Below, one piece after another: positions 1 through 63,652 of a stretch of 63,652 nucleotides of DNA (position 1 is its first letter; each line of letters opens with the position of its first letter). The notes under the pieces are model-generated. The model saw only the letters and a list, made by a program, of their open reading frames with translations, was not told the origin of the DNA and searched no databases. The position numbers were made by a program, and so were the translations under genes. Origin of the DNA: a virus. Where the stretch lies: positions 1-63,652 of the IMG/VR virus record IMGVR_UViG_3300030109_004674; one strand, given 5' to 3'.

Positions 1-803
1 TCCGATCTTTCATCAACTACGACATTAGCATCTTCAATGTTTTCATTTGACTCAACATCTTTTGCTTCTTTGTTTTTCTTTCTTGTAGCAGCAGCTTTTT
101 TCGCAGCTTCAGATCTTTTTTTCGCAGCATCTACCTCTTGCTTAGTGGCATTACTTCCATCAGTTTTAGAAACGGATTCTGACTTAGCTGTCAAGTTTTT
201 TACACCCTGATCCATTGCTTCTTGAGTATCCTGCTTTGATACATTAGCAACATTGGATGTCGGTTGACCTTTAAATACTTGAATACCTATTTCAAGATAC
301 GACCCACATTTAGATTGTATATCAGTAGCTGCCGACTTAAAGCCATCCGCAGGTTCGGTTCCTGTACCGTCGGTCTCGTGACCACCATATTGGTAAGGCG
401 TGTATAAATCAAACTTTTTGATATACATTCTTCCCTTCATTAAGATGTATGGCGTTTCTTTTTTACCGATTACCACTTTCTGCCTTTTGGCATTATCCCA
501 TTGGGTTTGCTCGATAACATTTACGGTCTCCTTAACAATCTCATGTTCCAGATCCCATCCAGCAATTCCAAAAACATCATTCATTCTTTCCACAACCGCA
601 ATTGCTTTGATAACAGACAAGTACTTCTTAGTTGGGTGAGTACTAATCATGCCAGGCGGTATTGGCTGTGAAAGAAGTTCACGGTATTCTCTAGGCAACA
701 CCGTGTGTTTTCCTCCAAAACCTGTTCCCTTTGGGTAACATGTGTTTGTTTCTCTGTCAATTACATACCCTTCTGGTACGATTTGTAAGCTATTTTGCTC
801 CAT
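1..803 (-). CDS. Rad52-like single-strand annealing protein, N-terminal 267 codons
   Basis: An open frame with no stop starts at the ATG at 803 and runs off the left edge; it was read directly from the reverse complement. The N-terminal half has a compact fold with segments WDLEHEIV, YILMKGRMYIK and a Gly-rich turn followed by ADGFKSAATDIQSKCGSYLEIG. This resembles the Rad52/Rad22 annealing core, where a glycine-rich loop is followed by an Ala/Lys helix. The C-terminal part is Lys/Ala/Glu-rich and probably disordered. It likely anneals single strands in recombination-dependent replication. The frame continues in phase at 63652-63460, giving about 330 aa in all. The gene begins 2 bp after the stop of the HTH gene. 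The family call rests on motif resemblance only. Confidence 0.62.
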   Translation of the reverse strand, partial: MEQNSLQIVPEGYVIDRETNTCYPKGTGFGGKHTVLPREYRELLSQPIPPGMISTHPTKKYLSVIKAIAVVERMNDVFGIAGWDLEHEIVKETVNVIEQTQWDNAKRQKVVIGKKETPYILMKGRMYIKKFDLYTPYQYGGHETDGTGTEPADGFKSAATDIQSKCGSYLEIGIQVFKGQPTSNVANVSKQDTQEAMDQGVKNLTAKSESVSKTDGSNATKQEVDAAKKRSEAAKKAAATRKKNKEAKDVESNENIEDANVVVDERS

Positions 804-805
804 AA

Positions 806-1033
806 TTACTCTGATTTAGCGTTGATAAAACAATTTTCAATTCTTTCTATACCGCACTCTAAAAGTTCGGCAAGCACCAATAAAACATATCTGTCTCTTG
901 GTTTTTTGTATCCGTTACAGTACTGAGATAGTGTCGATGTACTTCTCTCTATACCTTTCGTGGCCAGCTGTTGCATTATCCAAACCTGACTCCTTCCTTT
1001 CTCAATAAGGACATCTTTTAAAAGCTCTCTCAT
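806..1033 (-). CDS. Cro/CI-type helix-turn-helix protein, 75 aa
   Basis: This is a small, mostly helical protein. Its central segment (VWIMQQLATKG...STSTLSQYCNGYKKP) has the spacing of a lambda-repressor-like HTH, with a recognition helix around TSTLSQYCNG and the usual K-x-P/R turn after it. It probably binds DNA as a transcription regulator. It overlaps the upstream DnaA-like gene by 4 bp (ATGA), and the Rad52-like gene starts 2 bp after its stop, so it sits in a coupled replication/regulation operon. It could also be an initiator accessory protein. Confidence 0.6.
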   Translation of the reverse strand: MRELLKDVLIEKGRSQVWIMQQLATKGIERSTSTLSQYCNGYKKPRDRYVLLVLAELLECGIERIENCFINAKSE

Positions 1034-1716
1034 GATAACATTAAATTAATTGATGAATAAATAATAGCAGCTAAAGCCATGAAAAATGGAAATGCTACTA
1101 TGTTTCTTACCTGCCTCTGCTCTTCCCTTGAAAGGGTTTTGAGACCTACAAACCTAGAGAAATTATCTCTTGGTTCTTTTTTGATTTGCCAATCTACAAT
1201 TGGTTTTTTCATTGTGTTCTGATTTTTCTTTTTAATATATTCAGCTTCATTATACTTGGTTTTGAATTTATCCCAATTTGATATTGTTTCAGGAAACTTC
1301 CCTTCACCATCCGGGTAATCATTATTACCAATGTAGTTTTCTATTATGTCTACTATTCTCTCATGCAGGTCTATATGTCTTACGTTTGTCATAAATTCCT
1401 TATGCATTCTATTGGTTTCAAACATATTGTTATATACTCTGCAACTGTTAAGAACTGTAGCATGATCCTTGTCGTATATCCTTCCTATTTTTGCCAGGCT
1501 TAACTTGGTTCTGTTTCTTATGTGATAGAATACACAGTGCCTAGCTAGAACTATTTCACTTTTTCTTGTTTTCTTATGAAGTAGTTCAGGGTTTATTCCT
1601 GTAGCTATTGACACAGATTTTATTATAATCTTGCTCATTTCATAGTCATTTATCCTAGACCTAGATCTATACGATATTGAAAATATCAAAGCTTTTATCT
1701 TATCTTTTACTTTCAT
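1030..1716 (-). CDS. DnaA domain-IV-like DNA-binding protein with C-terminal membrane helix, 228 aa
   Basis: Residues about 35-100 read like the DnaA C-terminal box-binding domain. A first helix with TRKSEIVLARHCVFYHIR is followed by LSLAKIGRIYDKDHATVLNSCRV, and the DHATVL segment matches the DnaA signature DHTTVLHA. No AAA+ ATPase motifs precede it, so this is the DNA-binding module alone. Residues about 203-228 form a hydrophobic helix (FPFFMALAAIIY...), which could anchor the protein in the membrane. Four 11-bp iterons lie just upstream of its start (1734-1777), and a longer array occurs in the candidate origin. It is likely an initiator or origin-binding protein, or its own repressor. The DnaA-like domain is clear; the role is inferred. 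Confidence 0.75.
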   Translation of the reverse strand: MKVKDKIKALIFSISYRSRSRINDYEMSKIIIKSVSIATGINPELLHKKTRKSEIVLARHCVFYHIRNRTKLSLAKIGRIYDKDHATVLNSCRVYNNMFETNRMHKEFMTNVRHIDLHERIVDIIENYIGNNDYPDGEGKFPETISNWDKFKTKYNEAEYIKKKNQNTMKKPIVDWQIKKEPRDNFSRFVGLKTLSREEQRQVRNIVAFPFFMALAAIIYSSINLMLS

Positions 1717-1733
1717 TTACTTTTATCTTCTTT

Positions 1734-1777
1734 GCATTACATACGCAATGCATGTGCAATGCATGTGCATAACGAGT
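1734..1777. repeat. 11-bp iterons upstream of the DnaA-like gene
   Basis: Four consecutive 11-bp units begin at 1734: GCATTACATAC, GCAATGCATGT, GCAATGCATGT and GCATAACGAGT. The two central units are identical. They lie 18-61 bp before the start of the DnaA-domain-IV-like gene, where they could serve as its operator. The same unit type occurs at 10421-10508. Confidence 0.7.
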
Positions 1778-1814
1778 TTAAGTTTTTCCCTTCGGGTTCG
1801 TATTATTTTTAGAC

Positions 1815-2015
1815 CTACTGGTTACTTGGATATATCCTAATCCTGTAGTCCTTAATCAATAAAAAAGGCAGGACATAATAGGTCACATGTATTTCAGCAT
1901 TCTGCAATCCTTCTTCACTGTCTCTGGTTATGCCTAATCCTATAATTGGCGATATAATAATTTTTGTAGTCCGTATGTTTTTTGTTCCGTCCTCATCTAT
2001 AGTGTAATTAGACAT
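1815..2015 (-). CDS. hypothetical protein, 66 aa
   Basis: Not recognised. It is short, with alternating hydrophobic beta-type segments (KIIISPIIGLGI, YYVLPFLLI) and no clear motif. It overlaps the end of the upstream gene (1997-2194) by 19 bp, a packing typical of phage early operons and the main support for coding. A gap of about 100 bp with the 11-bp iterons separates it from the DnaA-like gene. Confidence 0.5.
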   Translation of the reverse strand: MSNYTIDEDGTKNIRTTKIIISPIIGLGITRDSEEGLQNAEIHVTYYVLPFLLIKDYRIRIYPSNQ

Positions 2016-2194
2016 AGTTGTGTTTTTAGTTCTAGGTAGTGATCAATTGCTTTGTATCCGTGTTTCTGCAGAAATAACTCAATAAGTTTTCTGTTAGCTT
2101 GTAAGTGACATACATTTCCGCTGGTGATGTTTTTTAAAACCCACCTGTAGTCACTTTCTACGCTCGGCTTAGATGTCCCAGGGTTCGTATCCAT
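1997..2194 (-). CDS. hypothetical protein, 65 aa
   Basis: Not recognised. It is a mixed-charge protein with a helical C-terminal half (ANRKLIELFLQKHGYKAIDHYLELK) that could be a small helical bundle. It overlaps the upstream 152-aa gene by 26 bp and the downstream 66-aa gene by 19 bp, consistent with translational coupling. No signal peptide or membrane segment is visible. Confidence 0.55.
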   Translation of the reverse strand: MDTNPGTSKPSVESDYRWVLKNITSGNVCHLQANRKLIELFLQKHGYKAIDHYLELKTQLCLITL

Positions 2195-2627
2195 ATGCTT
2201 CTATTGGCGTTAAGGGTTGTGTTCTAATATGCGTATTCATTTTGCTGTTACCATCGCTCCTGGTCTTGGTAATAGCATTTTTTCTAGCTGCAGATATTCC
2301 GTAAATTAAAAACCGCAACATTAGTTTTCGGCAATTATGTCTTACAACAGCTTTTACGTTTTTCACCGTGCAGTCTGATTTAAATATACCAAACTTTTGA
2401 TTTGCGATAACTACTTCGCAATTATTTATAACGGAGTATATAACGATCTCGGCATTGTATGCATGGCTTTCCAGATTGTCCCTAATAATTGTTTTTGTCA
2501 CAAAAAAGTTTTTAATATCAGCTTCTAGCCATGACTTTTCAATTGTTTTGCAGGCTATTTCAATTAGGTTAAGTTCTTTTTTTAGCTCCTCATAAAGAGC
2601 TTCTTTAATGTATTTGGTATGTCCCAT
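2169..2627 (-). CDS. hypothetical protein, 152 aa
   Basis: Not recognised. The N-terminal half is helical and acidic/basic (KEALYEELKKELNLIEIACKTIEKSW). The middle has beta-type strands (NAEIVIYSVINNCEVVIAN). The C-terminal part is basic with Arg/Lys clusters (VVRHNCRKLMLR), so nucleic-acid contact is possible. It is the first gene after the intrinsic terminator at 2660-2696 and so probably begins a new leftward transcript. Confidence 0.6.
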   Translation of the reverse strand: MGHTKYIKEALYEELKKELNLIEIACKTIEKSWLEADIKNFFVTKTIIRDNLESHAYNAEIVIYSVINNCEVVIANQKFGIFKSDCTVKNVKAVVRHNCRKLMLRFLIYGISAARKNAITKTRSDGNSKMNTHIRTQPLTPIEAYGYEPWDI

Positions 2628-2659
2628 TGGTGTTGAGGTATAAATCGTTTAAAATGCTT

Positions 2660-2696
2660 TAAAAAGGCAGCCGAAGGTAATCAGGCTCCGACTGCC
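2660..2696 (-). terminator. intrinsic terminator after the DUF932 gene
   Basis: On the minus strand a stem of about 11 bp (GGCAGTCGGAG pairing with CTTCGGCTGCC, two G-U pairs) is followed directly by TTTTT. It starts about 20 bp downstream of the DUF932 stop (2716). Confidence 0.8.
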
Positions 2697-2715
2697 ATAA
2701 CTCTAAAAACAATCA

Positions 2716-3615
2716 CTAATAAACAGTAATTTTATCAACCATATCAAAAGCTTTGTTATCTGCTTTGTATGCTGATCCAGTCATCTTGTTTTCCCACATG
2801 TCGTTCCTTCTATTCGAAACGTCTTTTGTTGTGTAGGAAGTCACACCAGAAAACAATCCCCACAATGTCTCACCTTTTTGAGCTTGCTCTTGTGCGATTC
2901 TTACGGTAAGGTTTTGGGCCTTCTTTATCTGGTTTGGACTGTATAATTTTTTTGCATCACTAACATCCGTTTCTATGTTTACACCTGTAATAGCTTGCAC
3001 CATTCTCACCGTCTCGTTAACTGAACACTTTGTCGCTGCCATTCTGTAAAACTTTTCGTAAAGAGTCTGCTCTTGCTCTCTTATCTTGTCCACACCTCTC
3101 ATTAAAAGGTCAACCTTGTCTCGCATGTTTGCAGAGTGTCTAATCCTGGTGTTCATTTCTTTGTACATTCTGTGAAATGTATTACTACATGACATTGTAA
3201 TGTTTGTCATTCCCAGGGCCAAACTTCCGGTTCCGTCGTGCGAATTCAGGACAGTTATATATTTTTTTATCTGGTCGTGGTTCTTACCTATGCCTTCTAT
3301 ACTTCCTGTGTCAATCTTTAGGTAAACTTTTCTACCTCCATGGAAAGATCCTCCTTTTGCTAGTGACAGGTCGCTTTGCTGTGCAATTTTGGAAACCATA
3401 TCTATTAGCTCCCAGTTCTGAAAAACCTCATAACCTTCTTTTGCGGCAAAAAACTCTTGGTTCGTGTCTTCTCTTCTAATCGAATAATAGTTCGACTCGA
3501 TTCCTTCTCCTGTGTAAAGCTTTTCCTTTTTTACGTTCCAGAAAAGCTGAAACCTATCGAGTAATTCTGCTACGAATTCTCCTTGGTTTTCAATTTGTTG
3601 TATTGATTGATTCAT
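2716..3615 (-). CDS. DUF932-family phage/plasmid protein, 299 aa
   Basis: The length and order of conserved segments fit DUF932 (phage/plasmid-like protein, TIGR03299-like). There is an N-terminal region with YYSIRREDTNQEFFAAKEGYEVFQN, then the core GGSFHGGRKVYLKID and the GTGSLALGMTNITMSCSNTFHRMYKE block with its conserved Cys/Asn. A long helical C-terminus follows. The biochemical role of the family is unknown; members are common on plasmids and phages and often lie near replication genes. It has the TAAAACTTATCAATCATG leader and is followed by a strong terminator, so it may be the last gene of the first early transcript. Confidence 0.82.
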   Translation of the reverse strand: MNQSIQQIENQGEFVAELLDRFQLFWNVKKEKLYTGEGIESNYYSIRREDTNQEFFAAKEGYEVFQNWELIDMVSKIAQQSDLSLAKGGSFHGGRKVYLKIDTGSIEGIGKNHDQIKKYITVLNSHDGTGSLALGMTNITMSCSNTFHRMYKEMNTRIRHSANMRDKVDLLMRGVDKIREQEQTLYEKFYRMAATKCSVNETVRMVQAITGVNIETDVSDAKKLYSPNQIKKAQNLTVRIAQEQAQKGETLWGLFSGVTSYTTKDVSNRRNDMWENKMTGSAYKADNKAFDMVDKITVY

Positions 3616-3671
3616 GATTGATAAGTTTTATAAGTTAAAAAATATTTTGTCTAAGTTAAACAAAGTTTTTA

Positions 3672-3890
3672 TTAAGACAAGTTTTTTGTTAAGATTTTTA
3701 CTTCATTATTTGAAATTATATCTAAAAGTTTTTTGTCTAGCTTGGCCCGTATTCTGTTTAACCTTTTGATATCAAATGATATAACACTGGTTTTCTTGGG
3801 TGCCGCTTCCAGGTCAGAGAGTTTCTGATCGAGAAGCATTAATAGTTCGACTAGTTCTGTTTGTCTTAATTCGTCTTTTTCGTTTGCCAT
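3672..3890 (-). CDS. hypothetical helical protein, 72 aa
   Basis: Not recognised. It is predicted almost entirely helical and rich in Leu, Lys and Asp/Glu (ELVELLMLLDQKLSDLE, RLNRIRAKLDKKLLD), so it may form a short coiled coil. It lies between the 98-aa gene (12 bp upstream) and the DUF932 gene, in the same direction. Its start region lacks the common TAAAACTT leader. Confidence 0.6.
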   Translation of the reverse strand: MANEKDELRQTELVELLMLLDQKLSDLEAAPKKTSVISFDIKRLNRIRAKLDKKLLDIISNNEVKILTKNLS

Positions 3891-3902
3891 TGGGTTCGAT
3901 TT

Positions 3903-4199
3903 TTATATTAAACATTTTGAGATATAGGCTAAGGTACCAAATTGGTTTAACACAAATTGTCTATCTGGTATTGCTATAATTTTTCCATCGATCAAAGCTT
4001 TGAGCATACCCTGGTTTTCTGAATAGTCTTTTATAATTACTTCATCAGGCTGCAGGTTAACTCTGTCGGCCATGTTTATGGTGGCAACAGCTGCCCGTTG
4101 GTTCGTGTCCTTTTCGGTTAGTACCAGACAAATGTTTTTTGTTTCTGCGTACTTTTCTTTTTTTACCGTGTGCGGTTTGTTTCTGAATATTACTTCCAT
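3903..4199 (-). CDS. hypothetical protein, 98 aa
   Basis: Not recognised. It has alternating strands and turns, with a basic N-terminus (RNKPHTVKKEK), a middle strand region (NICLVLTEKDTNQRAAVATI) and a hydrophobic C-terminus. The start is supported by the leader CCTTAAAACTTATATAAAATG, a variant of the shared early leader. It is packed 12 bp from its neighbours on both sides. Confidence 0.65.
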   Translation of the reverse strand: MEVIFRNKPHTVKKEKYAETKNICLVLTEKDTNQRAAVATINMADRVNLQPDEVIIKDYSENQGMLKALIDGKIIAIPDRQFVLNQFGTLAYISKCLI

Positions 4200-4211
4200 T
4201 TTATATAAGTT

Positions 4212-4475
4212 TTAAGGTTGTACAATTTTTTTAGTTACATACATTATTTGGTTATATCCGTCGCTGACGGTACCTGTGTATTTTTCGTCTACAATAAGGT
4301 TAAATATTTCAGGCAATGCGTATCTGAATTCTGGCTCTTCACCGTTTGAGCTATTCCAGAATAGTATATAGCTTTTGCTGCCTTCAATTTTATATACCGT
4401 GGTTTCTTGTAAGTCATCCTCTATTGAATGAGCGTATTTGTTTCTGTTTATCGATTTAATTAGTTCTTTATCCAT
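4212..4475 (-). CDS. hypothetical protein, 87 aa
   Basis: Not recognised. It is an acidic protein with a beta-rich centre (TVYKIEGSKSYILFWNSS) and a run of aromatic residues. The start is preceded by an early-leader variant (ATAAACTTTAAAACCATG). It lies 11-12 bp from its neighbours, as in the rest of this operon. Confidence 0.63.
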   Translation of the reverse strand: MDKELIKSINRNKYAHSIEDDLQETTVYKIEGSKSYILFWNSSNGEEPEFRYALPEIFNLIVDEKYTGTVSDGYNQIMYVTKKIVQP

Positions 4476-4486
4476 GGTTTTAAAGT

Positions 4487-4720
4487 TTATGTAAGGTTAT
4501 GAGGTTTGTTTAAATTCAATTTATTTAATGAGATTATTACCTCCTCTTCAATCTCTTCAATTCCTTCGTCTTGCATCTTGAGAAGAAATTCCTTGCAACG
4601 GTTATATAGTTTCCTTGCGTATTCTTTTTCCCTTTCTGACATGTATTCGTATTCAACGTCCGATAGGTCGTAAATTGCGTTTCCTAGTTCCTTGTGTGCG
4701 TATTCCATTGTCCTTGCCAT
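4487..4720 (-). CDS. hypothetical helical acidic protein, 77 aa
   Basis: Not recognised. It is strongly helical and Glu/Tyr-rich (YEYMSEREKEYARKLYNRCKEFLLKMQDEGIEEIEEEV). The start follows the leader CATAAAACTTAAGATCATG. A GGGCCC hairpin at 4736-4754 separates it from the upstream gene. Confidence 0.63.
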   Translation of the reverse strand: MARTMEYAHKELGNAIYDLSDVEYEYMSEREKEYARKLYNRCKEFLLKMQDEGIEEIEEEVIISLNKLNLNKPHNLT

Positions 4721-4735
4721 GATCTTAAGTTTTAT

Positions 4736-4772
4736 GGGCCCAGGTGGCCCCTGGTTAGTTTACTTTTTGTTT
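4736..4772. repeat. intergenic GGGCCC hairpin, copy 1 of a 37-bp repeat
   Basis: The hairpin CCAGG/CCTGG, nested in GGGCC/GGCCC, sits between the stop of the 75-aa gene (4760) and the leader of the next gene. The 37 bases 4736-4772 are identical to 5006-5042. They include the last codons (Lys-Lys-stop) of the upstream gene. Confidence 0.8.
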
Positions 4773-4987
4773 TGTGCATGCTCTTGCATTGCTCCTATTA
4801 TCATGTTTAAATTATCCTTAGATAGCTTTTTAAACTCATCTAAGCCCATATAAGCTATTAATACATCTTTACATACGTTTACATCTTCTTGCTGCTTTGT
4901 AGCTTCTGTATTTTCGTTGTATAATTTAGTTTTATTAAAAGCTATATTTTCTAAATATTCTCCGTGGTGTCTTCTTACTTTGCTCAT
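4760..4987 (-). CDS. hypothetical protein, 75 aa
   Basis: Not recognised. It has a basic N-terminus (SKVRRHHGEYLEN) followed by helical stretches (VCKDVLIAYMGLDEFKKLSKDNLNMIIGAMQEH) that could be a small DNA- or protein-binding bundle. Its final residues and stop lie inside a 37-bp exact repeat shared with the next upstream gene. Hairpins flank it on both sides. Confidence 0.6.
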   Translation of the reverse strand: MSKVRRHHGEYLENIAFNKTKLYNENTEATKQQEDVNVCKDVLIAYMGLDEFKKLSKDNLNMIIGAMQEHAQNKK

Positions 4988-5005
4988 TTTGTTTTGCTTT
5001 TAAAG

Positions 5006-5042
5006 GGGCCCAGGTGGCCCCTGGTTAGTTTACTTTTTGTTT
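5006..5042. repeat. intergenic GGGCCC hairpin, copy 2 of the 37-bp repeat
   Basis: The sequence is identical over 37 bases to 4736-4772, covering the hairpin plus the final Lys codons and stop of the 152-aa gene (stop at 5030). It is located between two co-directional early genes. Confidence 0.8.
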
Positions 5043-5488
5043 ATCCATTCGATTACCTGCTGCGGTGATCCTTTAAACAAAGTTTTATTTTTGTTTACAT
5101 AGTCACCTTTTTTGCTCATGTATCCCCGTGTCACTACATGAACTGTCAGCTCGTGTGTATCAAAGTCTCCAATTACTTTGTATTCGTAATTTTCCCAGTC
5201 CATTTTGCGGGGGGCTTCTAGGTATATATTTCCTGGCCCGTCTTTAAAGTGACTAACTACAGAAGCGGCCAAACATCCCATTCCGTTGAATATCATTCGT
5301 TCCTTTTTTCCTAGTCCGATTCCGTTCACTAGGTCTCCTCCCGATAAGTATTCACAAAGTTGTAGCCCATGGCCTTCCGGGTATCCGTCGAACTGCCTGT
5401 ACATTGCGACAATTTTGTTTGTTTTTCTTTGTCCTGTTTTCTCCGATTTATACGTTTGTATAAAAGTTGTTAATGATCTTGTTCCCAT
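5030..5488 (-). CDS. conserved phage hypothetical protein, 152 aa
   Basis: The opening GTRSLTTFIQTY and the following VAMYRQFDGYPEGHGLQLCEYL and GMGCLAASVVSHFK are reminiscent of a small phage/prophage protein group with an RSxT...QxDGYPxGxG pattern; its function is unknown. It is an alpha/beta protein without a membrane segment. The start is supported by the TAAAACTTTTCAATCATG leader. The neighbours are a GP88-family gene upstream and hairpin copy 2 downstream. Confidence 0.7.
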   Translation of the reverse strand: MGTRSLTTFIQTYKSEKTGQRKTNKIVAMYRQFDGYPEGHGLQLCEYLSGGDLVNGIGLGKKERMIFNGMGCLAASVVSHFKDGPGNIYLEAPRKMDWENYEYKVIGDFDTHELTVHVVTRGYMSKKGDYVNKNKTLFKGSPQQVIEWINKK

Positions 5489-5515
5489 GATTGAAAAGTT
5501 TTAAAAGTTTGTTAT

Positions 5516-6316
5516 TTATTTATTTATTTGTGGGTCTACAATAAACCCAGATTTGATACTTTTTTGTTGTGCTGTTTTGCTTTTAATATTTTTTACTCTT
5601 AAGCCCGCGATGCTGGCCTTGGGTTCGTCCAAAAATCTAAGGTCTGTAACATCAGCGTCGAAAACTTCAAGGCCCATATATTTTTCTGGCAAAATTTTCC
5701 CCATAAAAGGTACTGCTACATTAAAACCTAGGTTTATAGCTTCTTGCCATTGCTCAAAATTTGATTCGCTGTAGCTAAAAGTAAGATGATAATTAGGTAC
5801 GTTTTTAAAGGTCTCTAAGCGGTTAAAAACTTTTGTGTAGTCGTAAAATTGAACGTCTTTAAAAGTCTCCAGGACGTTAAATAACCTTAGGTCTAAATCG
5901 CTGGTTCCGTTTAACCTTACGCTGTAATGCATGTTTTTTGCTTCTGCTTTTCTTTGTCCTGCTTTTATTTCCGCATGTAGCCAACTATTAAAAAACTTAC
6001 GGTTTGCGTAGAATAGCCATGTTTTTTTGAGTCTGCTATTAAGTATTGTATTTTTGGTGTCCATCTTTACACGTCCTGAAGTATTTAAACATCCTAAAAT
6101 GCATCCTTTGCTTGCCATGCTACAGGTATTGAAACCACTACTTTTATGTGGGGCCAAATAAAGTATACCAGAAAGGTAGTTTAGTTTGGCACCCTTTTTT
6201 ATTTTGCTGCTGCTGTTTAGGCCCATCAAATAAGATAGCCCCGTTTGTTTTTTAGCTGCTGCAATTGTTGTAAATTCAAGATCCTGAACTTGTTTTTTGT
6301 ACTGAAGAAAATTCAT
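5516..6316 (-). CDS. GP88-family phage protein with Cys motif, 266 aa
   Basis: Residues about 45-85 carry LSGILYLAPHKSSGFNTCSMASKGCILGCLNTSGR. The NTCxxASxGCxxxCLNTxGR pattern is the hallmark of the 'gene product 88' family of phage proteins. The three conserved Cys suggest a metal or iron-sulfur site. The second half has strands and the YDYTKVFNR and LTFSYSESN segments, which look like a barrel. Function is not established; a radical-SAM-like reaction has been an attractive idea because of the Cys spacing, but that is inference. The leader is CTTTTAAAAACTTATAACATG, and a GGGCCC hairpin lies just upstream. Confidence 0.8.
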   Translation of the reverse strand: MNFLQYKKQVQDLEFTTIAAAKKQTGLSYLMGLNSSSKIKKGAKLNYLSGILYLAPHKSSGFNTCSMASKGCILGCLNTSGRVKMDTKNTILNSRLKKTWLFYANRKFFNSWLHAEIKAGQRKAEAKNMHYSVRLNGTSDLDLRLFNVLETFKDVQFYDYTKVFNRLETFKNVPNYHLTFSYSESNFEQWQEAINLGFNVAVPFMGKILPEKYMGLEVFDADVTDLRFLDEPKASIAGLRVKNIKSKTAQQKSIKSGFIVDPQINK

Positions 6317-6333
6317 GTTATAAGTTTTTAAAA

Positions 6334-6347
6334 GGGCCCGGGGGCCC
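6334..6347. repeat. intergenic GGGCCC hairpin
   Basis: GGGCCCGGGGGCCC between the stop of the 169-aa gene (6352) and the start of the GP88-family gene. It belongs to the hairpin series at 4736, 5006, 6879, 8812 and 9263. Confidence 0.65.
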
Positions 6348-6351
6348 GTTG

Positions 6352-6861
6352 TTAGTTTATTGTTAATGTTTCACCGTCGAAAGTTAGTGTATCAATTTTA
6401 GATAAAGAGTATTGTCTAAATTTCGTATGCTTTAATGTTTTGCGTATTATGTTTTTGGCAATTGTCAGGGGCCTAGAATTGACGGTTTTATATTCACCCT
6501 TTTGCACTACATTTTTTCGCACCTGGAGACCGTATATGTAAATTGTTTTAGTCTCAATATGCATGCGAATACCTGTGCAAAGTTGTACATAAGCGTCCTT
6601 TTGTCCCTGGCTCCGGTTTTTGGTTTGTTTCGTTGGTTTTGTAAGGGCCGTTAACAATTCGATTCTGGCTTTCTCTTCAATTGTTTCGTAGTCGTAACTG
6701 ATCCCTTTTAGTGTGTTTATATCCTTTTGTTTTGCGTTCTGGATGCTGGCCCCAACATTTAACAAAACTTTGCTTATTTCACCTTGTTTGTTTGTGTAGT
6801 TGTTAATTGCTACAAATTGCACCCCGTTAAATTGTTTTAGTTTGTTGATTAAGTTTTTCAT
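6352..6861 (-). CDS. hypothetical protein, 169 aa
   Basis: Not recognised with certainty. It is basic, with an N-terminal alpha/beta part (NGVQFVAINNYTNKQGEISKVLLNVGAS) and a Lys/Thr-rich middle (TKPTKQTKNRSQGQKDAYV). The C-terminal region (TIAKNIIRKTLKHTKFRQYSLSKIDTLTF) could bind nucleic acid. Its start has the full leader CTAAAACTTTTCAATCATG. It lies between two GGGCCC hairpins. Confidence 0.63.
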   Translation of the reverse strand: MKNLINKLKQFNGVQFVAINNYTNKQGEISKVLLNVGASIQNAKQKDINTLKGISYDYETIEEKARIELLTALTKPTKQTKNRSQGQKDAYVQLCTGIRMHIETKTIYIYGLQVRKNVVQKGEYKTVNSRPLTIAKNIIRKTLKHTKFRQYSLSKIDTLTFDGETLTIN

Positions 6862-6878
6862 GATTGAAAAGTTTTAGA

Positions 6879-6916
6879 GGGGCCCAGCAAATGGTATGCA
6901 ATGGCCGGGCCCTGGT
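6879..6916. repeat. 38-bp intergenic hairpin element, copy A
   Basis: An inverted GGGGCCCAG...CCGGGCCC element enclosing TGGTATGCAATGG. It differs from 9263-9300 by one base in 38. It lies between the stop of the 83-aa gene (6924) and the leader of the 169-aa gene. Confidence 0.78.
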
Positions 6917-6923
6917 TAGTTTA

Positions 6924-7175
6924 TTATTTAGTTCTTATTATGTATCCTGGTTCTGAATTATCATTTCTATTAAACTCAAAGGCTATCCTTTCGTTTTTTT
7001 TCATGTCTAATAGTTTGTCGATTTGTTCCTGTATTGCGTACATGTATTCGTAATCATCCTCCTGGTCTGTTTTGGCGTAAATTTTTTCTAAATCTACTTT
7101 TACCTGGTAAACATCATTTTCGCAAATGATAATTAATTTCCATTTTCTGTAGCTGTTTATTTCTTTCTTTGCCAT
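6924..7175 (-). CDS. hypothetical protein, 83 aa
   Basis: Not recognised. It is a small alpha/beta protein with a basic N-terminus (AKKEINSYRKWKLIIICEN) and an acidic Asp/Tyr-rich middle (TDQEDDYEYMYAIQEQID). The start is preceded by CTTTAAAACTTATCAATCATGGC, the shared early leader. An AT-rich gap of 78 bp upstream contains GCAAATAAAAGTTTAA, a 16-mer also present in the candidate early promoter at 9929-9944, so a second promoter may lie here. Confidence 0.62.
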   Translation of the reverse strand: MAKKEINSYRKWKLIIICENDVYQVKVDLEKIYAKTDQEDDYEYMYAIQEQIDKLLDMKKNERIAFEFNRNDNSEPGYIIRTK

Positions 7176-7253
7176 GATTGATAAGTTTTAAAGTTTAGAT
7201 AAAAATATGTATTTAGTTTTACTTATGCAAATAAAAGTTTAAAAAAGTAAATA

Positions 7254-7550
7254 TTATATTCCAATTACTTGGGCTTCTGTCCTGTATTTTTTTAAATCGT
7301 TTATTGCATCTTTAAGAGACTCGCCCAGGGTTCCCAGTGTGAAGGCCCAGTCTTGAAAAGTTATTTCGATATATGGCACTACATGATCTGTGTTGATTTG
7401 TTTTTGGTAGTGCTTTATTGGCTTGCTTAGGGCTTTAACTGGTATTGAGTAATATTTGCCTCCATAACCTGAAGTTAAAAAGTTGTGACACTTGCCTGAT
7501 TTGCTTGGGCCCTGATATCGTTTTTCTGGTATCCTTATTATAATTTCCAT
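7254..7550 (-). CDS. hypothetical protein, 98 aa
   Basis: Not recognised. It is basic, with Gly/Tyr-rich segments (NFLTSGYGGKYYSIPVKALSKP) and a helical C-terminus (LGESLKDAINDLKKYR). Its start overlaps the end of the small 54-aa gene by 13 bp, so it may depend on translational coupling; no TAAAACTT leader is present at the ATG. Confidence 0.6.
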   Translation of the reverse strand: MEIIIRIPEKRYQGPSKSGKCHNFLTSGYGGKYYSIPVKALSKPIKHYQKQINTDHVVPYIEITFQDWAFTLGTLGESLKDAINDLKKYRTEAQVIGI

Positions 7551-7702
7551 TTGAATCCTAAGTTTTCAGTTATTATGTATTGTTTTACGCTCGTTAGTGC
7601 AATGTGATTTGTACTAAGTTTTACGGCCATGTGGCCCAGGTCTACCCGGTGCTGTGTTTTGCCGTCGGGTACGTTCACTATTTGTTTTTTATACTTTTTC
7701 AT
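7538..7702 (-). CDS. hypothetical small basic protein, 54 aa
   Basis: This short gene lies in the gap between the 98-aa and 188-aa genes. ATG at 7702 opens MKKYKKQIVNVPDGKTQHRVDL and ends ...TENLGFKWKL before the TAA at 7538. It overlaps the 188-aa gene by 14 bp and the 98-aa gene by 13 bp, a chained overlap common in phage operons. Function is unknown; it is basic and may bind nucleic acid. Support is the overlap pattern only. Confidence 0.5.
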   Translation of the reverse strand: MKKYKKQIVNVPDGKTQHRVDLGHMAVKLSTNHIALTSVKQYIITENLGFKWKL

Positions 7703-8255
7703 TTAGCTGTATGTTTTTGATTATGTTTTTTGAGTCTTCAATTAAACTTTCTTTGCTGTAGTATCCCCAACATGAGTCAACTTGTTCGTCGTTTTGGTTA
7801 TCAATAATTTCGTACCCTAAAACAGACCCAGTTATCCAAACGTCGTATGTTTTTACTTCAGATTCCAATAAGTTTTTTACATGTTCGATTGTTTTCTTTG
7901 TCAGTCTTTTAACCTGCATAGCTTCTCGGGCTTTTTGTTTATCGACGTAAATATATCCGATTTGCCCGCTGTCCCAAGGGCATGCAAACGGGCTTGTGCT
8001 TACCGTCTGTCCCGAGTGGTCGTACATGTAAATCGGCAAAATTACTGCAGCATTTTTTTGTAGTGTTTTTTTCAGGTCTTGCCATCCGCTATAGTCTTGG
8101 GCCCTGTGTTCGGTTTCGTCCCCTAGATGGTATCTTCTATGCTGACAAACCATTGTGCCCAGGTTGTCCCATTTGCGGGGGCTTTCTGCGTAGTGGTCTA
8201 CAAATATTTTTATTGTGTATCCTTTGTGTTCGATTGTTTCTAAAATTGTGTCCAT
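7689..8255 (-). CDS. conserved phage hypothetical protein, 188 aa
   Basis: The opening (EHKGYTIKIFVDHYAESPRKWDNLGTMVCQHRRYHLGD) and the later CPWDSGQIGYIYVDKQKAR match a hypothetical protein type seen in many phages and mobile elements of Bacteroidetes and other phyla. Its function is not known. It has several conserved Trp, His and Asp residues, no membrane segment, and an acidic C-terminus. The start carries the TTAAAACTTATCAATCATG leader. Confidence 0.72.
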   Translation of the reverse strand: MDTILETIEHKGYTIKIFVDHYAESPRKWDNLGTMVCQHRRYHLGDETEHRAQDYSGWQDLKKTLQKNAAVILPIYMYDHSGQTVSTSPFACPWDSGQIGYIYVDKQKAREAMQVKRLTKKTIEHVKNLLESEVKTYDVWITGSVLGYEIIDNQNDEQVDSCWGYYSKESLIEDSKNIIKNIQLNEKV

Positions 8256-8267
8256 GATTGATAAGTT

Positions 8268-8672
8268 TTAAGTTAATGATTCAAATATTAGTATTTTGTT
8301 TGCCTTGTCCAGCAATATTGTGAATAGTTCTGTGTCTGTCTGTCTGTCAATTAAAACCACTTGTTTGCCTTCTAGATAGCTGTAAATTTCATACTCTTTA
8401 TTTATTTCTATTGTCTGGCCCCGGTCTATATTTTTAACCGTTTTGTACTTTATAATTTTACACAAATCGTTTAAGAATTGAACGTCGTTGTTGAATATCT
8501 TTTGCAGCAGTTTTCGGTTTTTTTCCTTTTGTTCGATTAAATCCTGGTATACCTGGCCTCTGCTTTCTTTGTCCTCAAACCAGTCCGCAATTGTTTGGGC
8601 TGCGTCTTCAATTATTCGCTGTGACTCTTTAAGTCTCTTAATTAGCTTTTTGTTTTGTTCTGTTGTTCTCAT
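8268..8672 (-). CDS. hypothetical coiled-coil protein, 134 aa
   Basis: Not recognised. The N-terminal 60 residues are a charged helical/coiled-coil region (EQNKKLIKRLKESQRIIEDAAQTI, YQDLIEQKEKNRKLLQKIF). The C-terminal half is beta-type (EIYSYLEGKQVVLIDRQTDTELFTILL). The start has the full leader TTAAAACTTTTCAATCATG. Its stop lies 13 bp before the 188-aa gene's ATG. Confidence 0.63.
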   Translation of the reverse strand: MRTTEQNKKLIKRLKESQRIIEDAAQTIADWFEDKESRGQVYQDLIEQKEKNRKLLQKIFNNDVQFLNDLCKIIKYKTVKNIDRGQTIEINKEYEIYSYLEGKQVVLIDRQTDTELFTILLDKANKILIFESLT

Positions 8673-8684
8673 GATTGAAAAGTT

Positions 8685-8795
8685 TTAACGGTTTAAAATT
8701 AGTATCCATGTAACCAGGGCAGAAGCTATGCATATTAAAAATTCGTAATTTATTTGCCCGTCGTTATTTTCAAATATTTTTTTTACTTTATTCAT
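8685..8795 (-). CDS. small membrane protein, 36 aa
   Basis: Begins MNKVKKIFENNDGQINYEF and is followed by one transmembrane helix (LICIASALVTWILIL). The ATG at 8795 was chosen because it follows TTTAAAACTCTTTAAA and the GGGCCC hairpin, as for the other early genes. A longer reading from 8909 would run through that hairpin and into the upstream gene. It is probably an inner-membrane peptide of unknown role. Confidence 0.55.
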   Translation of the reverse strand: MNKVKKIFENNDGQINYEFLICIASALVTWILILNR

Positions 8796-8811
8796 TTTAA
8801 AGAGTTTTAAA

Positions 8812-8830
8812 GGGGCCCAGTTTGGGCCCT
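8812..8830. repeat. intergenic GGGCCCA hairpin
   Basis: Perfect 7-bp stem GGGCCCA/TGGGCCC with a 3-base loop. It lies between the stop of the 129-aa gene (8834) and the leader of the 36-aa gene. There is no T-run after the stem, so it is not a classic terminator. Confidence 0.75.
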
Positions 8831-8833
8831 GGT

Positions 8834-9223
8834 TTATGAAATTATTTTTATTGTTCCTGCTTCCTGTATGTATTCGAACGTGTCCCCATCTGCAGAATTC
8901 ACGGCCCAAATTGGCGTATAATAGTCGTGGTATCTGTTTCCCTGGTTCATAAATCCCACAAGGGCGAAATGTGTGAAATTTTCTAGTATTTCGGTTTCAC
9001 GGTTTCCAAACGGGTTATTCTTTCTTATTTTCCCCGTGGGTGATTTGTGCAGGTTTCTAAGGTATTTGATTCCGTCGTCCCCATCGATTAAATCGATATA
9101 AATTTGCTCGTTTAAAATTTCCGTGTCTGTCCCTGCGTTTAATCTACGCTTTACCAGCAAAACATCTTTGTAGTTGATTGATTCCGCTGTGATTAATTCC
9201 TGTGTGATTTGTTTCTTTGCCAT
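8834..9223 (-). CDS. hypothetical protein, 129 aa
   Basis: Not recognised. Basic N-terminus (AKKQITQELITAESINYKDVLLVKRRLN), acidic middle (YIDLIDGDDGIKYL) and an aromatic-rich second half (HFALVGFMNQGNRYHDYYTPIWAV). It may be a small alpha/beta enzyme or binding protein, but no catalytic motif is evident. Start with leader CTAAAATTTATCAATCATG; the 38-bp hairpin element (copy B) lies upstream. Confidence 0.63.
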   Translation of the reverse strand: MAKKQITQELITAESINYKDVLLVKRRLNAGTDTEILNEQIYIDLIDGDDGIKYLRNLHKSPTGKIRKNNPFGNRETEILENFTHFALVGFMNQGNRYHDYYTPIWAVNSADGDTFEYIQEAGTIKIIS

Positions 9224-9262
9224 GATTGATAAATTTTAGAGTTTAATTAATTGAGTTTTAAA

Positions 9263-9300
9263 GGGGCCCAGCAGATGGTATGCAATGGCCGGGCCCTGGT
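9263..9300. repeat. 38-bp intergenic hairpin element, copy B
   Basis: GGGGCCCAG...TGGTATGCAATGGCCGGGCCCTGGT; one base differs from copy A (6879-6916). It sits between the stop of the 127-aa gene and the leader of the 129-aa gene. Confidence 0.78.
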
Positions 9301-9308
9301 GTTTAGTG

Positions 9309-9692
9309 TTAAATAGTTTTTAATAGTTCATCAAATTGTCTTTTTTCCTCGTCTATTTTGTTTTGAACGTATTCCGCGTCCGTTACAAAAACGATTCTGT
9401 CCAGGTTTATTTTTGTTGTTTCGCTATCTCCAAACATGTTTGTCGTGTACAAGATCATTTGTTTATTGGTGATTTTGTCAATATTCATCTGGTCTCCTCT
9501 TAGGTCTAACATGTATTGTATCTCGCTATTTCTTATTGCGTAGATACTTGTCAATTCTCCCTCCATTCGGCCATGTTTAGCGTATTCAATTTTGATGCCT
9601 GAAATGTGTCTGAATTCCGATTTAGTCGGGTTTAACATGTAGAAGGTTTCACCTCTTTTTAATCTGTTGATAATTTCCGTTTTCGTGTACAT
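9309..9692 (-). CDS. hypothetical protein, 127 aa
   Basis: Not recognised. Opening TKTEIINRLKRGETFYMLNPTKSEFRHI, then beta-type segments around GRMEGELTSIYAIRNSEIQYML, and a charged helical C-terminus (VQNKIDEEKRQFDELLKTI). Start with leader CTAAAATTTATCAATCATG. It is the second gene of the leftward early operon. Confidence 0.63.
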   Translation of the reverse strand: MYTKTEIINRLKRGETFYMLNPTKSEFRHISGIKIEYAKHGRMEGELTSIYAIRNSEIQYMLDLRGDQMNIDKITNKQMILYTTNMFGDSETTKINLDRIVFVTDAEYVQNKIDEEKRQFDELLKTI

Positions 9693-9728
9693 GATTGATA
9701 AATTTTAGAGTTTATTAATTTGATTTGT

Positions 9729-9857
9729 TTAAATGTTTTTTATAATGGTGTCAATAATTCCGATATAAATTGCTACAGCTAACATTCCTAGCATTAGTAT
9801 TGCGAATAATGTTTCCGCGAAAAAGTCCGATAGTATAAAAGCGATTATTTTTTTCAT
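9729..9857 (-). CDS. small membrane protein, 42 aa
   Basis: MKKIIAFILSDFFAETLF followed by a long hydrophobic helix (AILMLGMLAVAIYIGIIDTII). One transmembrane segment, no other motif. It is the first recognisable gene of the leftward arm, about 75 bp downstream of the candidate early promoter (9930-9960). As an immediate-early membrane peptide it could act in host takeover or exclusion, but that is inference. Confidence 0.5.
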   Translation of the reverse strand: MKKIIAFILSDFFAETLFAILMLGMLAVAIYIGIIDTIIKNI

Positions 9858-9929
9858 TTTAATAAAGTTTTAAAGTTGTTGCTATTAGTTCGGCAACAGG
9901 ACAATGATACGACGCATTATTGAATAAAG

Positions 9930-9960
9930 CAAATAAAAGTTTAACTAAGGAAACTAACAA
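9930..9960 (-). promoter_or_regulatory. candidate leftward early promoter
   Basis: Minus strand: TTG (9960-9958), a 20-bp spacer, then TTTATTTG (9937-9930), one base off the Bacteroidetes -7 element TAnnTTTG. It lies upstream of the first leftward gene. The downstream half (TTAAACTTTTATTTGC) recurs before the 83-aa gene. Confidence 0.42.
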
Positions 9961-10409
9961 ACGGCCTGGAGTCAATAAATACAGGGGTTTGAAGAGTTTA
10001 AAATTTGTTGTCGTTGTTAACTAATTGTTAACAGGTTAGGCCATTAAGAGCAAAACGGGGGACAAATAGCAGGTTAAAATTGTTCTAAGTGGTTGAGATT
10101 GTGGTAGTTGTGGGTGTTGGGTGATGTTTTTTTCCGTGGACGGCCAGACGGCCAAAAAGCCCCATAAATAAGCTACACGACGTCCTGTAAGTCACTGAAA
10201 ATCAATACGTTAGCTGTCCTGGGCTGAGATGGTGGGGCCCCGTCGCAAAAAAAGGATTGTTATTGCTGTGATGGCTTGGCCTGGTTAAAGTTACCGATTT
10301 TCTCCTGAAAGGCTAGGGGTCGGTTCATTATAGTAATACCCCCCGACACACCAACTTCACATTTGACAGGGTATCAAAACCCTAAAGTACTGATGCACAT
10401 ACCGTTAAG

Positions 10410-10508
10410 CTTATGCAGATGCATTGCAAGTGCATTACACATGTATTACAAGTGCATTAGTTTCGCATTGCAGATGTAATGCATACCCCATGCGGATGCA
10501 ATACAAAG
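10410..10508. repeat. 11-bp iteron array (candidate origin)
   Basis: Consecutive 11-bp units from 10421: GCATTGCAAGT, GCATTACACAT, GTATTACAAGT, GCATTAGTTTC, GCATTGCAGAT, GTAATGCATAC, CCCATGCGGAT, GCAATACAAAG. A further related unit ends at 10420. Consensus is about GCATTrCAnnT. The spacing is close to one helical turn, and 11 is not a codon multiple, so these are probably protein-binding sites. The same unit precedes the DnaA-like gene. Confidence 0.72.
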
Positions 10509-10540
10509 GAGAAGAGAAGAGAGAAGAAGAGAGAAAAGAA
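10505..10540 (+). other. 36-nt polypurine tract
   Basis: An uninterrupted run of A and G (AAAGGAGAAGAG...) directly abuts the iteron array. Purine-only tracts next to iterons can help unwinding or triplex formation; that role is inferred here. Confidence 0.5.
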
Positions 10541-10719
10541 TATTAGTTAGCACAGCTAGCTTTTTAGTAATGCCATAATACATAATTCCGAAGGATAAAT
10601 GTAGACATGGTTTACTAGTATGAGAAAATAGATATATAGGGGAAATAATTAGTTATACTGATGGTCAGGCATTTAAGGGTTAAATAGCGTATTTGAGATT
10701 AATACAATTTGTCACTGTC

Positions 10720-10749
10720 TTGATTACAAAGGAATTTTTCATATATTTG
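10720..10749 (+). promoter_or_regulatory. late promoter for HNH-terminase operon
   Basis: TTG (10720-10722), a 19-bp spacer and TATATTTG (10742-10749): a full match to the Flavobacterium/Bacteroides consensus. It is the first rightward promoter after the origin region. Confidence 0.7.
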
Positions 10750-10764
10750 ATTAGGAATGATTTT

Positions 10765-10783
10765 CCATGAATATAAGTTTTAG
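10765..10783 (-). promoter_or_regulatory. orphan copy of the early-gene leader motif
   Basis: Minus strand CTAAAACTTATATTCATGG matches the leader found before at least eight leftward genes, but the ATG here opens only five codons before a stop. It may be a relic of a lost gene or a sign that the motif is a regulatory element in itself. Confidence 0.45.
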
Positions 10784-10790
10784 AGTTTGG

Positions 10791-10818
10791 GGGGAGGAGT
10801 GATTACCTCCCCTTTTTT
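10791..10818 (+). terminator. intrinsic terminator/attenuator in the late leader
   Basis: GGGGAGG (10791-10797), an 8-nt loop, CCTCCCC (10806-10812), then TTTTTT. It lies between the late promoter and the HNH start codon 4 nt further on, with no gene upstream to terminate. It is therefore best read as a leader attenuator or antitermination site for the terminase operon. Confidence 0.75.
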
Positions 10819-10822
10819 GAAT

Positions 10823-11197
10823 ATGGGTAAAGAAAAAAGTAAGAGCTGGAAAAGCTACGGAAATAAGCTGCCGAGTAATGATAAAGAGTGCTTCTATTGT
10901 GGCTCTAGATTATGGGAAGGCAATCGAACTACCGACCACATTATTCCAAAAAGTAAAGGCGGTATCCTATCTAACGACAACAAAGTATATTCCTGTAAAA
11001 GATGTAATAGCTTAAAACAGGATCACTCCGTTAAGGACTTCGAAGGTATTATCAAGTTTATGGTAAGAGAGATGGATAAAGACCATGAGGCTAAAATGGA
11101 ATACTACCGTAATATTTTAATATCTCTAGAGAAGTTAAGAAAGAACAAGACGGCCAATGGAAAGACAGCTAAAGGTATTTCAAGCGATAAAGGATGA
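10823..11197 (+). CDS. HNH endonuclease, 124 aa
   Basis: The HNH fold is shown by the first zinc pair CFYC (about residues 25-28), the core TTDHIIPKSKGG (about 40-51) with the catalytic D-H, N (about 55), and the second pair CKRC (about 61-64) followed by N and K. Phage HNH proteins beside terminase genes nick DNA and support packaging cleavage in several cos phages. The ATG at 10823 was chosen over an in-frame TTG upstream because that would translate the terminator hairpin. It overlaps the next gene by 41 bp. Confidence 0.85.
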   Translation: MGKEKSKSWKSYGNKLPSNDKECFYCGSRLWEGNRTTDHIIPKSKGGILSNDNKVYSCKRCNSLKQDHSVKDFEGIIKFMVREMDKDHEAKMEYYRNILISLEKLRKNKTANGKTAKGISSDKG

Positions 11198-11702
11198 ATG
11201 TGACCGCATTGATGCTAATGTTCAATTAGAGCACGTCTATGTGATGGATAAACACACAGGGGAGTTTATACCTGTCCTAGCTGTTCTCAACGAACAAGCA
11301 CAGTTTGTATTGCAGAAGATTAGAAAAGCAATAAGGTACAAACCGGATTACGTTACGGCTTACCAGGCAAGCTCTACTGATATGGCTAAAGAATTAACCG
11401 GAAGCGAAGCAAAGGTACTTTTTTATCTGATTGGTAAAATGACTTACAACAACCTGGTAAAAGGAATTACAATGAGGGGGCTATCAAAAGGAATAGGTAT
11501 CGGTGTAAACACGGCCAAGGATGCAATTGATGGTTTAGCCCAAAAGAACTTTGTTATGATAACAGGGAAGAACATCAGGAGGACGTATCACGTAAACCCT
11601 TCTATTGTTTGGAAGGGATCGATTTACAAGAAGAAGCAGAAAGTGGATATGTTTTTTGATAACAATATCAAGGATGCAGTGGCTGCTTATAATGAAAAAT
11701 AA
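11157..11702 (+). CDS. winged-helix DNA-binding protein, candidate small terminase, 181 aa
   Basis: Residues about 80-145 form a likely winged helix: LTGSEAKVLFYLIGKM, then MRGLSKGIGIGVNTAKDAIDGLAQKNFVMI (helix-turn-helix), then a wing with RRTYHVNPSIVWKGS. The HTH plus YxVNPxxxWKG layout also resembles RepL/MarR-type regulators. The position directly before TerL suggests the DNA-recognition subunit of the terminase, but typical TerS oligomerisation motifs are not obvious. Alternatives are a late-gene regulator. It overlaps the HNH gene by 41 bp and is co-transcribed with TerL. Confidence 0.55.
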   Translation: MERQLKVFQAIKDECDRIDANVQLEHVYVMDKHTGEFIPVLAVLNEQAQFVLQKIRKAIRYKPDYVTAYQASSTDMAKELTGSEAKVLFYLIGKMTYNNLVKGITMRGLSKGIGIGVNTAKDAIDGLAQKNFVMITGKNIRRTYHVNPSIVWKGSIYKKKQKVDMFFDNNIKDAVAAYNEK

Positions 11703-11740
11703 AATTTTGAAAAACCCTACGGGTTGTTAAGCTTGATTAT

Positions 11741-13765
11741 ATGAACCTAGGAGGCATACCTTTTTCCGCATGGAAACCTGATCATCGGCCTTTGGAATAT
11801 CCGAAGGAATTTGTCAAATGGATTGACTCTATCAATTCAGGATGGCAGAATAAAATTGATTACGAGCCTTACAACAAATGGCAGGAGCAAGCGGAGATAT
11901 GGCTACGTGATAAAACCGACATCACAGATTTTCACGATGTTGACGAACAAGCAAACTTTATTATATCTGAATACCTGAAATGTAGAGGTAACTCTCTTTA
12001 CTACTGCAACAAGCACGGATTCCTGAAAGAAGGAGACGTAGATGGAGGAGGAGTTAAGTTTGATGCATGGGAAGCCCAAAAGATAACACTGTTCCTAGCC
12101 GACTGCGGATACAACATGATGATCGGTAAAGCAAGACAGATTGGATTTACATCCACACTAGGTTTGCTCGCAGGTAAAAGAATTAATTTCAATAACTCGT
12201 ATTACGTAAAGTTTGTAACCCATACCAAGGATAAAGGGGAGGAAATTTTTCGTGATAAAATCAAGTGGGCTTTTGGTAGAGTGCCGGGGTATCTTAGGAA
12301 TGAGGTATACAACGATGCACACAACATGTTATCTCTTCAGGAAAAAGGAAAGAAAGGGGAATCAGGAGGAGCCAATTCTAGAGCAGAGGTAGTTACACCA
12401 TCTGTGGATGCAATAAACGGTGGTCAACCAAACCTTATCCTTATGGATGAGATTGGGCTAATGGATGTATTTACCGCTATGATGAAAGAAGGTAGACCTG
12501 CTTTATTCTTCTACAATCCCAAAACCAAACAAATGGAAATGAAGCGACAACTTATCGCTTGGGGTACAGGTGGGGAAATGGATAAAGGTGGTGCCGTATT
12601 CGAAGTAGAGTTTAAAGCCGCATACAAAGCCTGGAGAGAAAAAAATTATAACTACGGAATCATACCGCTATTCTTTGATGCATACGCAAGGGAAGGTATG
12701 ACCAGAGATATTATTGAAAAAGAAAAATTATACTACTATTCCGTTACAGGAGTAGAGGCTGAAAGAAGTAAGGTGCAATTTCACCAGCACTATCCAATGT
12801 CTATCGATGACATGTTTCTTCGTAAGTCCGCAACCATATTGCCTATCCATGAAATAAACAAACACATAAATAAAATCTATATGCTCAAGGAAGGTGATGA
12901 GCCTTCGTATGGATACTTCCAGCCCATATACGACATAAACGAACCAACACCTGATTTGTTTTTAAAGTATAAAGTTACAGGGGTAGAGTTTGTGAAGACT
13001 AAAGGAATACAGGACGAAAGAACAACATCAGTAATATGGAGGCACCCTGAAGAGAATTGGGAGTTCAGATACTACCAGGGAACTGACCCTATTAACTCTG
13101 AAACAGGTAAATCCAAAATGTCAACCGCAGTATGGGACGCACTTGCAATGTCTCCTGCGTGTGTAGTTAACTGGAGAATCAGGTCTTACAAGGAATGTTA
13201 TCTGCAATGCATACTTGCAGGAATGTATTACAACGTGGACAATCGTGAAACTAAAGATCTTGTCGAATCCAATATTGGTGATTCTTATTTGGATTTTAGA
13301 GAAATGCATGGATTTGAAAGAGGTGTTGTAGCTAACGCAGATTTGCCAATGTCTTTGCAAGGGGGGTCTGCAAAGTGGTGGGGTATATCCAACAAAGCAT
13401 CTACTGCAGGAAGGATTACAAACAGGATTATTGAAATGATTGAATTATATGCCGACAACATATACATTCCATGGTTCTGGATACAATGTAAAACATTTGT
13501 CGAGAAGTCTTTGAAAGGAACAACCTCGCACAGACAAAGTAGATTTCAAGCAGCTGATTTGAAGTTTGATTTTGATGATGTTATATTCTCAATAACTTAT
13601 GCGTATATTAATGCAGACGCACACAATAGATTTGAGCCAAGAAAAATTAGTGGTGCAAAATCGAACAAAGTGTTTACAAAGTACGTTCAGAATAGAGAAA
13701 CCAACTTTCAAATGCGTCTAGCACAGGTGAATGACAAAGGAGAGGTTGTTAAGTATCTTAATTAA
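11741..13765 (+). CDS. terL: terminase large subunit, 674 aa
   Basis: ATPase half: an adenine-binding/Walker A variant with GKARQIGFTST at residues 129-139 and Walker B LILMDEIG at 232-239 with the catalytic Glu. RNase H-like nuclease half: YYQGTDPINS with an acidic metal ligand around residue 448 and a late FDFDDVIFS acidic pair near 607-615. It powers DNA translocation into the prohead and cuts the concatemer, working with the upstream DNA-binding protein and the portal. The length is slightly longer than the usual 450-650 aa; the N-terminal 100 residues are extra. Confidence 0.95.
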   Translation: MNLGGIPFSAWKPDHRPLEYPKEFVKWIDSINSGWQNKIDYEPYNKWQEQAEIWLRDKTDITDFHDVDEQANFIISEYLKCRGNSLYYCNKHGFLKEGDVDGGGVKFDAWEAQKITLFLADCGYNMMIGKARQIGFTSTLGLLAGKRINFNNSYYVKFVTHTKDKGEEIFRDKIKWAFGRVPGYLRNEVYNDAHNMLSLQEKGKKGESGGANSRAEVVTPSVDAINGGQPNLILMDEIGLMDVFTAMMKEGRPALFFYNPKTKQMEMKRQLIAWGTGGEMDKGGAVFEVEFKAAYKAWREKNYNYGIIPLFFDAYAREGMTRDIIEKEKLYYYSVTGVEAERSKVQFHQHYPMSIDDMFLRKSATILPIHEINKHINKIYMLKEGDEPSYGYFQPIYDINEPTPDLFLKYKVTGVEFVKTKGIQDERTTSVIWRHPEENWEFRYYQGTDPINSETGKSKMSTAVWDALAMSPACVVNWRIRSYKECYLQCILAGMYYNVDNRETKDLVESNIGDSYLDFREMHGFERGVVANADLPMSLQGGSAKWWGISNKASTAGRITNRIIEMIELYADNIYIPWFWIQCKTFVEKSLKGTTSHRQSRFQAADLKFDFDDVIFSITYAYINADAHNRFEPRKISGAKSNKVFTKYVQNRETNFQMRLAQVNDKGEVVKYLN

Positions 13766-13774
13766 CTAGATGAT

Positions 13775-13800
13775 TTGTATAAGAAAAAAAATTATATTTG
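13775..13800 (+). promoter_or_regulatory. promoter for the 260-aa structural gene
   Basis: TTG at 13775-13777 and TATATTTG at 13793-13800 (15-bp spacer, shorter than usual). It follows the terL stop by 10 bp and precedes a gene with its own terminator. Confidence 0.55.
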
Positions 13801-13880
13801 TGAATAGTAATACTGTGCAGAGTTTTTTATAACTGTACTGAAGAACTGCATTTCTTCTGTATTAACTAAATATTTTAATC

Positions 13881-14663
13881 ATGGCAAAAAAAAATTACGA
13901 CGTAGCCGTACTTAACACTCTGCAAGCTTCGGGAGCAGATATTGTTATTTCAAATGGAAAAGTGTCGCTGGACTCAGGAGCAGCAGACCAAATTTTACCG
14001 ATACAATGGAAGAATATTGTGTCTTATTCAAAAACATCTTATGCAGCAGGTACTGCCGAAAAAGAGTATATTGATTTTACAGCAATTACTCCAGCAGCTA
14101 ATACCGAGTACACACTTTCAGTTAAGCATAACGGAAAAACAAGAACGTACTCCATGATTGGTAAAACCGCACCTACTAACGCTGCAGCAATTGTTACAGC
14201 TATTGTAGCTGATGTAAACAATGATCCTAACGCTGTTGTAACTGCAGTTGCTTCAACAAACGTAGTTCAGCTTACAATGAAGGCTTCGGCTTTATCAGGA
14301 GGAGGTATTACTTCATCATCAGCTGGTGCATCGGTTACTACAAATACTGCTTTTGTAGCTCCGGCAGGAAGTGCTGCTGAAGTTGAAGCAGCTAGAAAAG
14401 GGGCATCACAAACTAATGGAGAGTACACTAAGTATTCTATTATTTACGATAAGCCTGTTTCGCATAACGCTATTAGTGGACAAAAAGCTTTCTTGGAAGT
14501 AGAAGCTGTAATTTATGTTCGTGAAGGTGCAACAAACTTCTCTGATTTAGAAACAGATATTGACCAAATTTTAGCTCAAACAGCATCTTCCGGATCTAGA
14601 GGTTTGGATACCGCAAGCATTGCAGCATTAGCAGGGTCTGTAAAGAATTATATTACTATTTAA
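13881..14663 (+). CDS. probable abundant virion protein (head decoration/fibre), 260 aa
   Basis: Not assigned by family. Ala/Thr/Ser-rich and beta-rich, with an Ig-like or jelly-roll type middle (AANTEYTLSVKHNGKTRTYSMIGK, TNVVQLTMKASALSGGGITSSSAGASV), no signal peptide and almost no Cys. It is a single-gene unit with its own promoter (13775-13800) and intrinsic terminator (14669-14693) between terL and the portal module, which suggests strong, independent expression. A head decoration or head-fibre protein is the best guess. Confidence 0.6.
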   Translation: MAKKNYDVAVLNTLQASGADIVISNGKVSLDSGAADQILPIQWKNIVSYSKTSYAAGTAEKEYIDFTAITPAANTEYTLSVKHNGKTRTYSMIGKTAPTNAAAIVTAIVADVNNDPNAVVTAVASTNVVQLTMKASALSGGGITSSSAGASVTTNTAFVAPAGSAAEVEAARKGASQTNGEYTKYSIIYDKPVSHNAISGQKAFLEVEAVIYVREGATNFSDLETDIDQILAQTASSGSRGLDTASIAALAGSVKNYITI

Positions 14664-14668
14664 AAAAC

Positions 14669-14693
14669 GGGGGAGTATACCTCCCCTTCTTTT
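14669..14693 (+). terminator. intrinsic terminator after the 260-aa gene
   Basis: GGGGAG (14670-14675), a 5-nt loop, CTCCCC (14681-14686), then a T-rich tail. The stem resembles the late-leader attenuator at 10791. Confidence 0.75.
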
Positions 14694-14709
14694 TATCGTA
14701 AAATGAGAA

Positions 14710-15285
14710 ATGAGTAAAGAGTTAGTAATTTCATTATTTGAACCATCCAAGCGAGATATGAAGCTGGATTATCCAGAACTCGCAGATGTAGAAGAATTTG
14801 AGGAATTAAACGCAAGAGAATTAAAGTTTTGTTGGTATGTAGGAAATCGTACTAGCCCTTTAGCAAAACTGGACAAAAAGATTAGAGTTGTGCAAGCAGC
14901 TGAAACTGCGTTTGAAGGATACCGAAGAGATAAATCGATGATAGACGGTTTACGAAAAGGAATTATACCTTCAAAGCTAAAGCTGGCAATTGCAAAAATG
15001 ACTACTTATGTTCCAACTGTAAGACTAAAAGCAAAGTTAAATACCGAGTATATTTTTGAAGCAATGCAAGATCTTGTTATAATTGACAAGCAAACCAGGA
15101 AGATGATGACTGGTGATGAAAAGAAAGAATATCAAGCATTACTATCTAAGGTATCGGCAGATTTGCCAAAACTTGTAGATAGGATAGAAGGTGGTTTCGG
15201 TATTAAGATAGTTGAGAAAAACAATCGTAAAGCTGAAGTTAAGATATCGCTTAAAGATGTTTTATCAGAAATAGACCAAGATTAA
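14710..15285 (+). CDS. hypothetical head-module protein, 191 aa
   Basis: Not recognised. Helical and charged, with a short acidic N-terminus (ELVISLFEPSKRDMKLDYPELADVEEFEEL), a conserved-looking WYVGNRTSPL near residue 43 and long Lys-rich helices. It lies 11 bp upstream of the portal gene and is co-directional, so it probably acts in head assembly or packaging. Confidence 0.65.
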   Translation: MSKELVISLFEPSKRDMKLDYPELADVEEFEELNARELKFCWYVGNRTSPLAKLDKKIRVVQAAETAFEGYRRDKSMIDGLRKGIIPSKLKLAIAKMTTYVPTVRLKAKLNTEYIFEAMQDLVIIDKQTRKMMTGDEKKEYQALLSKVSADLPKLVDRIEGGFGIKIVEKNNRKAEVKISLKDVLSEIDQD

Positions 15286-15296
15286 AACTTTAAAGT

Positions 15297-17564
15297 ATGC
15301 TGTTTTACATAACTGAATCACATAGGCCAAATAGAATAGAGGAGAAGAAAGATAAAGATTATCATTTAAGATTTGGTAGGTGGGTTTTAAATGGATTGAA
15401 TCATCCATTACACCAGGCTTACGTAAAGAAATCAATGATTAACTGGTCATTCTACAAAGGTAATCAGTGGATATTTGATGAAGACCTAGAAGCTTTCTTT
15501 ATGGATGAGTCCGGAGATATTCGGAATCGACTGAAGTTTCAAAAGAACATGATTAGACCAATGGTAGAGCAGTACGTAGGTAATGCTATTAGACTACCAT
15601 ATCGTGCAAGAGCAAAAGCTCAATCTGATTATGTAATCAACAAAAGAGAAGAAGAATTGGCAAAGCTTGCATTTTATCATGACGCTAGAGAGTCAGATGA
15701 TTTAATGGAAAAGCATATCGATAAAAGCATCCCTCTCGGTGAGACGAGAGAGGAAACCATGGAGATATTTGAAAATGTATTCGTCAATGAATACGAAAGA
15801 GATATTAATGGTTTATTGCAATGGATGGAAAAGCATGTTGATATTGACCAAATAAAATTCATTACTACAAAGCATTTAGCCATTACTGGTTTAGGTGCAT
15901 ATATGGGTTCTGAGTATAACTCAAATTATATTGGAGAAGCAGTTGACCCAATGTATTGTTGGTTTGATAGATCAGCACAAAAACCTGATTTAACTGATGC
16001 AGAGTACCAAGGTAGATGGTATTACCATGATGTACCATCAATTCTAGAAAGATGGCAAGGCATTACTAATGAACAAAGAAGAACAATTGAACAAGCTTCT
16101 AAAAACGAAAGCACATCGGTCAATAAGATAGTACAGCAGTTTTACAACCATACAGGAAGTAAGATACCTGTATTTGAAACATTCTGGAAAGATACGGAAC
16201 AGCAGTGGTATGGATGGGTTAATGATGAGTATGGATACCCTTTCTTTACTTTAATCGATCACGAAAATAGTGCTTATACTACAAAAGACTTAATCGACCC
16301 ACCAAACGATTCTCATAAAGAAATACTAGGTAAAAAGAAGAAAGCAAAAATATACGTTGACGTACTAAGGTATTGCACATTTATACCAAAAGAAGAAGTT
16401 GGTAATTTAGGAGCAGGAAGCGAAGATATAGTTTTGGAACACGGTATTTTGCCGTATGAAGAAACATATTGGTTTGACCCTTCTAATGTAGAGTTTCCAA
16501 TTAAGTTTTACGCTTGGTCTTATGATAAAGGAGAAGTTCTTTCACCATTAGATGACGCAATACAACCTCAAAGGTTTATTAATAGGATGCTATCCATAGC
16601 GGAATCACATGTGAATAACATGAGAGGTTCAGGAACTGTTATAGCTAAAAACGCTATAGACCCTAGAGATGGTGAGGAAAAAATTCAAAGAAACATTAAT
16701 AAAGGCAAACCAATTACTGTTGACATTACAAGGACTGGGTCAGTACAAAATGCTATTGGAACGTATGGTACCGATCTTGGTGGAGGTGTTAACCAGATTT
16801 TTAGCTTAGTTAAAGAAATGCAGGTAAGCCTTCAGGATGTAACAGGGATAAATGAGGCTATGACAGGAACTCAAGGAGACTCTTTAGTTGGTGTTATTCA
16901 ATCTCAAATACAAAGAGGTACCTTAATTCAAGAGCCATTTTATTTTGCTTTAACATCAATACTTAAGCAAGCATACCAACATATGGCTACAGTTGGTAAA
17001 AGGATTTACCACGACAACCCTAGAAAGCTTACAATGATAACCGGAGACAAAGGTTTAGAAAGAATCAACATTACAAAAGAAATGATGTTAGAGGATTTTA
17101 GAATTTTTATCGAAAGGTCACAGCCAAAAGAAACACAATTGGAAACTACGAACAATTTAATATTGACGTTATTCCAAATGGGATTAATAGACAATAATGT
17201 AGCTGCTAATTTATTTAACAGAGCAGACGCTGATGAAGTTGCTACAGCAATGAGACAGCATCAGATTAATCTTAAAACTGCTACCAACAGAACGGATAAC
17301 CAACAAATGGCTGCAGAAAACCAAATGATGGCAGACGCTCAACAAGAACAGGAAATGGCTAGGTTAGACCAAGAGCAAATGATGGAAATGCAAATGGAAG
17401 AATCTGAAAGAGCCAGACAACATGAAGTAGACCAAACATTATTAAGAGGGGAGCTTCAGGATCAGAGAGAAAGGACTAGAGCTGAACTAAAAAAAGATGG
17501 TGAACTGAACGAGGAAGATGCAGAGATTGCAGACAATATAAAAAGAATGCTACGTTCTAGTTAA
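15297..17564 (+). CDS. portal protein, 755 aa
   Basis: Size, position and segment order match the large portals of crAss-like and related podoviruses. The N-terminal region has WSFYKGNQW and RLKFQKNMIRPMVEQYVGNAIRLPYRARAKA, followed by a stem region and the late FALTSILKQAYQHMATVGKRIYHDNPRKL. From about residue 665 the C-terminus is a long Gln/Glu/Met-rich coiled coil (QQMAAENQMMADAQQEQEMARLD), the expected portal barrel. It forms the dodecameric ring that binds TerL and later the tail. Confidence 0.88.
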   Translation: MLFYITESHRPNRIEEKKDKDYHLRFGRWVLNGLNHPLHQAYVKKSMINWSFYKGNQWIFDEDLEAFFMDESGDIRNRLKFQKNMIRPMVEQYVGNAIRLPYRARAKAQSDYVINKREEELAKLAFYHDARESDDLMEKHIDKSIPLGETREETMEIFENVFVNEYERDINGLLQWMEKHVDIDQIKFITTKHLAITGLGAYMGSEYNSNYIGEAVDPMYCWFDRSAQKPDLTDAEYQGRWYYHDVPSILERWQGITNEQRRTIEQASKNESTSVNKIVQQFYNHTGSKIPVFETFWKDTEQQWYGWVNDEYGYPFFTLIDHENSAYTTKDLIDPPNDSHKEILGKKKKAKIYVDVLRYCTFIPKEEVGNLGAGSEDIVLEHGILPYEETYWFDPSNVEFPIKFYAWSYDKGEVLSPLDDAIQPQRFINRMLSIAESHVNNMRGSGTVIAKNAIDPRDGEEKIQRNINKGKPITVDITRTGSVQNAIGTYGTDLGGGVNQIFSLVKEMQVSLQDVTGINEAMTGTQGDSLVGVIQSQIQRGTLIQEPFYFALTSILKQAYQHMATVGKRIYHDNPRKLTMITGDKGLERINITKEMMLEDFRIFIERSQPKETQLETTNNLILTLFQMGLIDNNVAANLFNRADADEVATAMRQHQINLKTATNRTDNQQMAAENQMMADAQQEQEMARLDQEQMMEMQMEESERARQHEVDQTLLRGELQDQRERTRAELKKDGELNEEDAEIADNIKRMLRSS

Positions 17565-17575
17565 ACATTTATTGA

Positions 17576-17583
17576 TATATTTG
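17576..17583 (+). promoter_or_regulatory. candidate promoter -7 element before scaffold/capsid
   Basis: TATATTTG at 17576-17583, about 31 bp before the scaffold ATG. No good -33 TTG is seen at the proper distance, so support is partial. Confidence 0.4.
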
Positions 17584-17613
17584 CGTATATTGTCATGTAA
17601 AATGTAATGAAAT

Positions 17614-18888
17614 ATGTCTGAAGAGAAAAGTGAATCAAAAGCAACTGAGGAACAAGAAGTTGTAGAGGTTCAGGAAACAGAGCAACAAGAAGAACAGAGT
17701 AATCCTACGGCACAGGAAAGAGAAACGGGTGGTCAACCACTGGGCAAGACTACAGATGAAAGAGCAGCTGAAATAGACCACATAATGAATATGGCTAAAA
17801 CTAATCCAGCCATAAAGGAAATGCCTGAGTATCAAGAAATGATGGAGGAATTATCCAAAATTGAAAAGAGTAAAACTCAGGAAGTTCAAGACACAGAGCA
17901 AGAAGAAGCAGAAGAACAGGAAGAAGAAACTCAAGAGGAAACTCAAGAGAGTGAACAAGAGGAAGAAACCTTGGACATTGATGATGAAGACGATGTTTTC
18001 GGAATCAATAAAGGTAGAAAAGGTACTAAGTATAAATTCAAAGACAGAAAAGAAGTTGATGAGTTTATGAAGAAAAAGTACGGTGCCAAAGATTACCCAA
18101 AGCTCTTTGAATCGGTTGATAAGTGGAGGAACGATAGTCAACAACTAACTCAAGTACAAGAACAAAATGAGAAAATAGTTGAAGGATTAGGTTCTTTACC
18201 ACAACCAATTAAGGATGCCATCCAAGCTTACAGTGAAAGTGAGGATTGGCGATCAGCATTCTCGAATGCAGCTACGCATTTAGATTTTAATGCAGAATTT
18301 GAAGAACTTAACAAAGAGGCCGTTGTTGAGCATTACTTCAAAAGAAGGTATGAATCTTTACGCAAAAAACTGGATGAAGAGGATATTGATGAGGATGAGT
18401 ATAATGATAGAATTGAAGATTTTTATGATTCCTCTCAAAGATTGTTTGCGTCAGATAAGAAGACTATAGAGAAAGAACGTGCCAAGGTGATTAAGAAACA
18501 AGAGGAAAGCGAAGAGGCTTTCAAAGGTTCTGCACTTGGTTCCGTCAATTCTTTAAAGGATGAGTTCCCTAACTTCAGTAGCAGTCAGTTGCAAAAAATT
18601 AGACGGCACTTGGTTAACGGTGATATTAATAGTCTATTCGTAGAAGATGGCAAATATATTAAAGATGCTGCCAAAAGGATTGCTTTTGCTTTGTATGGTG
18701 AAAAGATCATAAAGGCTAAAGTAACCAAAGCGAAAAGAACTGGTAAGAATGAGTCTAAAGAAGAGTTCTTTAGCAGAGGTAACAGTAAAGTGAAAACTTC
18801 TAGAAGCCAGCAAGGTCATAGTGCTGCTAGAACAGAGCAATCTGTAAACCACCTGCAAGGACAATTTAAAGAAGACCCATATTCTTAA
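17614..18888 (+). CDS. scaffolding-like protein, 424 aa
   Basis: The N-terminal 130 residues are extremely Glu/Gln-rich and acidic with predicted coiled coil, followed by a folded part with KGTKYKFKDRKEVDEFMKKKYGAKDY. Long charged helices come next, then a basic, Ser-rich C-terminus (AKVTKAKRTGKNES, KVKTSRSQQGHSAA). An acidic coiled coil ending in a basic capsid-binding tail, placed just before the major capsid gene, is typical of head scaffolds. Confidence 0.78.
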   Translation: MSEEKSESKATEEQEVVEVQETEQQEEQSNPTAQERETGGQPLGKTTDERAAEIDHIMNMAKTNPAIKEMPEYQEMMEELSKIEKSKTQEVQDTEQEEAEEQEEETQEETQESEQEEETLDIDDEDDVFGINKGRKGTKYKFKDRKEVDEFMKKKYGAKDYPKLFESVDKWRNDSQQLTQVQEQNEKIVEGLGSLPQPIKDAIQAYSESEDWRSAFSNAATHLDFNAEFEELNKEAVVEHYFKRRYESLRKKLDEEDIDEDEYNDRIEDFYDSSQRLFASDKKTIEKERAKVIKKQEESEEAFKGSALGSVNSLKDEFPNFSSSQLQKIRRHLVNGDINSLFVEDGKYIKDAAKRIAFALYGEKIIKAKVTKAKRTGKNESKEEFFSRGNSKVKTSRSQQGHSAARTEQSVNHLQGQFKEDPYS

Positions 18889-18925
18889 TTATTAATTAGT
18901 TAACAAAAAGTAAAAAAGAAAAAAA

Positions 18926-20161
18926 ATGGCAATTTACGACAATGCTTCAGACAAGAGCATAGTGAACTTAAACTCAGTTGGTTCACAGTATGCTAGTGAC
19001 TTCAGTCACGATACCTCTATTTTAGTAGAGAAGATTACTAACAAAGCTATCTTTGATGCTTCACCACAACAGTTCATGGATTTGAAACTGTTAAACATGA
19101 AGCCATCAGTTCCTGTAAACTCTGATGAGTTTTTCTACCAGGAAATGGATTATCAAAGAAAAGTTTCAGTAGCTGCTTCATCGCCTGCTGGTGTAACTTA
19201 CCCAACAACTCAAGCTATTACGTTAACCTCGGTAGACGATATCGCAGAGGATTATGTAATTGTATATCCTAACAACAAAAAAGGTATTGTAACTGACGTT
19301 AACACAACTACTAAAATTGTTACAATTACTCCTTTAAATGGAGATACCGTTCCTACTGTAACAAGTGGAGATAACATTCACTTACTATCGCCTGTTGAAG
19401 CTGATGGTGCAGATGGATTTGCAAACATGTTTAGAGCTACAACTACTGAGCGTTACAACTACGTACAGTTGTTTTCTAAAACAATCCGTTATGGTGAAGT
19501 TGAGTTGTACAAGCTTCAAAAAGCTGCTGCAACTGACAATTTTATTGAAATGGAAAAGAACGCAATGTTCAGTCAGTTCAGAACAGATATTTCAAATGCA
19601 TTTTGGAATGGTGAAAAAGGTGAGGCTATTTTAGCTAATGGTGATAAAGCAAAACTTACTCAAGGTGTTTACCCTGCGATGGTTGCTGCTGGTTCTCCAA
19701 ACGCTTCTGCAACATTAGCAACTTTAAAAGAGTCTTTTGAAGACACAGTATTGGATACTGAATTTGGTGAGTATGGTGCAGTGAGAATGGCTTTTGCTAC
19801 TCCAAAGATTATCTTAAAGCTTTCTAAGCAGTACAAAGATACTTTGACAAGATACACTCCGAATGATGAGATTGCTAAACTAGGTCTTAAAGAAATCGAT
19901 TTAGGTTCTTCTAGAATTGTATTGGTTCCTTACTCAAGATTTGGTAGTGACGCATCTTTCCCTGCTGCATTCGCAAACAGAATCTTCATCGTAGATATGA
20001 AGAACATTACATTGAGATCAATGTGGGGTGAGAGATCAGGAGAAACTCTTGATAGAGTTCAAGGTGTTCCAAAGAGATACAAGGAAATGTGGGTTGACGC
20101 TAACTACGGTGTTCAGTTCAACAATCCTTTAGCTTGTGGATACATCGATGTAACACTATAA
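18926..20161 (+). CDS. major capsid protein (HK97 fold), 411 aa
   Basis: The position after the scaffold, the length and the segment pattern fit an HK97-fold major capsid protein. There is an N-terminal arm (residues 1-60), an E-loop-like part with FFYQEMDYQRKVSVAASSPAG, a central insertion of strands (residues about 95-150), a spine helix region and a C-terminal A-domain with AFANRIFIVDMKNITLRSMWGE and a typical GVQFNNPLACGYIDV ending. The leader is purine-rich with AAAGTAAAAAAGAAAA before ATG. A strong terminator follows at 20178. Confidence 0.9.
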   Translation: MAIYDNASDKSIVNLNSVGSQYASDFSHDTSILVEKITNKAIFDASPQQFMDLKLLNMKPSVPVNSDEFFYQEMDYQRKVSVAASSPAGVTYPTTQAITLTSVDDIAEDYVIVYPNNKKGIVTDVNTTTKIVTITPLNGDTVPTVTSGDNIHLLSPVEADGADGFANMFRATTTERYNYVQLFSKTIRYGEVELYKLQKAAATDNFIEMEKNAMFSQFRTDISNAFWNGEKGEAILANGDKAKLTQGVYPAMVAAGSPNASATLATLKESFEDTVLDTEFGEYGAVRMAFATPKIILKLSKQYKDTLTRYTPNDEIAKLGLKEIDLGSSRIVLVPYSRFGSDASFPAAFANRIFIVDMKNITLRSMWGERSGETLDRVQGVPKRYKEMWVDANYGVQFNNPLACGYIDVTL

Positions 20162-20177
20162 TACTTAATTTATACAG

Positions 20178-20206
20178 AAAGCCTGCTCATAATTGGGCAG
20201 GCTTTT
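20178..20206 (+). terminator. intrinsic terminator after the major capsid gene
   Basis: Perfect 9-bp stem AAAGCCTGC (20178-20186) and GCAGGCTTT (20197-20205) followed by a T-run. Confidence 0.9.
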
Positions 20207-20229
20207 TAAAACAACGTAAGAAAAGATAA

Positions 20230-21015
20230 ATGAAAAGTTCAGTTAATAAGGGAAATGAGAAAGCATCGCAGCAAAAAGCTACTCAAGAAGCAAAAGAAAT
20301 AGCTGCAAAAAAACTAAGTGAGATACCTCAATCTGTTGAAACAGAAAGTGCGGAAATGACACTTATTAAAGACCTTCAAGCTAAAATTAATAGACTGGAG
20401 GCAAAAGCATCTAGCAGTAATGAAGAAAGTTTAGAGCCATCTGTAGAAGATGATTATTTAGAAGACCCCGTAATGTTTTTCTCTTATGGTAGTACATGGA
20501 GAGTTTATGGGGATAAAAGAAGAGGAAAAATTGTACACGCACCTGTAGATGGTGGTATTAAGTTTTCTAAAGCTTACAGATACGAAAGAAGAACTGCTGC
20601 TAGAAGAGGTATGGAAATAGTTTCTGTTTGTTCAGTTACTGTTCAAAGTAAAGCCCTGGTAAAATGGTTGAGAGAACATACTTTGTTTGGTGTAAAGTTT
20701 TTTGAATCAATCAGTGACGCTTCTTCTGTAGATGTTACGTTTGCAGAAAAAATGACTGAAATCAATCATATGGTTAGCAATATGAGCGATATGCAGGCAG
20801 TAGAACGAGCTAGAATGGAGGGCGTTAATACAAATACACCAGACATTGACCTTGTTAGAAAGCAGCTGGTTGAGAAGTTAACAAGAAAAGATTTGAACGC
20901 AGAAAGTAACAACAAAAAGTCTTATCACGTTAACTCATTAAACGCAGCTCAAGCAGGTGAGTCAAATAAGCTTATAAACAAAGGTGTAGCTTCCGGACAG
21001 GATGTTTACACATAA
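20230..21015 (+). CDS. hypothetical virion-module protein, 261 aa
   Basis: Not recognised by name. N-terminal Lys/Glu/Ala-rich coiled coil (residues 1-75), then a folded domain with MFFSYGSTWRVYGDKRRGKIVHAPVDGGIKFSKAYRYERRTAARRG, and a basic C-terminal helix. Its location directly after the capsid gene and before the connector genes suggests a head-completion or internal head protein; similarly placed genes occur in crAss-like phages. Confidence 0.6.
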   Translation: MKSSVNKGNEKASQQKATQEAKEIAAKKLSEIPQSVETESAEMTLIKDLQAKINRLEAKASSSNEESLEPSVEDDYLEDPVMFFSYGSTWRVYGDKRRGKIVHAPVDGGIKFSKAYRYERRTAARRGMEIVSVCSVTVQSKALVKWLREHTLFGVKFFESISDASSVDVTFAEKMTEINHMVSNMSDMQAVERARMEGVNTNTPDIDLVRKQLVEKLTRKDLNAESNNKKSYHVNSLNAAQAGESNKLINKGVASGQDVYT

Positions 21016-21026
21016 AAACATAAAAG

Positions 21027-21788
21027 ATGGCGATAGCAGCACAGGATTTAGCGGATAAAATAAGATTTGCATTAGACGCAGAGAACGCTGATCACTATGG
21101 TGATAATGAAGATATTATACCAGCTATAAATTCTTCAGTTCAGTGGCTGATATCGGTTATCAATTCTGTCTTAGGACAAAAAAAATTAGGAGAGGAAATA
21201 TTTAGGGAATTAACATTTGCTAGAGTTTTCAGAACATCAAGTGATTCTAGAATATCGTTAGAGGTATTTCCTGATGATCCATGGACAATTCTAGCGGTGT
21301 ATCCTCTTCCAACAACAGGGGATAATGATGGTACATATACAGAGCCTACGGATAAAAAGGAAAGTGCTCATGTTACTAACAAATATCATATAACATCTGA
21401 TTATTCCGCTAAAAGACTAACTATAGAAGAATGGGCTTTAAACAAACAAAACCCATTTGCTGCAGGCTATGCTGGTACCGCTGTATGCGACACTTTAAAA
21501 GAGTACGCATATTTAAGTCCATTTGATTATCGTTCTAATGACTCGGCACCACAAAAGCAAGAAATCGAAGTAAGACCTGCTGTTGTTAACGATGAGGTAA
21601 CTGTTTTTTATATTAAAAAACCGACCAAAATTACCGCACTAACTGATAGTATTGAGTTTCCGGATTCTGTATTTTCGTTGCTATTTAACAAAGCTTTAGC
21701 TTATATTGCATATAAGCAAGGAGATGGCACGAATATTAGTCAAATTAGTGGTCAAGATATCTCAATACTGTTAAGAGCAATTAGTTAG
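21027..21788 (+). CDS. head-tail connector (adaptor-like) protein, 253 aa
   Basis: An N-terminal helical part (IAAQDLADKIRFALDAENADHYGDNEDIIPAINSSVQWLISVIN) is followed by strands and a final helical segment (FPDSVFSLLFNKALAYIAYKQGDG). This layout, helices then a beta part in a protein of about 250 aa next to the capsid gene, is that of podovirus adaptor proteins that dock beneath the portal. It is 11 bp downstream of the previous gene and 2 bp before the next. The family is inferred from position and layout. Confidence 0.6.
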   Translation: MAIAAQDLADKIRFALDAENADHYGDNEDIIPAINSSVQWLISVINSVLGQKKLGEEIFRELTFARVFRTSSDSRISLEVFPDDPWTILAVYPLPTTGDNDGTYTEPTDKKESAHVTNKYHITSDYSAKRLTIEEWALNKQNPFAAGYAGTAVCDTLKEYAYLSPFDYRSNDSAPQKQEIEVRPAVVNDEVTVFYIKKPTKITALTDSIEFPDSVFSLLFNKALAYIAYKQGDGTNISQISGQDISILLRAIS

Positions 21789-21790
21789 TT

Positions 21791-22585
21791 ATGGCAACAT
21801 ATAGACACGTATTATACAACGTACTTGAGTCTTACAAGAAAGTACACGACGACACAACTGTGCAACCTGCTCAAGTTGTTTTTTGGATTCAGGTAGTAAC
21901 GAATCGTTTAAGGAGGGAGAACAAAGAAGAGATAGGTTTAGCGAGATATCTAACAAGGTTCTGTAGTGTTCCTGTATATACGGACGCTAATTGTAAAAAT
22001 CAAAAGTATATTGACATTCCTACTGATGTTTTTGACATGGATAATGACAAAGGCATTCAGTATATAACGTACAATTACGACACAGGTTGCTGTTGTACCG
22101 GGCCTAATTTTTCACAAGTTCAATTTCAACCTACATCTCCTGGAGAATCAATGAGGTTACAAATGGACGAGTATGAGCGACCAAGTCCAAAACAACCATA
22201 CTTTTACAGGGTTACAGGTATTAATAATTGTGACAATGTAAATAGAATATACTTTTTAGGTTTAGAGTGTATAGATGTTTCTGACGTAGAAATAGGTATT
22301 GTTTGTAGTCAAGACCCATCACAGGTGTGTAATCTAGATGAAGAGATTCCATTACCAGAGTGGTTGATAGAAGAGTTAATAACAAGAGTTTTAAACTTAG
22401 GAAGATTTATCTTAATATCACCACAAGAAAGAGTTAATGACGGATCAGACTTAACAAGACGTTCTGTTAATCAAGTTCCAAAAACAGAAACTCCACAGCC
22501 TACAGAAGAGCAGATTGTTAATCAAGCTGCAACGCAACAAGAACAAAGACAAAGAATACAAAATCAATTAGCAAATGGACAGTAA
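21791..22585 (+). CDS. connector/tail-completion protein, 264 aa
   Basis: Not recognised by name. A helical start (YNVLESYKKVHDDTTVQPAQVVFWIQVVTNRLRRENKE) precedes a beta-rich centre with a Cys cluster (YDTGCCCTGPNF, residues about 95-106, and later NNCDN). The C-terminus is a Gln/Thr-rich disordered tail. It is one of three consecutive proteins of about 250 aa between capsid and hub, as in crAss-like phages, where such genes build the portal-tail ring stack. It overlaps the next gene by 11 bp. Confidence 0.6.
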   Translation: MATYRHVLYNVLESYKKVHDDTTVQPAQVVFWIQVVTNRLRRENKEEIGLARYLTRFCSVPVYTDANCKNQKYIDIPTDVFDMDNDKGIQYITYNYDTGCCCTGPNFSQVQFQPTSPGESMRLQMDEYERPSPKQPYFYRVTGINNCDNVNRIYFLGLECIDVSDVEIGIVCSQDPSQVCNLDEEIPLPEWLIEELITRVLNLGRFILISPQERVNDGSDLTRRSVNQVPKTETPQPTEEQIVNQAATQQEQRQRIQNQLANGQ

Positions 22586-23312
22586 CGATTACTTATCAGT
22601 GAATCACATTTTAGCTGAAGCTTCACAAGCTTTGGCAGATAAGGATTTTAGAAGTGGAATGTCTAAAGGTTGGTATATTTCCAGAATACAAGATGCACTT
22701 CAAGAAATAGCTATTGATACTTTTTATCAAAAAATTACGGATGATTTCGATGTTCCTTCGGACTTGAATCTTCCAATGATAGATAATGCTTTTAATATTA
22801 GATTAATGGTTTTGTATAACGGTGATTGTTGTACGCCTAGTTCATCCGCTACCGTTCATTGGAAAAGAAACTACAATAACAAAAAAAAAGTTGATGGTGC
22901 GGCTACAAGAAATATGCCTACAGAAAAAGCTAATAGACATGACCCTATTTTGCCTTCAACTAGAGGTGTTAGCAATTACTACTACGCAGCTGTAGAGAAT
23001 GGCATTATTAGTTTAAGCCCTGGTTGTGCAGCATTTTCCAAAATAAGAATAACTTATAATGGAATGGGTATACAGGTTGGAGACACTCCGGTTATTCCCA
23101 GGTTTTTTGAAAGAGCAGTAAATGCATATGTTCAGTATCAGTTTTGGTTAGCTAAATCAGCGGTAGAGCCACGAAAGTGGATTGGTCTTTTAGATAGAGC
23201 AGACGCAAAATATAATCAAGAGTTAGAAAAAGCAAAGATTAGAATATCCAGTATGAATTCTTTCGAAAAAGAATCAATGGACGAATACATATCAAACGCA
23301 TTACATAAGTAA
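22575..23312 (+). CDS. connector/tail-ring protein, 245 aa
   Basis: Helical opening (DYLSVNHILAEASQALADKDFRSGMSKGWYISRIQDALQEIAIDTFYQK), then beta strands around RLMVLYNGDCCTPSSSATVHWKR and GIISLSPGCAAFSKIRITYNGMG. It ends with helices including PRFFERAVNAYVQYQFWLAKS. The helical-strand-helical layout resembles head-tail adaptor or stopper rings. It starts inside the preceding gene and ends 2 bp before the hub gene. Confidence 0.6.
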   Translation: MDSNDYLSVNHILAEASQALADKDFRSGMSKGWYISRIQDALQEIAIDTFYQKITDDFDVPSDLNLPMIDNAFNIRLMVLYNGDCCTPSSSATVHWKRNYNNKKKVDGAATRNMPTEKANRHDPILPSTRGVSNYYYAAVENGIISLSPGCAAFSKIRITYNGMGIQVGDTPVIPRFFERAVNAYVQYQFWLAKSAVEPRKWIGLLDRADAKYNQELEKAKIRISSMNSFEKESMDEYISNALHK

Positions 23313-23314
23313 GA

Positions 23315-26300
23315 ATGAAACAATTACATCATCCTAAAGACTCAAAAACCTACGTAAAAGGGGCAAATAGAGATATTGAAAAAGAATTTCTCAGTGGAGA
23401 TGAAGGTTCATATCTAGATGCCTGCAACATGCGTCCTACAGACATGGATGGGGATAATGGTGCATTGCCTAAAATAAAAGGTGAGAAAATACATTATGCT
23501 GCAGTAGATAATAATTGTCAAGACGGAACAAGTAGTCCATTATCTTCTAGTTATAAATGTATAGGTACAGTTGAGGTTAATGATAATATCATAGAATTTT
23601 GGGCAGACGAAAACCAAGCTTTAGATTCTTTCGTTAGAATTAATGGCACGATAGTTTTAAAAAGCCCTGACTTTCCAATAAGACACGATTATCCTTTACA
23701 AATTGCTAAGAACGAATCCTGTGCAGGAGGAGAGGTTTATGTAACAGACAACTTTAATACCCCTATGTTTTTTAATGTAGAGGATTTAATGATTAACGCA
23801 GGGATTTTTAACTCATCCGATTGTAGTGATAAGTATTTTTCACAATACAATCCGAATCAATATAAACTTTCTTTACAAGGTAGTCTCAATGTTCCAAAAT
23901 TTATCGATCTTGAATCAACTGGTTCAACATCTATAAGCTATAGAAAAAGAAATGGTGCAGGAGGTTTACCTGTAGGAACATATGCGTATGCAATGAGGTA
24001 TGTGTCGGATTCTGGAGAAAGAACAAATGTAGGGATGTTTACGCCTACTATACCTGTTGTAAGTCAATATTCATCTCAAAGCACAATATACCCATATTCC
24101 AAAACAATGGGTGATTTGCCTAACGAAACAAACCTGACACAATTCGCAATAAGACTTAGGGTTAGGGTTAGTAATACTAACAACTACGATTACATAGAAA
24201 TTATTCGTATTAGATGGACTAGTGGTACTGCTTTAGGAACACCGCCTGCAGGTGAGGTTATATTAAAAATAGATATTGAAGAAGGTGAGGTTGGTTCATT
24301 CGATGTCGAAGATGCGTCTTTAAGCAAGGTAGAAGATCTTACCCAAGAAGAAGAAGCTGATGTATTAAACGCTGTAGCAAAGGCTAAGTCGATAAGGTAT
24401 TACGAAAACAAACTTTATTTAGGTAATGTTCAATACGCCAGTAAAGACATTGACACAGACTTAACTTTCGATACCGTTGGAGGAGTTGCAAAAATACACC
24501 CAACAATAGAAGCTTTAGGCAAAAGTGGACATAGTTTACCATATAATTATGCTTACCATAAAAGCTATATGTCTACTGAAAAGTATGGTTTTGGTATAGT
24601 GGCTATGGATGAAAACGGTTCTAGGTCATTTGTAAAAAAGATAGACGGTGCTGGTAATGTAGAAGTTCCTTCAAGAAGAGATCCTGTCTCTCAAGAAACT
24701 ATAGATACATCAATTAAAGGCATTCCTAAAGCTGCATTAACTCTAGGTGGAGCAAATTATTGTCATGAAGTATTTGATATGGATGACGCAGTAGGTAAAA
24801 CTGAGCGGTGTTCATTTGTAAACATGATTGACGAAGGAAGAAAGTGTTACAGAAACGTAGGTGATGGAGAACAAAATTTTGGTTCATGTAGTAATGCGGA
24901 TTCATTAAAAAAAATATCTACTTCCTGTGCAGGTAAAAAAATAAAATGCAAAGATTTAGGGTTTAGAGGTTTAAGACCTTATTACCCCGCAGATAGTTAT
25001 ACTAATCATAATTATAATCCAACTCAAGAAATTTACAGAAGCAGAACAGGTAAAGTGGTTTCTCCTTCTAGGAAAATGTTTGCACCAAATTATTATGCAA
25101 AAGGATTTTCTATTGAAGGAATAAATCTACCTAGCTGGGTAAAATCATTTTCAATAATGAGAACTCAACCTGCTAAAAAAGTAGAAGCCCAAGGGCTGGC
25201 ATTTTATGCTTTAAAGAGTGCCGATGGTTTATTTGGTGCTAACACAATGAAGTATAAAAACAGAGTGTGGTTTTACTCCCCCGATATGAATCAAGATAGT
25301 GGATTGTATCCACAAATCTTTGACCAGGTTTTAAGCGGTGTTGGTACGGGGGAGTATTCTTTGAAAATGGAAAGTCCATTAGGGTTTAGTAGTGAGTATT
25401 ATAACTTCAATGAAAAAGCTTGTGGTGCAGTTCCGACTTTTGGTATTGATATGATTTCTTATGCTAGGTTAATGAGAGATAAAGTTTCTGCTGAATTCAA
25501 CCCAATGGAAAGTAGTAGCATGGGAATACCTGGTCCAGATGGACAGAGATATGTTTCTTGGGGTGAATGGAGAAGAGAGTCTTCGCCAATACCTCCTGCT
25601 TTTGGAACAGGAACTAATTCAAATTTATTTAATATCACCAATATAAAAGTAATAAAAGGTGCAGGTACTACAGCAGGAGATAGAGGGGGTCACTATTGGG
25701 AAGTTACTTTAGATAAAGATGTTTACGCTTCAGGAGGTTTAGGCTCTGGGTATTCTTTAGATTTTCAAGACGAAGCAGTAAGAAATTGGCACGAGCCAGT
25801 ATATGTTTGCTCTATTGTAAGAAATGCTAACTCTGTAGAAGACCCTCAGATACAAGATTACATACCAACAGGTCAAATACAGCATGTACGCTCTTTAGTG
25901 GCAGCTAGTTTAGATGATACAGATCCTATAACAGCAAACTTAGTTGATGAAAGATGGGAAGATTGTATACCTGATTTACAAGACTCTAGTGGTAATCAAA
26001 TAGCAGAAACACTAATGCCTACTCAGTCTGCTGAGTATTATAATTTAGATAGATTTGTTACTGTTATTGATAGTCAAGGAAACGAGAAAAAGTGGATTAA
26101 TTGTACTTTTAAAACAGCGTCACAAATTAACACTATACTGCAAGACATACAGAACAATGGCTACTACCAATCAACAGACGGCTCATCAACTAGAGTTTAC
26201 GGTATATACAAACACACAGACTATAATAATAGGCGATTTGCATTAAAGTTTGATACAGGAGGTTGGCCTTCGGGAGTAAATACATCTTTGTATCCAGACG

Positions 26301-28411
26301 ATAATTTTATTCCGAAAAAAGGACATAAAGTATATGTCGATTGGGACAAAAGAATACCTATTAGATTTTTTGGTGGAGACACTTATGTAGGAGAAAGTGT
26401 TCACCCTATATACGATTTAAAGTACAAAAGCACAGGTTGTCCTATTGATGCCGCAAACAAGCATAGAATCAATATTGGAATGCCTTATAGAAAAGTAACT
26501 GTAAATAAAAGAATATTTATGGTTAAGTCAGGATTGGACGTGTTGTCTGATAATATACAGAATGTTGAGACATTAAAGCATGATAAGATACTAGGGCAAG
26601 AACCGTCAAGAATGAGACAGTGGTTACTAATGTATACGGCAGAAACCAGACATGGTATACCGTATTTTTATGGTGAATCTACCCCTAGAGAAACCTTAAA
26701 CACATTCTTTCCGATAACGCACTACAGACAGAGGCCGAACAAGTGGAATGACAACAATCCTACGGTTACAACTCATGACGCTTATACGACTGAGTATGGA
26801 GATGAAGTGAAGTATTGGAATTACGGTGGTTTCCGTTTTACACAAATGACAAATATTGATTACGCTCAATACAATAATTTTACTTTGTATACAAGCAAGC
26901 CTAAAGTTGGGTTTACGGATCAAAGCAAGTTCTGCACTAGGATTATATGGTCAGCAGAAAAGCCTGTAAACGTACAAGATAGTCCGAGTGTAAGAAGTTT
27001 TCCAGCTTTAAATGTTTTTGACTTGTCTGATAACACAGGTGAAATAAAGTATTTATTTGATTCAGATAGCGGCAAAGGAAACAACCTTATTGCATTTACT
27101 GATAGCGGTATTGCTATTTGTTTAACCGATAAAAGAATTATTAGCGAAGTAAGTGGCTCGCAGTTAGCTGCTATAGAAAGTGCCACAAGAGGAGTCCAAA
27201 AACAAATATGGCTAACCAAGCGTACCGGTATGTCCGATGAAATGTGGAGAACAGCTGCAGAAAGTGGTTCTTCAATTTATTTTGCTAATTACAATTCAGC
27301 TTATAGACTTACAGGTAATCAACTTGAAGATATTGGAAGAAAAAAATATCACAGTAGATTGTGGAAAGATTTCTTGCAAAAAGTTGGAACAGGATACAGT
27401 ACGGATTTAACAGGTGTCTACAATACTCTGCATAATGAATATTGGATTTCTTTTAACGATAAAGAAAATAACACAGAGGTAGATACGTCTAGTGTTACTT
27501 ATTTACAGTGGAATCCCATTTCTTCAGACGCTATAGGATCTGTTTTAAATATTGCTTATAATGGCAATGTTGCCAATTCAGGAAATCAATACTTTGGAGT
27601 ATCAGCCGCTTCTCCCACATTATTTCTTACGGGAACCCCTACCGATGATTCGGTTATAGTTATTGGTGGTTTTAATGGACAACTTTTAACTACTGCTGTT
27701 AAGGTTGTAGTAGACCCTACGGGAAATTCTATTAGATTTAAAAACCCATTTACTAATGTGATAACAGTAGTAAATCCTGGTGAAGCTTATTATATAACTG
27801 TTTTTGTAGATGAAAACCAAGTTGTAACATCAATCAATATGACTGCAACATATAATGAGTTTAGCGGTGTAAAGAAACAAAAATGTGTAACGCCAATGTT
27901 TGGTGCTTTGAATGATCACTGGCTCGGCACTAACTCTCATGATTTTGATAGATATCTTTCTTTTGATAATGAACTCTATGGAATGCGTAATGGAGAGACT
28001 TATGTGCTAAATACAGGAGACTTAATATATAACCAATCCATCAAAGGTTTCGTTATAAATACATCAACAGGTAAAGGAAAGTCTAAAACTACTACGGGAA
28101 CAACAAGGGGAGACACTTCTAGCGATAAAGAGTTTTCTAGAATTAGAGTTAGTTCCGACAATAAACCTAGTAAGGTAGACTTTTATGAGACAGAAGCTCA
28201 GTTAGATGCAGACACCCCTGTGTGCACCTTAGACGCTGTAGCGTTACCTGCGGTGTTAAAAGATTATCACGGGTTTGAGCAGTATGTGCCTAGAAAAACA
28301 GCGGACAGGAAAAGAGTACAAGGAAGAATTTTGTTTTTCAAAATAACACATGACAAGCAAGAAGAGTTTAAGGTGATAAACACAGAAGTGCAATATAAAG
28401 TGCTAAAATAA
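23315..28411 (+). CDS. large tail hub/stabilisation protein, 1698 aa
   Basis: The opening (FLSGDEGSYLDACNMRPTDMDGDNGALPKIKGEK) is like that of the tail-tube/stabilisation (P22 gp10-like) proteins annotated in crAss-like and Cellulophaga podoviruses. Next come Ig/FN3-like strands (GLPVGTYAYAMRYVSDSGERT, YDYIEIIRIRW) and a beta-propeller-type region with repeated FDLSDNTGEIKYLFDSDSGKGNNLIAFTDSGIAICLTD segments (residues about 1220-1270). The C-terminal part is Ser/Thr-rich. Several Cys-rich stretches (residues 480-560) are unusual. It probably forms the tail hub on which fibres sit. Confidence 0.78.
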   Translation: MKQLHHPKDSKTYVKGANRDIEKEFLSGDEGSYLDACNMRPTDMDGDNGALPKIKGEKIHYAAVDNNCQDGTSSPLSSSYKCIGTVEVNDNIIEFWADENQALDSFVRINGTIVLKSPDFPIRHDYPLQIAKNESCAGGEVYVTDNFNTPMFFNVEDLMINAGIFNSSDCSDKYFSQYNPNQYKLSLQGSLNVPKFIDLESTGSTSISYRKRNGAGGLPVGTYAYAMRYVSDSGERTNVGMFTPTIPVVSQYSSQSTIYPYSKTMGDLPNETNLTQFAIRLRVRVSNTNNYDYIEIIRIRWTSGTALGTPPAGEVILKIDIEEGEVGSFDVEDASLSKVEDLTQEEEADVLNAVAKAKSIRYYENKLYLGNVQYASKDIDTDLTFDTVGGVAKIHPTIEALGKSGHSLPYNYAYHKSYMSTEKYGFGIVAMDENGSRSFVKKIDGAGNVEVPSRRDPVSQETIDTSIKGIPKAALTLGGANYCHEVFDMDDAVGKTERCSFVNMIDEGRKCYRNVGDGEQNFGSCSNADSLKKISTSCAGKKIKCKDLGFRGLRPYYPADSYTNHNYNPTQEIYRSRTGKVVSPSRKMFAPNYYAKGFSIEGINLPSWVKSFSIMRTQPAKKVEAQGLAFYALKSADGLFGANTMKYKNRVWFYSPDMNQDSGLYPQIFDQVLSGVGTGEYSLKMESPLGFSSEYYNFNEKACGAVPTFGIDMISYARLMRDKVSAEFNPMESSSMGIPGPDGQRYVSWGEWRRESSPIPPAFGTGTNSNLFNITNIKVIKGAGTTAGDRGGHYWEVTLDKDVYASGGLGSGYSLDFQDEAVRNWHEPVYVCSIVRNANSVEDPQIQDYIPTGQIQHVRSLVAASLDDTDPITANLVDERWEDCIPDLQDSSGNQIAETLMPTQSAEYYNLDRFVTVIDSQGNEKKWINCTFKTASQINTILQDIQNNGYYQSTDGSSTRVYGIYKHTDYNNRRFALKFDTGGWPSGVNTSLYPDDNFIPKKGHKVYVDWDKRIPIRFFGGDTYVGESVHPIYDLKYKSTGCPIDAANKHRINIGMPYRKVTVNKRIFMVKSGLDVLSDNIQNVETLKHDKILGQEPSRMRQWLLMYTAETRHGIPYFYGESTPRETLNTFFPITHYRQRPNKWNDNNPTVTTHDAYTTEYGDEVKYWNYGGFRFTQMTNIDYAQYNNFTLYTSKPKVGFTDQSKFCTRIIWSAEKPVNVQDSPSVRSFPALNVFDLSDNTGEIKYLFDSDSGKGNNLIAFTDSGIAICLTDKRIISEVSGSQLAAIESATRGVQKQIWLTKRTGMSDEMWRTAAESGSSIYFANYNSAYRLTGNQLEDIGRKKYHSRLWKDFLQKVGTGYSTDLTGVYNTLHNEYWISFNDKENNTEVDTSSVTYLQWNPISSDAIGSVLNIAYNGNVANSGNQYFGVSAASPTLFLTGTPTDDSVIVIGGFNGQLLTTAVKVVVDPTGNSIRFKNPFTNVITVVNPGEAYYITVFVDENQVVTSINMTATYNEFSGVKKQKCVTPMFGALNDHWLGTNSHDFDRYLSFDNELYGMRNGETYVLNTGDLIYNQSIKGFVINTSTGKGKSKTTTGTTRGDTSSDKEFSRIRVSSDNKPSKVDFYETEAQLDADTPVCTLDAVALPAVLKDYHGFEQYVPRKTADRKRVQGRILFFKITHDKQEEFKVINTEVQYKVLK

Positions 28412-28475
28412 AGGCAAGTTTATATGGCTTAAATTAGTTAAATTTGATTATACACAATTTAAAAGGTTAATAGTT

Positions 28476-29237
<762 letters not shown>

Positions 29238-29249
29238 ATTTATTTAGTA

Positions 29250-31484
29250 ATGGATAAAAAAAACGCAAACGTAGACAAAATTGTACAAAGTGTGCAAAAA
29301 GCTGCACTTAACAACACTAACACTTTTGTCACTGATGAAACAGAATCTTTTTTGGATCAAGAAAGGGATGGTATACTTAATAGCGTAAATAATGTTGAGC
29401 AGACCGAAATACCAAAGGAAGTAATAGATGAAATGCAAGACGGAGAAAGTCCAGGCGTTGAGGCAGATGTTGATGCTAGTGACATAGTTAATGAACCTAT
29501 CACAAAAGATGAAGTTGATTTAGACACTTACACTCCAGAAAGAATAGATGAAGCTAGAAGGTATGCGGAGATATATGGAAGGCAACCTGGAAGAGATACA
29601 GCACGGGGTAGTTTTGCTGCAGACGCAACACGAAGAGAATTGTTCCCGAATTACGATAGACCAATAAAAGTAGGAAGCTACCAAGGTAAAGTAGTGGGTA
29701 ATGTGGACATTTTTGTTGGTGAGGGTAACTTACTTCCTTTAGGGCTTATAGCACAAAGAAACAAATCACAACAAAAAGCTGCCGCAAAAAGAAGTAAGAT
29801 TAGAAAAAAAGTTTTAAACTTATTAGACATAGACACAGCACAACAATTCCAAAAAGGTTTTGATGAAAAGATGGATGACCTTCTTCAGGAATATGGGGAA
29901 AAGACAAATTGGAAATTCGAAGTTTTAGCTGACGTAAGCAATCCTTTAGCTCTTAAGTATCGTTCAGATATGCGACAAATGAAAAGGCTGTCAAGAGAGC
30001 AAAAAGACGCAGACAAGAGAGCGGATGCAGTTTTAAAAGGTATGAAAAAATCTGAAGGTTTTTATCCACCTGTAGTAATACAGTCTGCTATGAGAATCAA
30101 AGAAGGTCAATTTGATATTGATAAGTTACTATCTAAAAAAGGAAGAAAGGAATGGTTTGAAACGTCTTCTAATCTTGTCGCTTATGATAACATGACAAAT
30201 GTACTTGATACAAAAGTAGTGGACAATATTAAAGCTGATATTGTGCCTATGATAAACGGTATATTTAAAGAGCCAGAAAGTAATGCGGACTTAATAGCTG
30301 CATACGATGAAGTTTACCATTCAAAAACACACGATAAGGTTGTAAGTGCTACTAAAAAATTCTATAAAGACGGAAGAGTAGAGCAAGTTGTTGATGCTGT
30401 TTTAAAGCAAAACAATTTCTATGTTGGTACTAACGCTCAAGAGAAAAAAGAATGGAGACAATATGCTTTAGATTATGTTTACGGTCTTATAGGTGCAGAA
30501 ATTAAAACAAACGTAAACTTTGTAAAAGCTAGAGAAGACTCAAGCAGTAATAGCAATAATCGCAATAGAAAACAAGCTTTCACAATATTTACTGATAAGG
30601 CAGACCTTTCAGCAAACCCTGAACAGGTGTCTTCATTGAAGAATGAAATTGCAAAAGCTGCACCAAATAAAGCGAATATACCAGCAACAGGTATGACTAC
30701 CGCTCAAATCAATAAATACAGAATTGGTGTTGCTAATGCTTTTGCAAATCACTATGGTCTTGAAATGGATCTTAAAATAGATGATCAAGGAAACCTTGTA
30801 GGTGGTGGTAAGTATGGAGAATTAAAAGGGGAAATAAAAAATGCAGGAGATAATAAGTCATATGACAAAAGAGTAACTGATGTAACTTATGATTTAAATG
30901 GAGATCAAGTTGCACCACAGGATTATCTAAAACATCTTAAAACTAAGCATCCAACTGACTTCAGTGAAAGTGACAAGGTTATGTATAATGTGTTGACAGG
31001 GTTAGAGGTAGGAAATCTTACCGTAGCTGACTTGAGAAATGCAAAATTATCGCCAACAAATGGTGCGTTTGGTGATGGGAATAGAGGTTTGGCTACGAAA
31101 TACGAAATGGCTTTATACACGTTTGATGAAGAAACTAGGCAATCAAAACTATTAACTGCTGATGATGTGCGTTTAAATCCAAACCTTATAGATAACGCTA
31201 TACCTAAAATAATTATAACATATCAGTCAGTTACAATGAAGCTTCCTCATTTAAAAGAAGCTGTAACTAAATCGGGATGGAGTACAAACACAACGGTTCC
31301 TGTTACACAAATAGTATACAATTTAGATAACGCAACTGCAGCAATGTTGGATAATGAAGTTAAAGGTGCTAATGTTGAATACAACAGAAATAGCGATAGA
31401 ACATATAAGCAGCAGCCTGGAACAAAAGAGGAGAAAAATAACAAAAGCAAAACCAATACTGGTAATAAGAAGAAAACAATATAA
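29250..31484 (+). CDS. virion cargo/ejection protein, 744 aa
   Basis: An acidic disordered N-terminus (residues 1-100) includes a TPERIDEARRYAEIYGRQPGRDTARGSFAADATRRELFPNYD block. A long basic helical region follows (KSQQKAAAKRSKIRKKVLNLLD, DMRQMKRLSREQKDADKRADAVLKG), then mixed alpha/beta domains and a Lys/Asn-rich tail. There is no Cys, as often found in proteins packaged in the capsid and ejected with DNA. It lies 2 bp upstream of the 2,805-aa giant and 12 bp after the small cargo protein, so the three are probably made and packaged together. Family not certain. Confidence 0.62.
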   Translation: MDKKNANVDKIVQSVQKAALNNTNTFVTDETESFLDQERDGILNSVNNVEQTEIPKEVIDEMQDGESPGVEADVDASDIVNEPITKDEVDLDTYTPERIDEARRYAEIYGRQPGRDTARGSFAADATRRELFPNYDRPIKVGSYQGKVVGNVDIFVGEGNLLPLGLIAQRNKSQQKAAAKRSKIRKKVLNLLDIDTAQQFQKGFDEKMDDLLQEYGEKTNWKFEVLADVSNPLALKYRSDMRQMKRLSREQKDADKRADAVLKGMKKSEGFYPPVVIQSAMRIKEGQFDIDKLLSKKGRKEWFETSSNLVAYDNMTNVLDTKVVDNIKADIVPMINGIFKEPESNADLIAAYDEVYHSKTHDKVVSATKKFYKDGRVEQVVDAVLKQNNFYVGTNAQEKKEWRQYALDYVYGLIGAEIKTNVNFVKAREDSSSNSNNRNRKQAFTIFTDKADLSANPEQVSSLKNEIAKAAPNKANIPATGMTTAQINKYRIGVANAFANHYGLEMDLKIDDQGNLVGGGKYGELKGEIKNAGDNKSYDKRVTDVTYDLNGDQVAPQDYLKHLKTKHPTDFSESDKVMYNVLTGLEVGNLTVADLRNAKLSPTNGAFGDGNRGLATKYEMALYTFDEETRQSKLLTADDVRLNPNLIDNAIPKIIITYQSVTMKLPHLKEAVTKSGWSTNTTVPVTQIVYNLDNATAAMLDNEVKGANVEYNRNSDRTYKQQPGTKEEKNNKSKTNTGNKKKTI

Positions 31485-31486
31485 CA

Positions 31487-34400
31487 ATGGCAAGCGAATT
31501 TGAATTAGGACAAGAATCTTATGATGAATCTTCTGCACAAATTGGTGAAGGAATAGTTGATGACAATATTCTGACTGAAGAGGAAAAGAAGAAAAAAGAA
31601 GAGGAAGCAAAGCTTAAACTACAATTAGCTAAAAACGCAGCTAACCAAACTTCTCAAGGTGCTAGTGATACAACGTCTATTGCGACAGAGGAGCCTGCGT
31701 TGCCACAGGAAATACAAGATACTATAAGTTCGCAAGAAGAGACTCCAGAGGAAGAGGTTGTTGATGAAATTGAAGAAGCAAGCGAACAAGAGGTAGATGA
31801 AGAGGACACTAAAAACAAAGTGCCAGTAACAAGGTACGCTAAAAATCCTCCGGAAAAAACAGTAAACAATGAAAAAGCAAAACAGCTTTATCAGTTTTTA
31901 AGCGAAGATCCAGACATAAACCTTGTAAGTACTTTTGATGAATTTAAAACCAATTGGCTTGGTACGGATGAAAAGGCAAAAGAAATATACGACATACTTT
32001 CTGGCCCAAACAATTTATCAGATGAGGCATACGAGGAAAACCTTCAAGACTATTTAAGTCAAGTACGGAGTGATGATGTGGTAGCAAATAACAATGAGGA
32101 TGGCTATGAAATGGCAAATACAGGGAGGATAAATCTTACTGTAGACCAATTACCAGATGCTCTAGGATTAACCACTAAAGAAGCTGCTTCTTACGACAAA
32201 GCAAGAGAACTTCAAGACAGATTAGATGCTTTGATGCCTGCTTACGAAAGAGAATTAGCGGCAGAAAAAACTAGACAAGAAAAAGAAAATAGACAAAATA
32301 AGATAGACGAAGCGGCTAAAACCTTTGAAGAAAAGATACATGAGCGGGTTAATGAGGATTTGGGAGTAAGTGAACATAGACAAGATTTATTTGAACTGCA
32401 ACGTCAATCCGAAATAGGTATTCATCAAGCAAAAAAAACAACACAATTAGGGACTTTAGTAGAACAGTTAAAAAAAGATATTAAGACAGAAAAAAACATG
32501 CTAGAAGTAGCAGCGGGAATATCAGCTGCACCATACATTTGGTATGACGGGATAGACGAACCTTTAAAGGAGATGTTGAGTACCGATAAGGAGTTTATTG
32601 TTCGTGAATTCAAAGGAACTGAAAATGAAATTTTTTCAACTGAATTTGAAATTGACAAAAAAATAGCTCAAATGGAAAAAGACAGGGAGACAACTATAAA
32701 GTTGATAGGCTCTGTTAAATACGAAAAAAGACTAGATAAACTAAAAGAAGAAAGAGCGGATGTTTTAGAAGAGTATTTTGCTCCAATTAATAAAAATATT
32801 AACGAGCTAAATGCCTTAAAGCTAGAACAAGGTATTTCTAAAAAAAGAATTGACGCAATTAATAAGCAGATAAAAATTCAACAAGGATTAAAAAGAAATC
32901 TTATTCTAGATAACCCAGAGCAAGCCATTAAATCTTTAACTCCTGCATTAGAAGGAAACAATAAGATTATAATGAAGCAAATCATGGATACTATTGACAA
33001 GGATCATCCTAACGCATCTGCAAAGGAGAAGTTTGATTTGTTTTTTTTAGCTCACAGGGAAGCTGTAACGCAAAACCTTATAGAAGTTGGTTATGCAAAA
33101 GAAGCAGGAATGGATGAAATGATGCGTCCTGTAATAGAAGTAGACATAGGGTGGTCACCATATATAAAAGATGCTTTTAATTGGAAGAGAATTCCTTTTA
33201 CTTCTATACCTGTAGACGAAGGTACCATGTCTTTAACGGATAAACAAAAGGAAGCTATTAAAGGATTATCAGGGCTTAACGCTATGTTGCCTATTTATTT
33301 AACGAACAGGGTTAAAGTTACTGATGATAGTTTTTGGGATGGTTTTTGGGATGGAATGGGATCATTTATGTTACCTAATCTTTATGCTGGCGACACTAAC
33401 ATGACTCAAAAAAGAATGTCGGTAACTCAAAGATTCATAGATGAGTACGGTGTTGACAATGTGGATAAAAAAACATTAGAAGCAATATCAGGAGCTTCCA
33501 CACCTGCAGATTTGTTTAAAGAAGATTTTAAGTTATGGAACCCATTTACATGGGATGAAGTTGATCCTGTTAGAGCAGGACAGACAACTGGTATGTTAGC
33601 AGGTGTTATGGTTGAAATGTTACCAGCAATGGTTGCAACCGCTCCCGAAGGAGGTGCAGGAGGATTAGCTGTTTTGGCGAGAATTGGAAATACTTTAAAA
33701 AACGCTAAGAAATTCAAACGATTAGGCAAGGCTTCAGCTAGGTATTTTGATTTATTAAAAGAGTCTTCAAGTCTAGCCAAGTACTCTGTATTTGCAAAAA
33801 ATCCTTTACTAAAAAATGCTGCATTTGAAGGATTGCGTTTTGAACTGGTTGGAGAAGTGTTTCAAACAAATGAAGATACATTTAATTTTTGGTCAGGTTT
33901 TGCAGGTGGTTATTTAGGAGGACTAACAGCTAAAGGAATTAAGTCTGGTGCATCATCTTTATTTACTAAAACTGGTGCTGAAGATGCTTTAGCTAGGTTA
34001 GGAGTAGTGTTTGGTGATAAAGCCAAAGGTCTTGCTAATAGTATTATAGAAATACAATCTAGAGGTATTGGTGAGGTTGGAGAAGAGATTGCCCAGGAAA
34101 TGGTTGAAACATATAGACAGACTCCGGAAGGAAAATCTTTTTTTGCAGAGTTAAGGAAAAAATTTCCTGATGCTAAATCGATAGACGAATTTCTTATAAC
34201 TACCTATTTAATGGGTAGTATGTTTGGAGGTATGGCTCAGTTTAATAAACTATACAGTAAACATAAAGGTAGTGGAGGAAACACAAAGGTAGTAGACGAA
34301 GCTGTAGGTGACATGGCTAACGACCAGTCTCTTGCTATTATGAAAGTGGTTGAAGAAGAGTCAAAAATAGATTCAGAAGGAGGTAAAAGGCAGGCAAGAA

Positions 34401-37400
34401 AAGTTCCGCTAGCATTAAAGTCAGGAAAAGAGTCTACAGGAGATATGGATCTTTTGTTAGAAGATAAATCTATAAGTGAAGAGCAAGTTCAATCTGAAAT
34501 TGAGTTAGATGAAGACATTGATACAAAAGACTCAAAAGTTGCAACCGAAGTAAATGAAAAGCTAGGTGAAGAAAAAACCAAAAGATTACAAGAACTTAAA
34601 AAGAAAAAGGCTGAAGGCGATGAATCTTTTGAAGTGGATTCTGAAATAGATGAGATAATTAGAGAAAAACAAGACATACGAGCAGGTATTGTTTCTGATT
34701 CAGATAGCAAATCTTTTGTTACGTTAGATTCTAATGACAAAATTGAGAAAGGAGACAGGCTAAGTTCTAAAAAAGATGATGGTAGTTATGTTAATTACGA
34801 TGTTATTGGAACTAATAAAGATGGGTCAATAGATGTAGATATAAACGGAACCAAGAGTACGCTTAGTGAGAACATCGTTAAAGATTTAAGAAAACAAGAA
34901 GGGTTTACTTTAACGAGAGAAACAGATGTTGGCCCGAAAACAACCGCAGAAGAAAAAGGTTTATCCGCAATGAATAGTCTTCAGAAAAAAATATCTGAAG
35001 GAGTCACTGGAAAAGAATTGACAAAAGACAGGAAGCAAGCTAACCAATACTTGAAGGACAACTACGACTTAGACTCACAAGAGTTATCGTCATTAAAAGA
35101 CGAGCTAGGTATTAAAAGTAAAGCGTCATCAGCACAAGCGGTATTTGCTTCAGCTATAAGGAAAGGAGTTACTACCGATAAGTTTATGTCGGCAATTAAA
35201 AAAGTTACTGCTGATTCTAAGCCAGATACTAAAACTGGGAGAAAAGCAAAAGCAAAAGAACTTCAAGATGAGATAGATATTTTAGAAAAAGAAATTGCTT
35301 TCGAAGGAAGGCAACTAGAATCAGATAAAGATGGACTTGAAAATGAAATAGAAACAGTAAACGATTTAGTTTCACGAAAGTGGGAGCCTGTAAATAGCGA
35401 AGATGCTGCAGTTCAATTGGCAGGAAAAAACACAAAAGGAAGACAAGTTGTTGGAACCAAGGGTGACATCAACATTAAGTCAACATCTAAAACTGGGAGA
35501 TCAATAAGAGCCATAGCGGATGACATAGCTGCTGAAGCAAATGACACAAATAACATTGATTCAGACGATGTGTTTGAAGCTATACTAGATGTTTTGCAAG
35601 AAGGGGGTATAGCAAAATGGAGAAATAAAGTATTTAATAAAAAAGGATTAAGTCAAAAAGAAGCGGATTTAAAAGCTAAAGAGCAGACTCTTAAAGAAAA
35701 GAAAAATGACTTAGCTAAATTAAAAGAAAAAGATCCTAATGCAGACCTTTCTACTGAAGAGGAAGTGTTTTTTGAAGAAAAGGCTAAAGACCAGGAAGAG
35801 TTTGAAGCTTCTGAAGAAAAACGAATGAAAGAAGAAACTCCAAAAGTAAGTCCAAAACAGATGTCTGATAAGGAGTTAAACGCAGCCATTAAAGAGGCAA
35901 AGGCAGCCAACGAAAAGGCATCATTTGCAGATGGGTCAAAGAACAAAACAGTTTCTGCGTTGAAGAAATTAACAGACGAAAAGAAGTCCAGGACAGCAGC
36001 CGAAAAAGAGTCAAAAGCTGAATCAAAGACTCCACTGCAGAAAGCGAAGGATGAAGTATCTAGAATTCAAAAAGAGTTAGATGAAAAAAAACAAGAAGCT
36101 GTAAAGTTGTTTAAGGAAACAGGAAATGCGAAAACATTAGACAACGAGGTTGTAAAACTTGAAAAAGAACTTAAGGCGGCAAAAGCTAAACTTGACAAGC
36201 TTAAGCCAGCTCCAAAGAAAACTAGAAAACTTACTCCACAAGAAAAGAAGGCTGCACAATTAAAAAGAGAAGCTAAAAAATTAGCAGACAAAAATAACAA
36301 AGCGGCACAAAAAGAGCATGATGCAGAAACTAAAAAAGCAGGAGAATACAAAGTAAGCGAAGACTCTAAAGAAACAATTAAACAAAAGACAGATGCTCTT
36401 CCAAAAGATCATACTGTATTTAAGCATAAAAAAACAGTAATACAAGATATTGTTAAAGCAATAGACGAATTAGCCAAAGGAAATATTGCTACTATAATTA
36501 TTGGTGGGTCTAAGATTCCTTTCCTAAAGATGACTACAGATAAAAACGGAAAAGTATTTATCGATAAGCAAAGTGGTGTTTGGGATTTAGTATTTGGTTT
36601 AGACAGAAAAAATGAAGACGGAAGTAATGTTATAAATTCGGAAGACGGCTCTGCAGACTTAAGAAACGAGTTAGCAAAACAAATTGCTAAAGCGAGATTA
36701 GTTGGTCTAGCAAAAGCTCAAGCAAAAGTTAATCTAGAAAAGAAAAAGCTTGCGTCAAAAATGTTTGAGTCAGGTCTTAAAGATATTACTGATGCAGCTA
36801 AACAAGCTAGAGGCGAGATGAGTCTTTTTCTTGGAGGAACTCAAGCATCGTTAAAACTTCTAAAAGGCGTTGTGAAGATGGCAGCTGGCGGTGGTCTTTT
36901 TGTTTTAGAGAAAGGCGTTGGTGTGCCAATAAAATACGGACTTAAAGCTTATCAATTTGCAACAGATCAGGTTTCAAGTTTAGTTGCAAAATTTGTAGAT
37001 AAAGTATTGTACAAACTTCTTGACGAGATTGGAATTGCAACTATAAAGGCTGTTAAATTCATCTTTGGAAAAATATTTAATAAAGTAGCAGAGTACGCAC
37101 GTAAAGGAAAGATGTCTGCTTCAGATATAGATTATAACAGTATTGATCCTGACACTGCAACAGCTTTTGAGGACACTGTGAGAGAAGCGGCTAACATGAA
37201 AGGTGATATTAGTGATATATCTTTATTCATAAGAAATCAAGCAGCTATGTTTAAGGCTTTGTCAGAAAGTATATCGGAAAAAAAGAAATCTTATGCATTA
37301 GCTTCAGCAGCTTTAATGAAGCTGTCTAATGATGTTGGTAGAATGACAAATCTAGATGATGTAAAAGCTAGGTTGCAAGAAGAGGCTAATCCAACAGCAC

Positions 37401-39904
37401 CTAGGCATATTGATATTCTTAGCGGCCATATGGATGCAATAGCTGTGACATCGGGAATGAGAAATAAAATCAAGGGTGCTATAAAAGATTTAATTTATAG
37501 AAGACACGGAGACATACATCGAGGTATGTTTGAAGATGATGTTTTAGCTCATGAAATGGAGGTTTTAACTGAAGCTGAAAATATAGCATTAACTTTTATG
37601 ACTCAAGGAACTAAAAAAGTTCCAGAAATGTTAAAAATGGGTAAAGAGCAAAGGGCTATTATAAATGGATTGCTACAAAATCCTACGCAAAACATGGTAC
37701 TTTTTGAAAATAAAATATACGAAAGGTTTTCTAAGTACTTTGAAGCTATGACGGAAAATGGTCAGCTTACAGAAGAGGCTTATGTAACAGGATATATGCC
37801 ACAGGTTTGGGATTTGAAAGGAAAAGAAATTGGAGAAGTAAAAAAAGTATTCGATTTAAAAAACCCCAACACAAAAAAGAGATACATACAAAGTTATGAG
37901 GCAGGTATTAAATTAGGATTAACGCCAAAAACTTTAAAAGCAAGCGATTTATTAAGAGTCTATTCTAAAAATTATCATCAGACTACAGCTAATAAAGGTT
38001 TTGTAGAGGCTTTATATGAGATGGTTACAGAGTCAGGACAAAGATTAGTTGTTCCAGCTGATTCAAAAGCACCTCCAGGATATGTTAAAATCGATAATCC
38101 AGCTTTTACGAAATACGTAATGAAACCAAACAAGGACGGTAAATTTGAACTTACTGAAGTTCCTGTAATGGCTCATCCTGAAATAGCAGGATATGTCAAT
38201 GCGTTAGCTAGCCAAGGTTTTGATAATAAAGGTTTAAAGGCATTATACGCTTTGACGCAGGTAGTAAAAAAGATAAATCTAAGTATTTCCTTTTTTCACC
38301 ATTGGGCTTTAAGTGAAGCAGCTACAGCTACTCCTGCAAGTTTAACCGCAGCAGTCGGCATGTGGAATCCTAGAAAAATAATGAAAGAATACTTCACGAA
38401 TGAAAATCCAATGGAAGTATTTAGAAATATTCCCTTAACTAAAGAGGCGTTAGAAGCAGGGCTTATGATAGAGTCTTCTCCAGATATATCTAGAGAGATT
38501 TCAGACAACTTGTTTAATCGAGCAGTTAGAGGTTTGGATAATGCGATCTTTAATAAAACTGAAATAAGTTTTAAAGACGCAGATGGAAAGATGAGAACAA
38601 TTAATCTAAACCCTGTAAAGGGTACAGATAAACTTGTGAAAAAATGGGATGGATTTTTATGGGATTACCTGCATAATGGTTTTAAGTTAACGGCTTTCCA
38701 AAACATGAAAACCGACTGGGATGTTAAAAACCCAAACGCAACTAAAGAGCAGAGAAAACTTGCTTATAGAGAAATTGCAGGCCAGGTTAACGATACGTTT
38801 GGAGGACAAGCGTGGGAAATGTTAGCGGTTAGTAAGAAAACGCTTCAAACACTACAATTGTTATTGCTTTCTCCAGATTGGACGGTATCTACCGGTAGAC
38901 AGTTCTTATCAATGTTTGCTGGATTTTCTGACTCAAAAACATTTAGAGCGTTAAGAAGAGATGGTAATTACGGTAAAAGACCTTTATATACTATTGATGG
39001 AATATACAATGCTGTAGAGAAGTTAGATGTAGCAAACGATTTAAACTCTGCAAGCACAAGAAGAAATATGGGATTGCGTTTTTGGTCTAATGCATGCCTT
39101 AGATACTATTTACTAATGAATGTCGCAAACTACGTTATAACAGCATGGAGTGATGATAGGGATAGAGAGGATGAAAGAGATAGAAATGCGTTTGATAAAG
39201 CAATGGATTCTTTTGGTATTATTCCAGACGGAACAGTAGGTAAGTTTATGTATGAAAACGACAGAGGAAATAAATTTGCTTTGATGGGAGGAAGGAGTCC
39301 TGCTACAAATGAGAAGATGTATTACAGGATGTCTAAGCAGTTTTTAGAGGTGCCAGAAATGCTAGAAGACCCATTAGGAAGACTTGCGTCTAAAGCGTCT
39401 CCTAATTTAAGGTTTATTTCAGACGTTATAATAGACCCTAAGACTATATACGATCCTTACAGAACAAGAGGTGAAGCTGCTTTAGATGTTATACTTCCTT
39501 TTTCGTCAAAGATATTTAATCCTGATGAAAACCTTACTCCTTTAACTAGAACCGTATCCGTTGCTGTTGGTGTAAGAAAAGGGTTTACACAAACCCGATT
39601 AAAAAGAGAGCTTGGTGATCTTTGGAGAGAAGACGCACCTATAGAGGATTTTATCGAATTAGCTTATGCAGCAAAAGAAACAGGAGAAAAGCTTAGATAT
39701 AAACTCGCTGTTGTTCAAGCTTCTGAAGAGTACATGAAGGCAAAAGAGAAGGAGATTAAAAAAATAGAAGGAATAAAAGGTGAAGGGGGAAAGATAAGGA
39801 TGTTGCAGAATAGAGAGCTTCGGGAAAAATGGATAGAAGAAAAGAAGTATTTAGGTAAAAAAATACAACAAGTTATCAATGAAGCTAGCAGAATAACACC
39901 ATAA
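31487..39904 (+). CDS. giant virion ejection protein, 2805 aa
   Basis: The largest gene in the genome. It opens with an acidic coiled-coil N-terminus (residues 1-130) and helical repeats. A hydrophobic Gly/Ala-rich stretch near residue 700 (TTGMLAGVMVEMLPAMVATAPEGGAGG) is followed by a long Lys/Glu coiled coil (about 980-1640). A second hydrophobic cluster at about 1785-1860 includes LLKGVVKMAAGGGLFVLEKG, then helical domains. Near residue 2460 it has LLSPDWTVSTGRQF, a segment type seen in giant internal virion proteins of marine podoviruses. I see no RNA-polymerase DxDGD or lysozyme motif. It is likely ejected to build or line the DNA channel. Confidence 0.7.
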   Translation: MASEFELGQESYDESSAQIGEGIVDDNILTEEEKKKKEEEAKLKLQLAKNAANQTSQGASDTTSIATEEPALPQEIQDTISSQEETPEEEVVDEIEEASEQEVDEEDTKNKVPVTRYAKNPPEKTVNNEKAKQLYQFLSEDPDINLVSTFDEFKTNWLGTDEKAKEIYDILSGPNNLSDEAYEENLQDYLSQVRSDDVVANNNEDGYEMANTGRINLTVDQLPDALGLTTKEAASYDKARELQDRLDALMPAYERELAAEKTRQEKENRQNKIDEAAKTFEEKIHERVNEDLGVSEHRQDLFELQRQSEIGIHQAKKTTQLGTLVEQLKKDIKTEKNMLEVAAGISAAPYIWYDGIDEPLKEMLSTDKEFIVREFKGTENEIFSTEFEIDKKIAQMEKDRETTIKLIGSVKYEKRLDKLKEERADVLEEYFAPINKNINELNALKLEQGISKKRIDAINKQIKIQQGLKRNLILDNPEQAIKSLTPALEGNNKIIMKQIMDTIDKDHPNASAKEKFDLFFLAHREAVTQNLIEVGYAKEAGMDEMMRPVIEVDIGWSPYIKDAFNWKRIPFTSIPVDEGTMSLTDKQKEAIKGLSGLNAMLPIYLTNRVKVTDDSFWDGFWDGMGSFMLPNLYAGDTNMTQKRMSVTQRFIDEYGVDNVDKKTLEAISGASTPADLFKEDFKLWNPFTWDEVDPVRAGQTTGMLAGVMVEMLPAMVATAPEGGAGGLAVLARIGNTLKNAKKFKRLGKASARYFDLLKESSSLAKYSVFAKNPLLKNAAFEGLRFELVGEVFQTNEDTFNFWSGFAGGYLGGLTAKGIKSGASSLFTKTGAEDALARLGVVFGDKAKGLANSIIEIQSRGIGEVGEEIAQEMVETYRQTPEGKSFFAELRKKFPDAKSIDEFLITTYLMGSMFGGMAQFNKLYSKHKGSGGNTKVVDEAVGDMANDQSLAIMKVVEEESKIDSEGGKRQARKVPLALKSGKESTGDMDLLLEDKSISEEQVQSEIELDEDIDTKDSKVATEVNEKLGEEKTKRLQELKKKKAEGDESFEVDSEIDEIIREKQDIRAGIVSDSDSKSFVTLDSNDKIEKGDRLSSKKDDGSYVNYDVIGTNKDGSIDVDINGTKSTLSENIVKDLRKQEGFTLTRETDVGPKTTAEEKGLSAMNSLQKKISEGVTGKELTKDRKQANQYLKDNYDLDSQELSSLKDELGIKSKASSAQAVFASAIRKGVTTDKFMSAIKKVTADSKPDTKTGRKAKAKELQDEIDILEKEIAFEGRQLESDKDGLENEIETVNDLVSRKWEPVNSEDAAVQLAGKNTKGRQVVGTKGDINIKSTSKTGRSIRAIADDIAAEANDTNNIDSDDVFEAILDVLQEGGIAKWRNKVFNKKGLSQKEADLKAKEQTLKEKKNDLAKLKEKDPNADLSTEEEVFFEEKAKDQEEFEASEEKRMKEETPKVSPKQMSDKELNAAIKEAKAANEKASFADGSKNKTVSALKKLTDEKKSRTAAEKESKAESKTPLQKAKDEVSRIQKELDEKKQEAVKLFKETGNAKTLDNEVVKLEKELKAAKAKLDKLKPAPKKTRKLTPQEKKAAQLKREAKKLADKNNKAAQKEHDAETKKAGEYKVSEDSKETIKQKTDALPKDHTVFKHKKTVIQDIVKAIDELAKGNIATIIIGGSKIPFLKMTTDKNGKVFIDKQSGVWDLVFGLDRKNEDGSNVINSEDGSADLRNELAKQIAKARLVGLAKAQAKVNLEKKKLASKMFESGLKDITDAAKQARGEMSLFLGGTQASLKLLKGVVKMAAGGGLFVLEKGVGVPIKYGLKAYQFATDQVSSLVAKFVDKVLYKLLDEIGIATIKAVKFIFGKIFNKVAEYARKGKMSASDIDYNSIDPDTATAFEDTVREAANMKGDISDISLFIRNQAAMFKALSESISEKKKSYALASAALMKLSNDVGRMTNLDDVKARLQEEANPTAPRHIDILSGHMDAIAVTSGMRNKIKGAIKDLIYRRHGDIHRGMFEDDVLAHEMEVLTEAENIALTFMTQGTKKVPEMLKMGKEQRAIINGLLQNPTQNMVLFENKIYERFSKYFEAMTENGQLTEEAYVTGYMPQVWDLKGKEIGEVKKVFDLKNPNTKKRYIQSYEAGIKLGLTPKTLKASDLLRVYSKNYHQTTANKGFVEALYEMVTESGQRLVVPADSKAPPGYVKIDNPAFTKYVMKPNKDGKFELTEVPVMAHPEIAGYVNALASQGFDNKGLKALYALTQVVKKINLSISFFHHWALSEAATATPASLTAAVGMWNPRKIMKEYFTNENPMEVFRNIPLTKEALEAGLMIESSPDISREISDNLFNRAVRGLDNAIFNKTEISFKDADGKMRTINLNPVKGTDKLVKKWDGFLWDYLHNGFKLTAFQNMKTDWDVKNPNATKEQRKLAYREIAGQVNDTFGGQAWEMLAVSKKTLQTLQLLLLSPDWTVSTGRQFLSMFAGFSDSKTFRALRRDGNYGKRPLYTIDGIYNAVEKLDVANDLNSASTRRNMGLRFWSNACLRYYLLMNVANYVITAWSDDRDREDERDRNAFDKAMDSFGIIPDGTVGKFMYENDRGNKFALMGGRSPATNEKMYYRMSKQFLEVPEMLEDPLGRLASKASPNLRFISDVIIDPKTIYDPYRTRGEAALDVILPFSSKIFNPDENLTPLTRTVSVAVGVRKGFTQTRLKRELGDLWREDAPIEDFIELAYAAKETGEKLRYKLAVVQASEEYMKAKEKEIKKIEGIKGEGGKIRMLQNRELREKWIEEKKYLGKKIQQVINEASRITP

Positions 39905-39959
39905 CATTGACCCTAACAAAAACTAAGGAAGCCACGTAATATAGTAATTAAATAATTTA

Positions 39960-39967
39960 TATATTTG
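39960..39967 (+). promoter_or_regulatory. candidate promoter -7 element before the fibre cluster
   Basis: TATATTTG 17 bp before the ATG of the 245-aa gene, in the 79-bp gap after the giant gene. No proper -33 TTG is seen. Confidence 0.42.
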
Positions 39968-39983
39968 TTAAAAGAGACAAGTC

Positions 39984-40721
39984 ATGCCAAACTTTCAAGC
40001 AACATTAATCGATTCATCAACAAACACAATAGACGTATCTATTGATACGGACTGTTCAATTTTGACTTTTGAGGATAATTCTAATTATACTACTTCAGAT
40101 GAATCAGGTCATGAAAACGCAGACTTTGCAGATTATAGGCAGTTAGAAATTAGTTCTCCAGATGGTTCAACATACGATTACGATGCTCAAGGAAATTTAG
40201 ATGCAGCTTGGGATCAAGGGACTTCTAGAAACAATACTCTAAACAGGACGTTAGCTTCTTCAGATTTAGATGGCGTATACGTTTTGACTCTTTTTTCTGT
40301 ACCAACTTATAACTCGTCTGTCAGCTACACGCATACCACGGCTAGCCCAAAATCTGTTTATTACAACAATAAAATTTGGCAGACACTACAAACAACACCT
40401 TCATCAAATACTCCAGAGTCTGGTTCTGAGTATTGGAAAGAAATAACCAGAAAAGACCTTAGTTCTAAGTATAAAGCGACAGCTACATTTTCTTTAACAT
40501 GTAGAGAGCTTAATCAATGTTTAGAAAGACTGACATTAGAGGCAGGGTGTACTGTGAGTGGAGATTCGTGTGATGACGACCTTCTTTGCGGTAATACATC
40601 ATTCTTAAATCAAGTTAAGCTTAAAACCTTAATAGATGGTATAGGATACGCCAGTGATGCAGGAGACTTTACTGAGGCAACCAATTTGGTCAATGCAGCT
40701 AAATCAATTTGTAATTGTTAA
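39984..40721 (+). CDS. tail/fibre-associated protein with CBM5/12-like segment, 245 aa
   Basis: Beta-rich N-terminal half with Asp/Ser-rich strands. Residues about 105-150 (VSYTHTTASPKSVYYNNKIWQTLQTTPSSNTPESGSEYWKEI) look like a chitin/carbohydrate-binding module of the CBM5/12 type: strand, aromatic, N-x-x-W, then P...G..W. The C-terminus is Cys-rich (CRELNQCLE, CTVSGDSCDDDLLC, ICNC). It probably sits at the base of fibres or binds host glycans. The stop overlaps the next ATG (TAATG). Confidence 0.6.
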   Translation: MPNFQATLIDSSTNTIDVSIDTDCSILTFEDNSNYTTSDESGHENADFADYRQLEISSPDGSTYDYDAQGNLDAAWDQGTSRNNTLNRTLASSDLDGVYVLTLFSVPTYNSSVSYTHTTASPKSVYYNNKIWQTLQTTPSSNTPESGSEYWKEITRKDLSSKYKATATFSLTCRELNQCLERLTLEAGCTVSGDSCDDDLLCGNTSFLNQVKLKTLIDGIGYASDAGDFTEATNLVNAAKSICNC

Positions 40722-41029
40722 TGAGCCAGATTCAACAACATCTATTAGATCCGGAAAATGTTTCAGTAATGACTGAAGCAAACACGAAAACTGTTAAACG
40801 TGATATTGTCTTAAAGCTAAATAAACTAGCTTTAGCGATGGTCTATAATTTAGGTTCAGAGTCTGATACTGAGTGGGGAGACGTTATTTTAAAAAATAAC
40901 ATTCTAGACATGTTCACGTACACAAACGCAAAAACATTAACAGAGGATGATCTTAGATGCTTGGTAGGCAGGTTGTTTAGAGAGCTAGATAGTAGTATTC
41001 CTTGTAATACTAGTGGTATACATTTTTAA
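40721..41029 (+). CDS. hypothetical protein of the fibre cluster, 102 aa
   Basis: Helical, no clear family. MSQIQQHLLDPENVSVMTEANTKTVKRDIVLKLNKLALAMVYNLG opens the protein, and Leu/Asp-rich helices follow. The ATG at 40721 was preferred over an in-frame TTG at 40715 because it overlaps the previous stop as TAATG, indicating coupling. It may be a small tail assembly factor or fibre adaptor. Confidence 0.6.
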   Translation: MSQIQQHLLDPENVSVMTEANTKTVKRDIVLKLNKLALAMVYNLGSESDTEWGDVILKNNILDMFTYTNAKTLTEDDLRCLVGRLFRELDSSIPCNTSGIHF

Positions 41030-41041
41030 GTAGAAACAATT

Positions 41042-44000
41042 ATGAGTGGAGGAAGTTGTAATCCAATTAGATCAAAAAAACCAACGTCTCAGAACTTAAG
41101 CACTTCTGATGTAACAACGTACGATGGTCCAGCTGTAAGTAACCTGTCGGGAATTACACCAAGTGTATCGTCCTTAAATAATGTAGTAACATCTATAGAT
41201 AATGCTTTTGGAAGTTTTTCACTTCCTAATTCTGGCGGCATAACATACAACGGAAACCTTACGTTGGGGACTTGCAATATTCCTGTTACACCAACGGTAA
41301 ACACTACGGTTAATGACGCAATAACTTCTTTAGCAACATACATATGTTCGGTAGAAAGCAGTATACCTAGTGTTACTAACTTAACAACAGACAGCATAAA
41401 GGTAACTGGTAGTTTGATAGGAACAACTTGTATTGGCACATTTACTGCGGCAAGTACTACAACAGCTTATCTTGATGCGTTAACAACATATGTTTGTAAT
41501 GGATTAACCACATTAAGTGGTGCAGACCAAACAGATTTGTATGATTACGAATCAATATCAACTCACGAAGACTGGATTGGTATTGGGGGTGACTCAGGAC
41601 ACTCTTCTAGTAGTTTAATAGTTCCAATTACTAGTAATCCTAGTGGAGTTGGACGTTATTACATAAACGGAATAAAGTATAAAGTAGCTAATCAGAATGT
41701 AACTTTAGTTGCAAGTAGAGATAATTATGTTGATTGGTCTGAAAGTGCCACTGATTATGTTATTACAGATGTAGCATCAGGAAGCACAGCACCACCAGTA
41801 AGCGGAGTTAGACTTTGGAAGTTTGTAACTGACGGATCAGGTGTAACCGCAGCAACAGACCTTAGAAATCTATATTGGTTTGATGGTGAAAGAATGACTG
41901 ACAATGCCGTCCTAACAAGGCATATTACAGATTTAAATGTAACTGCAGCAAAACTAGAAAACTTTGGTACTGCAGGTACAAATGATTGGGGTATTGGTCA
42001 ATTTACTGTTGATGATAAAGGTAGGGTTCAATCGTATAGTGAAAATGTAACATTAAATTCATTAGCAAACGGAGATGTGTTGCAGTATAACTCAAGCACT
42101 AGTACTTGGGAAAATGTTGGAATAGCAGCTACATTAATTCCTGCAGGAGCAACACAAGGGCAGACATTGTATTACGACACAAGTAGTAGTCAGTACCAAG
42201 TGAGTACATTCTTGCGAAACATGGATAATGCCGTAGGTATTGGAGGAAGCGGTATTCCGCAACAAGAACTACACATAGGTGCTTCCGCTACACAGGCATG
42301 GCAGCTTGATGATGTATCAGGACTTAATGCTTCAACAACAACAGGAGGCTCTTTAGTAGCTGATACTTATTACTATACTGTTACAGCTATTGATTCTTTA
42401 GGAGGTGAAAGTATATCTCAAAACGAAGTATCTGGTACAGTGGATGGAATTGCTCAAACACAAGTAGACATAACATGGGCAGAAGTCCCTAGAGCAACAT
42501 CATATAGAGTTTACAAGGGTACTGCATCCGGTGTTTACACGGAATATTTTTCAGTAACTGGAAGTTTTATTTATTCAGACACTGGAGCTGCAGGAACAGC
42601 AGGAAGTGCTCCAACTGAAAATCCTAGTGCTTTTGCAATGTACGCTACTAAAAATGGTATTGGTATAGGTGCTACAGCTGACGCAGAAAAAGCTATTGTA
42701 ATAAGAGATAACGGATTCTCTACTCATTACGGTGTCGACATACTTTTACAAGGAACTAAAAATGTTGATACTTACGGTGTAAAATCTTCTATCACAGCAA
42801 CAAACTCAGCTAACAATATAGGTGGTTGGTTTAATGTTTCGGGTGGTGCTAATAATTACGTATTAAGACTTCAAGACGGAAACGACAATACAGGTAAGTT
42901 TTTGCAAGTTTCAGACGCTGACGGAAATGTTGCTTTTAATGATCCGTCTGTGACTATACAAGATGAAGGTGCTTCTATTCTAGCTGGTGCCAATGTAATA
43001 AACTTTGTTGGGCCAGGTGTTACAGCTTCATCTCCTTCTGCAGGACAAGTTGATGTTTCGATTACAGGATCTGTTTCTGCATTAGATGATTTATCCGATG
43101 TAACATCAGCATCACCAAATGACTGGGACACTCTTGCATATGACTCCGCTTTAAGTCAATGGGTTAATAGTGGTGTTATAAGCAATGATCTTGACAACGC
43201 AGCTATAGGAGATAAACCAACAGCTATAGCGGCAAGACTACATATAAACAGTACTAATGGCACTGATTTATTAAAAATAGAAAACTCTATAGCAGGGGTA
43301 GTAGCAACAATTAATTCTGCAGGATTATTAACATATAATGATGCTATAAAATACACTTACACTAATAGTGGTGCGTCTCCTTTAGGTGCAGGAAAAGTGT
43401 TAACATCTGACGCTAACGGTAATGCGACATGGGAGAATGCTAATTCTTCCATAAACCTGCAGTCAGTTACGAACATTGGAAATGCTACAACAAACAATAT
43501 TGAGCTAACAGGTTCTAGTTTAGTTTATGACAATAGCTCGTTTACTACAACTGTATCAGCCAATCCTACGGCAAATAGAACAATAAACTTTCCAGATGAA
43601 AGTGGATATATAGTTTTAGGGTCAGGTACTACGGATAGAGTTACTAGATGGGATTCAGCAAGTAGTACAGGTAATTCATCTTTTTATGATGACGGAACAA
43701 CAACAGGTTTTGGTGTTACCCCAAGTGCCTCTAAGAGGATAGATATTGTATCCAATGTAGATACAACTATAGAAATAGATCACACAGGGTCAGCTGCAGG
43801 ATCTTGTATATTAGATATGTCTTACACGGGTACTGCTAGTGGAATAGTATCAGGTTTAGTGAAGTTATCAAGTAGTTCCGCTGTTGGAAGTACAAAAGGA
43901 ATTGTAGCCCAACTTACATCAAGCACTGGTACTTATGTTTACGGTGTTCAAGGTAATGTTAACAATGCTGCTAACAGAAATTGCGGTGTTTACGGGTCGG

Positions 44001-44806
44001 CAAATAATGCTCAGTCTGGAGGTAAAGATATTGGTGTTTTAGCTGCAGCTAATAATGCAAACACAACTTTCAGTTATGTTAGTGTAGGGCTTTCAGCAAG
44101 CTCATCAGCACCTTCAACTAATGCAGGAGACGCTGCAGGTATTTGGTGTGCAGCTACTGTTTCCAATTCTGATGATAACTACGGTATACATATTAAAACA
44201 GCAAACCCAGGTACGGGTACATCATATATAGGTATATTTGATGACGGCAGAACAACAGGAGCAAATAAGTACTTAAAATCTATAGACGCAAACGGTGTTG
44301 CTGAATGGGCAAGCATTACGGCTTCAAGTTTAGGAGTGACATTAAGCAGCACATCTTCAGGGTCTACGACAACCTCTGATTCTTTATACACAATGACTTC
44401 TGGTATTGATGTAGAATATAGAACTAACGGAGGAGTTAGTCTGTTTTATATGGATGAATCAGACAGTAAGGTTGGTATTGGAACAAATTCTCCAACATCT
44501 ACACTATCGGTAAATGGTTCTGCTGAAATGAAGCTAGTTACAACATCATCAGCTTCTTATACGGCAGGAGATGAAGTCACTATATATGCGGATACGACAT
44601 CTAATAATGTTACCGTAAACCTTCCTACAGCATCAGGAATTGACGGAAGGATATATGTTGTAAAGAAAAAAGTACAAGCTAATAAAATTATTATAGACGC
44701 TAACTCTTCAGAAACAATAGACGGATCTACTACACAAGAGTTATTTGACCAATACGATTGGATTACCATTCAGTCGGATGGAACAAGTTGGATTATAATA
44801 GGATAA
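41042..44806 (+). CDS. tail fibre protein, 1254 aa
   Basis: Ser/Thr/Asn/Gly-rich beta protein. The N-terminal 180 residues have repeated short strands with Cys. A fibronectin-III-like domain (YYTVTAIDSLGGESISQN ... ITWAEVPRATSYRVYKG) lies around residues 440-500. Two copies of the VGIGxxxPxxxLxVxG motif typical of Bacteroidetes fibre/adhesin proteins (near residues 395 and 1145) flank further beta repeats (DGTTTGFGVTPSASKRIDI). The final 80 residues (YTAGDEVTIYADTTSNNVTVNLPTASG...) form a compact tip domain. Likely the main side fibre or receptor-binding stalk. Confidence 0.78.
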   Translation: MSGGSCNPIRSKKPTSQNLSTSDVTTYDGPAVSNLSGITPSVSSLNNVVTSIDNAFGSFSLPNSGGITYNGNLTLGTCNIPVTPTVNTTVNDAITSLATYICSVESSIPSVTNLTTDSIKVTGSLIGTTCIGTFTAASTTTAYLDALTTYVCNGLTTLSGADQTDLYDYESISTHEDWIGIGGDSGHSSSSLIVPITSNPSGVGRYYINGIKYKVANQNVTLVASRDNYVDWSESATDYVITDVASGSTAPPVSGVRLWKFVTDGSGVTAATDLRNLYWFDGERMTDNAVLTRHITDLNVTAAKLENFGTAGTNDWGIGQFTVDDKGRVQSYSENVTLNSLANGDVLQYNSSTSTWENVGIAATLIPAGATQGQTLYYDTSSSQYQVSTFLRNMDNAVGIGGSGIPQQELHIGASATQAWQLDDVSGLNASTTTGGSLVADTYYYTVTAIDSLGGESISQNEVSGTVDGIAQTQVDITWAEVPRATSYRVYKGTASGVYTEYFSVTGSFIYSDTGAAGTAGSAPTENPSAFAMYATKNGIGIGATADAEKAIVIRDNGFSTHYGVDILLQGTKNVDTYGVKSSITATNSANNIGGWFNVSGGANNYVLRLQDGNDNTGKFLQVSDADGNVAFNDPSVTIQDEGASILAGANVINFVGPGVTASSPSAGQVDVSITGSVSALDDLSDVTSASPNDWDTLAYDSALSQWVNSGVISNDLDNAAIGDKPTAIAARLHINSTNGTDLLKIENSIAGVVATINSAGLLTYNDAIKYTYTNSGASPLGAGKVLTSDANGNATWENANSSINLQSVTNIGNATTNNIELTGSSLVYDNSSFTTTVSANPTANRTINFPDESGYIVLGSGTTDRVTRWDSASSTGNSSFYDDGTTTGFGVTPSASKRIDIVSNVDTTIEIDHTGSAAGSCILDMSYTGTASGIVSGLVKLSSSSAVGSTKGIVAQLTSSTGTYVYGVQGNVNNAANRNCGVYGSANNAQSGGKDIGVLAAANNANTTFSYVSVGLSASSSAPSTNAGDAAGIWCAATVSNSDDNYGIHIKTANPGTGTSYIGIFDDGRTTGANKYLKSIDANGVAEWASITASSLGVTLSSTSSGSTTTSDSLYTMTSGIDVEYRTNGGVSLFYMDESDSKVGIGTNSPTSTLSVNGSAEMKLVTTSSASYTAGDEVTIYADTTSNNVTVNLPTASGIDGRIYVVKKKVQANKIIIDANSSETIDGSTTQELFDQYDWITIQSDGTSWIIIG

Positions 44807-44816
44807 AATTATTGAT

Positions 44817-45917
44817 ATGAAAAATACTTCAAATTTAAGAAATAATAATTCCGCAACTGTTGCCCCTACTGCTACAGATGACTCAACTTTAGGGTATAAT
44901 GTTGGCAGTACATGGGTTGACACAACTGCAAATGAAGGTTATGTGTGTGTAGATTCTTCAGCAACAGCAGCTATATGGTCAAATATTAGTGCAGCAGCAA
45001 ACCTTTTCACATCAAATTTAAATCTATTAGCTAATAGAAGCCACACTTTAAATGACAAAGAATTTAAATTCGACATTGACAATTCAAGTACTAACATAAT
45101 AGGTAACTCAAGATTTAGTAGTGCAGGAATAGTGGGTTATTTAAACGATACAACTACAAATGTTGTTAACAGTTATAATATTAACAGTACAGATATAACA
45201 TTCATAGCAGATAGTTCAACAGCTTATACATCTTTGGTTATTAGTCCGGGTTCAATAGCTTTGTCAGAAGGTTCAAGTGATATAGCTATCGATGGAATAT
45301 CTGTAAGTCTATCATCAGGAAATGGTGGTCTTTCAATTGGTTCTGTTGGTACAGCAAACACTTTGTATCAAGATAATTCTACTAATAAATATGGAATTTT
45401 ATTAAACGGATTTGGTGAAACTTCTGAAACAAATGCGACGGGAGCAAGCTATGCTAGTTTAGTTGGAACATCATTAGTGCCTAAAAAATATGTTGACGAT
45501 GCTATAGCTTCATCAGGGTCAACACCAGCTTTAAATAACGGAGAAATATATGTAGGTGATGCTTCAAATGCGGCTCAATCAGTAGCTATGAGTGGAGACA
45601 CTACGATAGATAATGCAGGAGTAGTTACCATTGGAAATGATAAAGTTACTTATCCTAAAATGCAAGATACCACTCAAGCAGCTATATTAGGTACTGCTTT
45701 AGGTGCAGGAACGGTGGGAGAAATTCCAATAATTGAACAGTATCTATCAGCAGGAACAACAGTAACTTTGTTAGAAAACACATCTAATTGGGATGTAAAC
45801 GGAGTTTACACAGGAGCAACAATAACTGGAACGTATCAAGGTCAAGCACATGTTAACGCTAACTACTGGTTTACTGCAACAGATGATAATGTTTGGATTA
45901 GATTAATTAGAGGATAG
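44817..45917 (+). CDS. tail fibre/receptor-binding protein, 366 aa
   Basis: Beta-rich and Ser/Asn/Thr-rich, continuing the fibre cluster. The N-terminus (NSATVAPTATDDSTLGYNVGSTWVDTTANEGYVCVDSSATAAIWSNIS) is a common attachment domain of phage fibres that replaces a structural-protein 'tag'. Repeat-like strands follow and then PALNNGEIYVGDASNAAQSVAMSGDTTIDNAGVVTIGND, a segment type often seen before fibre trimerisation regions. The C-terminus is beta-rich with aromatic residues. It starts 10 bp after the large fibre gene. Confidence 0.7.
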   Translation: MKNTSNLRNNNSATVAPTATDDSTLGYNVGSTWVDTTANEGYVCVDSSATAAIWSNISAAANLFTSNLNLLANRSHTLNDKEFKFDIDNSSTNIIGNSRFSSAGIVGYLNDTTTNVVNSYNINSTDITFIADSSTAYTSLVISPGSIALSEGSSDIAIDGISVSLSSGNGGLSIGSVGTANTLYQDNSTNKYGILLNGFGETSETNATGASYASLVGTSLVPKKYVDDAIASSGSTPALNNGEIYVGDASNAAQSVAMSGDTTIDNAGVVTIGNDKVTYPKMQDTTQAAILGTALGAGTVGEIPIIEQYLSAGTTVTLLENTSNWDVNGVYTGATITGTYQGQAHVNANYWFTATDDNVWIRLIRG

Positions 45918-45921
45918 AATT

Positions 45922-47637
45922 ATGGCAATAATACTGAGCAAACAAAGAGTAATTTCAACAACTCCAACTCCAAGACAAACTTGGACTAGGCCAACTGAGT
46001 GGCTGGATATGCCTGCTTTAAGCCAAGGAGACGAGAAAGTTCACATGCTTGTTAAAGTTTATGAGAAAGGAAGTAACTTTATTATTTTTAAATTTAGAGG
46101 TGACTACCAAGTAGATTGGGGTGATGGAACAACTGTAACTACTCACGCAGATAACACGGATGCGGAGCATGACTATGATTGGGCAAATGCTCCCTCAAGT
46201 TCATTAACAAGCGGAGGCTATAGGCAAGTAATACTAACTGTTACAGCTCAAGGAGGTTCTACTTTAACACAATTCATTAGACCATCTTCACCTTATGCTC
46301 ATTCAAACGATGTATATAGAGGTTTTGGAAATGGAAATGTTTTAAGTGTTAAAATAGCAGGTACAGCTTTTACACACATGAACTTAGGTATGTGGACTTG
46401 GATTGCCTTAGAAGAATTTGAATATGTAGGAACAGCACCAAACCTATCAAACGTAAGCAATTGCTTCACAAGTTGTAATAATTTAAAAAAGATTAATCAA
46501 TGGAATACATCGGCAGTTACAAATTTTGCTAATGTTTTTCAAAATTGCTACTCTTTATTAGAAGTGCCTCCATTAGACACAAGTAGTGCTACTAATGTTA
46601 CATACATGTACTATAATTGTTTTTCAATAGATTATATACCACCAATGGATGTTTCATCTTCAACTAATTTGACATATACATTTAACACTTGTAGGAGTTT
46701 AAATAATAATCCCATATCTAATTATAGTGGTATTACAAATATGACAGCAACATATTCCAATACAAGACTTAAAACATTTGACGCTAGTTTACCAAATGTA
46801 ACAGGTATGCACCTTTGTTTTGACGGCTGTAGCGATTTGGAAGTAGTAAACATTACAGCAGGCACAGGTGTTCTTACTACTATGAGTTATACATTTAGGA
46901 ATTGTGTTAATATAAAAGAAATAAAGCCATTTGACACATCAGGGGTCACTAGTTTTCTATGGTGTTTTTCAGCAATAAAAACTCAATGTGATTTTACTTG
47001 GGTAGACACATCAAGCACACAAAATTTTGAATCAATGTTTGAAGGAAGTTATTTAACAGATGCAAGTTTTCTTAATGTTACATCAAATGCCACAAACTTA
47101 ACAGAGGTATTTCAGAATTGTACTAAGTTGAAAAAAACTCCTGCATCTTTTGACTGTACTAATGTTACAACAATTAAAGGTTTATTTGCTTATTGTTATC
47201 TATTGGAGGATTTTCCTACTTTAAACAACACAGGGAATATTACAGATACTTATAATACATTTGCTTATTGTAAAGGGTTAGAAGTTGCACCACCTATTGC
47301 TGGAACTTTAACGAGTTGCAGGGCGATGTTTTCAGGTGCAGTAAATGTGGCTACAATTCCTGCTTATGATTTAAGTGGGGTTACTACATATCCTAATGGG
47401 TATCAATTTGCACTATCGGCAAATAATATAAGAGAATCATTAGTCACAGGAATAACCTCAAGACATAGCTATCAAAATTGTAGTATGGCTCAAGCTGAAC
47501 TAGTAACAGTATTTAATAACTTAGGAACGGCAAATGGTTCACAAACAATTTATGTAGACAAAAATCCAGGCTCAGCAGATTTAACTGCAAGTGATTTATT
47601 AATAGCCACTAATAAAGGTTGGACAGTAGTAAGTTAA
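45922..47637 (+). CDS. BspA-like repeat receptor-binding protein, 571 aa
   Basis: Residues about 55-95 contain VDWGDGTTVTTHADNTDAEHDY, a PKD-type beta domain. From about residue 170 to 520 the protein is a chain of about 23-residue repeats with Cys and aromatic anchors (NCFTSCNNLKKINQWNTSAVTNFANVFQNCYSLLEVPPLDTSSATN...). These are BspA/DUF285-type leucine-rich repeats. Such solenoids are typical surface-binding modules in Bacteroidetes, Firmicutes and mycoplasmas. In a fibre cluster it is likely the exposed receptor-binding tip. It starts 5 bp after the previous fibre gene. Confidence 0.8.
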   Translation: MAIILSKQRVISTTPTPRQTWTRPTEWLDMPALSQGDEKVHMLVKVYEKGSNFIIFKFRGDYQVDWGDGTTVTTHADNTDAEHDYDWANAPSSSLTSGGYRQVILTVTAQGGSTLTQFIRPSSPYAHSNDVYRGFGNGNVLSVKIAGTAFTHMNLGMWTWIALEEFEYVGTAPNLSNVSNCFTSCNNLKKINQWNTSAVTNFANVFQNCYSLLEVPPLDTSSATNVTYMYYNCFSIDYIPPMDVSSSTNLTYTFNTCRSLNNNPISNYSGITNMTATYSNTRLKTFDASLPNVTGMHLCFDGCSDLEVVNITAGTGVLTTMSYTFRNCVNIKEIKPFDTSGVTSFLWCFSAIKTQCDFTWVDTSSTQNFESMFEGSYLTDASFLNVTSNATNLTEVFQNCTKLKKTPASFDCTNVTTIKGLFAYCYLLEDFPTLNNTGNITDTYNTFAYCKGLEVAPPIAGTLTSCRAMFSGAVNVATIPAYDLSGVTTYPNGYQFALSANNIRESLVTGITSRHSYQNCSMAQAELVTVFNNLGTANGSQTIYVDKNPGSADLTASDLLIATNKGWTVVS

Positions 47638-47648
47638 TTAAAAAGATT

Positions 47649-47819
47649 ATGTTTTATAAATACGAAGAAGATTTTAATGAGTGGCACACAGGGAATAAGA
47701 TTTCATTTCCTGATGGAGTTACTTTATCTGTTGATAATAAAATAGAAAAAGATGGTTGGAAGTGGTACGATACACCACCTGCAGAATATACAGAATGGTT
47801 AGAACAACAAAATAATTAA
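47649..47819 (+). CDS. hypothetical small acidic protein, 56 aa
   Basis: MFYKYEEDFNEWHTGNKISFPDG... with many Trp, Tyr and Asp/Glu; a small beta-hairpin type fold is possible. The ATG at 47649 was chosen because the in-frame TTG at 47619 would overlap the repeat gene's end. It may be a fibre chaperone or cap, by analogy with the small genes that follow phage tip genes; that is inference. Confidence 0.5.
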   Translation: MFYKYEEDFNEWHTGNKISFPDGVTLSVDNKIEKDGWKWYDTPPAEYTEWLEQQNN

Positions 47820-47822
47820 GAT

Positions 47823-48206
47823 ATGAGTGCAACACCAAATATAAACCCTGCAAAAGTAATAGGTGGAGTACGCCCATCTCTTACTAAAACAATAGTTCTT
47901 GAAGCTCCAGCAGATGCAGATTACATTCCTATATTTAGAACAGATGTAGCAATTACTATTGTAGAAGCTAAAGGAGCACTAATGGATACAGGAGATGTTG
48001 ATATTAGATTATACCATGATACTGACTTAGCCAACACTTCTCCTACAGCAATAGGAGCATCTACTACGCTAACAACTACAACTGAAGCAGCTGTAGACAT
48101 ATCAACAGATGCAACAATACCAGCTGACAGTTGGATAATTTTAGATATTGGGACAGTGGCAACACCACAAACAACAGTGGTAAACATAAGATATACAGAG
48201 GACTAA
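47823..48206 (+). CDS. hypothetical beta-rich fibre-cluster protein, 127 aa
   Basis: Beta-rich, Thr/Ala-rich and without Cys, with a strand pattern (ADADYIPIFRTDVAITIVEAKGALMDTGDVDIRLYHDTDL) of a small jelly-roll or fibre-tip domain. It lies 3 bp after the 56-aa gene and 1 bp before the next. Probably a virion decoration or fibre accessory, by context. Confidence 0.58.
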   Translation: MSATPNINPAKVIGGVRPSLTKTIVLEAPADADYIPIFRTDVAITIVEAKGALMDTGDVDIRLYHDTDLANTSPTAIGASTTLTTTTEAAVDISTDATIPADSWIILDIGTVATPQTTVVNIRYTED

Positions 48207-48207
48207 A

Positions 48208-48486
48208 ATGAAGACTATAATTAGAAAAATAGAATTAGAAGGGGAGGGTCTTAAGCATACAGATGTTGGGTACACAACTAGCTCGTCAATAGTAGACTCT
48301 ATTAACGAACAGTATGATATTACATTAGGTGGGTTTCTAGCAGAGCGAAGAACAAAAATACAGAAAGGTGAAGTATCAATAAATGTTTTTTTTACTACTA
48401 CTCCATTTGTGTATGAAGCAAGAGTAGAGGTGGATACTATTAATGGTTTAGGTCTTAGCAAAATCACAGATATAAACGATTTATAA
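48208..48486 (+). CDS. hypothetical protein, 92 aa
   Basis: Not recognised. Alpha/beta, with strands KTIIRKIELEGEGL and VSINVFFTTTPFVYEARVEVDTINGLG. Tightly packed between the 127-aa and 216-aa genes, so it belongs to the fibre/tip operon. No membrane segment. Confidence 0.58.
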   Translation: MKTIIRKIELEGEGLKHTDVGYTTSSSIVDSINEQYDITLGGFLAERRTKIQKGEVSINVFFTTTPFVYEARVEVDTINGLGLSKITDINDL

Positions 48487-48487
48487 T

Positions 48488-49138
48488 ATGGCGGCTCCTA
48501 CTAAGGGAAATACAACAAATGGGAACCCAACACCAGGGGCTAGTAGTCACACTATTTCTCATACTCAAAATACAGGAAACGATAGGCTTTTAGTTGTTCA
48601 ACTTACTATGAGTAACGCACGTAGTTATTCAGGCTGTACGTATGGTGGACAAGCAATGACGCAACTGTACACTATTAACAGAGGAGGTTTAAGTCAAAGA
48701 ATGGCTTTCTATTATTTAGAAGACCCTCCAACAGGGGCTAACGACATTGTAATTAGTTTCAATAATTCTGTATGGAATCCAATATCTATACACGCTAGAA
48801 GTTTTACTGACTCAGGAGGAGTAGGAGCGTCTGCAAAAACAGGAGGGACAGCAACACCTCATACGCAAAATTTAACCGTTGAAGAAGATTCATTGATCAT
48901 GATTACTTCGTGTTGTGTAAATGTTATTCTTACTCAACAGATACCTGACGGAACTACTCGAACTTTTACTACGCACAACACAAACAGGCAGGTAGCAACG
49001 GGTGCTATATCTGCTGATGCTGGACACAGTGCTGGAACGATAGATTTAAGAGCAACCGCTACAACTGGTAACTTAACGCTAGATAGAATAGAAATAAAAG
49101 GTTTATCGAGTAGTAGCAGAAGGATTATTGTTGTATAG
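48488..49138 (+). CDS. beta-sandwich fibre-cluster protein, 216 aa
   Basis: Beta-rich with a disordered, Gly/Thr/Asn-rich start and a sequence pattern like a concanavalin/jelly-roll sandwich (RLLVVQLTMSNARSYSGCTYGGQAMTQLYTINRGGLSQRMAFYYLEDP). The C-terminal part has ATATTGNLTLDRIEIKG. It may be an exposed carbohydrate-binding decoration. It is the last gene of the fibre run; a 93-bp gap follows. Confidence 0.6.
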   Translation: MAAPTKGNTTNGNPTPGASSHTISHTQNTGNDRLLVVQLTMSNARSYSGCTYGGQAMTQLYTINRGGLSQRMAFYYLEDPPTGANDIVISFNNSVWNPISIHARSFTDSGGVGASAKTGGTATPHTQNLTVEEDSLIMITSCCVNVILTQQIPDGTTRTFTTHNTNRQVATGAISADAGHSAGTIDLRATATTGNLTLDRIEIKGLSSSSRRIIVV

Positions 49139-49231
49139 TATAACATAAACAATATTTGTGACGTAGAAAAATACAAACCCGTTTACTTGGTAGTAATGTT
49201 ATAAACAATTATTTTTAGCAAAATCAATAAA

Positions 49232-49612
49232 ATGGGGTTTATTTTACTCACTGTAACAAATGTATCTAGCGATGTATCCGTAACCGATATGAGTTTACCT
49301 ATAATGGTTGTAGCAGAGCTTGTTGTTTTCGTTGGTTTGCTAGTAGGAATATGGAGTACTCTGAAAAATAAAACAGCTATGAATGCAAAACTATACAGTG
49401 AGCTAAAAGAGAAACTAAATACTCATATGGCAGATTCAGAAAGACAAATCAATAGCTTGAGACAGAACCATAGCGAGGCGTATTCAAAGTTAGAAAACAA
49501 AATATCAGGTTTAGAAAAAGAGGTAGGAAGCATTGCAATCGGGATAGCAAACATAGAAGGATTTATGAAAGCAATGTCCGCAAAATCTAAAAACAATAAC
49601 AACTCTTGTTAA
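49232..49612 (+). CDS. membrane-anchored coiled-coil protein, holin/lysis type, 126 aa
   Basis: A transmembrane helix at about residues 22-43 (LPIMVVAELVVFVGLLVGIW) is followed by a long coiled coil (YSELKEKLNTHMADSERQINSLRQNHSEAYSKLENKISGLEKEVG). The context, directly before the amidase and two further membrane proteins, suggests a lysis role such as holin or spanin component. Confidence 0.62.
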   Translation: MGFILLTVTNVSSDVSVTDMSLPIMVVAELVVFVGLLVGIWSTLKNKTAMNAKLYSELKEKLNTHMADSERQINSLRQNHSEAYSKLENKISGLEKEVGSIAIGIANIEGFMKAMSAKSKNNNNSC

Positions 49613-49613
49613 T

Positions 49614-49733
49614 ATGAGATACGGAAGTAGAAAAACATCAGAGAAAGGTAGTTCATCATCTAAAAAGGTAAACTACGGAACTAGAAAGGGAAGCCAAGGA
49701 ACCAAGAAGGGGTCTAGTAAAAAGTATAAATAA
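49614..49733 (+). CDS. small very basic protein, 39 aa
   Basis: MRYGSRKTSEKGSSSSKKVNYGTRKGSQGTKKGSSKKYK*: two similar halves (YGSRK..., YGTRKGS...) rich in Lys, Ser and Gly, probably disordered. It starts 1 bp after the previous stop, in the lysis operon. It may bind DNA or the cell envelope; small basic proteins packed with DNA are known in other phages. Support comes from spacing and an ATG start only. Confidence 0.45.
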   Translation: MRYGSRKTSEKGSSSSKKVNYGTRKGSQGTKKGSSKKYK

Positions 49734-49739
49734 AATTCA

Positions 49740-49747
49740 TATATTTA
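49740..49747 (+). promoter_or_regulatory. weak candidate promoter before the lysis operon part 2
   Basis: TATATTTA at 49740-49747, one base off TAnnTTTG, 24 bp before the ATG of the 135-aa gene. No clear -33 TTG. Confidence 0.3.
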
Positions 49748-49770
49748 TAACAAACAAAAAGTAAAGAGAA

Positions 49771-50178
49771 ATGAAGAAAGTGTTACGAATGAAAAACATC
49801 GAAGTAATTGGATTGGCAGAGTGCTTAAACGCTCTATGTGACAACGGTGTAAATCTAAGACCAAAGACATGGTACACCCTAGCTAACAACAGGCAGACAT
49901 TAATTAATCAAGGAAAGATTATTGATGAGGGTATTAAAAATATTCAAGAAAAGTACAAGGAAACTAACGAAGAAGGTAAGGATATTATACCAGAAACTTC
50001 TGTACCTGATTTTCATGCGGATAGAAATGAGTTAATGGAAATGGAAGTAGAATTAAGTTTCTACCAAATAGACATGAAGGATATTGAAAAGGATATGCCT
50101 AAAATGAAAGGCGTTAAAAACCTATACATCTTCTTCGACTACATTGTTTCCTCTAGTAAAGAACTACAAGAAGCTTAA
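49771..50178 (+). CDS. hypothetical protein of the lysis module, 135 aa
   Basis: Not recognised. Helical and charged, with an acidic half (DEGIKNIQEKYKETNEEGKDIIPETS) and LMEMEVELSFYQIDMKDIEKDMPKMKGVKNLYIFFDYI. The leader TAACAAACAAAAAGTAAAGAGAA resembles that of the capsid gene, so expression may be high. It ends 2 bp before the amidase ATG. Confidence 0.6.
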   Translation: MKKVLRMKNIEVIGLAECLNALCDNGVNLRPKTWYTLANNRQTLINQGKIIDEGIKNIQEKYKETNEEGKDIIPETSVPDFHADRNELMEMEVELSFYQIDMKDIEKDMPKMKGVKNLYIFFDYIVSSSKELQEA

Positions 50179-50180
50179 TT

Positions 50181-50954
50181 ATGGCCTTAGATATTAGCAA
50201 AATAAATCAAGTATCTTTTCCTGATGATCAATACTATAGATCTGTTGTGGAAAAGAATCAGATTGTAATCCATCATACTGTATCAGGACACGGAATTAAT
50301 GGTGATGTTAACCACTGGAAAGCTTCTGAAGCTAGAGTTGCTACATCTTTGATTATCGACAGAAAGGGTGATATACATCAGTGTTTTTCAACAAAGTATT
50401 ATGCTCATCATTTAGGTATTAAGAGAGGATTCATACTTGAGCAAAAAACTACCAAAAGCAATTTAGAGCTAAATCAAAAAAGCATTGCTATTGAGCTAGA
50501 CTCTTACGGAGGTTTAGAGAAAAAGGGTAGTAAGTACATTACAGTTTATGGTAACGAAGTGCCTGCTAAATCTGTTGTATCATACAAGGAGAAGTATAGA
50601 GGGTATAAGTACTACGAAAAGTACACAGATAAGCAGATAGCTGCGTTAAAGGATGTGTTAGAGTATCTGACTAAAAAGTACGATATACCTTTTGAGTACA
50701 AAGAAGATATGTGGGATGTATCTAAAGATGCTTTAAATGGCGTTAGCGGAATCTATTCACACACATCGTATAGAGCAGACAAATCAGACTGTCATCCACA
50801 ACCAGAGTTAATCTCTATGATTAAGGGTGAAAAGAAAAAGACTTCATCTCCTGCAAAGAAAAGGAGTGTCGAAAAAAAGACATCGATAAAGTTAAAAACT
50901 CAATCGAATGGAGCAGTCAAAAAGAAAGCTACCAAAAAAACTAACAAAAAGTAA
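50181..50954 (+). CDS. N-acetylmuramoyl-L-alanine amidase (endolysin), 257 aa
   Basis: Amidase_2-type peptidoglycan hydrolase. It has the zinc-ligand opening IVIHHTVSGHG with H31/H32, then ARVATSLIIDRKGDIHQCFSTKYYAHHLG, the NQKSIAIELDSYGG strand and a late YRADKSDCHPQPEL near residues 197-207, the second zinc-ligand site. The tail after about residue 215 is very Lys/Ser/Thr-rich and could bind DNA or the envelope. It has no signal peptide, so it needs a holin. Its 3' end overlaps the next membrane gene. Confidence 0.9.
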   Translation: MALDISKINQVSFPDDQYYRSVVEKNQIVIHHTVSGHGINGDVNHWKASEARVATSLIIDRKGDIHQCFSTKYYAHHLGIKRGFILEQKTTKSNLELNQKSIAIELDSYGGLEKKGSKYITVYGNEVPAKSVVSYKEKYRGYKYYEKYTDKQIAALKDVLEYLTKKYDIPFEYKEDMWDVSKDALNGVSGIYSHTSYRADKSDCHPQPELISMIKGEKKKTSSPAKKRSVEKKTSIKLKTQSNGAVKKKATKKTNKK

Positions 50955-51141
50955 GAGGTTTTGGTTTAGCGTTTTTGCATTTATTGTGAATGCATTAATG
51001 TTCTCAATATTAGTCATAAAAGATAATGATCCGGTATCAGTAGGTACTGGGTTGTCTATGCTGAACACACCTGTTTATGTTTATGTTTTTGGGGAATCCT
51101 GGAAACCATCAAGTAAAGCTGAAAAAGATGAAAATGTTTAA
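50908..51141 (+). CDS. small membrane protein, holin candidate, 77 aa
   Basis: A basic N-terminus (EQSKRKLPKKLTKSKR) is followed by hydrophobic segments (FWFSVFAFIVNALMFSILVI, and a weaker TGLSMLNTPVYVYVF). With one or two helices and an acidic/basic tail, embedded at the end of the amidase gene, a holin or antiholin role is likely. It overlaps the amidase gene by 47 bp and the small Cys-rich ORF by 8 bp. Confidence 0.6.
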   Translation: MEQSKRKLPKKLTKSKRFWFSVFAFIVNALMFSILVIKDNDPVSVGTGLSMLNTPVYVYVFGESWKPSSKAEKDENV

Positions 51142-51211
51142 AGGAGGAGGTTGCAATTGTGGTGGAAGCAGACCAAGGCCAAGACCAAAGCCGTATGGGA
51201 AAGCGTATTAG
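51134..51211 (+). CDS. tiny Cys/Gly/Arg-rich ORF, 25 aa
   Basis: MFKGGGCNCGGSRPRPRPKPYGKAY, preceded by AAAAATG-type context and overlapping both neighbours (51141 and 51195). Such a CNCGG tag followed by Pro/Arg-rich tail is seen in small proteins of phage lysis regions. It is too short to judge; coding is uncertain. Confidence 0.35.
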   Translation: MFKGGGCNCGGSRPRPRPKPYGKAY

Positions 51212-51845
51212 AGAAGTTATAATCTTGGCATTATTAATTGTATTGATTATGCTAGGCGTAGATTCGTGCAAGAACAAATCAAAGATGTACGAACAAGCAA
51301 CTGCTATAAACAATTACCAGGATACAATACTGAGATACTCTGACAGAGAGGGGGAGCTTGTCGATTACAATAAATCTTTAAAATTAAACTTAAAAGTTGC
51401 CTTGGAGAATGTGGATGGACTTAAGGGGGATTTGAAGAGATTAAAACTAAAGAAACCTAAAGTAATTGTAAAGTACAAGAACACAGTAAGAATAGATTCA
51501 GTAGAAGTGGAGCACGAAATTATCCTTCCTTGTGATGAGTTTAGTTACGCATTCAATGTAGACAGCTCTAATTACTCGATTACAGGGCTTCTAACGGACA
51601 AAAAACTTTCCTTTGATAGAATATCTATACCAAACAATCAAACCTTTATTGTAGCCGACAAGAGAGAGAAGTGGTATAAGTCAAAACAATATGTTGTTGT
51701 AGTTGACAACTCTAACCCATATGTCGTTTCTAGCGGGCTTCAGTCATACACAATAACACCAAGAAAGAAACCACATGAAAAGTGGTATACTAAGCTTGGA
51801 GCAGGCTTTGTTCTCGGTGTATTATTTAGCAATTCTATAAAATAG
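51195..51845 (+). CDS. spanin-like membrane protein, 216 aa
   Basis: An N-terminal transmembrane helix (VIILALLIVLIMLGV) ending at a DSC site (residues about 22-24) that could be a lipoprotein cleavage-like position. It is followed by a coiled-coil stretch (MYEQATAINNYQDTILRYSDREGELVDYNKSLKLNLKV) and strands. The layout, an inner-membrane helix plus a long periplasmic region placed after amidase and holin-like genes, suits an i-spanin or unimolecular spanin. The ATG at 51195 is preferred to a GTG at 51159. The gene end overlaps the convergent minus-strand gene by 24 bp. Confidence 0.6.
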   Translation: MGKRIREVIILALLIVLIMLGVDSCKNKSKMYEQATAINNYQDTILRYSDREGELVDYNKSLKLNLKVALENVDGLKGDLKRLKLKKPKVIVKYKNTVRIDSVEVEHEIILPCDEFSYAFNVDSSNYSITGLLTDKKLSFDRISIPNNQTFIVADKREKWYKSKQYVVVVDNSNPYVVSSGLQSYTITPRKKPHEKWYTKLGAGFVLGVLFSNSIK

Positions 51846-52160
51846 AAAAGAAGCTCCAGATCCAGCACATGCGTATGCAAATAATTTACCTGTAGATTGA
51901 AGACAAGTAAATTCGATACCCATAAAAAAATACATTACTATACCCATCCAGAATCCAAAACACAAAGGACAGTTTACTAACTGACCAAAGAAGTATTGAA
52001 TCCTTTGTTTTTTAGTTGGCTTGAATTCAGGAGTTTCTACCTTCTCCCATGTTTCATCATCTAATGATATAAAATCTCTGACACCTTTAAATAGGCTAGA
52101 ATATGTTACTATAAACGTACCACCTGCAGTGGCAAACAAAAACAATATAAGTTCACTCAT
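51822..52160 (-). CDS. small membrane protein with CPLCFGFW motif (DUF1360-like), 112 aa
   Basis: Three hydrophobic segments: LILFLFATAGGTFIVTYS at the N-terminus, CPLCFGFWMGIVMYFFMG around residues 64-81, and the C-terminal FAYACAGSGASFLFYRIA. The Cys-x-x-Cys-x-Gly-Phe-Trp motif beside a membrane helix is typical of DUF1360-like proteins in phages and bacteria; its function is unknown. It is the last gene of the leftward arm and converges with the lysis operon (24-bp overlap). Confidence 0.65.
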   Translation of the reverse strand: MSELILFLFATAGGTFIVTYSSLFKGVRDFISLDDETWEKVETPEFKPTKKQRIQYFFGQLVNCPLCFGFWMGIVMYFFMGIEFTCLQSTGKLFAYACAGSGASFLFYRIAK

Positions 52161-52183
52161 TACTCTTTACTCTTTAGTTATTT

Positions 52184-52429
52184 TTATGACTTGTAAGTCT
52201 GATTTTTTTGATTGTAGTTATCTAATGAACCACCTTCATAATTGTTCGGATCTTCGTACAATTCCATTAGTCTACTAACCGCTTCACTTGCTCCTTCGTA
52301 AACTTCCTTTTTTTCTCCAATGTATTTTTCACCATCGTAAGAATCCATAGATGATTTTTCGTAACAATCGTACTTGATAATGAAGCCATTCTTAGCAGGC
52401 TCCATTTTGAGGTTTTTAAATTTAGCCAT
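52184..52429 (-). CDS. hypothetical protein, 81 aa
   Basis: Not recognised. Acidic, Tyr/Asp-rich (KFKNLKMEPAKNGFIIKYDCYEKSSMDSYDGEKYIGEKKEVYEG) with a beta-type start and a helical middle. It begins 5 bp after the stop of the 101-aa gene. No membrane segment. Confidence 0.58.
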   Translation of the reverse strand: MAKFKNLKMEPAKNGFIIKYDCYEKSSMDSYDGEKYIGEKKEVYEGASEAVSRLMELYEDPNNYEGGSLDNYNQKNQTYKS

Positions 52430-52434
52430 AATAT

Positions 52435-52740
52435 TTAATTAGATATCCAATTACTAATGTCATCAACTGCAACCTGTAATCCTGCAGCTGTTGCAGCCCA
52501 AGTTCCTTTTCCTACTACATCCTGTATGTCAAACTGTAATAATTCATCTTCACCTTTTTTGATAGTGATAAGAAAAGAAGTGCTTCTCTTAACTAAAGGG
52601 GAAGCGATATTCTTGTTTACAATGTTGTGATGAACTGAAAGACCATTCTTGTTTAATGTATTCCAGTTGGTGTTGTCGCTGCTCCATGCTATAGCTTTAG
52701 TCCATGTCGCATCTACCGTTGCTCCGTTATCTATGTACAT
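52435..52740 (-). CDS. hypothetical protein, 101 aa
   Basis: Not recognised. Beta-rich with Trp-containing strands (NGATVDATWTKAIAWSSDNTNWNTLNKNGLSVHHNIVNKN) and a hydrophobic C-terminal half, like a small beta-sandwich. Located between the HTH gene (5 bp upstream) and the 81-aa gene. Confidence 0.58.
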   Translation of the reverse strand: MYIDNGATVDATWTKAIAWSSDNTNWNTLNKNGLSVHHNIVNKNIASPLVKRSTSFLITIKKGEDELLQFDIQDVVGKGTWAATAAGLQVAVDDISNWISN

Positions 52741-52745
52741 AATAA

Positions 52746-52985
52746 TTAAGTTTTGCTTATAAGAATATTGTATTTCAAACCAAATTTCTCACAAGTCTTT
52801 TTTAATACAGTATGAGCGTGTGATGTCGCCCCCTTTTCACTTTTCTCTATAGTGTCTACCTTGATGTATATTGCCCTAGACAATTGCATAGGTGTCATTT
52901 TTAGGTGCTCTTCTCTAATCAGTTTAAGCAACTGAGGCATTTCGTTAATGTTTGCCTCAACCCAAAACTCTTTCTCGTTTGCCAT
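52746..52985 (-). CDS. small HTH protein, 79 aa
   Basis: The middle of the protein (LIREEHLKMTPMQLSRAIYIKVDTIEKSEKG, residues about 20-50) has lambda-repressor-like HTH spacing: a first helix, a turn, then a recognition helix with S-R and E-K. It lacks an effector domain, so it may be a Cro-like repressor or antirepressor. Its start overlaps the previous gene by 29 bp. Confidence 0.6.
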   Translation of the reverse strand: MANEKEFWVEANINEMPQLLKLIREEHLKMTPMQLSRAIYIKVDTIEKSEKGATSHAHTVLKKTCEKFGLKYNILISKT

Positions 52986-53211
52986 TTACTCCTGTTTGTA
53001 TATCTAACTCTTCTACGGTGTTGTCTACAATTAGTTTTCTCTTCTTCCTTCCGTCTTTTTCCGGTTCTCTTAAAAACACCGCAGTCAAATCTTTGTCACT
53101 ATCACGCATCTTCCATCTTCTGTAATGAGATATCTCTGTTGTATTCCATCTCTCTGGCTCCAGCACCTTTCCGTTCTCATCAGTTATTCTCAGTGTGACA
53201 AACTTGCTCAT
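52957..53211 (-). CDS. hypothetical basic protein, 84 aa
   Basis: Not recognised. Basic and strand-rich, with many Arg/Glu (KFVTLRITDENGKVLEPERWNTTEISHYRRWKMRDSDKDLTAVFLREPEKDGRKKRK). It could be a small nucleic-acid- or protein-binding domain. It is the first gene after the promoter element at 53228-53235. Confidence 0.58.
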   Translation of the reverse strand: MSKFVTLRITDENGKVLEPERWNTTEISHYRRWKMRDSDKDLTAVFLREPEKDGRKKRKLIVDNTVEELDIQTGVNGKRERVLG

Positions 53212-53227
53212 TTACTACGTCTTTAAA

Positions 53228-53235
53228 CAAATATA
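53228..53235 (-). promoter_or_regulatory. candidate promoter -7 element, leftward
   Basis: Minus strand TATATTTG, 16 bp before the 84-aa gene and about 40 bp after the terminator at 53274-53298. It starts the last leftward transcript. No well-spaced -33 TTG. Confidence 0.45.
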
Positions 53236-53273
53236 ATAAAAAAACCAAGAGATGGCTTTCTTAAATAAAGACA

Positions 53274-53298
53274 TAAAAAAAGAGGATTTCTCCTCTTT
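53274..53298 (-). terminator. intrinsic terminator after the SSB-like gene
   Basis: Perfect 8-bp stem AAAGAGGA/TCCTCTTT with a 4-nt loop, and on the minus strand a run of T directly after it. It starts 22 bp downstream of the 93-aa gene stop. Confidence 0.9.
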
Positions 53299-53320
53299 AA
53301 GTCTAGTGTCTACCTTTGTT

Positions 53321-53602
53321 TTAGAACGGGAGATCATCAGAATCAGTGGCAGAAGCAGGTTGTGCGGCTTGTACGTCTTCTTGCTTTTGTCTGCGTTGCT
53401 CTTCAGTCTCAAACTCACTCATCTTCCCTGCAACAAACTTTCCTGACTTACCATTCTTGCTCCACTCTTTCATCCATCCTGCTAACCTCATTTTGGTTCC
53501 GTCTCCCAAGATAATATGTCCTGTGTAGTCTGGTTGATTTCCTGTCTTTTCTCTGTTCTCAAACATTATGAACTGCATTGGTTCATCTTTCTCATGTGCC
53601 AT
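53321..53602 (-). CDS. short SSB-like protein with DDLPF tip, 93 aa
   Basis: Residues about 24-45 (QPDYTGHIILGDGTKMRLAGWM) look like strands of a small OB-type fold, followed by a Gln/Glu-rich linker and an acidic end of DSDDLPF. The last residues are the hallmark SSB C-terminal tip that recruits replication proteins. The protein is shorter than bacterial SSBs (about 150-180 aa), so the OB domain would be minimal; it may be a phage single-strand binding protein or a decoy for the host SSB partners. Followed by a strong terminator. Confidence 0.6.
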   Translation of the reverse strand: MAHEKDEPMQFIMFENREKTGNQPDYTGHIILGDGTKMRLAGWMKEWSKNGKSGKFVAGKMSEFETEEQRRQKQEDVQAAQPASATDSDDLPF

Positions 53603-53607
53603 AATTA

Positions 53608-54021
53608 CTAAATTAAATTGTTACTTATTTTAATTACTAAATCGTCTACCTTTTTATTGGTGTTAGGTAGAAAAACCAAATCTTTATTTCCTTCTTGATA
53701 GATCTTGTATTTAAGAAGTTTAAATTTATTGTTTGCATCAGGTGTTACTACACCTTTTGTATCGATGTAAAGCTTAATATCATTATACGGAACAACAAAA
53801 TCAACCTTCATGTAAATCTGCCTTACAGTTGTATTAGTGGCATCTTTAAAACCTGGAGAGAGAATAACCTTATATTGCATTTCAAAAGGGATGTTATGCG
53901 TTTTAAACATTTGATACATCCTTAATTCTCTTTTTGAATCGAATAAAACACCATCAAACAATACTTTCTTTGCATTGTATTTATTCTTTTTCTTTCCTCC
54001 TTTCCAGCTGTTGTAGCTCAT
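53608..54021 (-). CDS. DUF1064-family PD-(D/E)XK nuclease, 137 aa
   Basis: The N-terminal block NKYNAKKVLFDGVLFDSKRELRMYQMF is typical of DUF1064 (endonuclease of phages). The predicted catalytic core is the acid near RQIYMKVDFVVPYND and the D-x-K of LYIDTKGV (residues about 84-96). The family is thought to cut branched or recombination DNA and often accompanies Rad52/RecT-type proteins, as here. It overlaps the 133-aa gene by 41 bp. Confidence 0.78.
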   Translation of the reverse strand: MSYNSWKGGKKKNKYNAKKVLFDGVLFDSKRELRMYQMFKTHNIPFEMQYKVILSPGFKDATNTTVRQIYMKVDFVVPYNDIKLYIDTKGVVTPDANNKFKLLKYKIYQEGNKDLVFLPNTNKKVDDLVIKISNNLI

Positions 54022-54382
54022 CTTTACTCATGTACTCTGGTGCTTGAGATAAAGATAATGTTTTTACAAATTCTATCTTAATTATTTTTAATGTGTTTTG
54101 CTCTAATTTAGATTGATATTTATCCTTCCCATACCTTTCTTTGTATGCCCTGTTTAAGAACGCTTTATTCTGCATTATCTTAATTCGATCATGACCAACC
54201 ACAAGTACGTTTTTTAACACAGCAACAGTAGGTTTAAGGTTTTCTTTTGACTTTGGTCTCCCACGCCCAACGTGTTGCTCATGGACAGTCCACTTGCTTA
54301 GACGAATCATTCTATGAGGGTATTTTTTCTCTAAATCGTTTATGTAATCTTGTTGACTAAATACTGAATCTTGCATTACCAC
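53981..54382 (-). CDS. hypothetical basic protein, 133 aa
   Basis: Not recognised. Basic and mostly helical, with RMIRLSKWTVHEQHVGRGRPKSKENLKPTVAVLKNV as the central block, and a Lys/Glu-rich C-terminus. The GRGRPKSKE stretch resembles an AT-hook and could contact DNA. It overlaps both the nuclease gene and the 94-aa gene. Confidence 0.58.
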   Translation of the reverse strand: MVMQDSVFSQQDYINDLEKKYPHRMIRLSKWTVHEQHVGRGRPKSKENLKPTVAVLKNVLVVGHDRIKIMQNKAFLNRAYKERYGKDKYQSKLEQNTLKIIKIEFVKTLSLSQAPEYMSKDELQQLERRKEKE

Positions 54383-54660
54383 TTTACTTTGTCAGCCCAA
54401 TATGCAGCAGACATCTTACCTTTTCGTATGTTCTTTGCGTGTCTTGCCTTAAATGATTTTTTTCTAGCTTTTTCTTTTTCGCTCTTAGGGTTTTTCCCCG
54501 CACCGCTTACACCTTGCTGTCCAAACCTTATAACTTTAGTTTTATCTCCTTCTTTTGCAACTACGACGTGAGATTTTTTGGGATGACTAGGTGTTCTTTT
54601 TGGCTTATTATATCCACTTAAGTTTAGTTTTCTTAAAGCGGCTTTCCCTCTTTCAGACAT
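54376..54660 (-). CDS. conserved small basic phage protein, 94 aa
   Basis: Very basic, with the segment KVIRFGQQGVSGAGKNPKSEKEKARKKSFKARHAKNIRKGKMSAAYWADKVKW filling the C-terminal half. This RFG...SFKARHxxNIxKGKMSAAYWA pattern is widespread in aquatic phages. Its function is not established; it is likely DNA- or RNA-binding, as shown by its charge. It lies directly before the 133-aa gene with overlap. Confidence 0.75.
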   Translation of the reverse strand: MSERGKAALRKLNLSGYNKPKRTPSHPKKSHVVVAKEGDKTKVIRFGQQGVSGAGKNPKSEKEKARKKSFKARHAKNIRKGKMSAAYWADKVKW

Positions 54661-54698
54661 AATGTTCTTTTTGTTAGTGTGTAATAAATATACAGAAA

Positions 54699-55061
54699 TT
54701 AAAGATATAGCATCTTCATTCTAGATATCATTCTTTCCATTTCGATGTTATAAAAATCATCAAAACTCTCCATTGGCTTCCCTTTACTTTCCCAAGCAAT
54801 ATAAAGAATATTACGCATCCTTTGCCTTTTTGTTTTACCATTAACTAACTCTTCCGCATCTATCTTAGTTTCTTGTAATGCCTTTATCTGTTCCGAGTTT
54901 ATTTCGTTGTCAGACAAGTGAAACTTAATATAATTGTTAGCCATCTTATATAGTGTGGCAGCGTCTTCAGCAGACATTTCTCCAGTTTGTATTACGATCT
55001 TACAGGTATTGTCTTTTAACGTCCTGAAAGAGTCTACGATTCCATCTTTTACGATATTCAT
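54699..55061 (-). CDS. hypothetical protein, 120 aa
   Basis: Not recognised. Helical with acidic and basic stretches (DAATLYKMANNYIKFHLSDNEINSEQIKALQETKIDAEELVNGKTKRQRMRNILYIAW). No clear motif. Separated by 38 bp from the next gene downstream. A TATATTTA element lies at 54685-54692 on the minus strand, which could be a weak promoter for the 94-aa gene. Confidence 0.6.
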   Translation of the reverse strand: MNIVKDGIVDSFRTLKDNTCKIVIQTGEMSAEDAATLYKMANNYIKFHLSDNEINSEQIKALQETKIDAEELVNGKTKRQRMRNILYIAWESKGKPMESFDDFYNIEMERMISRMKMLYL

Positions 55062-55075
55062 ATCTTTCAGGTTGT

Positions 55076-55348
55076 TTATAATTCGTACTTGTGTTTCTCT
55101 ATTTTACGCTTTGCTAGAAGGTTCCTGACTTGAACAAAATTGTTTTGCTCTGTTGCCAACTCTATTTCTGAAACAAGATTTTTATAGTTGTTTAGTATTT
55201 GATTTAGCAGATACGCTTCATCTGTCTTGTCACGTAAGTGTTTGAATAATTCGTCTTTCTCTTTTCCCATTTCTATAAATTTTAACATTATTGTAAAAGC
55301 AACCTTCGGTAGTCGCTCAAGCTCGTTTACAAGGGCGTTAGTATTCAT
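55076..55348 (-). CDS. hypothetical helical protein, 90 aa
   Basis: Not recognised. All-helical and charged, with coiled-coil potential (NELERLPKVAFTIMLKFIEMGKEKDELFKHLRDKTDEAYLLNQILNNYKNLVSEIE). It overlaps the preceding 75-aa gene by 11 bp. Similar in character to the other small replication-arm helical proteins. Confidence 0.58.
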   Translation of the reverse strand: MNTNALVNELERLPKVAFTIMLKFIEMGKEKDELFKHLRDKTDEAYLLNQILNNYKNLVSEIELATEQNNFVQVRNLLAKRKIEKHKYEL

Positions 55349-55565
55349 TTATTAAATCTTTTAATCTTGATTTAATCTCATCTATTTCAGCACCTTCAAT
55401 TTCTTCTTCAAATTTTTTTAAAACAAACGAAATCCTAACACTAAATAAATCCAATAACTCTTTGGTGCATTGGTTTACTTCGGTATTAGTTAAAATTGTC
55501 TTAAATAATATTTCAACTATTTTTTCTTCCATCGTTACAGTATTTATTTTTAATATTGTACGCAA
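55338..55565 (-). CDS. hypothetical protein, 75 aa
   Basis: Not recognised. Helical and acidic (MEEKIVEILFKTILTNTEVNQCTKELLDLFSVRISFVLKKFEEEIEGAEIDEIKSRL). It starts 1 bp after the stop of the 62-aa gene and overlaps the 90-aa gene by 11 bp, a compact operon. Confidence 0.55.
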   Translation of the reverse strand: MRTILKINTVTMEEKIVEILFKTILTNTEVNQCTKELLDLFSVRISFVLKKFEEEIEGAEIDEIKSRLKDLINEY

Positions 55566-55757
55566 TTATTTAGGAAACCATTCAGTTATTTCTGTATCAA
55601 CATATTCTTGTCCACCAACTGCATTTATCATGTCATTAGTGTGAGCTACTGCTTCATTGTATCTAATAAACACTTGGTCATCAGAGGTTGCGTAAAAACT
55701 CGAAAATTGTTGTCCAAGTCCTGTTTCGAAAACCTCATTAGCTTTTTCTTGTGTCAT
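55566..55757 (-). CDS. hypothetical acidic protein, 63 aa
   Basis: Not recognised. Starts MTQEKANEVFETGLGQQFSSFYATS and is acidic with a helical N-terminus. The ATG at 55757 is preferred because it follows AAACTTATAAAAATG, a version of the shared leader. A longer frame from 55823 would overlap the 80-aa gene more deeply. Confidence 0.5.
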   Translation of the reverse strand: MTQEKANEVFETGLGQQFSSFYATSDDQVFIRYNEAVAHTNDMINAVGGQEYVDTEITEWFPK

Positions 55758-55776
55758 TTTTATAAGTTTAACTTTG

Positions 55777-56019
55777 TTATACAAAAGTGTCCCAACACCA
55801 GATAGGAGTTTTTTCACCAACATAAGAGCCGCTCACATTGTAAGTAAAATGCTCTAAAGCATCCTCTTCTGTCATCTCTATCTTTAGTATTTCAATACAT
55901 TTTGCTACAGAGTATATTAACCTCATTTCGTTTTCTTCGACACCAATTACAGCGTCATCAAACCCATCCGCTTTTAAGAATTCATCCTCATAATATTGCT
56001 CTATAATTTGCTCTAACAT
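55777..56019 (-). CDS. hypothetical acidic protein, 80 aa
   Basis: Not recognised. Acidic, helical at the N-terminus (LEQIIEQYYEDEFLKADGFDDAVIGVEENEMRLIYSVAKCIEIL), with a Trp/Cys-containing C-terminus (TPIWCWDTF). It overlaps the 94-aa gene by 7 bp. Confidence 0.58.
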   Translation of the reverse strand: MLEQIIEQYYEDEFLKADGFDDAVIGVEENEMRLIYSVAKCIEILKIEMTEEDALEHFTYNVSGSYVGEKTPIWCWDTFV

Positions 56020-56297
56020 TTCTCTTTTTCTTTTATGACTGCAACCAATTCCTCTAAAAGTTTAACCTGTGCCTCTTCATGGCTTTTGCAATATGGGTAT
56101 CTAGTTGTATCCTTTGGTCTATGGTAAACTCCATTAGCGTAAATCTTATAACCATACTCTTTCCCGGACTGTTCAATCCATGCAACATATCCCCATTTTT
56201 CTCTAAACCAATTAAATACTTCACAGTAAGTTACATTGTCATAATACCCTAATTGTCTTACAGCAGATAGTTCTTCAGAAGTTATTACGTCACTCAT
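56013..56297 (-). CDS. conserved phage hypothetical protein, 94 aa
   Basis: EVFNWFREKWGYVAWIEQSGKEYGYKIYANGV is a segment type common in small phage proteins of unknown function. The rest is helical and acidic. It lies just downstream of the terminator at 56311-56335, so it begins a new transcript that continues to 53321. Confidence 0.65.
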   Translation of the reverse strand: MSDVITSEELSAVRQLGYYDNVTYCEVFNWFREKWGYVAWIEQSGKEYGYKIYANGVYHRPKDTTRYPYCKSHEEAQVKLLEELVAVIKEKEKC

Positions 56298-56310
56298 TTT
56301 TATGTTGTTT

Positions 56311-56335
56311 AAAAAACCCCCTCAATTAATGAGGG
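56311..56335 (-). terminator. intrinsic terminator of the ammonium operon
   Basis: Minus strand GAGGG... reading: stem CCCTC (56319-56323) paired with GAGGG (56331-56335), followed by TTTTTT on the minus strand. It lies about 80 bp downstream of the barrel-gene stop. Confidence 0.8.
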
Positions 56336-56343
56336 AGTCTTAA

Positions 56344-56412
56344 TTAATCTAAATTGCTATCAATGATTGAATCTATGGCTAAATCATCAATGTAATCTTC
56401 TATAAAGCACAT
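56344..56412 (-). CDS. tiny acidic ORF, 22 aa
   Basis: MCFIEDYIDDLAIDSIIDSNLD: rich in Asp and Ile, starting 3 bp after the barrel-gene stop, before the terminator. It may be translated by reinitiation. Coding is uncertain because it is so short; it could equally be a leader-type remnant. Confidence 0.3.
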   Translation of the reverse strand: MCFIEDYIDDLAIDSIIDSNLD

Positions 56413-56414
56413 TT

Positions 56415-57407
56415 TTAATTAAAAGAATAAACCGCTGCTAGTACAATACTAGATAGGTTATCCTTTTGTTCAAATACTTGCTCACTGGCTTTGTCTAATC
56501 TATACTCTAACTTTAGATTTAGATTCTCTTTAGCGTAATCTAAAGTAGTAGTAAAGTTTATAACATTTGCATCTGGGCCAATTGCTCCAACTCCGTCTCC
56601 AGTTTCAGCAAAGTATTCACCTCTCAAACCTGCGGTTAATTTACCAAAAGAATATTGAGGGTATAAAGCTGCTCCGTAGAAGCCGTTTCCATCAGTATCA
56701 TTGTACGTTGAATTAACCCCTAGGTAAAACTTTTTCGACAAATTATAACCACCTGTCAAATCAATTTGAAATGTAGCTTCAGATGCGGGATCTTGCTTTC
56801 CAAACAAGAAGTTTAAATACGTACTCTTATATGCTAGTACAGCACCTAGCGTACTGAAATTAGACGGGTTGAAATCCGTTGCATCAGTTGCGTTTAAAAC
56901 AGCTAACATGGCAGTAAAGTCATCAGACAAAGCGATGTCTGCTTTTAAACCACTATGAGAAAAAGGGCCATAAGAAAACATGTAAGAAGTTGAGTAATTA
57001 AAGTTTCCCGAAGGGCTAATCACTTCATACCCAAGAAAGGTGTTAAAGTTACCCATTGTTAAGGTCATCCTATTACTAACATCCCAATAAACATAAAGCT
57101 GATTAATGATGTTAGAACTCCCGGTAGATAAGAAAACAGCATCTTCTCCTCTAGGCCCAAAAACTAGGTCTGCCACAACACCTGTGTTCTTTGTATCGTA
57201 AGAACTAATAAGGTTGAACATACCCAAACTGAAACCATTTAAGTTAGCAAACGATGTAGCTGGTGCTAAATCTGTTTTGGCTGTACTAAGGTTTCTTCTG
57301 TAGTAAACGTCTACACTTCCTTCTAAAGAAAGGTTTGACTTTAAACTATCCTGACCGTAAGATAGTATTGTAGTAGCTAATAATATTAATGTAAATAGTT
57401 TTTTCAT
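56415..57407 (-). CDS. outer-membrane beta-barrel porin (BBP2/OmpL-like), 330 aa
   Basis: A signal peptide (residues 1-18, KKLFTLILLATTILSYG then Q) is followed by alternating amphipathic strands for the whole length: LEGSVDVYYRRN, FSLGMFNLISSYD, GVVADLVFGPR, INQLYVYWDVSNRMTLTMGNFNTFLGYE and many more, ending in an aromatic-rich VYSFN. This is the layout of the 'putative beta-barrel porin-2' family in Bacteroidetes outer membranes. The ATG at 57407 is used because the upstream ATG at 57431 would put residues before a proper signal peptide. It is co-transcribed with amtB, and a weak hairpin (57423-57441) lies between. It may let ammonium or small solutes through the outer membrane, or alter the receptor surface. 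Confidence 0.75.
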   Translation of the reverse strand: MKKLFTLILLATTILSYGQDSLKSNLSLEGSVDVYYRRNLSTAKTDLAPATSFANLNGFSLGMFNLISSYDTKNTGVVADLVFGPRGEDAVFLSTGSSNIINQLYVYWDVSNRMTLTMGNFNTFLGYEVISPSGNFNYSTSYMFSYGPFSHSGLKADIALSDDFTAMLAVLNATDATDFNPSNFSTLGAVLAYKSTYLNFLFGKQDPASEATFQIDLTGGYNLSKKFYLGVNSTYNDTDGNGFYGAALYPQYSFGKLTAGLRGEYFAETGDGVGAIGPDANVINFTTTLDYAKENLNLKLEYRLDKASEQVFEQKDNLSSIVLAAVYSFN

Positions 57408-57422
57408 TTTGTGTAAAATTAA

Positions 57423-57441
57423 AGGGGGCATAACACCCCCT
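57423..57441 (-). terminator. intergenic hairpin between amtB and the barrel gene
   Basis: 6-bp stem AGGGGG/CCCCCT with a 7-nt loop; on the minus strand it is followed by TTTAATTTT. It may lower expression of the barrel gene rather than end the transcript. Confidence 0.45.
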
Positions 57442-57446
57442 GGTTA

Positions 57447-58694
57447 TTAATGTTCATTAAGACGAAAGTCAGAGTAAGCAGGCATGCCATGCTCAGAGCT
57501 GTCCAATCCTTCAAGCTCTTCTTTTTTACTAACTCTTAACCCCATAGTTTTCTTAATGGTGAATAGTATTATAAAAGAAGTAATCAGACAGAAAGCTCCA
57601 ATTACAGAAACCCCTATAAGTTGTGTAAGGAATTGACTACCACTAGCTAATTCTCCAAAGATACCCACTGCAAGAGTACCCCAGATTCCGCATCCAAGGT
57701 GTACTGCGATGGCTCCTACTGGATCATCTAATTTAAGCTTGTCTAACAAGGCAACCGCAAGGACTACTATGATACCTCCAATAAGCCCAACTACAACAGA
57801 TTCGTTTGGACTCATCTGATCGGCACCTGCAGTGATAGCGACTAATCCTCCCAAGATTCCATTAAGGAACATTGTTAAATCAAATGCTTTATCCTTAATT
57901 AAAGATGTAATAGCGGCACCAAAACCACCTGCAGCTGCTGCAAGACAAGTAGTAACTAAGGTTAGTGATGTTAACGCTGGGTCAGCACTTAATACGCTAC
58001 CACCGTTAAATCCAAACCAACCAAGCCATAATATTAATACTCCTGCCGTAGCAAAAGGAATATTATGACCTAAAATAGGGAAAGACTTTCCGTTTATTTT
58101 AAGATACTTTCCAATCCTTGGGCCTAACAGCCATACAGCCACTAATGCTGCCCATCCGCCAACAGAGTGAACTAATGTACTTCCTGCAAAGTCGTAGAAT
58201 CCTAGGCCATCTAGCCATCCTCCTCCCCACTTCCAGCTACCTACTATAGGGTATACAAGCCCTACATAGATTAGACTGAATAGCATGAAGCTTGTTAGCT
58301 TGATACGCTCTGCCACAGCCCCACTTACAATAGTTGCTGCTGTTGCGGCAAACATACCCTGGAACAAGAAATCTGTCCACCAAGTATAACCTCCTGAAGC
58401 GTACTCGGCAGTCATACCATTTTCTGGTGAAGCTATCCCAAAACCAGCGAATTTAATAATCCCCATGCTACCCTCTTCAAACCCAGGGTACATGAGATTA
58501 AATCCTCCTATGTAGTAGACTAAAAGTCCCATACAAATAATGAAGATATTTTTGAATAGGATGTTGATGGTATTTTTTTGTCTTGTCAGTCCTATCTCCA
58601 ACAAGCTAAATCCTAAGTGCATAAAGAACACCAAACCTGTACAGACCATCATCCACAGGTTATTTACTGTTAACATTTCCATTTCTTCTTTCAA
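57447..58694 (-). CDS. amtB: ammonium transporter (Amt/Mep/Rh), 415 aa
   Basis: A complete ammonium channel with about 11 transmembrane helices. Signature blocks are in order: FLFQGMFAATAATIVSGAVAERIK (F115 of the first gate), SWKWGGGWL (W156), DFAGSTLVHSVGG with D168 and H176, GWFGFNGGS (F229, second gate) and DPVGAIAVHLGCGIWGT with H332. The twin His pore residues (H168/H318 in the E. coli channel) and the binding Asp are all present, so it is likely active. It overlaps glnK by 4 bp (ATGA), so the two are translationally coupled. It would be a rare example in a bacterial virus. The sequence does not show whether it came from the host recently. Confidence 0.95.
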   Translation of the reverse strand: MKEEMEMLTVNNLWMMVCTGLVFFMHLGFSLLEIGLTRQKNTINILFKNIFIICMGLLVYYIGGFNLMYPGFEEGSMGIIKFAGFGIASPENGMTAEYASGGYTWWTDFLFQGMFAATAATIVSGAVAERIKLTSFMLFSLIYVGLVYPIVGSWKWGGGWLDGLGFYDFAGSTLVHSVGGWAALVAVWLLGPRIGKYLKINGKSFPILGHNIPFATAGVLILWLGWFGFNGGSVLSADPALTSLTLVTTCLAAAAGGFGAAITSLIKDKAFDLTMFLNGILGGLVAITAGADQMSPNESVVVGLIGGIIVVLAVALLDKLKLDDPVGAIAVHLGCGIWGTLAVGIFGELASGSQFLTQLIGVSVIGAFCLITSFIILFTIKKTMGLRVSKKEELEGLDSSEHGMPAYSDFRLNEH

Positions 58695-59029
58695 TTAAGT
58701 GTTTGATTTCCTCTTTCTTTTGTTCGGATTCGATATGCTTCTTGCACATCGCTGACAAAGATTTTGCCGTCTCCGACTTCGCCTGTGTAGGCAGAATCAA
58801 GAATAGCGTTAATTGTCCTTTCTAAAAACTCGTCACTAACGACGATTGAAAGATACCTCCTCTGAATTTCAGAAGTAGAATATGGAATACCTCGATACTT
58901 CCTATCGAGCTGCTCGTTACCAACTCCTGTACAATCCCAGTAACTAAAAAAAGTTACCTTAACTGCCAATAGAGCTGATTTCACCTCATCAAATTGAGCT
59001 TTTCTGATGATACAATCCACCTTTTTCAT
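58691..59029 (-). CDS. glnK: P-II nitrogen regulator (GlnK/GlnB), 112 aa
   Basis: Full-length P-II trimer subunit. The T-loop region (GVGNEQLDRKYRGIPYSTSE, residues 35-54) has Tyr50 at the position of the uridylylated Tyr51. The B-loop YTGEVGDGKIFV (81-92) with Lys89 and the C-loop RIRTKERG (100-107) bind ATP/ADP and 2-oxoglutarate. P-II proteins of this type plug AmtB when nitrogen is plentiful. The T-loop differs from the enterobacterial one, as usual in Bacteroidetes. Start at the ATG at 59029 in the usual MKK form. Confidence 0.95.
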   Translation of the reverse strand: MKKVDCIIRKAQFDEVKSALLAVKVTFFSYWDCTGVGNEQLDRKYRGIPYSTSEIQRRYLSIVVSDEFLERTINAILDSAYTGEVGDGKIFVSDVQEAYRIRTKERGNQTLN

Positions 59030-59078
59030 AAGCGATCTATTTATTGGTTAAAAATTAAAAATGCAAAGTTAAACTATA

Positions 59079-59312
59079 TTATAGGTTTACGTCTAGTTTG
59101 ACATACCCTTTTGGAAAGAATTTCATCTTATCTTCATCCCATTCGGTGTCATGGTATTCAAAACAAAATTTTGGCCCAAAACATTTAAAAGCCTTTTCTC
59201 TGCCCTCGGTACTGTCTTTTGCTTCAAATACTGCCACAGTATCTTTGTCTAATGTTTTTCCGTTTACGGAGTGAGCGTGATCTCCTCCAAATGTTACGTA
59301 TGTTTTTGCCAT
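59079..59312 (-). CDS. conserved hypothetical protein, 77 aa
   Basis: AKTYVTFGGDHAHSVNGKTLDKDTVAVFEAKDS...REKAFKCFGPKFCFEYHD. The GGDHAHSVNGK segment is distinctive, and similar short proteins occur in several aquatic phages; the function is unknown. It sits 49 bp before glnK in the same direction and is the first gene after the multibranched RNA (59330-59502). It may therefore be part of the nitrogen operon or just the upstream neighbour. Confidence 0.65.
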   Translation of the reverse strand: MAKTYVTFGGDHAHSVNGKTLDKDTVAVFEAKDSTEGREKAFKCFGPKFCFEYHDTEWDEDKMKFFPKGYVKLDVNL

Positions 59313-59329
59313 TTATTTACAGTTTTAAA

Positions 59330-59502
59330 AACTCTCCAAGTCCTCCAAGTGGAATGATAGTAGTGTAATCCTACGACACAGTACCATCTAACTTCAAAAC
59401 TAACACTCTTGGAAGTGTTGTGATATAACAATCTGATTGTTATTCTTTTTCAACTGGAGTGATTACCAATACTCACTTGCTTATCCATTAGCCTGGAGAG
59501 TT
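59330..59502 (-). ncRNA. candidate multibranched structured RNA upstream of the nitrogen operon
   Basis: About 173 nt without an ORF form a nested set of helices. The closing stem is AACTCTCCA (59330-59338) with TGGAGAGTT (59494-59502), 9 bp. Inside are GATAGTA (59356-59362) with TACCATC (59382-59388) stacked on GTGT/ACAC, AACACT (59402-59407) with AGTGTT (59414-59419), ATAACAAT (59425-59432) with ATTGTTAT (59436-59443) and GAGT/ACTC (59457-59474). On the minus strand the closing stem is followed by TTTTT, 17 nt upstream of the next ATG. It could be a cis-regulatory leader (terminator-type switch) of the 77-aa gene and glnK-amtB, or a small RNA. No known class was recognised. Confidence 0.62.
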
Positions 59503-59516
59503 ATATTTTAATTAAG

Positions 59517-59846
59517 TTATTTTGATTTTATTTTCTTAACAAATTGATTTAATTTAGCCTCCCATTTCTTAGGAAATTTTTGTCCTCCATTAACGGCTTT
59601 TAGTAACGATGTTTCAGGTAGCCCAGCAGCCTTTTCAATACCAGCAATGCTTAGTAGTTCTTTGTTTTCTTTAATCCAAACAATGTCTTTGTTGCGTTCA
59701 GAGTTTTTAAAGTTTTCGATAGCTTTAACTAAATACAAATGGCTAATACTTCCAATTGAAATGTTTTCTTTCACAAAATCTATAACTGTTTCATCTGTCC
59801 ACCTAAATGTATGAACTGATTTTCTTTTTTTTACTTCTCTGTCCAT
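59517..59846 (-). CDS. small HTH-like protein, 109 aa
   Basis: Basic N-terminus (DREVKKRKSVHTFRWTDETVIDFVKENISIGS), helical middle, then a compact domain (ENKELLSIAGIEKAAGLPETSLLKAVNGGQKFPKKWEAKLNQFVKKIK). The last 50 residues are paralogous to the whole next upstream protein (60 aa), so the two arose by duplication. Its form, a short helix-turn-helix with IEKAAGLPETSLLKA, suggests DNA binding. It lies just upstream of the structured RNA. Confidence 0.6.
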   Translation of the reverse strand: MDREVKKRKSVHTFRWTDETVIDFVKENISIGSISHLYLVKAIENFKNSERNKDIVWIKENKELLSIAGIEKAAGLPETSLLKAVNGGQKFPKKWEAKLNQFVKKIKSK

Positions 59847-59848
59847 TA

Positions 59849-60031
59849 CTAAAATGTTTTTAATTCTTGAACGAATTTATTCACGGAAGCTAGCCAGTTT
59901 TCAGGTAGTTCTCTAACACCACTCAGTGCTTTTTGCAAAGTACTTTTAGGCATGTGTAATTCCTTCTCAATCATATTCACATTAAGAAAGGGCTTGTTTT
60001 TTTTAAGCCAATTTATTGATCTGTCTTTCAT
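59849..60031 (-). CDS. small HTH-like protein, 60 aa
   Basis: Aligned with the C-terminal half of the 109-aa protein: WLKKNKPFLNVNMIEKELHMPKSTLQKALSGVRELPENWLASVNKFVQELK has the same N-K, IEK, P-x-S/T-x-L-x-KA, G, P-x-x-W and N-x-FV pattern. A Cro-like or antirepressor-like DNA-binding role is plausible. It lies 2 bp upstream of the 109-aa gene. Confidence 0.6.
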   Translation of the reverse strand: MKDRSINWLKKNKPFLNVNMIEKELHMPKSTLQKALSGVRELPENWLASVNKFVQELKTF

Positions 60032-60064
60032 TTTATTTTGTCGTTAATAAATTTTCTCCTTCTT

Positions 60065-60214
60065 TTACTCGTAATTGTTATCGTCATAAATTATTCTTCC
60101 ATCAATTTTGATAGCATGATACAATAGTGCTTCTTGAACTTCTCCAATAAAAGCTTGAAATGTTTCTTTTGAATGTCCATGCTCTTCCAGATATTCTTCT
60201 AATAATTCTTCCAT
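60065..60214 (-). CDS. hypothetical small acidic protein, 49 aa
   Basis: MEELLEEYLEEHGHSKETFQAFIGEVQEALLYHAIKIDGRIIYDDNNYE, acidic and helical. It is the first gene after the structured RNA at 60250-60384 and before the paralogous HTH pair. The ATG follows AAAAACTAAATATTT. Function unknown. Confidence 0.5.
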   Translation of the reverse strand: MEELLEEYLEEHGHSKETFQAFIGEVQEALLYHAIKIDGRIIYDDNNYE

Positions 60215-60249
60215 AAATATTTAGTTTTTAAGGTTATACTTTTAATGTT

Positions 60250-60384
60250 TAAAAATGAACAGGGGCTAGCTATTTCCTTATTCGACTTATTGGGAGTGAA
60301 TATGCAATAGTTCCTACGCTAAAAGCATTGAAAGTAAAATAGCTTGTAAAGTTCTGCCCCTGTTCTATCAAAGAACGATCTTTG
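60250..60384 (-). ncRNA. candidate structured RNA after the primase-helicase
   Basis: GAACAGGGGC (60257-60266) pairs perfectly with GCCCCTGTTC (60356-60365). Nested inside, AGCTATTT (60268-60275) pairs with AAATAGCT (60337-60344). A further 6-bp hairpin CAAAGA/TCTTTG lies at 60368-60383. On the minus strand the closing stem is followed by ATTTTT. The stem pair is far too long-range (about 90 nt) for a simple terminator, so it is a cis-regulatory leader of the 49-aa gene, a small RNA, or an elaborate 3' end of the helicase message. Confidence 0.58.
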
Positions 60385-62223
60385 TTAAAAAGGCACTTCT
60401 GGTCTGCTTTTTCTAAAAACATCATCATTGAGCCAATCATCCTCAAAAGATGTTTGTTCAGGTTCCTTGTCAATCCAAGACCCATTTAATTGCAGTGTTT
60501 TCTGCCCATCTTTACTGCATGGATAAAATCTACTACAATTTGAGATGTATTTAAAATCTGTCATACCTTCTTCACCTAAGTGTTTCCATTTTATTTTTTG
60601 TATATATACTGTAGTGATATTTAACACCCTATTCCGATATATAGCAATACCTACGTCTGTCATGTCGTACCAAGATTTTGACCCAGAGATATCGTATAAA
60701 GTCGGCACCTCGTACTGTCCATTGTCCAGGCTGTTTTTGTCTTTTACTTTGTCCATTTTTCTTGGGTGTGCTACTAAGAAAACTGCAACATCAAAGTTTT
60801 GTTTGAACATTGTAATCTTGTTAAGTGCCTTTTCGATGTACTGTGTTTCGGAACCATACTTTCCATATTGATGGTTAATCTTATTCCATGGATCAATTGT
60901 AAAGCCCTTTATTCCGTGTCTTAAAACCAGCTGTTTGCCAAGATCGATTAACTCATCAAGCATTATTGACCCGGATTTTGGTTTGATAAAAAAGAAATGT
61001 TTCTCAATAAAATCTAATGCTGACTCAAGTTCCATTTCGTTCATTCTTAATCCTTTCCCGTGAAAGAAGGCTTTGCCTACAATTATTTCCGCATACCTAT
61101 AGGCTAAAAACTGTATTGGTAAATGCTCTGGAGAGTATATTCCAAACTTCCAACCACAATTTACAGCAAGTAAAGTCTCTACCTGGTTAACCATGGATGA
61201 CTTACCATGAGTAGGTATACCTGTCCAGGTGTAAACTAAGCCTGTTTTCCAGGAAACTAAATCATCAAGACCTAGTTCATCATCGTATGTTGACTCCAAG
61301 CCAATAACATCTCCCTTCGCTACACCATTTCTAAACAAGTCTAAAGTTCCTTTTCTAATTTCAGTCATAGGAACAATACCTTTTATAGGGTAAAATTCAG
61401 CGTCTGTTATAAGCTTAAGCACCCCTTCTTCTCCGTGTTTTAAAAGAACCTCATTAGCATCCTTACATCCATCAGGGTATTTAACAATCTTACATCTCTC
61501 TCTGCCTAATCTTCTTGATAATTCTTTTCCTAATCTAGTCCCTGGCTCATCACCGTCAGTGGCTATATATATTTCTTTAGGTATGCCGTTTTCGAAAAAT
61601 GATGCACAGTTATCTAGGTATTGAAGATTGTTGTTGCCTTTACTGGCACCGTTAGGAACAGAGATAGCGTATCGAATTCCTGCTTCAAAAAAAGCCAACA
61701 CATCCATTTCACCTTCACATATTACAACCTGATTGTCCTGGATGTTATCTATATTGTAGAATATCAATTCAGCACCAGACTCCATCTTAAACATCTTGTC
61801 CGCTGTCCTGTATTTTTTGTTTACTATTTGCCCGTTCCTGAAATAGTTAAATATTATACACGTTACTTCCTTTTGTTTCTGAGGCATATAAACCTTTTCA
61901 CAAGTAACTTTGTTAGCCATAAGTGTTGAAGGTGATATCCCTCTTTTCTGAAACTCCATTACAACATTATCAGGCAAGTCTGTAGGGTTGTACTTGGGTA
62001 ATATGTACTCTTTATAAGGCTTCTTGTATTTATTTTTTTGTTGTACAGATCCATTCCATCCGCAATGATGGCAATTGTATATACCTTCATCTATATTTAC
62101 AGACAAGCATGGCTCTTTTTGATTCTTAGGCTTTCTAGTATGAGAACATTTAGGACATATTGTTTTTTCTTGCCCTGAAGTTCTTTTTAAATTGATTCCT
62201 AGTTGATATAAGTCTTGTATCAT
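60385..62223 (-). CDS. T7-gp4-like primase-helicase, 612 aa
   Basis: Three parts are visible. A zinc ribbon has C23-x2-C26 and C51-x2-C54, so it can read DNA for primer sites. The TOPRIM primase core has CEGEMDVL (residues 169-176) and DGDEPGTR (223-230). The C-terminal RecA-type helicase has Walker A GIPTHGKS (335-342) and later QNFDVAVFLVAHPRKM, then the ISGSKSWYDMTDVGIAIYRN segment. It unwinds and primes at the fork. It follows the DUF4373 gene by 1 bp. No DNA polymerase gene is found, so this probably recruits the host polymerase. Confidence 0.92.
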   Translation of the reverse strand: MIQDLYQLGINLKRTSGQEKTICPKCSHTRKPKNQKEPCLSVNIDEGIYNCHHCGWNGSVQQKNKYKKPYKEYILPKYNPTDLPDNVVMEFQKRGISPSTLMANKVTCEKVYMPQKQKEVTCIIFNYFRNGQIVNKKYRTADKMFKMESGAELIFYNIDNIQDNQVVICEGEMDVLAFFEAGIRYAISVPNGASKGNNNLQYLDNCASFFENGIPKEIYIATDGDEPGTRLGKELSRRLGRERCKIVKYPDGCKDANEVLLKHGEEGVLKLITDAEFYPIKGIVPMTEIRKGTLDLFRNGVAKGDVIGLESTYDDELGLDDLVSWKTGLVYTWTGIPTHGKSSMVNQVETLLAVNCGWKFGIYSPEHLPIQFLAYRYAEIIVGKAFFHGKGLRMNEMELESALDFIEKHFFFIKPKSGSIMLDELIDLGKQLVLRHGIKGFTIDPWNKINHQYGKYGSETQYIEKALNKITMFKQNFDVAVFLVAHPRKMDKVKDKNSLDNGQYEVPTLYDISGSKSWYDMTDVGIAIYRNRVLNITTVYIQKIKWKHLGEEGMTDFKYISNCSRFYPCSKDGQKTLQLNGSWIDKEPEQTSFEDDWLNDDVFRKSRPEVPF

Positions 62224-62224
62224 G

Positions 62225-62920
62225 TTACATTACCATTTTTCTATCTGTTTTTAAATCTATTTCCCCTGGGTTTGGGAAGTCTCGTCTTAAACATCCTCTG
62301 AAAAACGACCTATAATCTTTGTACTTTTTTCCTTTAGAGTTTAAGTAGTCAATTAATTCGTCTCTTTTGTTTTTTAGTTGTGTTCGTGTTATATGTTTAA
62401 AGTTTTCAGATTCCAGAAGTTGATTGCAAAACAGATTAAAGTAGTCAGGATTATGTAAAACTTGTATTGATTTAACTTTTGCAGGATCAATTTCTTTTTG
62501 TATTTCTGGAAAGATTGTATCCTCCTGTGATTCTTTTTTGTCTTTACTCTTCTGCCATCTAGCGGCAGCTGCGTTCTTACCTCTTTCTCTTGCCATGTCG
62601 TGTTTTGTCATTCTTTCGATTAGTGATGTTGACCAGAAATTTTTCCCGTCAGATTTAAAAAGTTCAAATTCATTTATACAGTCATCTACAAATTCTTTGC
62701 ATTTTTCAGTACTGCAGTTTGGTAGGGATAGGGCCAAAGAAGGGAAGTCATATTTCTTTTGTGTGGAAATCTTATATCCCTTCTGTTGAGCCATAACCTC
62801 AACAATAATCCAGTACCAACCGTAACCTTCTGCTCCCCAAATGCTCATTAATGCTTTTATTTTTGAGTCTTCGTGAGCATTCATATCGTGGCTAAACCAG
62901 TACGTTTTGCTCTTGTTCAT
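62225..62920 (-). CDS. DUF4373/Lin1244-type replication-associated protein, 231 aa
   Basis: The first part (YWFSHDMNAHEDSKIKALMSIWGAEGYGWYWIIVEVMAQQKGYKI) is the typical Lin1244/Lin1753-like N-terminal domain (DUF4373), seen in replication-initiator-like proteins of phages and plasmids. A basic helical region (KHDMARERGKNAAAARWQKSKDKKESQ) and a C-terminal helical domain (HITRTQLKNKRDELIDYLNSKGKKYKDYRSFF...RR) follow. The latter fits a loader-type DNA/helicase contact domain. Next to the primase-helicase, it is probably the helicase loader or origin factor. Confidence 0.72.
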   Translation of the reverse strand: MNKSKTYWFSHDMNAHEDSKIKALMSIWGAEGYGWYWIIVEVMAQQKGYKISTQKKYDFPSLALSLPNCSTEKCKEFVDDCINEFELFKSDGKNFWSTSLIERMTKHDMARERGKNAAAARWQKSKDKKESQEDTIFPEIQKEIDPAKVKSIQVLHNPDYFNLFCNQLLESENFKHITRTQLKNKRDELIDYLNSKGKKYKDYRSFFRGCLRRDFPNPGEIDLKTDRKMVM

Positions 62921-62941
62921 TATTGGTAGTTGTGATTATTG

Positions 62942-63463
62942 TTATGATTTAGGTATTGTTGCACGAGGCGAACTTGCACCGTGTTTCTTGATAACACTTC
63001 CTGGAATTATTTCTCCTGTGTCATCGTCTAGAACACCACCTGTACCATGGGCTTTTTTCATTATTGATTCAATTTCTTTCAATTTAAGAGTCTCTTCATC
63101 AACAATTTTCTTTTGAGAAACCCATCCATCGTAATGATCGAAACTATGTGTGTCAGCTGAATTTGACACAGCAAGCTTAATACCGTTGTACTCGGTACCT
63201 CCTTTGCCATGTTTTTCTATTTCATCTTTTACATGGGGTGTCAATTCCTTTTTCGCCACGGTAGCGTACTCAAGTATAGCACAAACCCTAGTATAAGTAT
63301 CCAGCACATCATCCTCACCACTGTTTAGTATTGATTCAATATATGTCTGGGCTTGTACCTTAAGACCTTCCTTTGTAAAATTCAGCTTTGGCGGCAGTAT
63401 TTCGTTTCTAACTTGCTCTTTCTCGTTTGGTACGTCATCAAATATCACGTCATCTTTACTCAT
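62942..63463 (-). CDS. phage recombination-module hypothetical protein, 173 aa
   Basis: Not recognised by name. Acidic start (SKDDVIFDDVPNEKEQVRNEIL), helical core (VQAQTYIESILNSGEDDVLDTYTRVCAILEYATVAKKEL) and a C-terminal part that may be a small beta domain (GTEYNGIKLAVSNSADTHSFDHYDGW). A protein of this type often lies next to annealing proteins in phages. It overlaps the Rad52-like stop by 3 bp (ATGA). Confidence 0.6.
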   Translation of the reverse strand: MSKDDVIFDDVPNEKEQVRNEILPPKLNFTKEGLKVQAQTYIESILNSGEDDVLDTYTRVCAILEYATVAKKELTPHVKDEIEKHGKGGTEYNGIKLAVSNSADTHSFDHYDGWVSQKKIVDEETLKLKEIESIMKKAHGTGGVLDDDTGEIIPGSVIKKHGASSPRATIPKS

Positions 63464-63652
63464 AATCCTTGCTTTTTAAGTGCAGAATACCTGCTGTTAA
63501 CCATTTGTTTTAATTCAACTTCAGTTTCTTCTCCTAATTCTAAAAACTTAATGTCAAGTTGTAAAGCTCCAGACTCTTCTTTTATCGCATCAGAGGAGAC
63601 AAAAGAGTTTATCTTATTGACCACCTTGTTATAAGATTTCTCTCGCTCTTCC
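63460..63652 (-). CDS. Rad52-like annealing protein, C-terminal part (continues from position 1)
   Basis: An open frame enters from the right edge with no start codon and ends at the stop at 63460. Its first residues (EERERKSYN after the joint) continue the frame cut at position 1. Joining the window ends with the 3-base overlap TCC keeps the reading frame. The tail is charged and helical, with two Glu/Lys-rich stretches, as expected for the C-terminus of an annealing protein that contacts partners or SSB. The stop overlaps the start of the next gene (63463) as ATGA, so the two are probably translationally coupled. Confidence 0.7.
   Translation of the reverse strand, partial: EEREKSYNKVVNKINSFVSSDAIKEESGALQLDIKFLELGEETEVELKQMVNSRYSALKKQGL

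Follow-up and report, generated by a model that had tools for sequence, protein, structure and literature searches.

We found that a phage genome carries, side by side, genes for a P-II signalling protein, an ammonium channel (Amt) and a BBP2 outer membrane porin, and this trio is probably a flavobacterial unit that phages captured and have since adapted as an auxiliary metabolic cassette sustaining the ammonium supply of infected cells. The window, that is, the whole stretch of DNA analyzed (63,652 nucleotides), is a 63.7-kb genome that closes circularly, with one open reading frame (ORF) continuing intact across the joined ends, and the phage probably infects marine flavobacteria. A profile search of the window placed the three genes in line:

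58691..59029, minus strand: P-II signalling protein, GlnK type, 112 aa (PF00543, E 5.6e-20; alignment with PDB P-II proteins; grouping with viral and amt-linked flavobacterial P-II)
57447..58682, minus strand: Amt ammonium channel, 411 aa (PF00909, E 9.5e-118; TIGR00836; pore residues; ATG start at 58682 taken from relatives)
56415..57407, minus strand: BBP2 outer membrane porin, OmpL-like, 330 aa (PF07642, E 2.5e-63; start inferred from relatives)

As the first-pass annotation had stated, the genes run in one direction (PF00543, PF00909 and PF07642 matches, all on the minus strand) and lie in a phage replication arm. Their neighbors encode a primase/helicase and a replication-initiation-like protein, along with small genes of the phage; the portal protein is encoded on the opposite arm. 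That annotation had also taken in a 77-aa ORF at 59079-59312 (phrog_13997, whose family assigns no function), which is separate from the trio.

The identity of the channel is well supported by its sequence. The PF00909 match was full length (393.8 bits against a cutoff of 23.2, profile positions 1 to 399 of 399), and TIGR00836 was matched with 409.9 bits, above its cutoff of 343.3; the score for TIGR03644, the "marine subtype," was higher (429.8) but under the cutoff of 514. We compared nine AmtB positions, taking E. coli K-12 AmtB as the reference. Eight are retained in the window (F107, W148, D160, H168, W212, F215, S219, and H318), so that the twin histidines, the phenylalanine gate, Asp160, Trp148, and Ser219 are all present, and each is conserved in 26 or 27 of the 27 viral rows, the exceptions being two gaps and one Met at W148. 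The earlier claim that every pore residue is intact thus holds except at S263, which is Asn, as it is in 75 of 79 host rows. A 4-bp coupling overlap with the P-II gene had also been proposed. This would need a TTG start at 58694, and we rejected it because relatives start amt at an ATG beyond the P-II stop; the matching ATG in the window is at 58682, 8 nt past that stop. At 24 other P-II/amt junctions, the P-II stop is TAA or TAG and the ATG follows 1 to 8 nt on.

Three elements around these genes bear on their transcription:

59064..59071, minus strand: promoter-like box TAACTTTG, starting 42 nt ahead of the start codon of the P-II gene (ATG) and matching TAnnTTTG
57423..57441, minus strand: hairpin resembling a terminator, in the amt-porin gap, with a weak T run, a possible attenuator (consensus scan)
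56306..56345, minus strand: stem-loop with a T run 3' of the porin gene, a probable terminator (fold of -17.3 kcal/mol)

Of 25 viral rows, near-duplicates counted, 20 have the motif TAnnTTTG, the Bacteroidota -7 box consensus, 32 to 42 nt upstream of the P-II gene, while a scan for the sigma-70 consensus gave no excess over shuffled sequences (10 against a mean of 15.3). Stem-loops with different stem sequences were seen by eye after the porin gene in three other contigs (L003, L009, and L023). The terminator that had been described after the trio is present as a stem-loop with a T run, but the consensus scan reports this stem on the plus strand only. Hairpins between amt and the porin gene occur in 21 of the 26 viral cassettes having both genes and are absent from 5 in which the gap is 3 to 11 nt. 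The three genes were said to form one operon and they are indeed in line on one strand, but, given this second hairpin, they may not share a single simple transcript.

PDB P-II proteins align with the window P-II over almost its full length. It is of the Bacteroidota form, with a T-loop one residue shorter than that of E. coli GlnK, and scores below the NCBIfam cutoffs for the E. coli-type equivalogs (70.6 versus 202 and 64.2 versus 181). Position 39 is Glu in all 25 viral and in 65 of 67 host rows; E. coli has Gln there, part of the 2-oxoglutarate/Mg site in P-II of the E. coli type. Judging from this alignment, Glu39 is a trait of amt-linked Bacteroidota P-II and not phage specific. The gene lies beside amt, and the T-loop residues Arg47 and Tyr51 are both present in the window. 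The first-pass annotation had P-II controlling the channel. For the textbook route this was overstated, since the GlnD domain PF08335 was found in 0 of 14 genomes of the host type; in the controls (n = 14), E. coli, Caulobacter, and Corynebacterium were positive. The uridylylation model published for viral GlnK may therefore be inapplicable to flavobacteria, and because the host group seems to be without GlnD, P-II is probably controlled by ligand binding alone, through ATP/ADP and 2-oxoglutarate.

A different reading, which we regard as doubtful, makes P-II the point of the cassette: with its diverged T-loop it would be a poor blocker, mixing with host P-II or occupying Amt without closing it, and would leave host and phage channels open at any nitrogen state. 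In line with this, 66 of 67 host rows have Val at T-loop position 45, where 21 of 25 viral rows have Ser, Arg, or Lys. Tyr51 is missing from 3 of 25 viral rows (L010, L016, and L017) and from none of 67 host rows, although L016 and L017 resemble one phage, so the loss amounts to two phages. On the other hand, Arg47, which in the E. coli complex blocks the pore of AmtB, is kept in all 25 viral rows, and P-II is under strong purifying selection (see below). Furthermore, just 3 of 57 host-conserved positions are changed in most phages; one of these is in the T-loop, and we rejected a T-loop-wide rewiring since only this position stands out.

The porin matches PF07642 over profile positions 2 to 339 of 339 (214.8 bits against a cutoff of 26.2) and gave no match to an NCBIfam or PHROG family. 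The signal-peptide-bearing barrel of the first-pass annotation is thus assigned to the BBP2 family, but relatives move its start from 57431 to 57407; the resulting N terminus is a signal-peptide-like stretch, MKKLFTLILLATTILSYGQ, as read from the sequence. The structure model has many strands and is nearest to general porins, e.g., BpsOmp38 and PorB, at low confidence (mean pLDDT of 58). It is conceivable, though we think it unlikely, that the porin serves mainly another purpose, such as a surface change against superinfection or general permeability, and travels with amt through host linkage alone. The likeness of this low-confidence model to general porins, without an ammonium-specific match, would fit, as would the frequent hairpin ahead of the gene and the variable gene order in hosts. 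Against this, IMG/VR gave 28 close relatives of the porin, and 26 of them share a contig with an Amt relative; of the remaining two contigs, L179 starts within amt and L181 within the porin gene.

The same three genes were searched for in other viral contigs. Among 28 related contigs, some of them near-duplicates, 24 have all three and the other four are truncated by contig ends. The 25 viral rows form one group in the Amt tree (SH-aLRT 99), beside a Flavobacteriales MAG locus, L100 (96 together), and the 26 viral rows of BBP2 likewise form one group (100), with a Dokdonia locus as the nearest host (95). In the P-II tree, the 25 viral rows are grouped at 77 only, and at 96 with L100. Because the nearest host of BBP2 is the Dokdonia locus rather than L100, where the contig stops within Amt, the three genes may not have a single donor. 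Among isolate phages in INPHARED, Amt had matches in 19 records and P-II in 14, all less than 60% identical, and there was no match to the BBP2 porin or to the window portal. Fecal "Bacteriophage sp." records were among those Amt and P-II matches.

Where computable, dN/dS was 0.00 to 0.15 for P-II, 0.00 to 0.16 for Amt, and 0.05 to 0.14 for BBP2, several of the dS values exceeding 1; one BBP2 pair, L009/L023, gave 0.5 with very few changes. These values indicate that the viral copies are under purifying selection. From the sequences, the copies also recombine, and the sequences flanking them belong to several phage backbones, the grouping varying with the threshold. That the cassette is neutral cargo, a host insertion without selected role, is highly improbable given the selection data: in one copy, L028, the reading frames of P-II and Amt are broken, but dN/dS is low between diverged copies and the cassette is kept in several backbones. 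Least probable is an assembly chimera or misbinned host DNA, suggested by the composite-looking 128,733-bp record IMGVR_UViG_3300030110_003801, which holds the window phage and two different cassettes; we rejected it since the cassette recurs in 27 further viral contigs, Terminase_6N is above its cutoff in 10 of the 27 cassette records and the window portal is matched in 3 more, an unbroken ORF spans the joined ends, and window positions 47450-63644 are identical in that record, though the same reads may underlie both.

The gene families and matching flavobacterial loci support the proposed host-derived ammonium uptake unit in a phage. Host loci were collected by two peptide patterns, which could have passed over a closer donor; in 39 of the 63 with sufficient flank, BBP2 adjoins P-II/Amt (P-II-Amt-BBP2 in 26, BBP2-P-II-Amt in 13), which bears out the linkage of barrel and amtB in hosts. 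Chromosomal loci of Flagellimonas, Allomuricauda, and Sinomicrobium have the same gene set, and their Amt proteins are 73 to 76% identical to that of the window; the viral copies group apart, and hosts show hardly any of the variation that phages have at T-loop position 45 and at Tyr51.

For the captured unit, we propose that phages acquired it, probably once, and that it would be transcribed early, from its own Bacteroidota-type promoter within the replication arm. The porin would pass ammonium across the outer membrane and Amt across the inner one, with the phage P-II tuning the channel, probably via ATP/ADP and 2-oxoglutarate. Infected cells in nitrogen-poor water could then go on making nucleotides and protein, to the benefit of the phage. 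If phages do carry a dedicated unit for importing ammonium, the flavobacteria that they infect could form a separate sink for nitrogen where sea water is poor in nutrients.

The E. coli glnK-amtB locus is likewise a P-II/Amt tandem and shares the eight AmtB positions, but has a longer T-loop, Gln39, and GlnD; to our knowledge, no porin adjoins it. Ostreococcus tauri virus, which infects a eukaryote, is similar in having a virus-borne ammonium transporter, as far as we know without P-II and porin. This transporter raised uptake in infected cells (Monier et al. 2017, as related in PMC8115048). The trio, which had been thought unusual, is already known in phages: Gazitua et al. 2020 (PMC8115048) describe glnK-amtB-ompL of Flavobacteriales origin in two marine viral scaffolds (St07_scmB_167 and St14_oxy_4266E, viral PII-1 group), with a promoter predicted ahead of glnK, a terminator past amtB and the porin next, and propose that viral P-II competes with host P-II. 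It is the one paper on this trio that turned up in the openly readable literature, and further reports may exist. Compared by description, the likeness extends to the three genes, their order, their origin, and a viral clade that stands apart from the hosts. The published scaffolds measure 35 and 13 kb and cluster together, whereas here a 63.7-kb genome is closed and the cassette sits in several backbones. Our data extend that report to 28 related contigs, which fits one capture and later spread to further phage lineages.

Three further features flank the trio:

59330..59501, minus strand: candidate structured noncoding RNA of about 175 nt, its core conserved in 11 aligned viral sequences
56013..56297, minus strand: 94-aa gene, a cassette neighbor in most contigs (relative in 23 of 28)
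56344..56412, minus strand: micro-ORF of 22 aa, MCFIEDYIDDLAIDSIIDSNLD, which may be a small member of the unit (9 of 26 cassettes with BBP2 have a frame of equal length)

The RNA candidate had no Rfam match at E <= 1, and a check for covariation gave no support for its structure, with 0 of 34 predicted pairs changed on both sides. Rfam gave two subthreshold matches elsewhere in the window. We rejected a P-II riboswitch because the RNA precedes P-II in some phages (the window, L016, L021, L026, and L029) but follows the porin in L010 and L028.

The 94-aa gene is absent from L010, L021, and L029, and L026 and L030 stop before its position; a single-sequence scan gave three loci, one being the window's twin record. 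Its protein model (pLDDT of 84) best matched ADAR1 dsRBD3 in the PDB (E 0.059), and the gene may be an amt accessory. More tentatively, the whole may be a nitrogen acquisition module moving from phage to phage, captured once, with its own promoter and terminators, exchanged among unrelated backbones, and carrying a retuned P-II that would keep the channel open independently of GlnD signalling by the host; the structured RNA and the small dsRBD-like protein, often present with it, would be parts of the same module.

It is uncertain from its sequence whether the micro-ORF is coding. Among its relatives, found with one literal string search, 7 of the 22 codons vary in amino acid and 5 vary only synonymously.

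In the virus record of 63,652 bases, a 331-aa reading frame runs unbroken over the joined window ends (1-803 joined to 63460-63652, minus strand), as would be expected if the record were a complete, circularly closed genome. The plus strand carries structural genes, including the portal protein, and the minus strand replication and small genes, including the primase-helicase; ARAGORN found no tRNA in the window. As stated in the first-pass annotation, the cassette lies in the replication arm in a single direction, the primase being followed on the minus strand by a few small genes and then by the trio:

59029-58691, minus strand, P-II
58682-57447, minus strand, Amt ammonium channel
57407-56415, minus strand, BBP2 porin

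Two small proteins are encoded upstream of the cassette (59517-59846 and 59849-60031, minus strand), the larger of which has an 83% identical counterpart in L016 (L-numbers denote related loci or contigs), whose 171-kb contig is different in other respects, and a 53% identical one in L022. In PMC8115048, the trio is reported from two viral scaffolds, with a Flavobacteriales origin, a porin barrel, and a conserved Tyr51, and PMC6359870 gives a summary of ocean viral genes that includes P-II and amt. The trio, first taken to be unusual in a bacterial virus, had thus already been reported, and the window resembles the scaffolds of PMC8115048 in having it. Our literature search on the trio found no further publication.

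We scanned IMG/VR with the Amt protein and kept the best 80 of 98 relatives. Of these 80, 28 were at least 84% identical; one of the 28 (L002) is a second record of the window phage. The remaining 27 and the window gave a set of 28 contigs, near-duplicates such as L005/L006, L016/L017, and L019/L020 included. All three genes were found in 24 of the 28, counting L028, and in the other four (L015, L024, L026, and L030) the contig end falls inside the cassette. In L028 (9665-11238), an otherwise complete cassette has interrupted reading frames for P-II and Amt, reflecting either decay or sequencing error. In the loci of the next Amt (L027, 57%) and of more distant ones, nothing matched the P-II or the porin of the window. 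Alignments of the porin and of P-II, whose reach is close relatives only, returned 28 and 30 IMG/VR loci, respectively, on the same contigs except for L179, L181, L205, and L206, where the contig stops within or next to the cassette, and L208 and L209, two distant P-II proteins. The twin record IMGVR_UViG_3300030110_003801 (128,733 bp; L002, L022, L212, and L213) appears composite: it contains the window phage, with the window ends bridged by 10 N, and a second phage with its own portal and its own diverged cassette.

When the viral Amt alignment was used to scan bacterial genomes, 79 loci were obtained, with a top identity of 79%; the best matches were from Leeuwenhoekiella, Gillisia, and a Flavobacteriales MAG. 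In quick maximum-likelihood trees with SH-aLRT support, the 25 viral Amt rows formed one group (99) adjoining MAG locus L100, and the 26 viral BBP2 rows one group (100) adjoining a Dokdonia locus. In the P-II tree, support for the viral side was only 77, or 96 with L100 included. The L100 contig stops inside Amt, so that no porin can be seen, and its neighbors look chromosomal by eye. Linkage of the barrel to amtB in hosts was borne out: among the 63 loci with at least 2.6 kb on each side (16 of 79 were dropped), 26 read P-II-Amt-BBP2 and 13 BBP2-P-II-Amt, the others being P-II-Amt (16), Amt alone (6), and Amt-P-II (2), in a count blind to porins unlike that of the window. The simplest reading, which is not proven, is that the whole unit was captured once from Flavobacteriales.

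The 4-bp overlap initially assigned to P-II and amt would need a TTG start at 58694; at the 24 other junctions compared, a P-II TAA or TAG is followed by ATG 1 to 8 nt on, and the window ATG, 8 nt past the P-II stop, matches the starts of its relatives. Of the pore residues all described as intact, eight of nine compared AmtB positions are kept, while the ninth, S263, is Asn, likewise in most hosts. A hairpin separates amt and porin in 21 of the 26 cassettes that contain the two genes. Its stem sequence differs among cassettes, and the five that lack it have a gap of 3 to 11 nt. The annotated terminator would correspond to a stem-loop with a T run 3' of the porin, but a consensus scan places that stem on the plus strand only. 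Because of these hairpins, the porin may be made at a different level than the channel. A 22-aa micro-ORF (56344-56412, minus strand) lies between porin and terminator and has equal length in 9 of 26 cassettes.

In 20 of the 25 viral rows, a TAnnTTTG box, which we take to be the Bacteroidota -7 box, begins 32 to 42 nt 5' of P-II; three further rows have TATATTCG, and two (L016/L017) have none. For the published viral scaffolds, too, a promoter was predicted ahead of glnK and a terminator behind amtB (PMC8115048). Over 14 chosen pairs, where computable and with several dS values above 1, dN/dS was 0.00 to 0.15 for P-II, 0.00 to 0.16 for Amt, and 0.05 to 0.14 for BBP2, except for BBP2 of L009/L023, where the value of 0.5 is based on a very small number of changes.

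The model put forward for viral GlnK in PMC8115048 is based on Tyr51 uridylylation. The GlnD domain PF08335 was found in 0 of 14 named host-type genomes; among the controls, it was detected in Escherichia coli, Caulobacter, and Corynebacterium. If the host of the window resembles these 14, P-II would act via ligand binding. All 67 hosts have Tyr51, as do 22 of 25 viral rows, the replacements being Phe in L010 and His in L016/L017. T-loop residue Val45 is nearly invariant in hosts (66 of 67), whereas 21 of 25 viral rows have Ser, Arg, or Lys at this position; no viral row has lost Arg47. Across the whole protein, only 3 of 57 host-conserved positions are changed in most phages. As to how P-II works in the phage, these data give a hint rather than proof.

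With the cassette and the 94-aa companion set aside, only a few window stretches or proteins have matches in other contigs. When two or more common flank proteins were required, the 28 contigs fell into nine groups, at 50% or 70% identity alike; when a single common protein sufficed, there was one group at 50%, and there were four at 70%. Two of the nine groups, L011 and L021, have only two or three flank proteins each, and the L011 terminase is common to another group. In our view, the contigs sample five to seven backbones that have undergone mosaic exchange. Matches to the portal of the window were found in 3 of 27 records, namely, the twin record (100%) and L020 and L029 (22 to 23%); the portal of the second phage in the twin record matches at 22 to 25%. 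Terminase_6N occurs in 12 of 27 records (10 above the cutoff), in L012 to L014 within a 445-aa ORF about 97% alike. The 674-aa candidate terminase of the window, a weak phrog_5989 match, shares 23% over 166 residues with the 636-aa terminase of L017 and, sought in 16 records, was found in the twin record only. Judging from sequence comparison, recombination is visible inside the cassette as well: L009 and L023 have identical P-II, 98.6% porin identity, and 91.5% amt identity, and dS between the window and L005 is 0.19 for P-II and 0.81 for amt. The closest cassettes to that of the window (L003/L005/L006) have flanks in another group.

Of the 28 contigs, 23 have the gene for the 94-aa companion (56013-56297, minus strand) beside the cassette, although its position in L016/L017 is upstream of P-II. 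Its model (pLDDT 84) suggests a weak likeness to dsRNA-binding domains, and a structure search gave no match at E ≤ 0.001.

A candidate structured noncoding RNA with a strongly conserved core was also noted; further copies lie in L218, L219, L220, and L222/L223:

59501-59330, minus strand, window
12446-12638, L010
6677-6855, L016
1677-1870, L021
2202-2364, L026
12351-12528, L028
4722-4909, L029

Rfam matched no family at the window site, and a related core pattern (not exact to the window copy) turned up in none of the 397 genomes scanned from the Leeuwenhoekiella family. The core would fold into a closing stem with hairpins, with too little base variation for a pairing test. Six other cassette phages share this core (L016 and L017 taken as one), as do five further contigs with four distinct sequences among them; the records of these five, mostly short, gave no Amt match. 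An exact 21-mer of the core is present in 11 IMG/VR stretches, of which 7 lie on contigs with the cassette.
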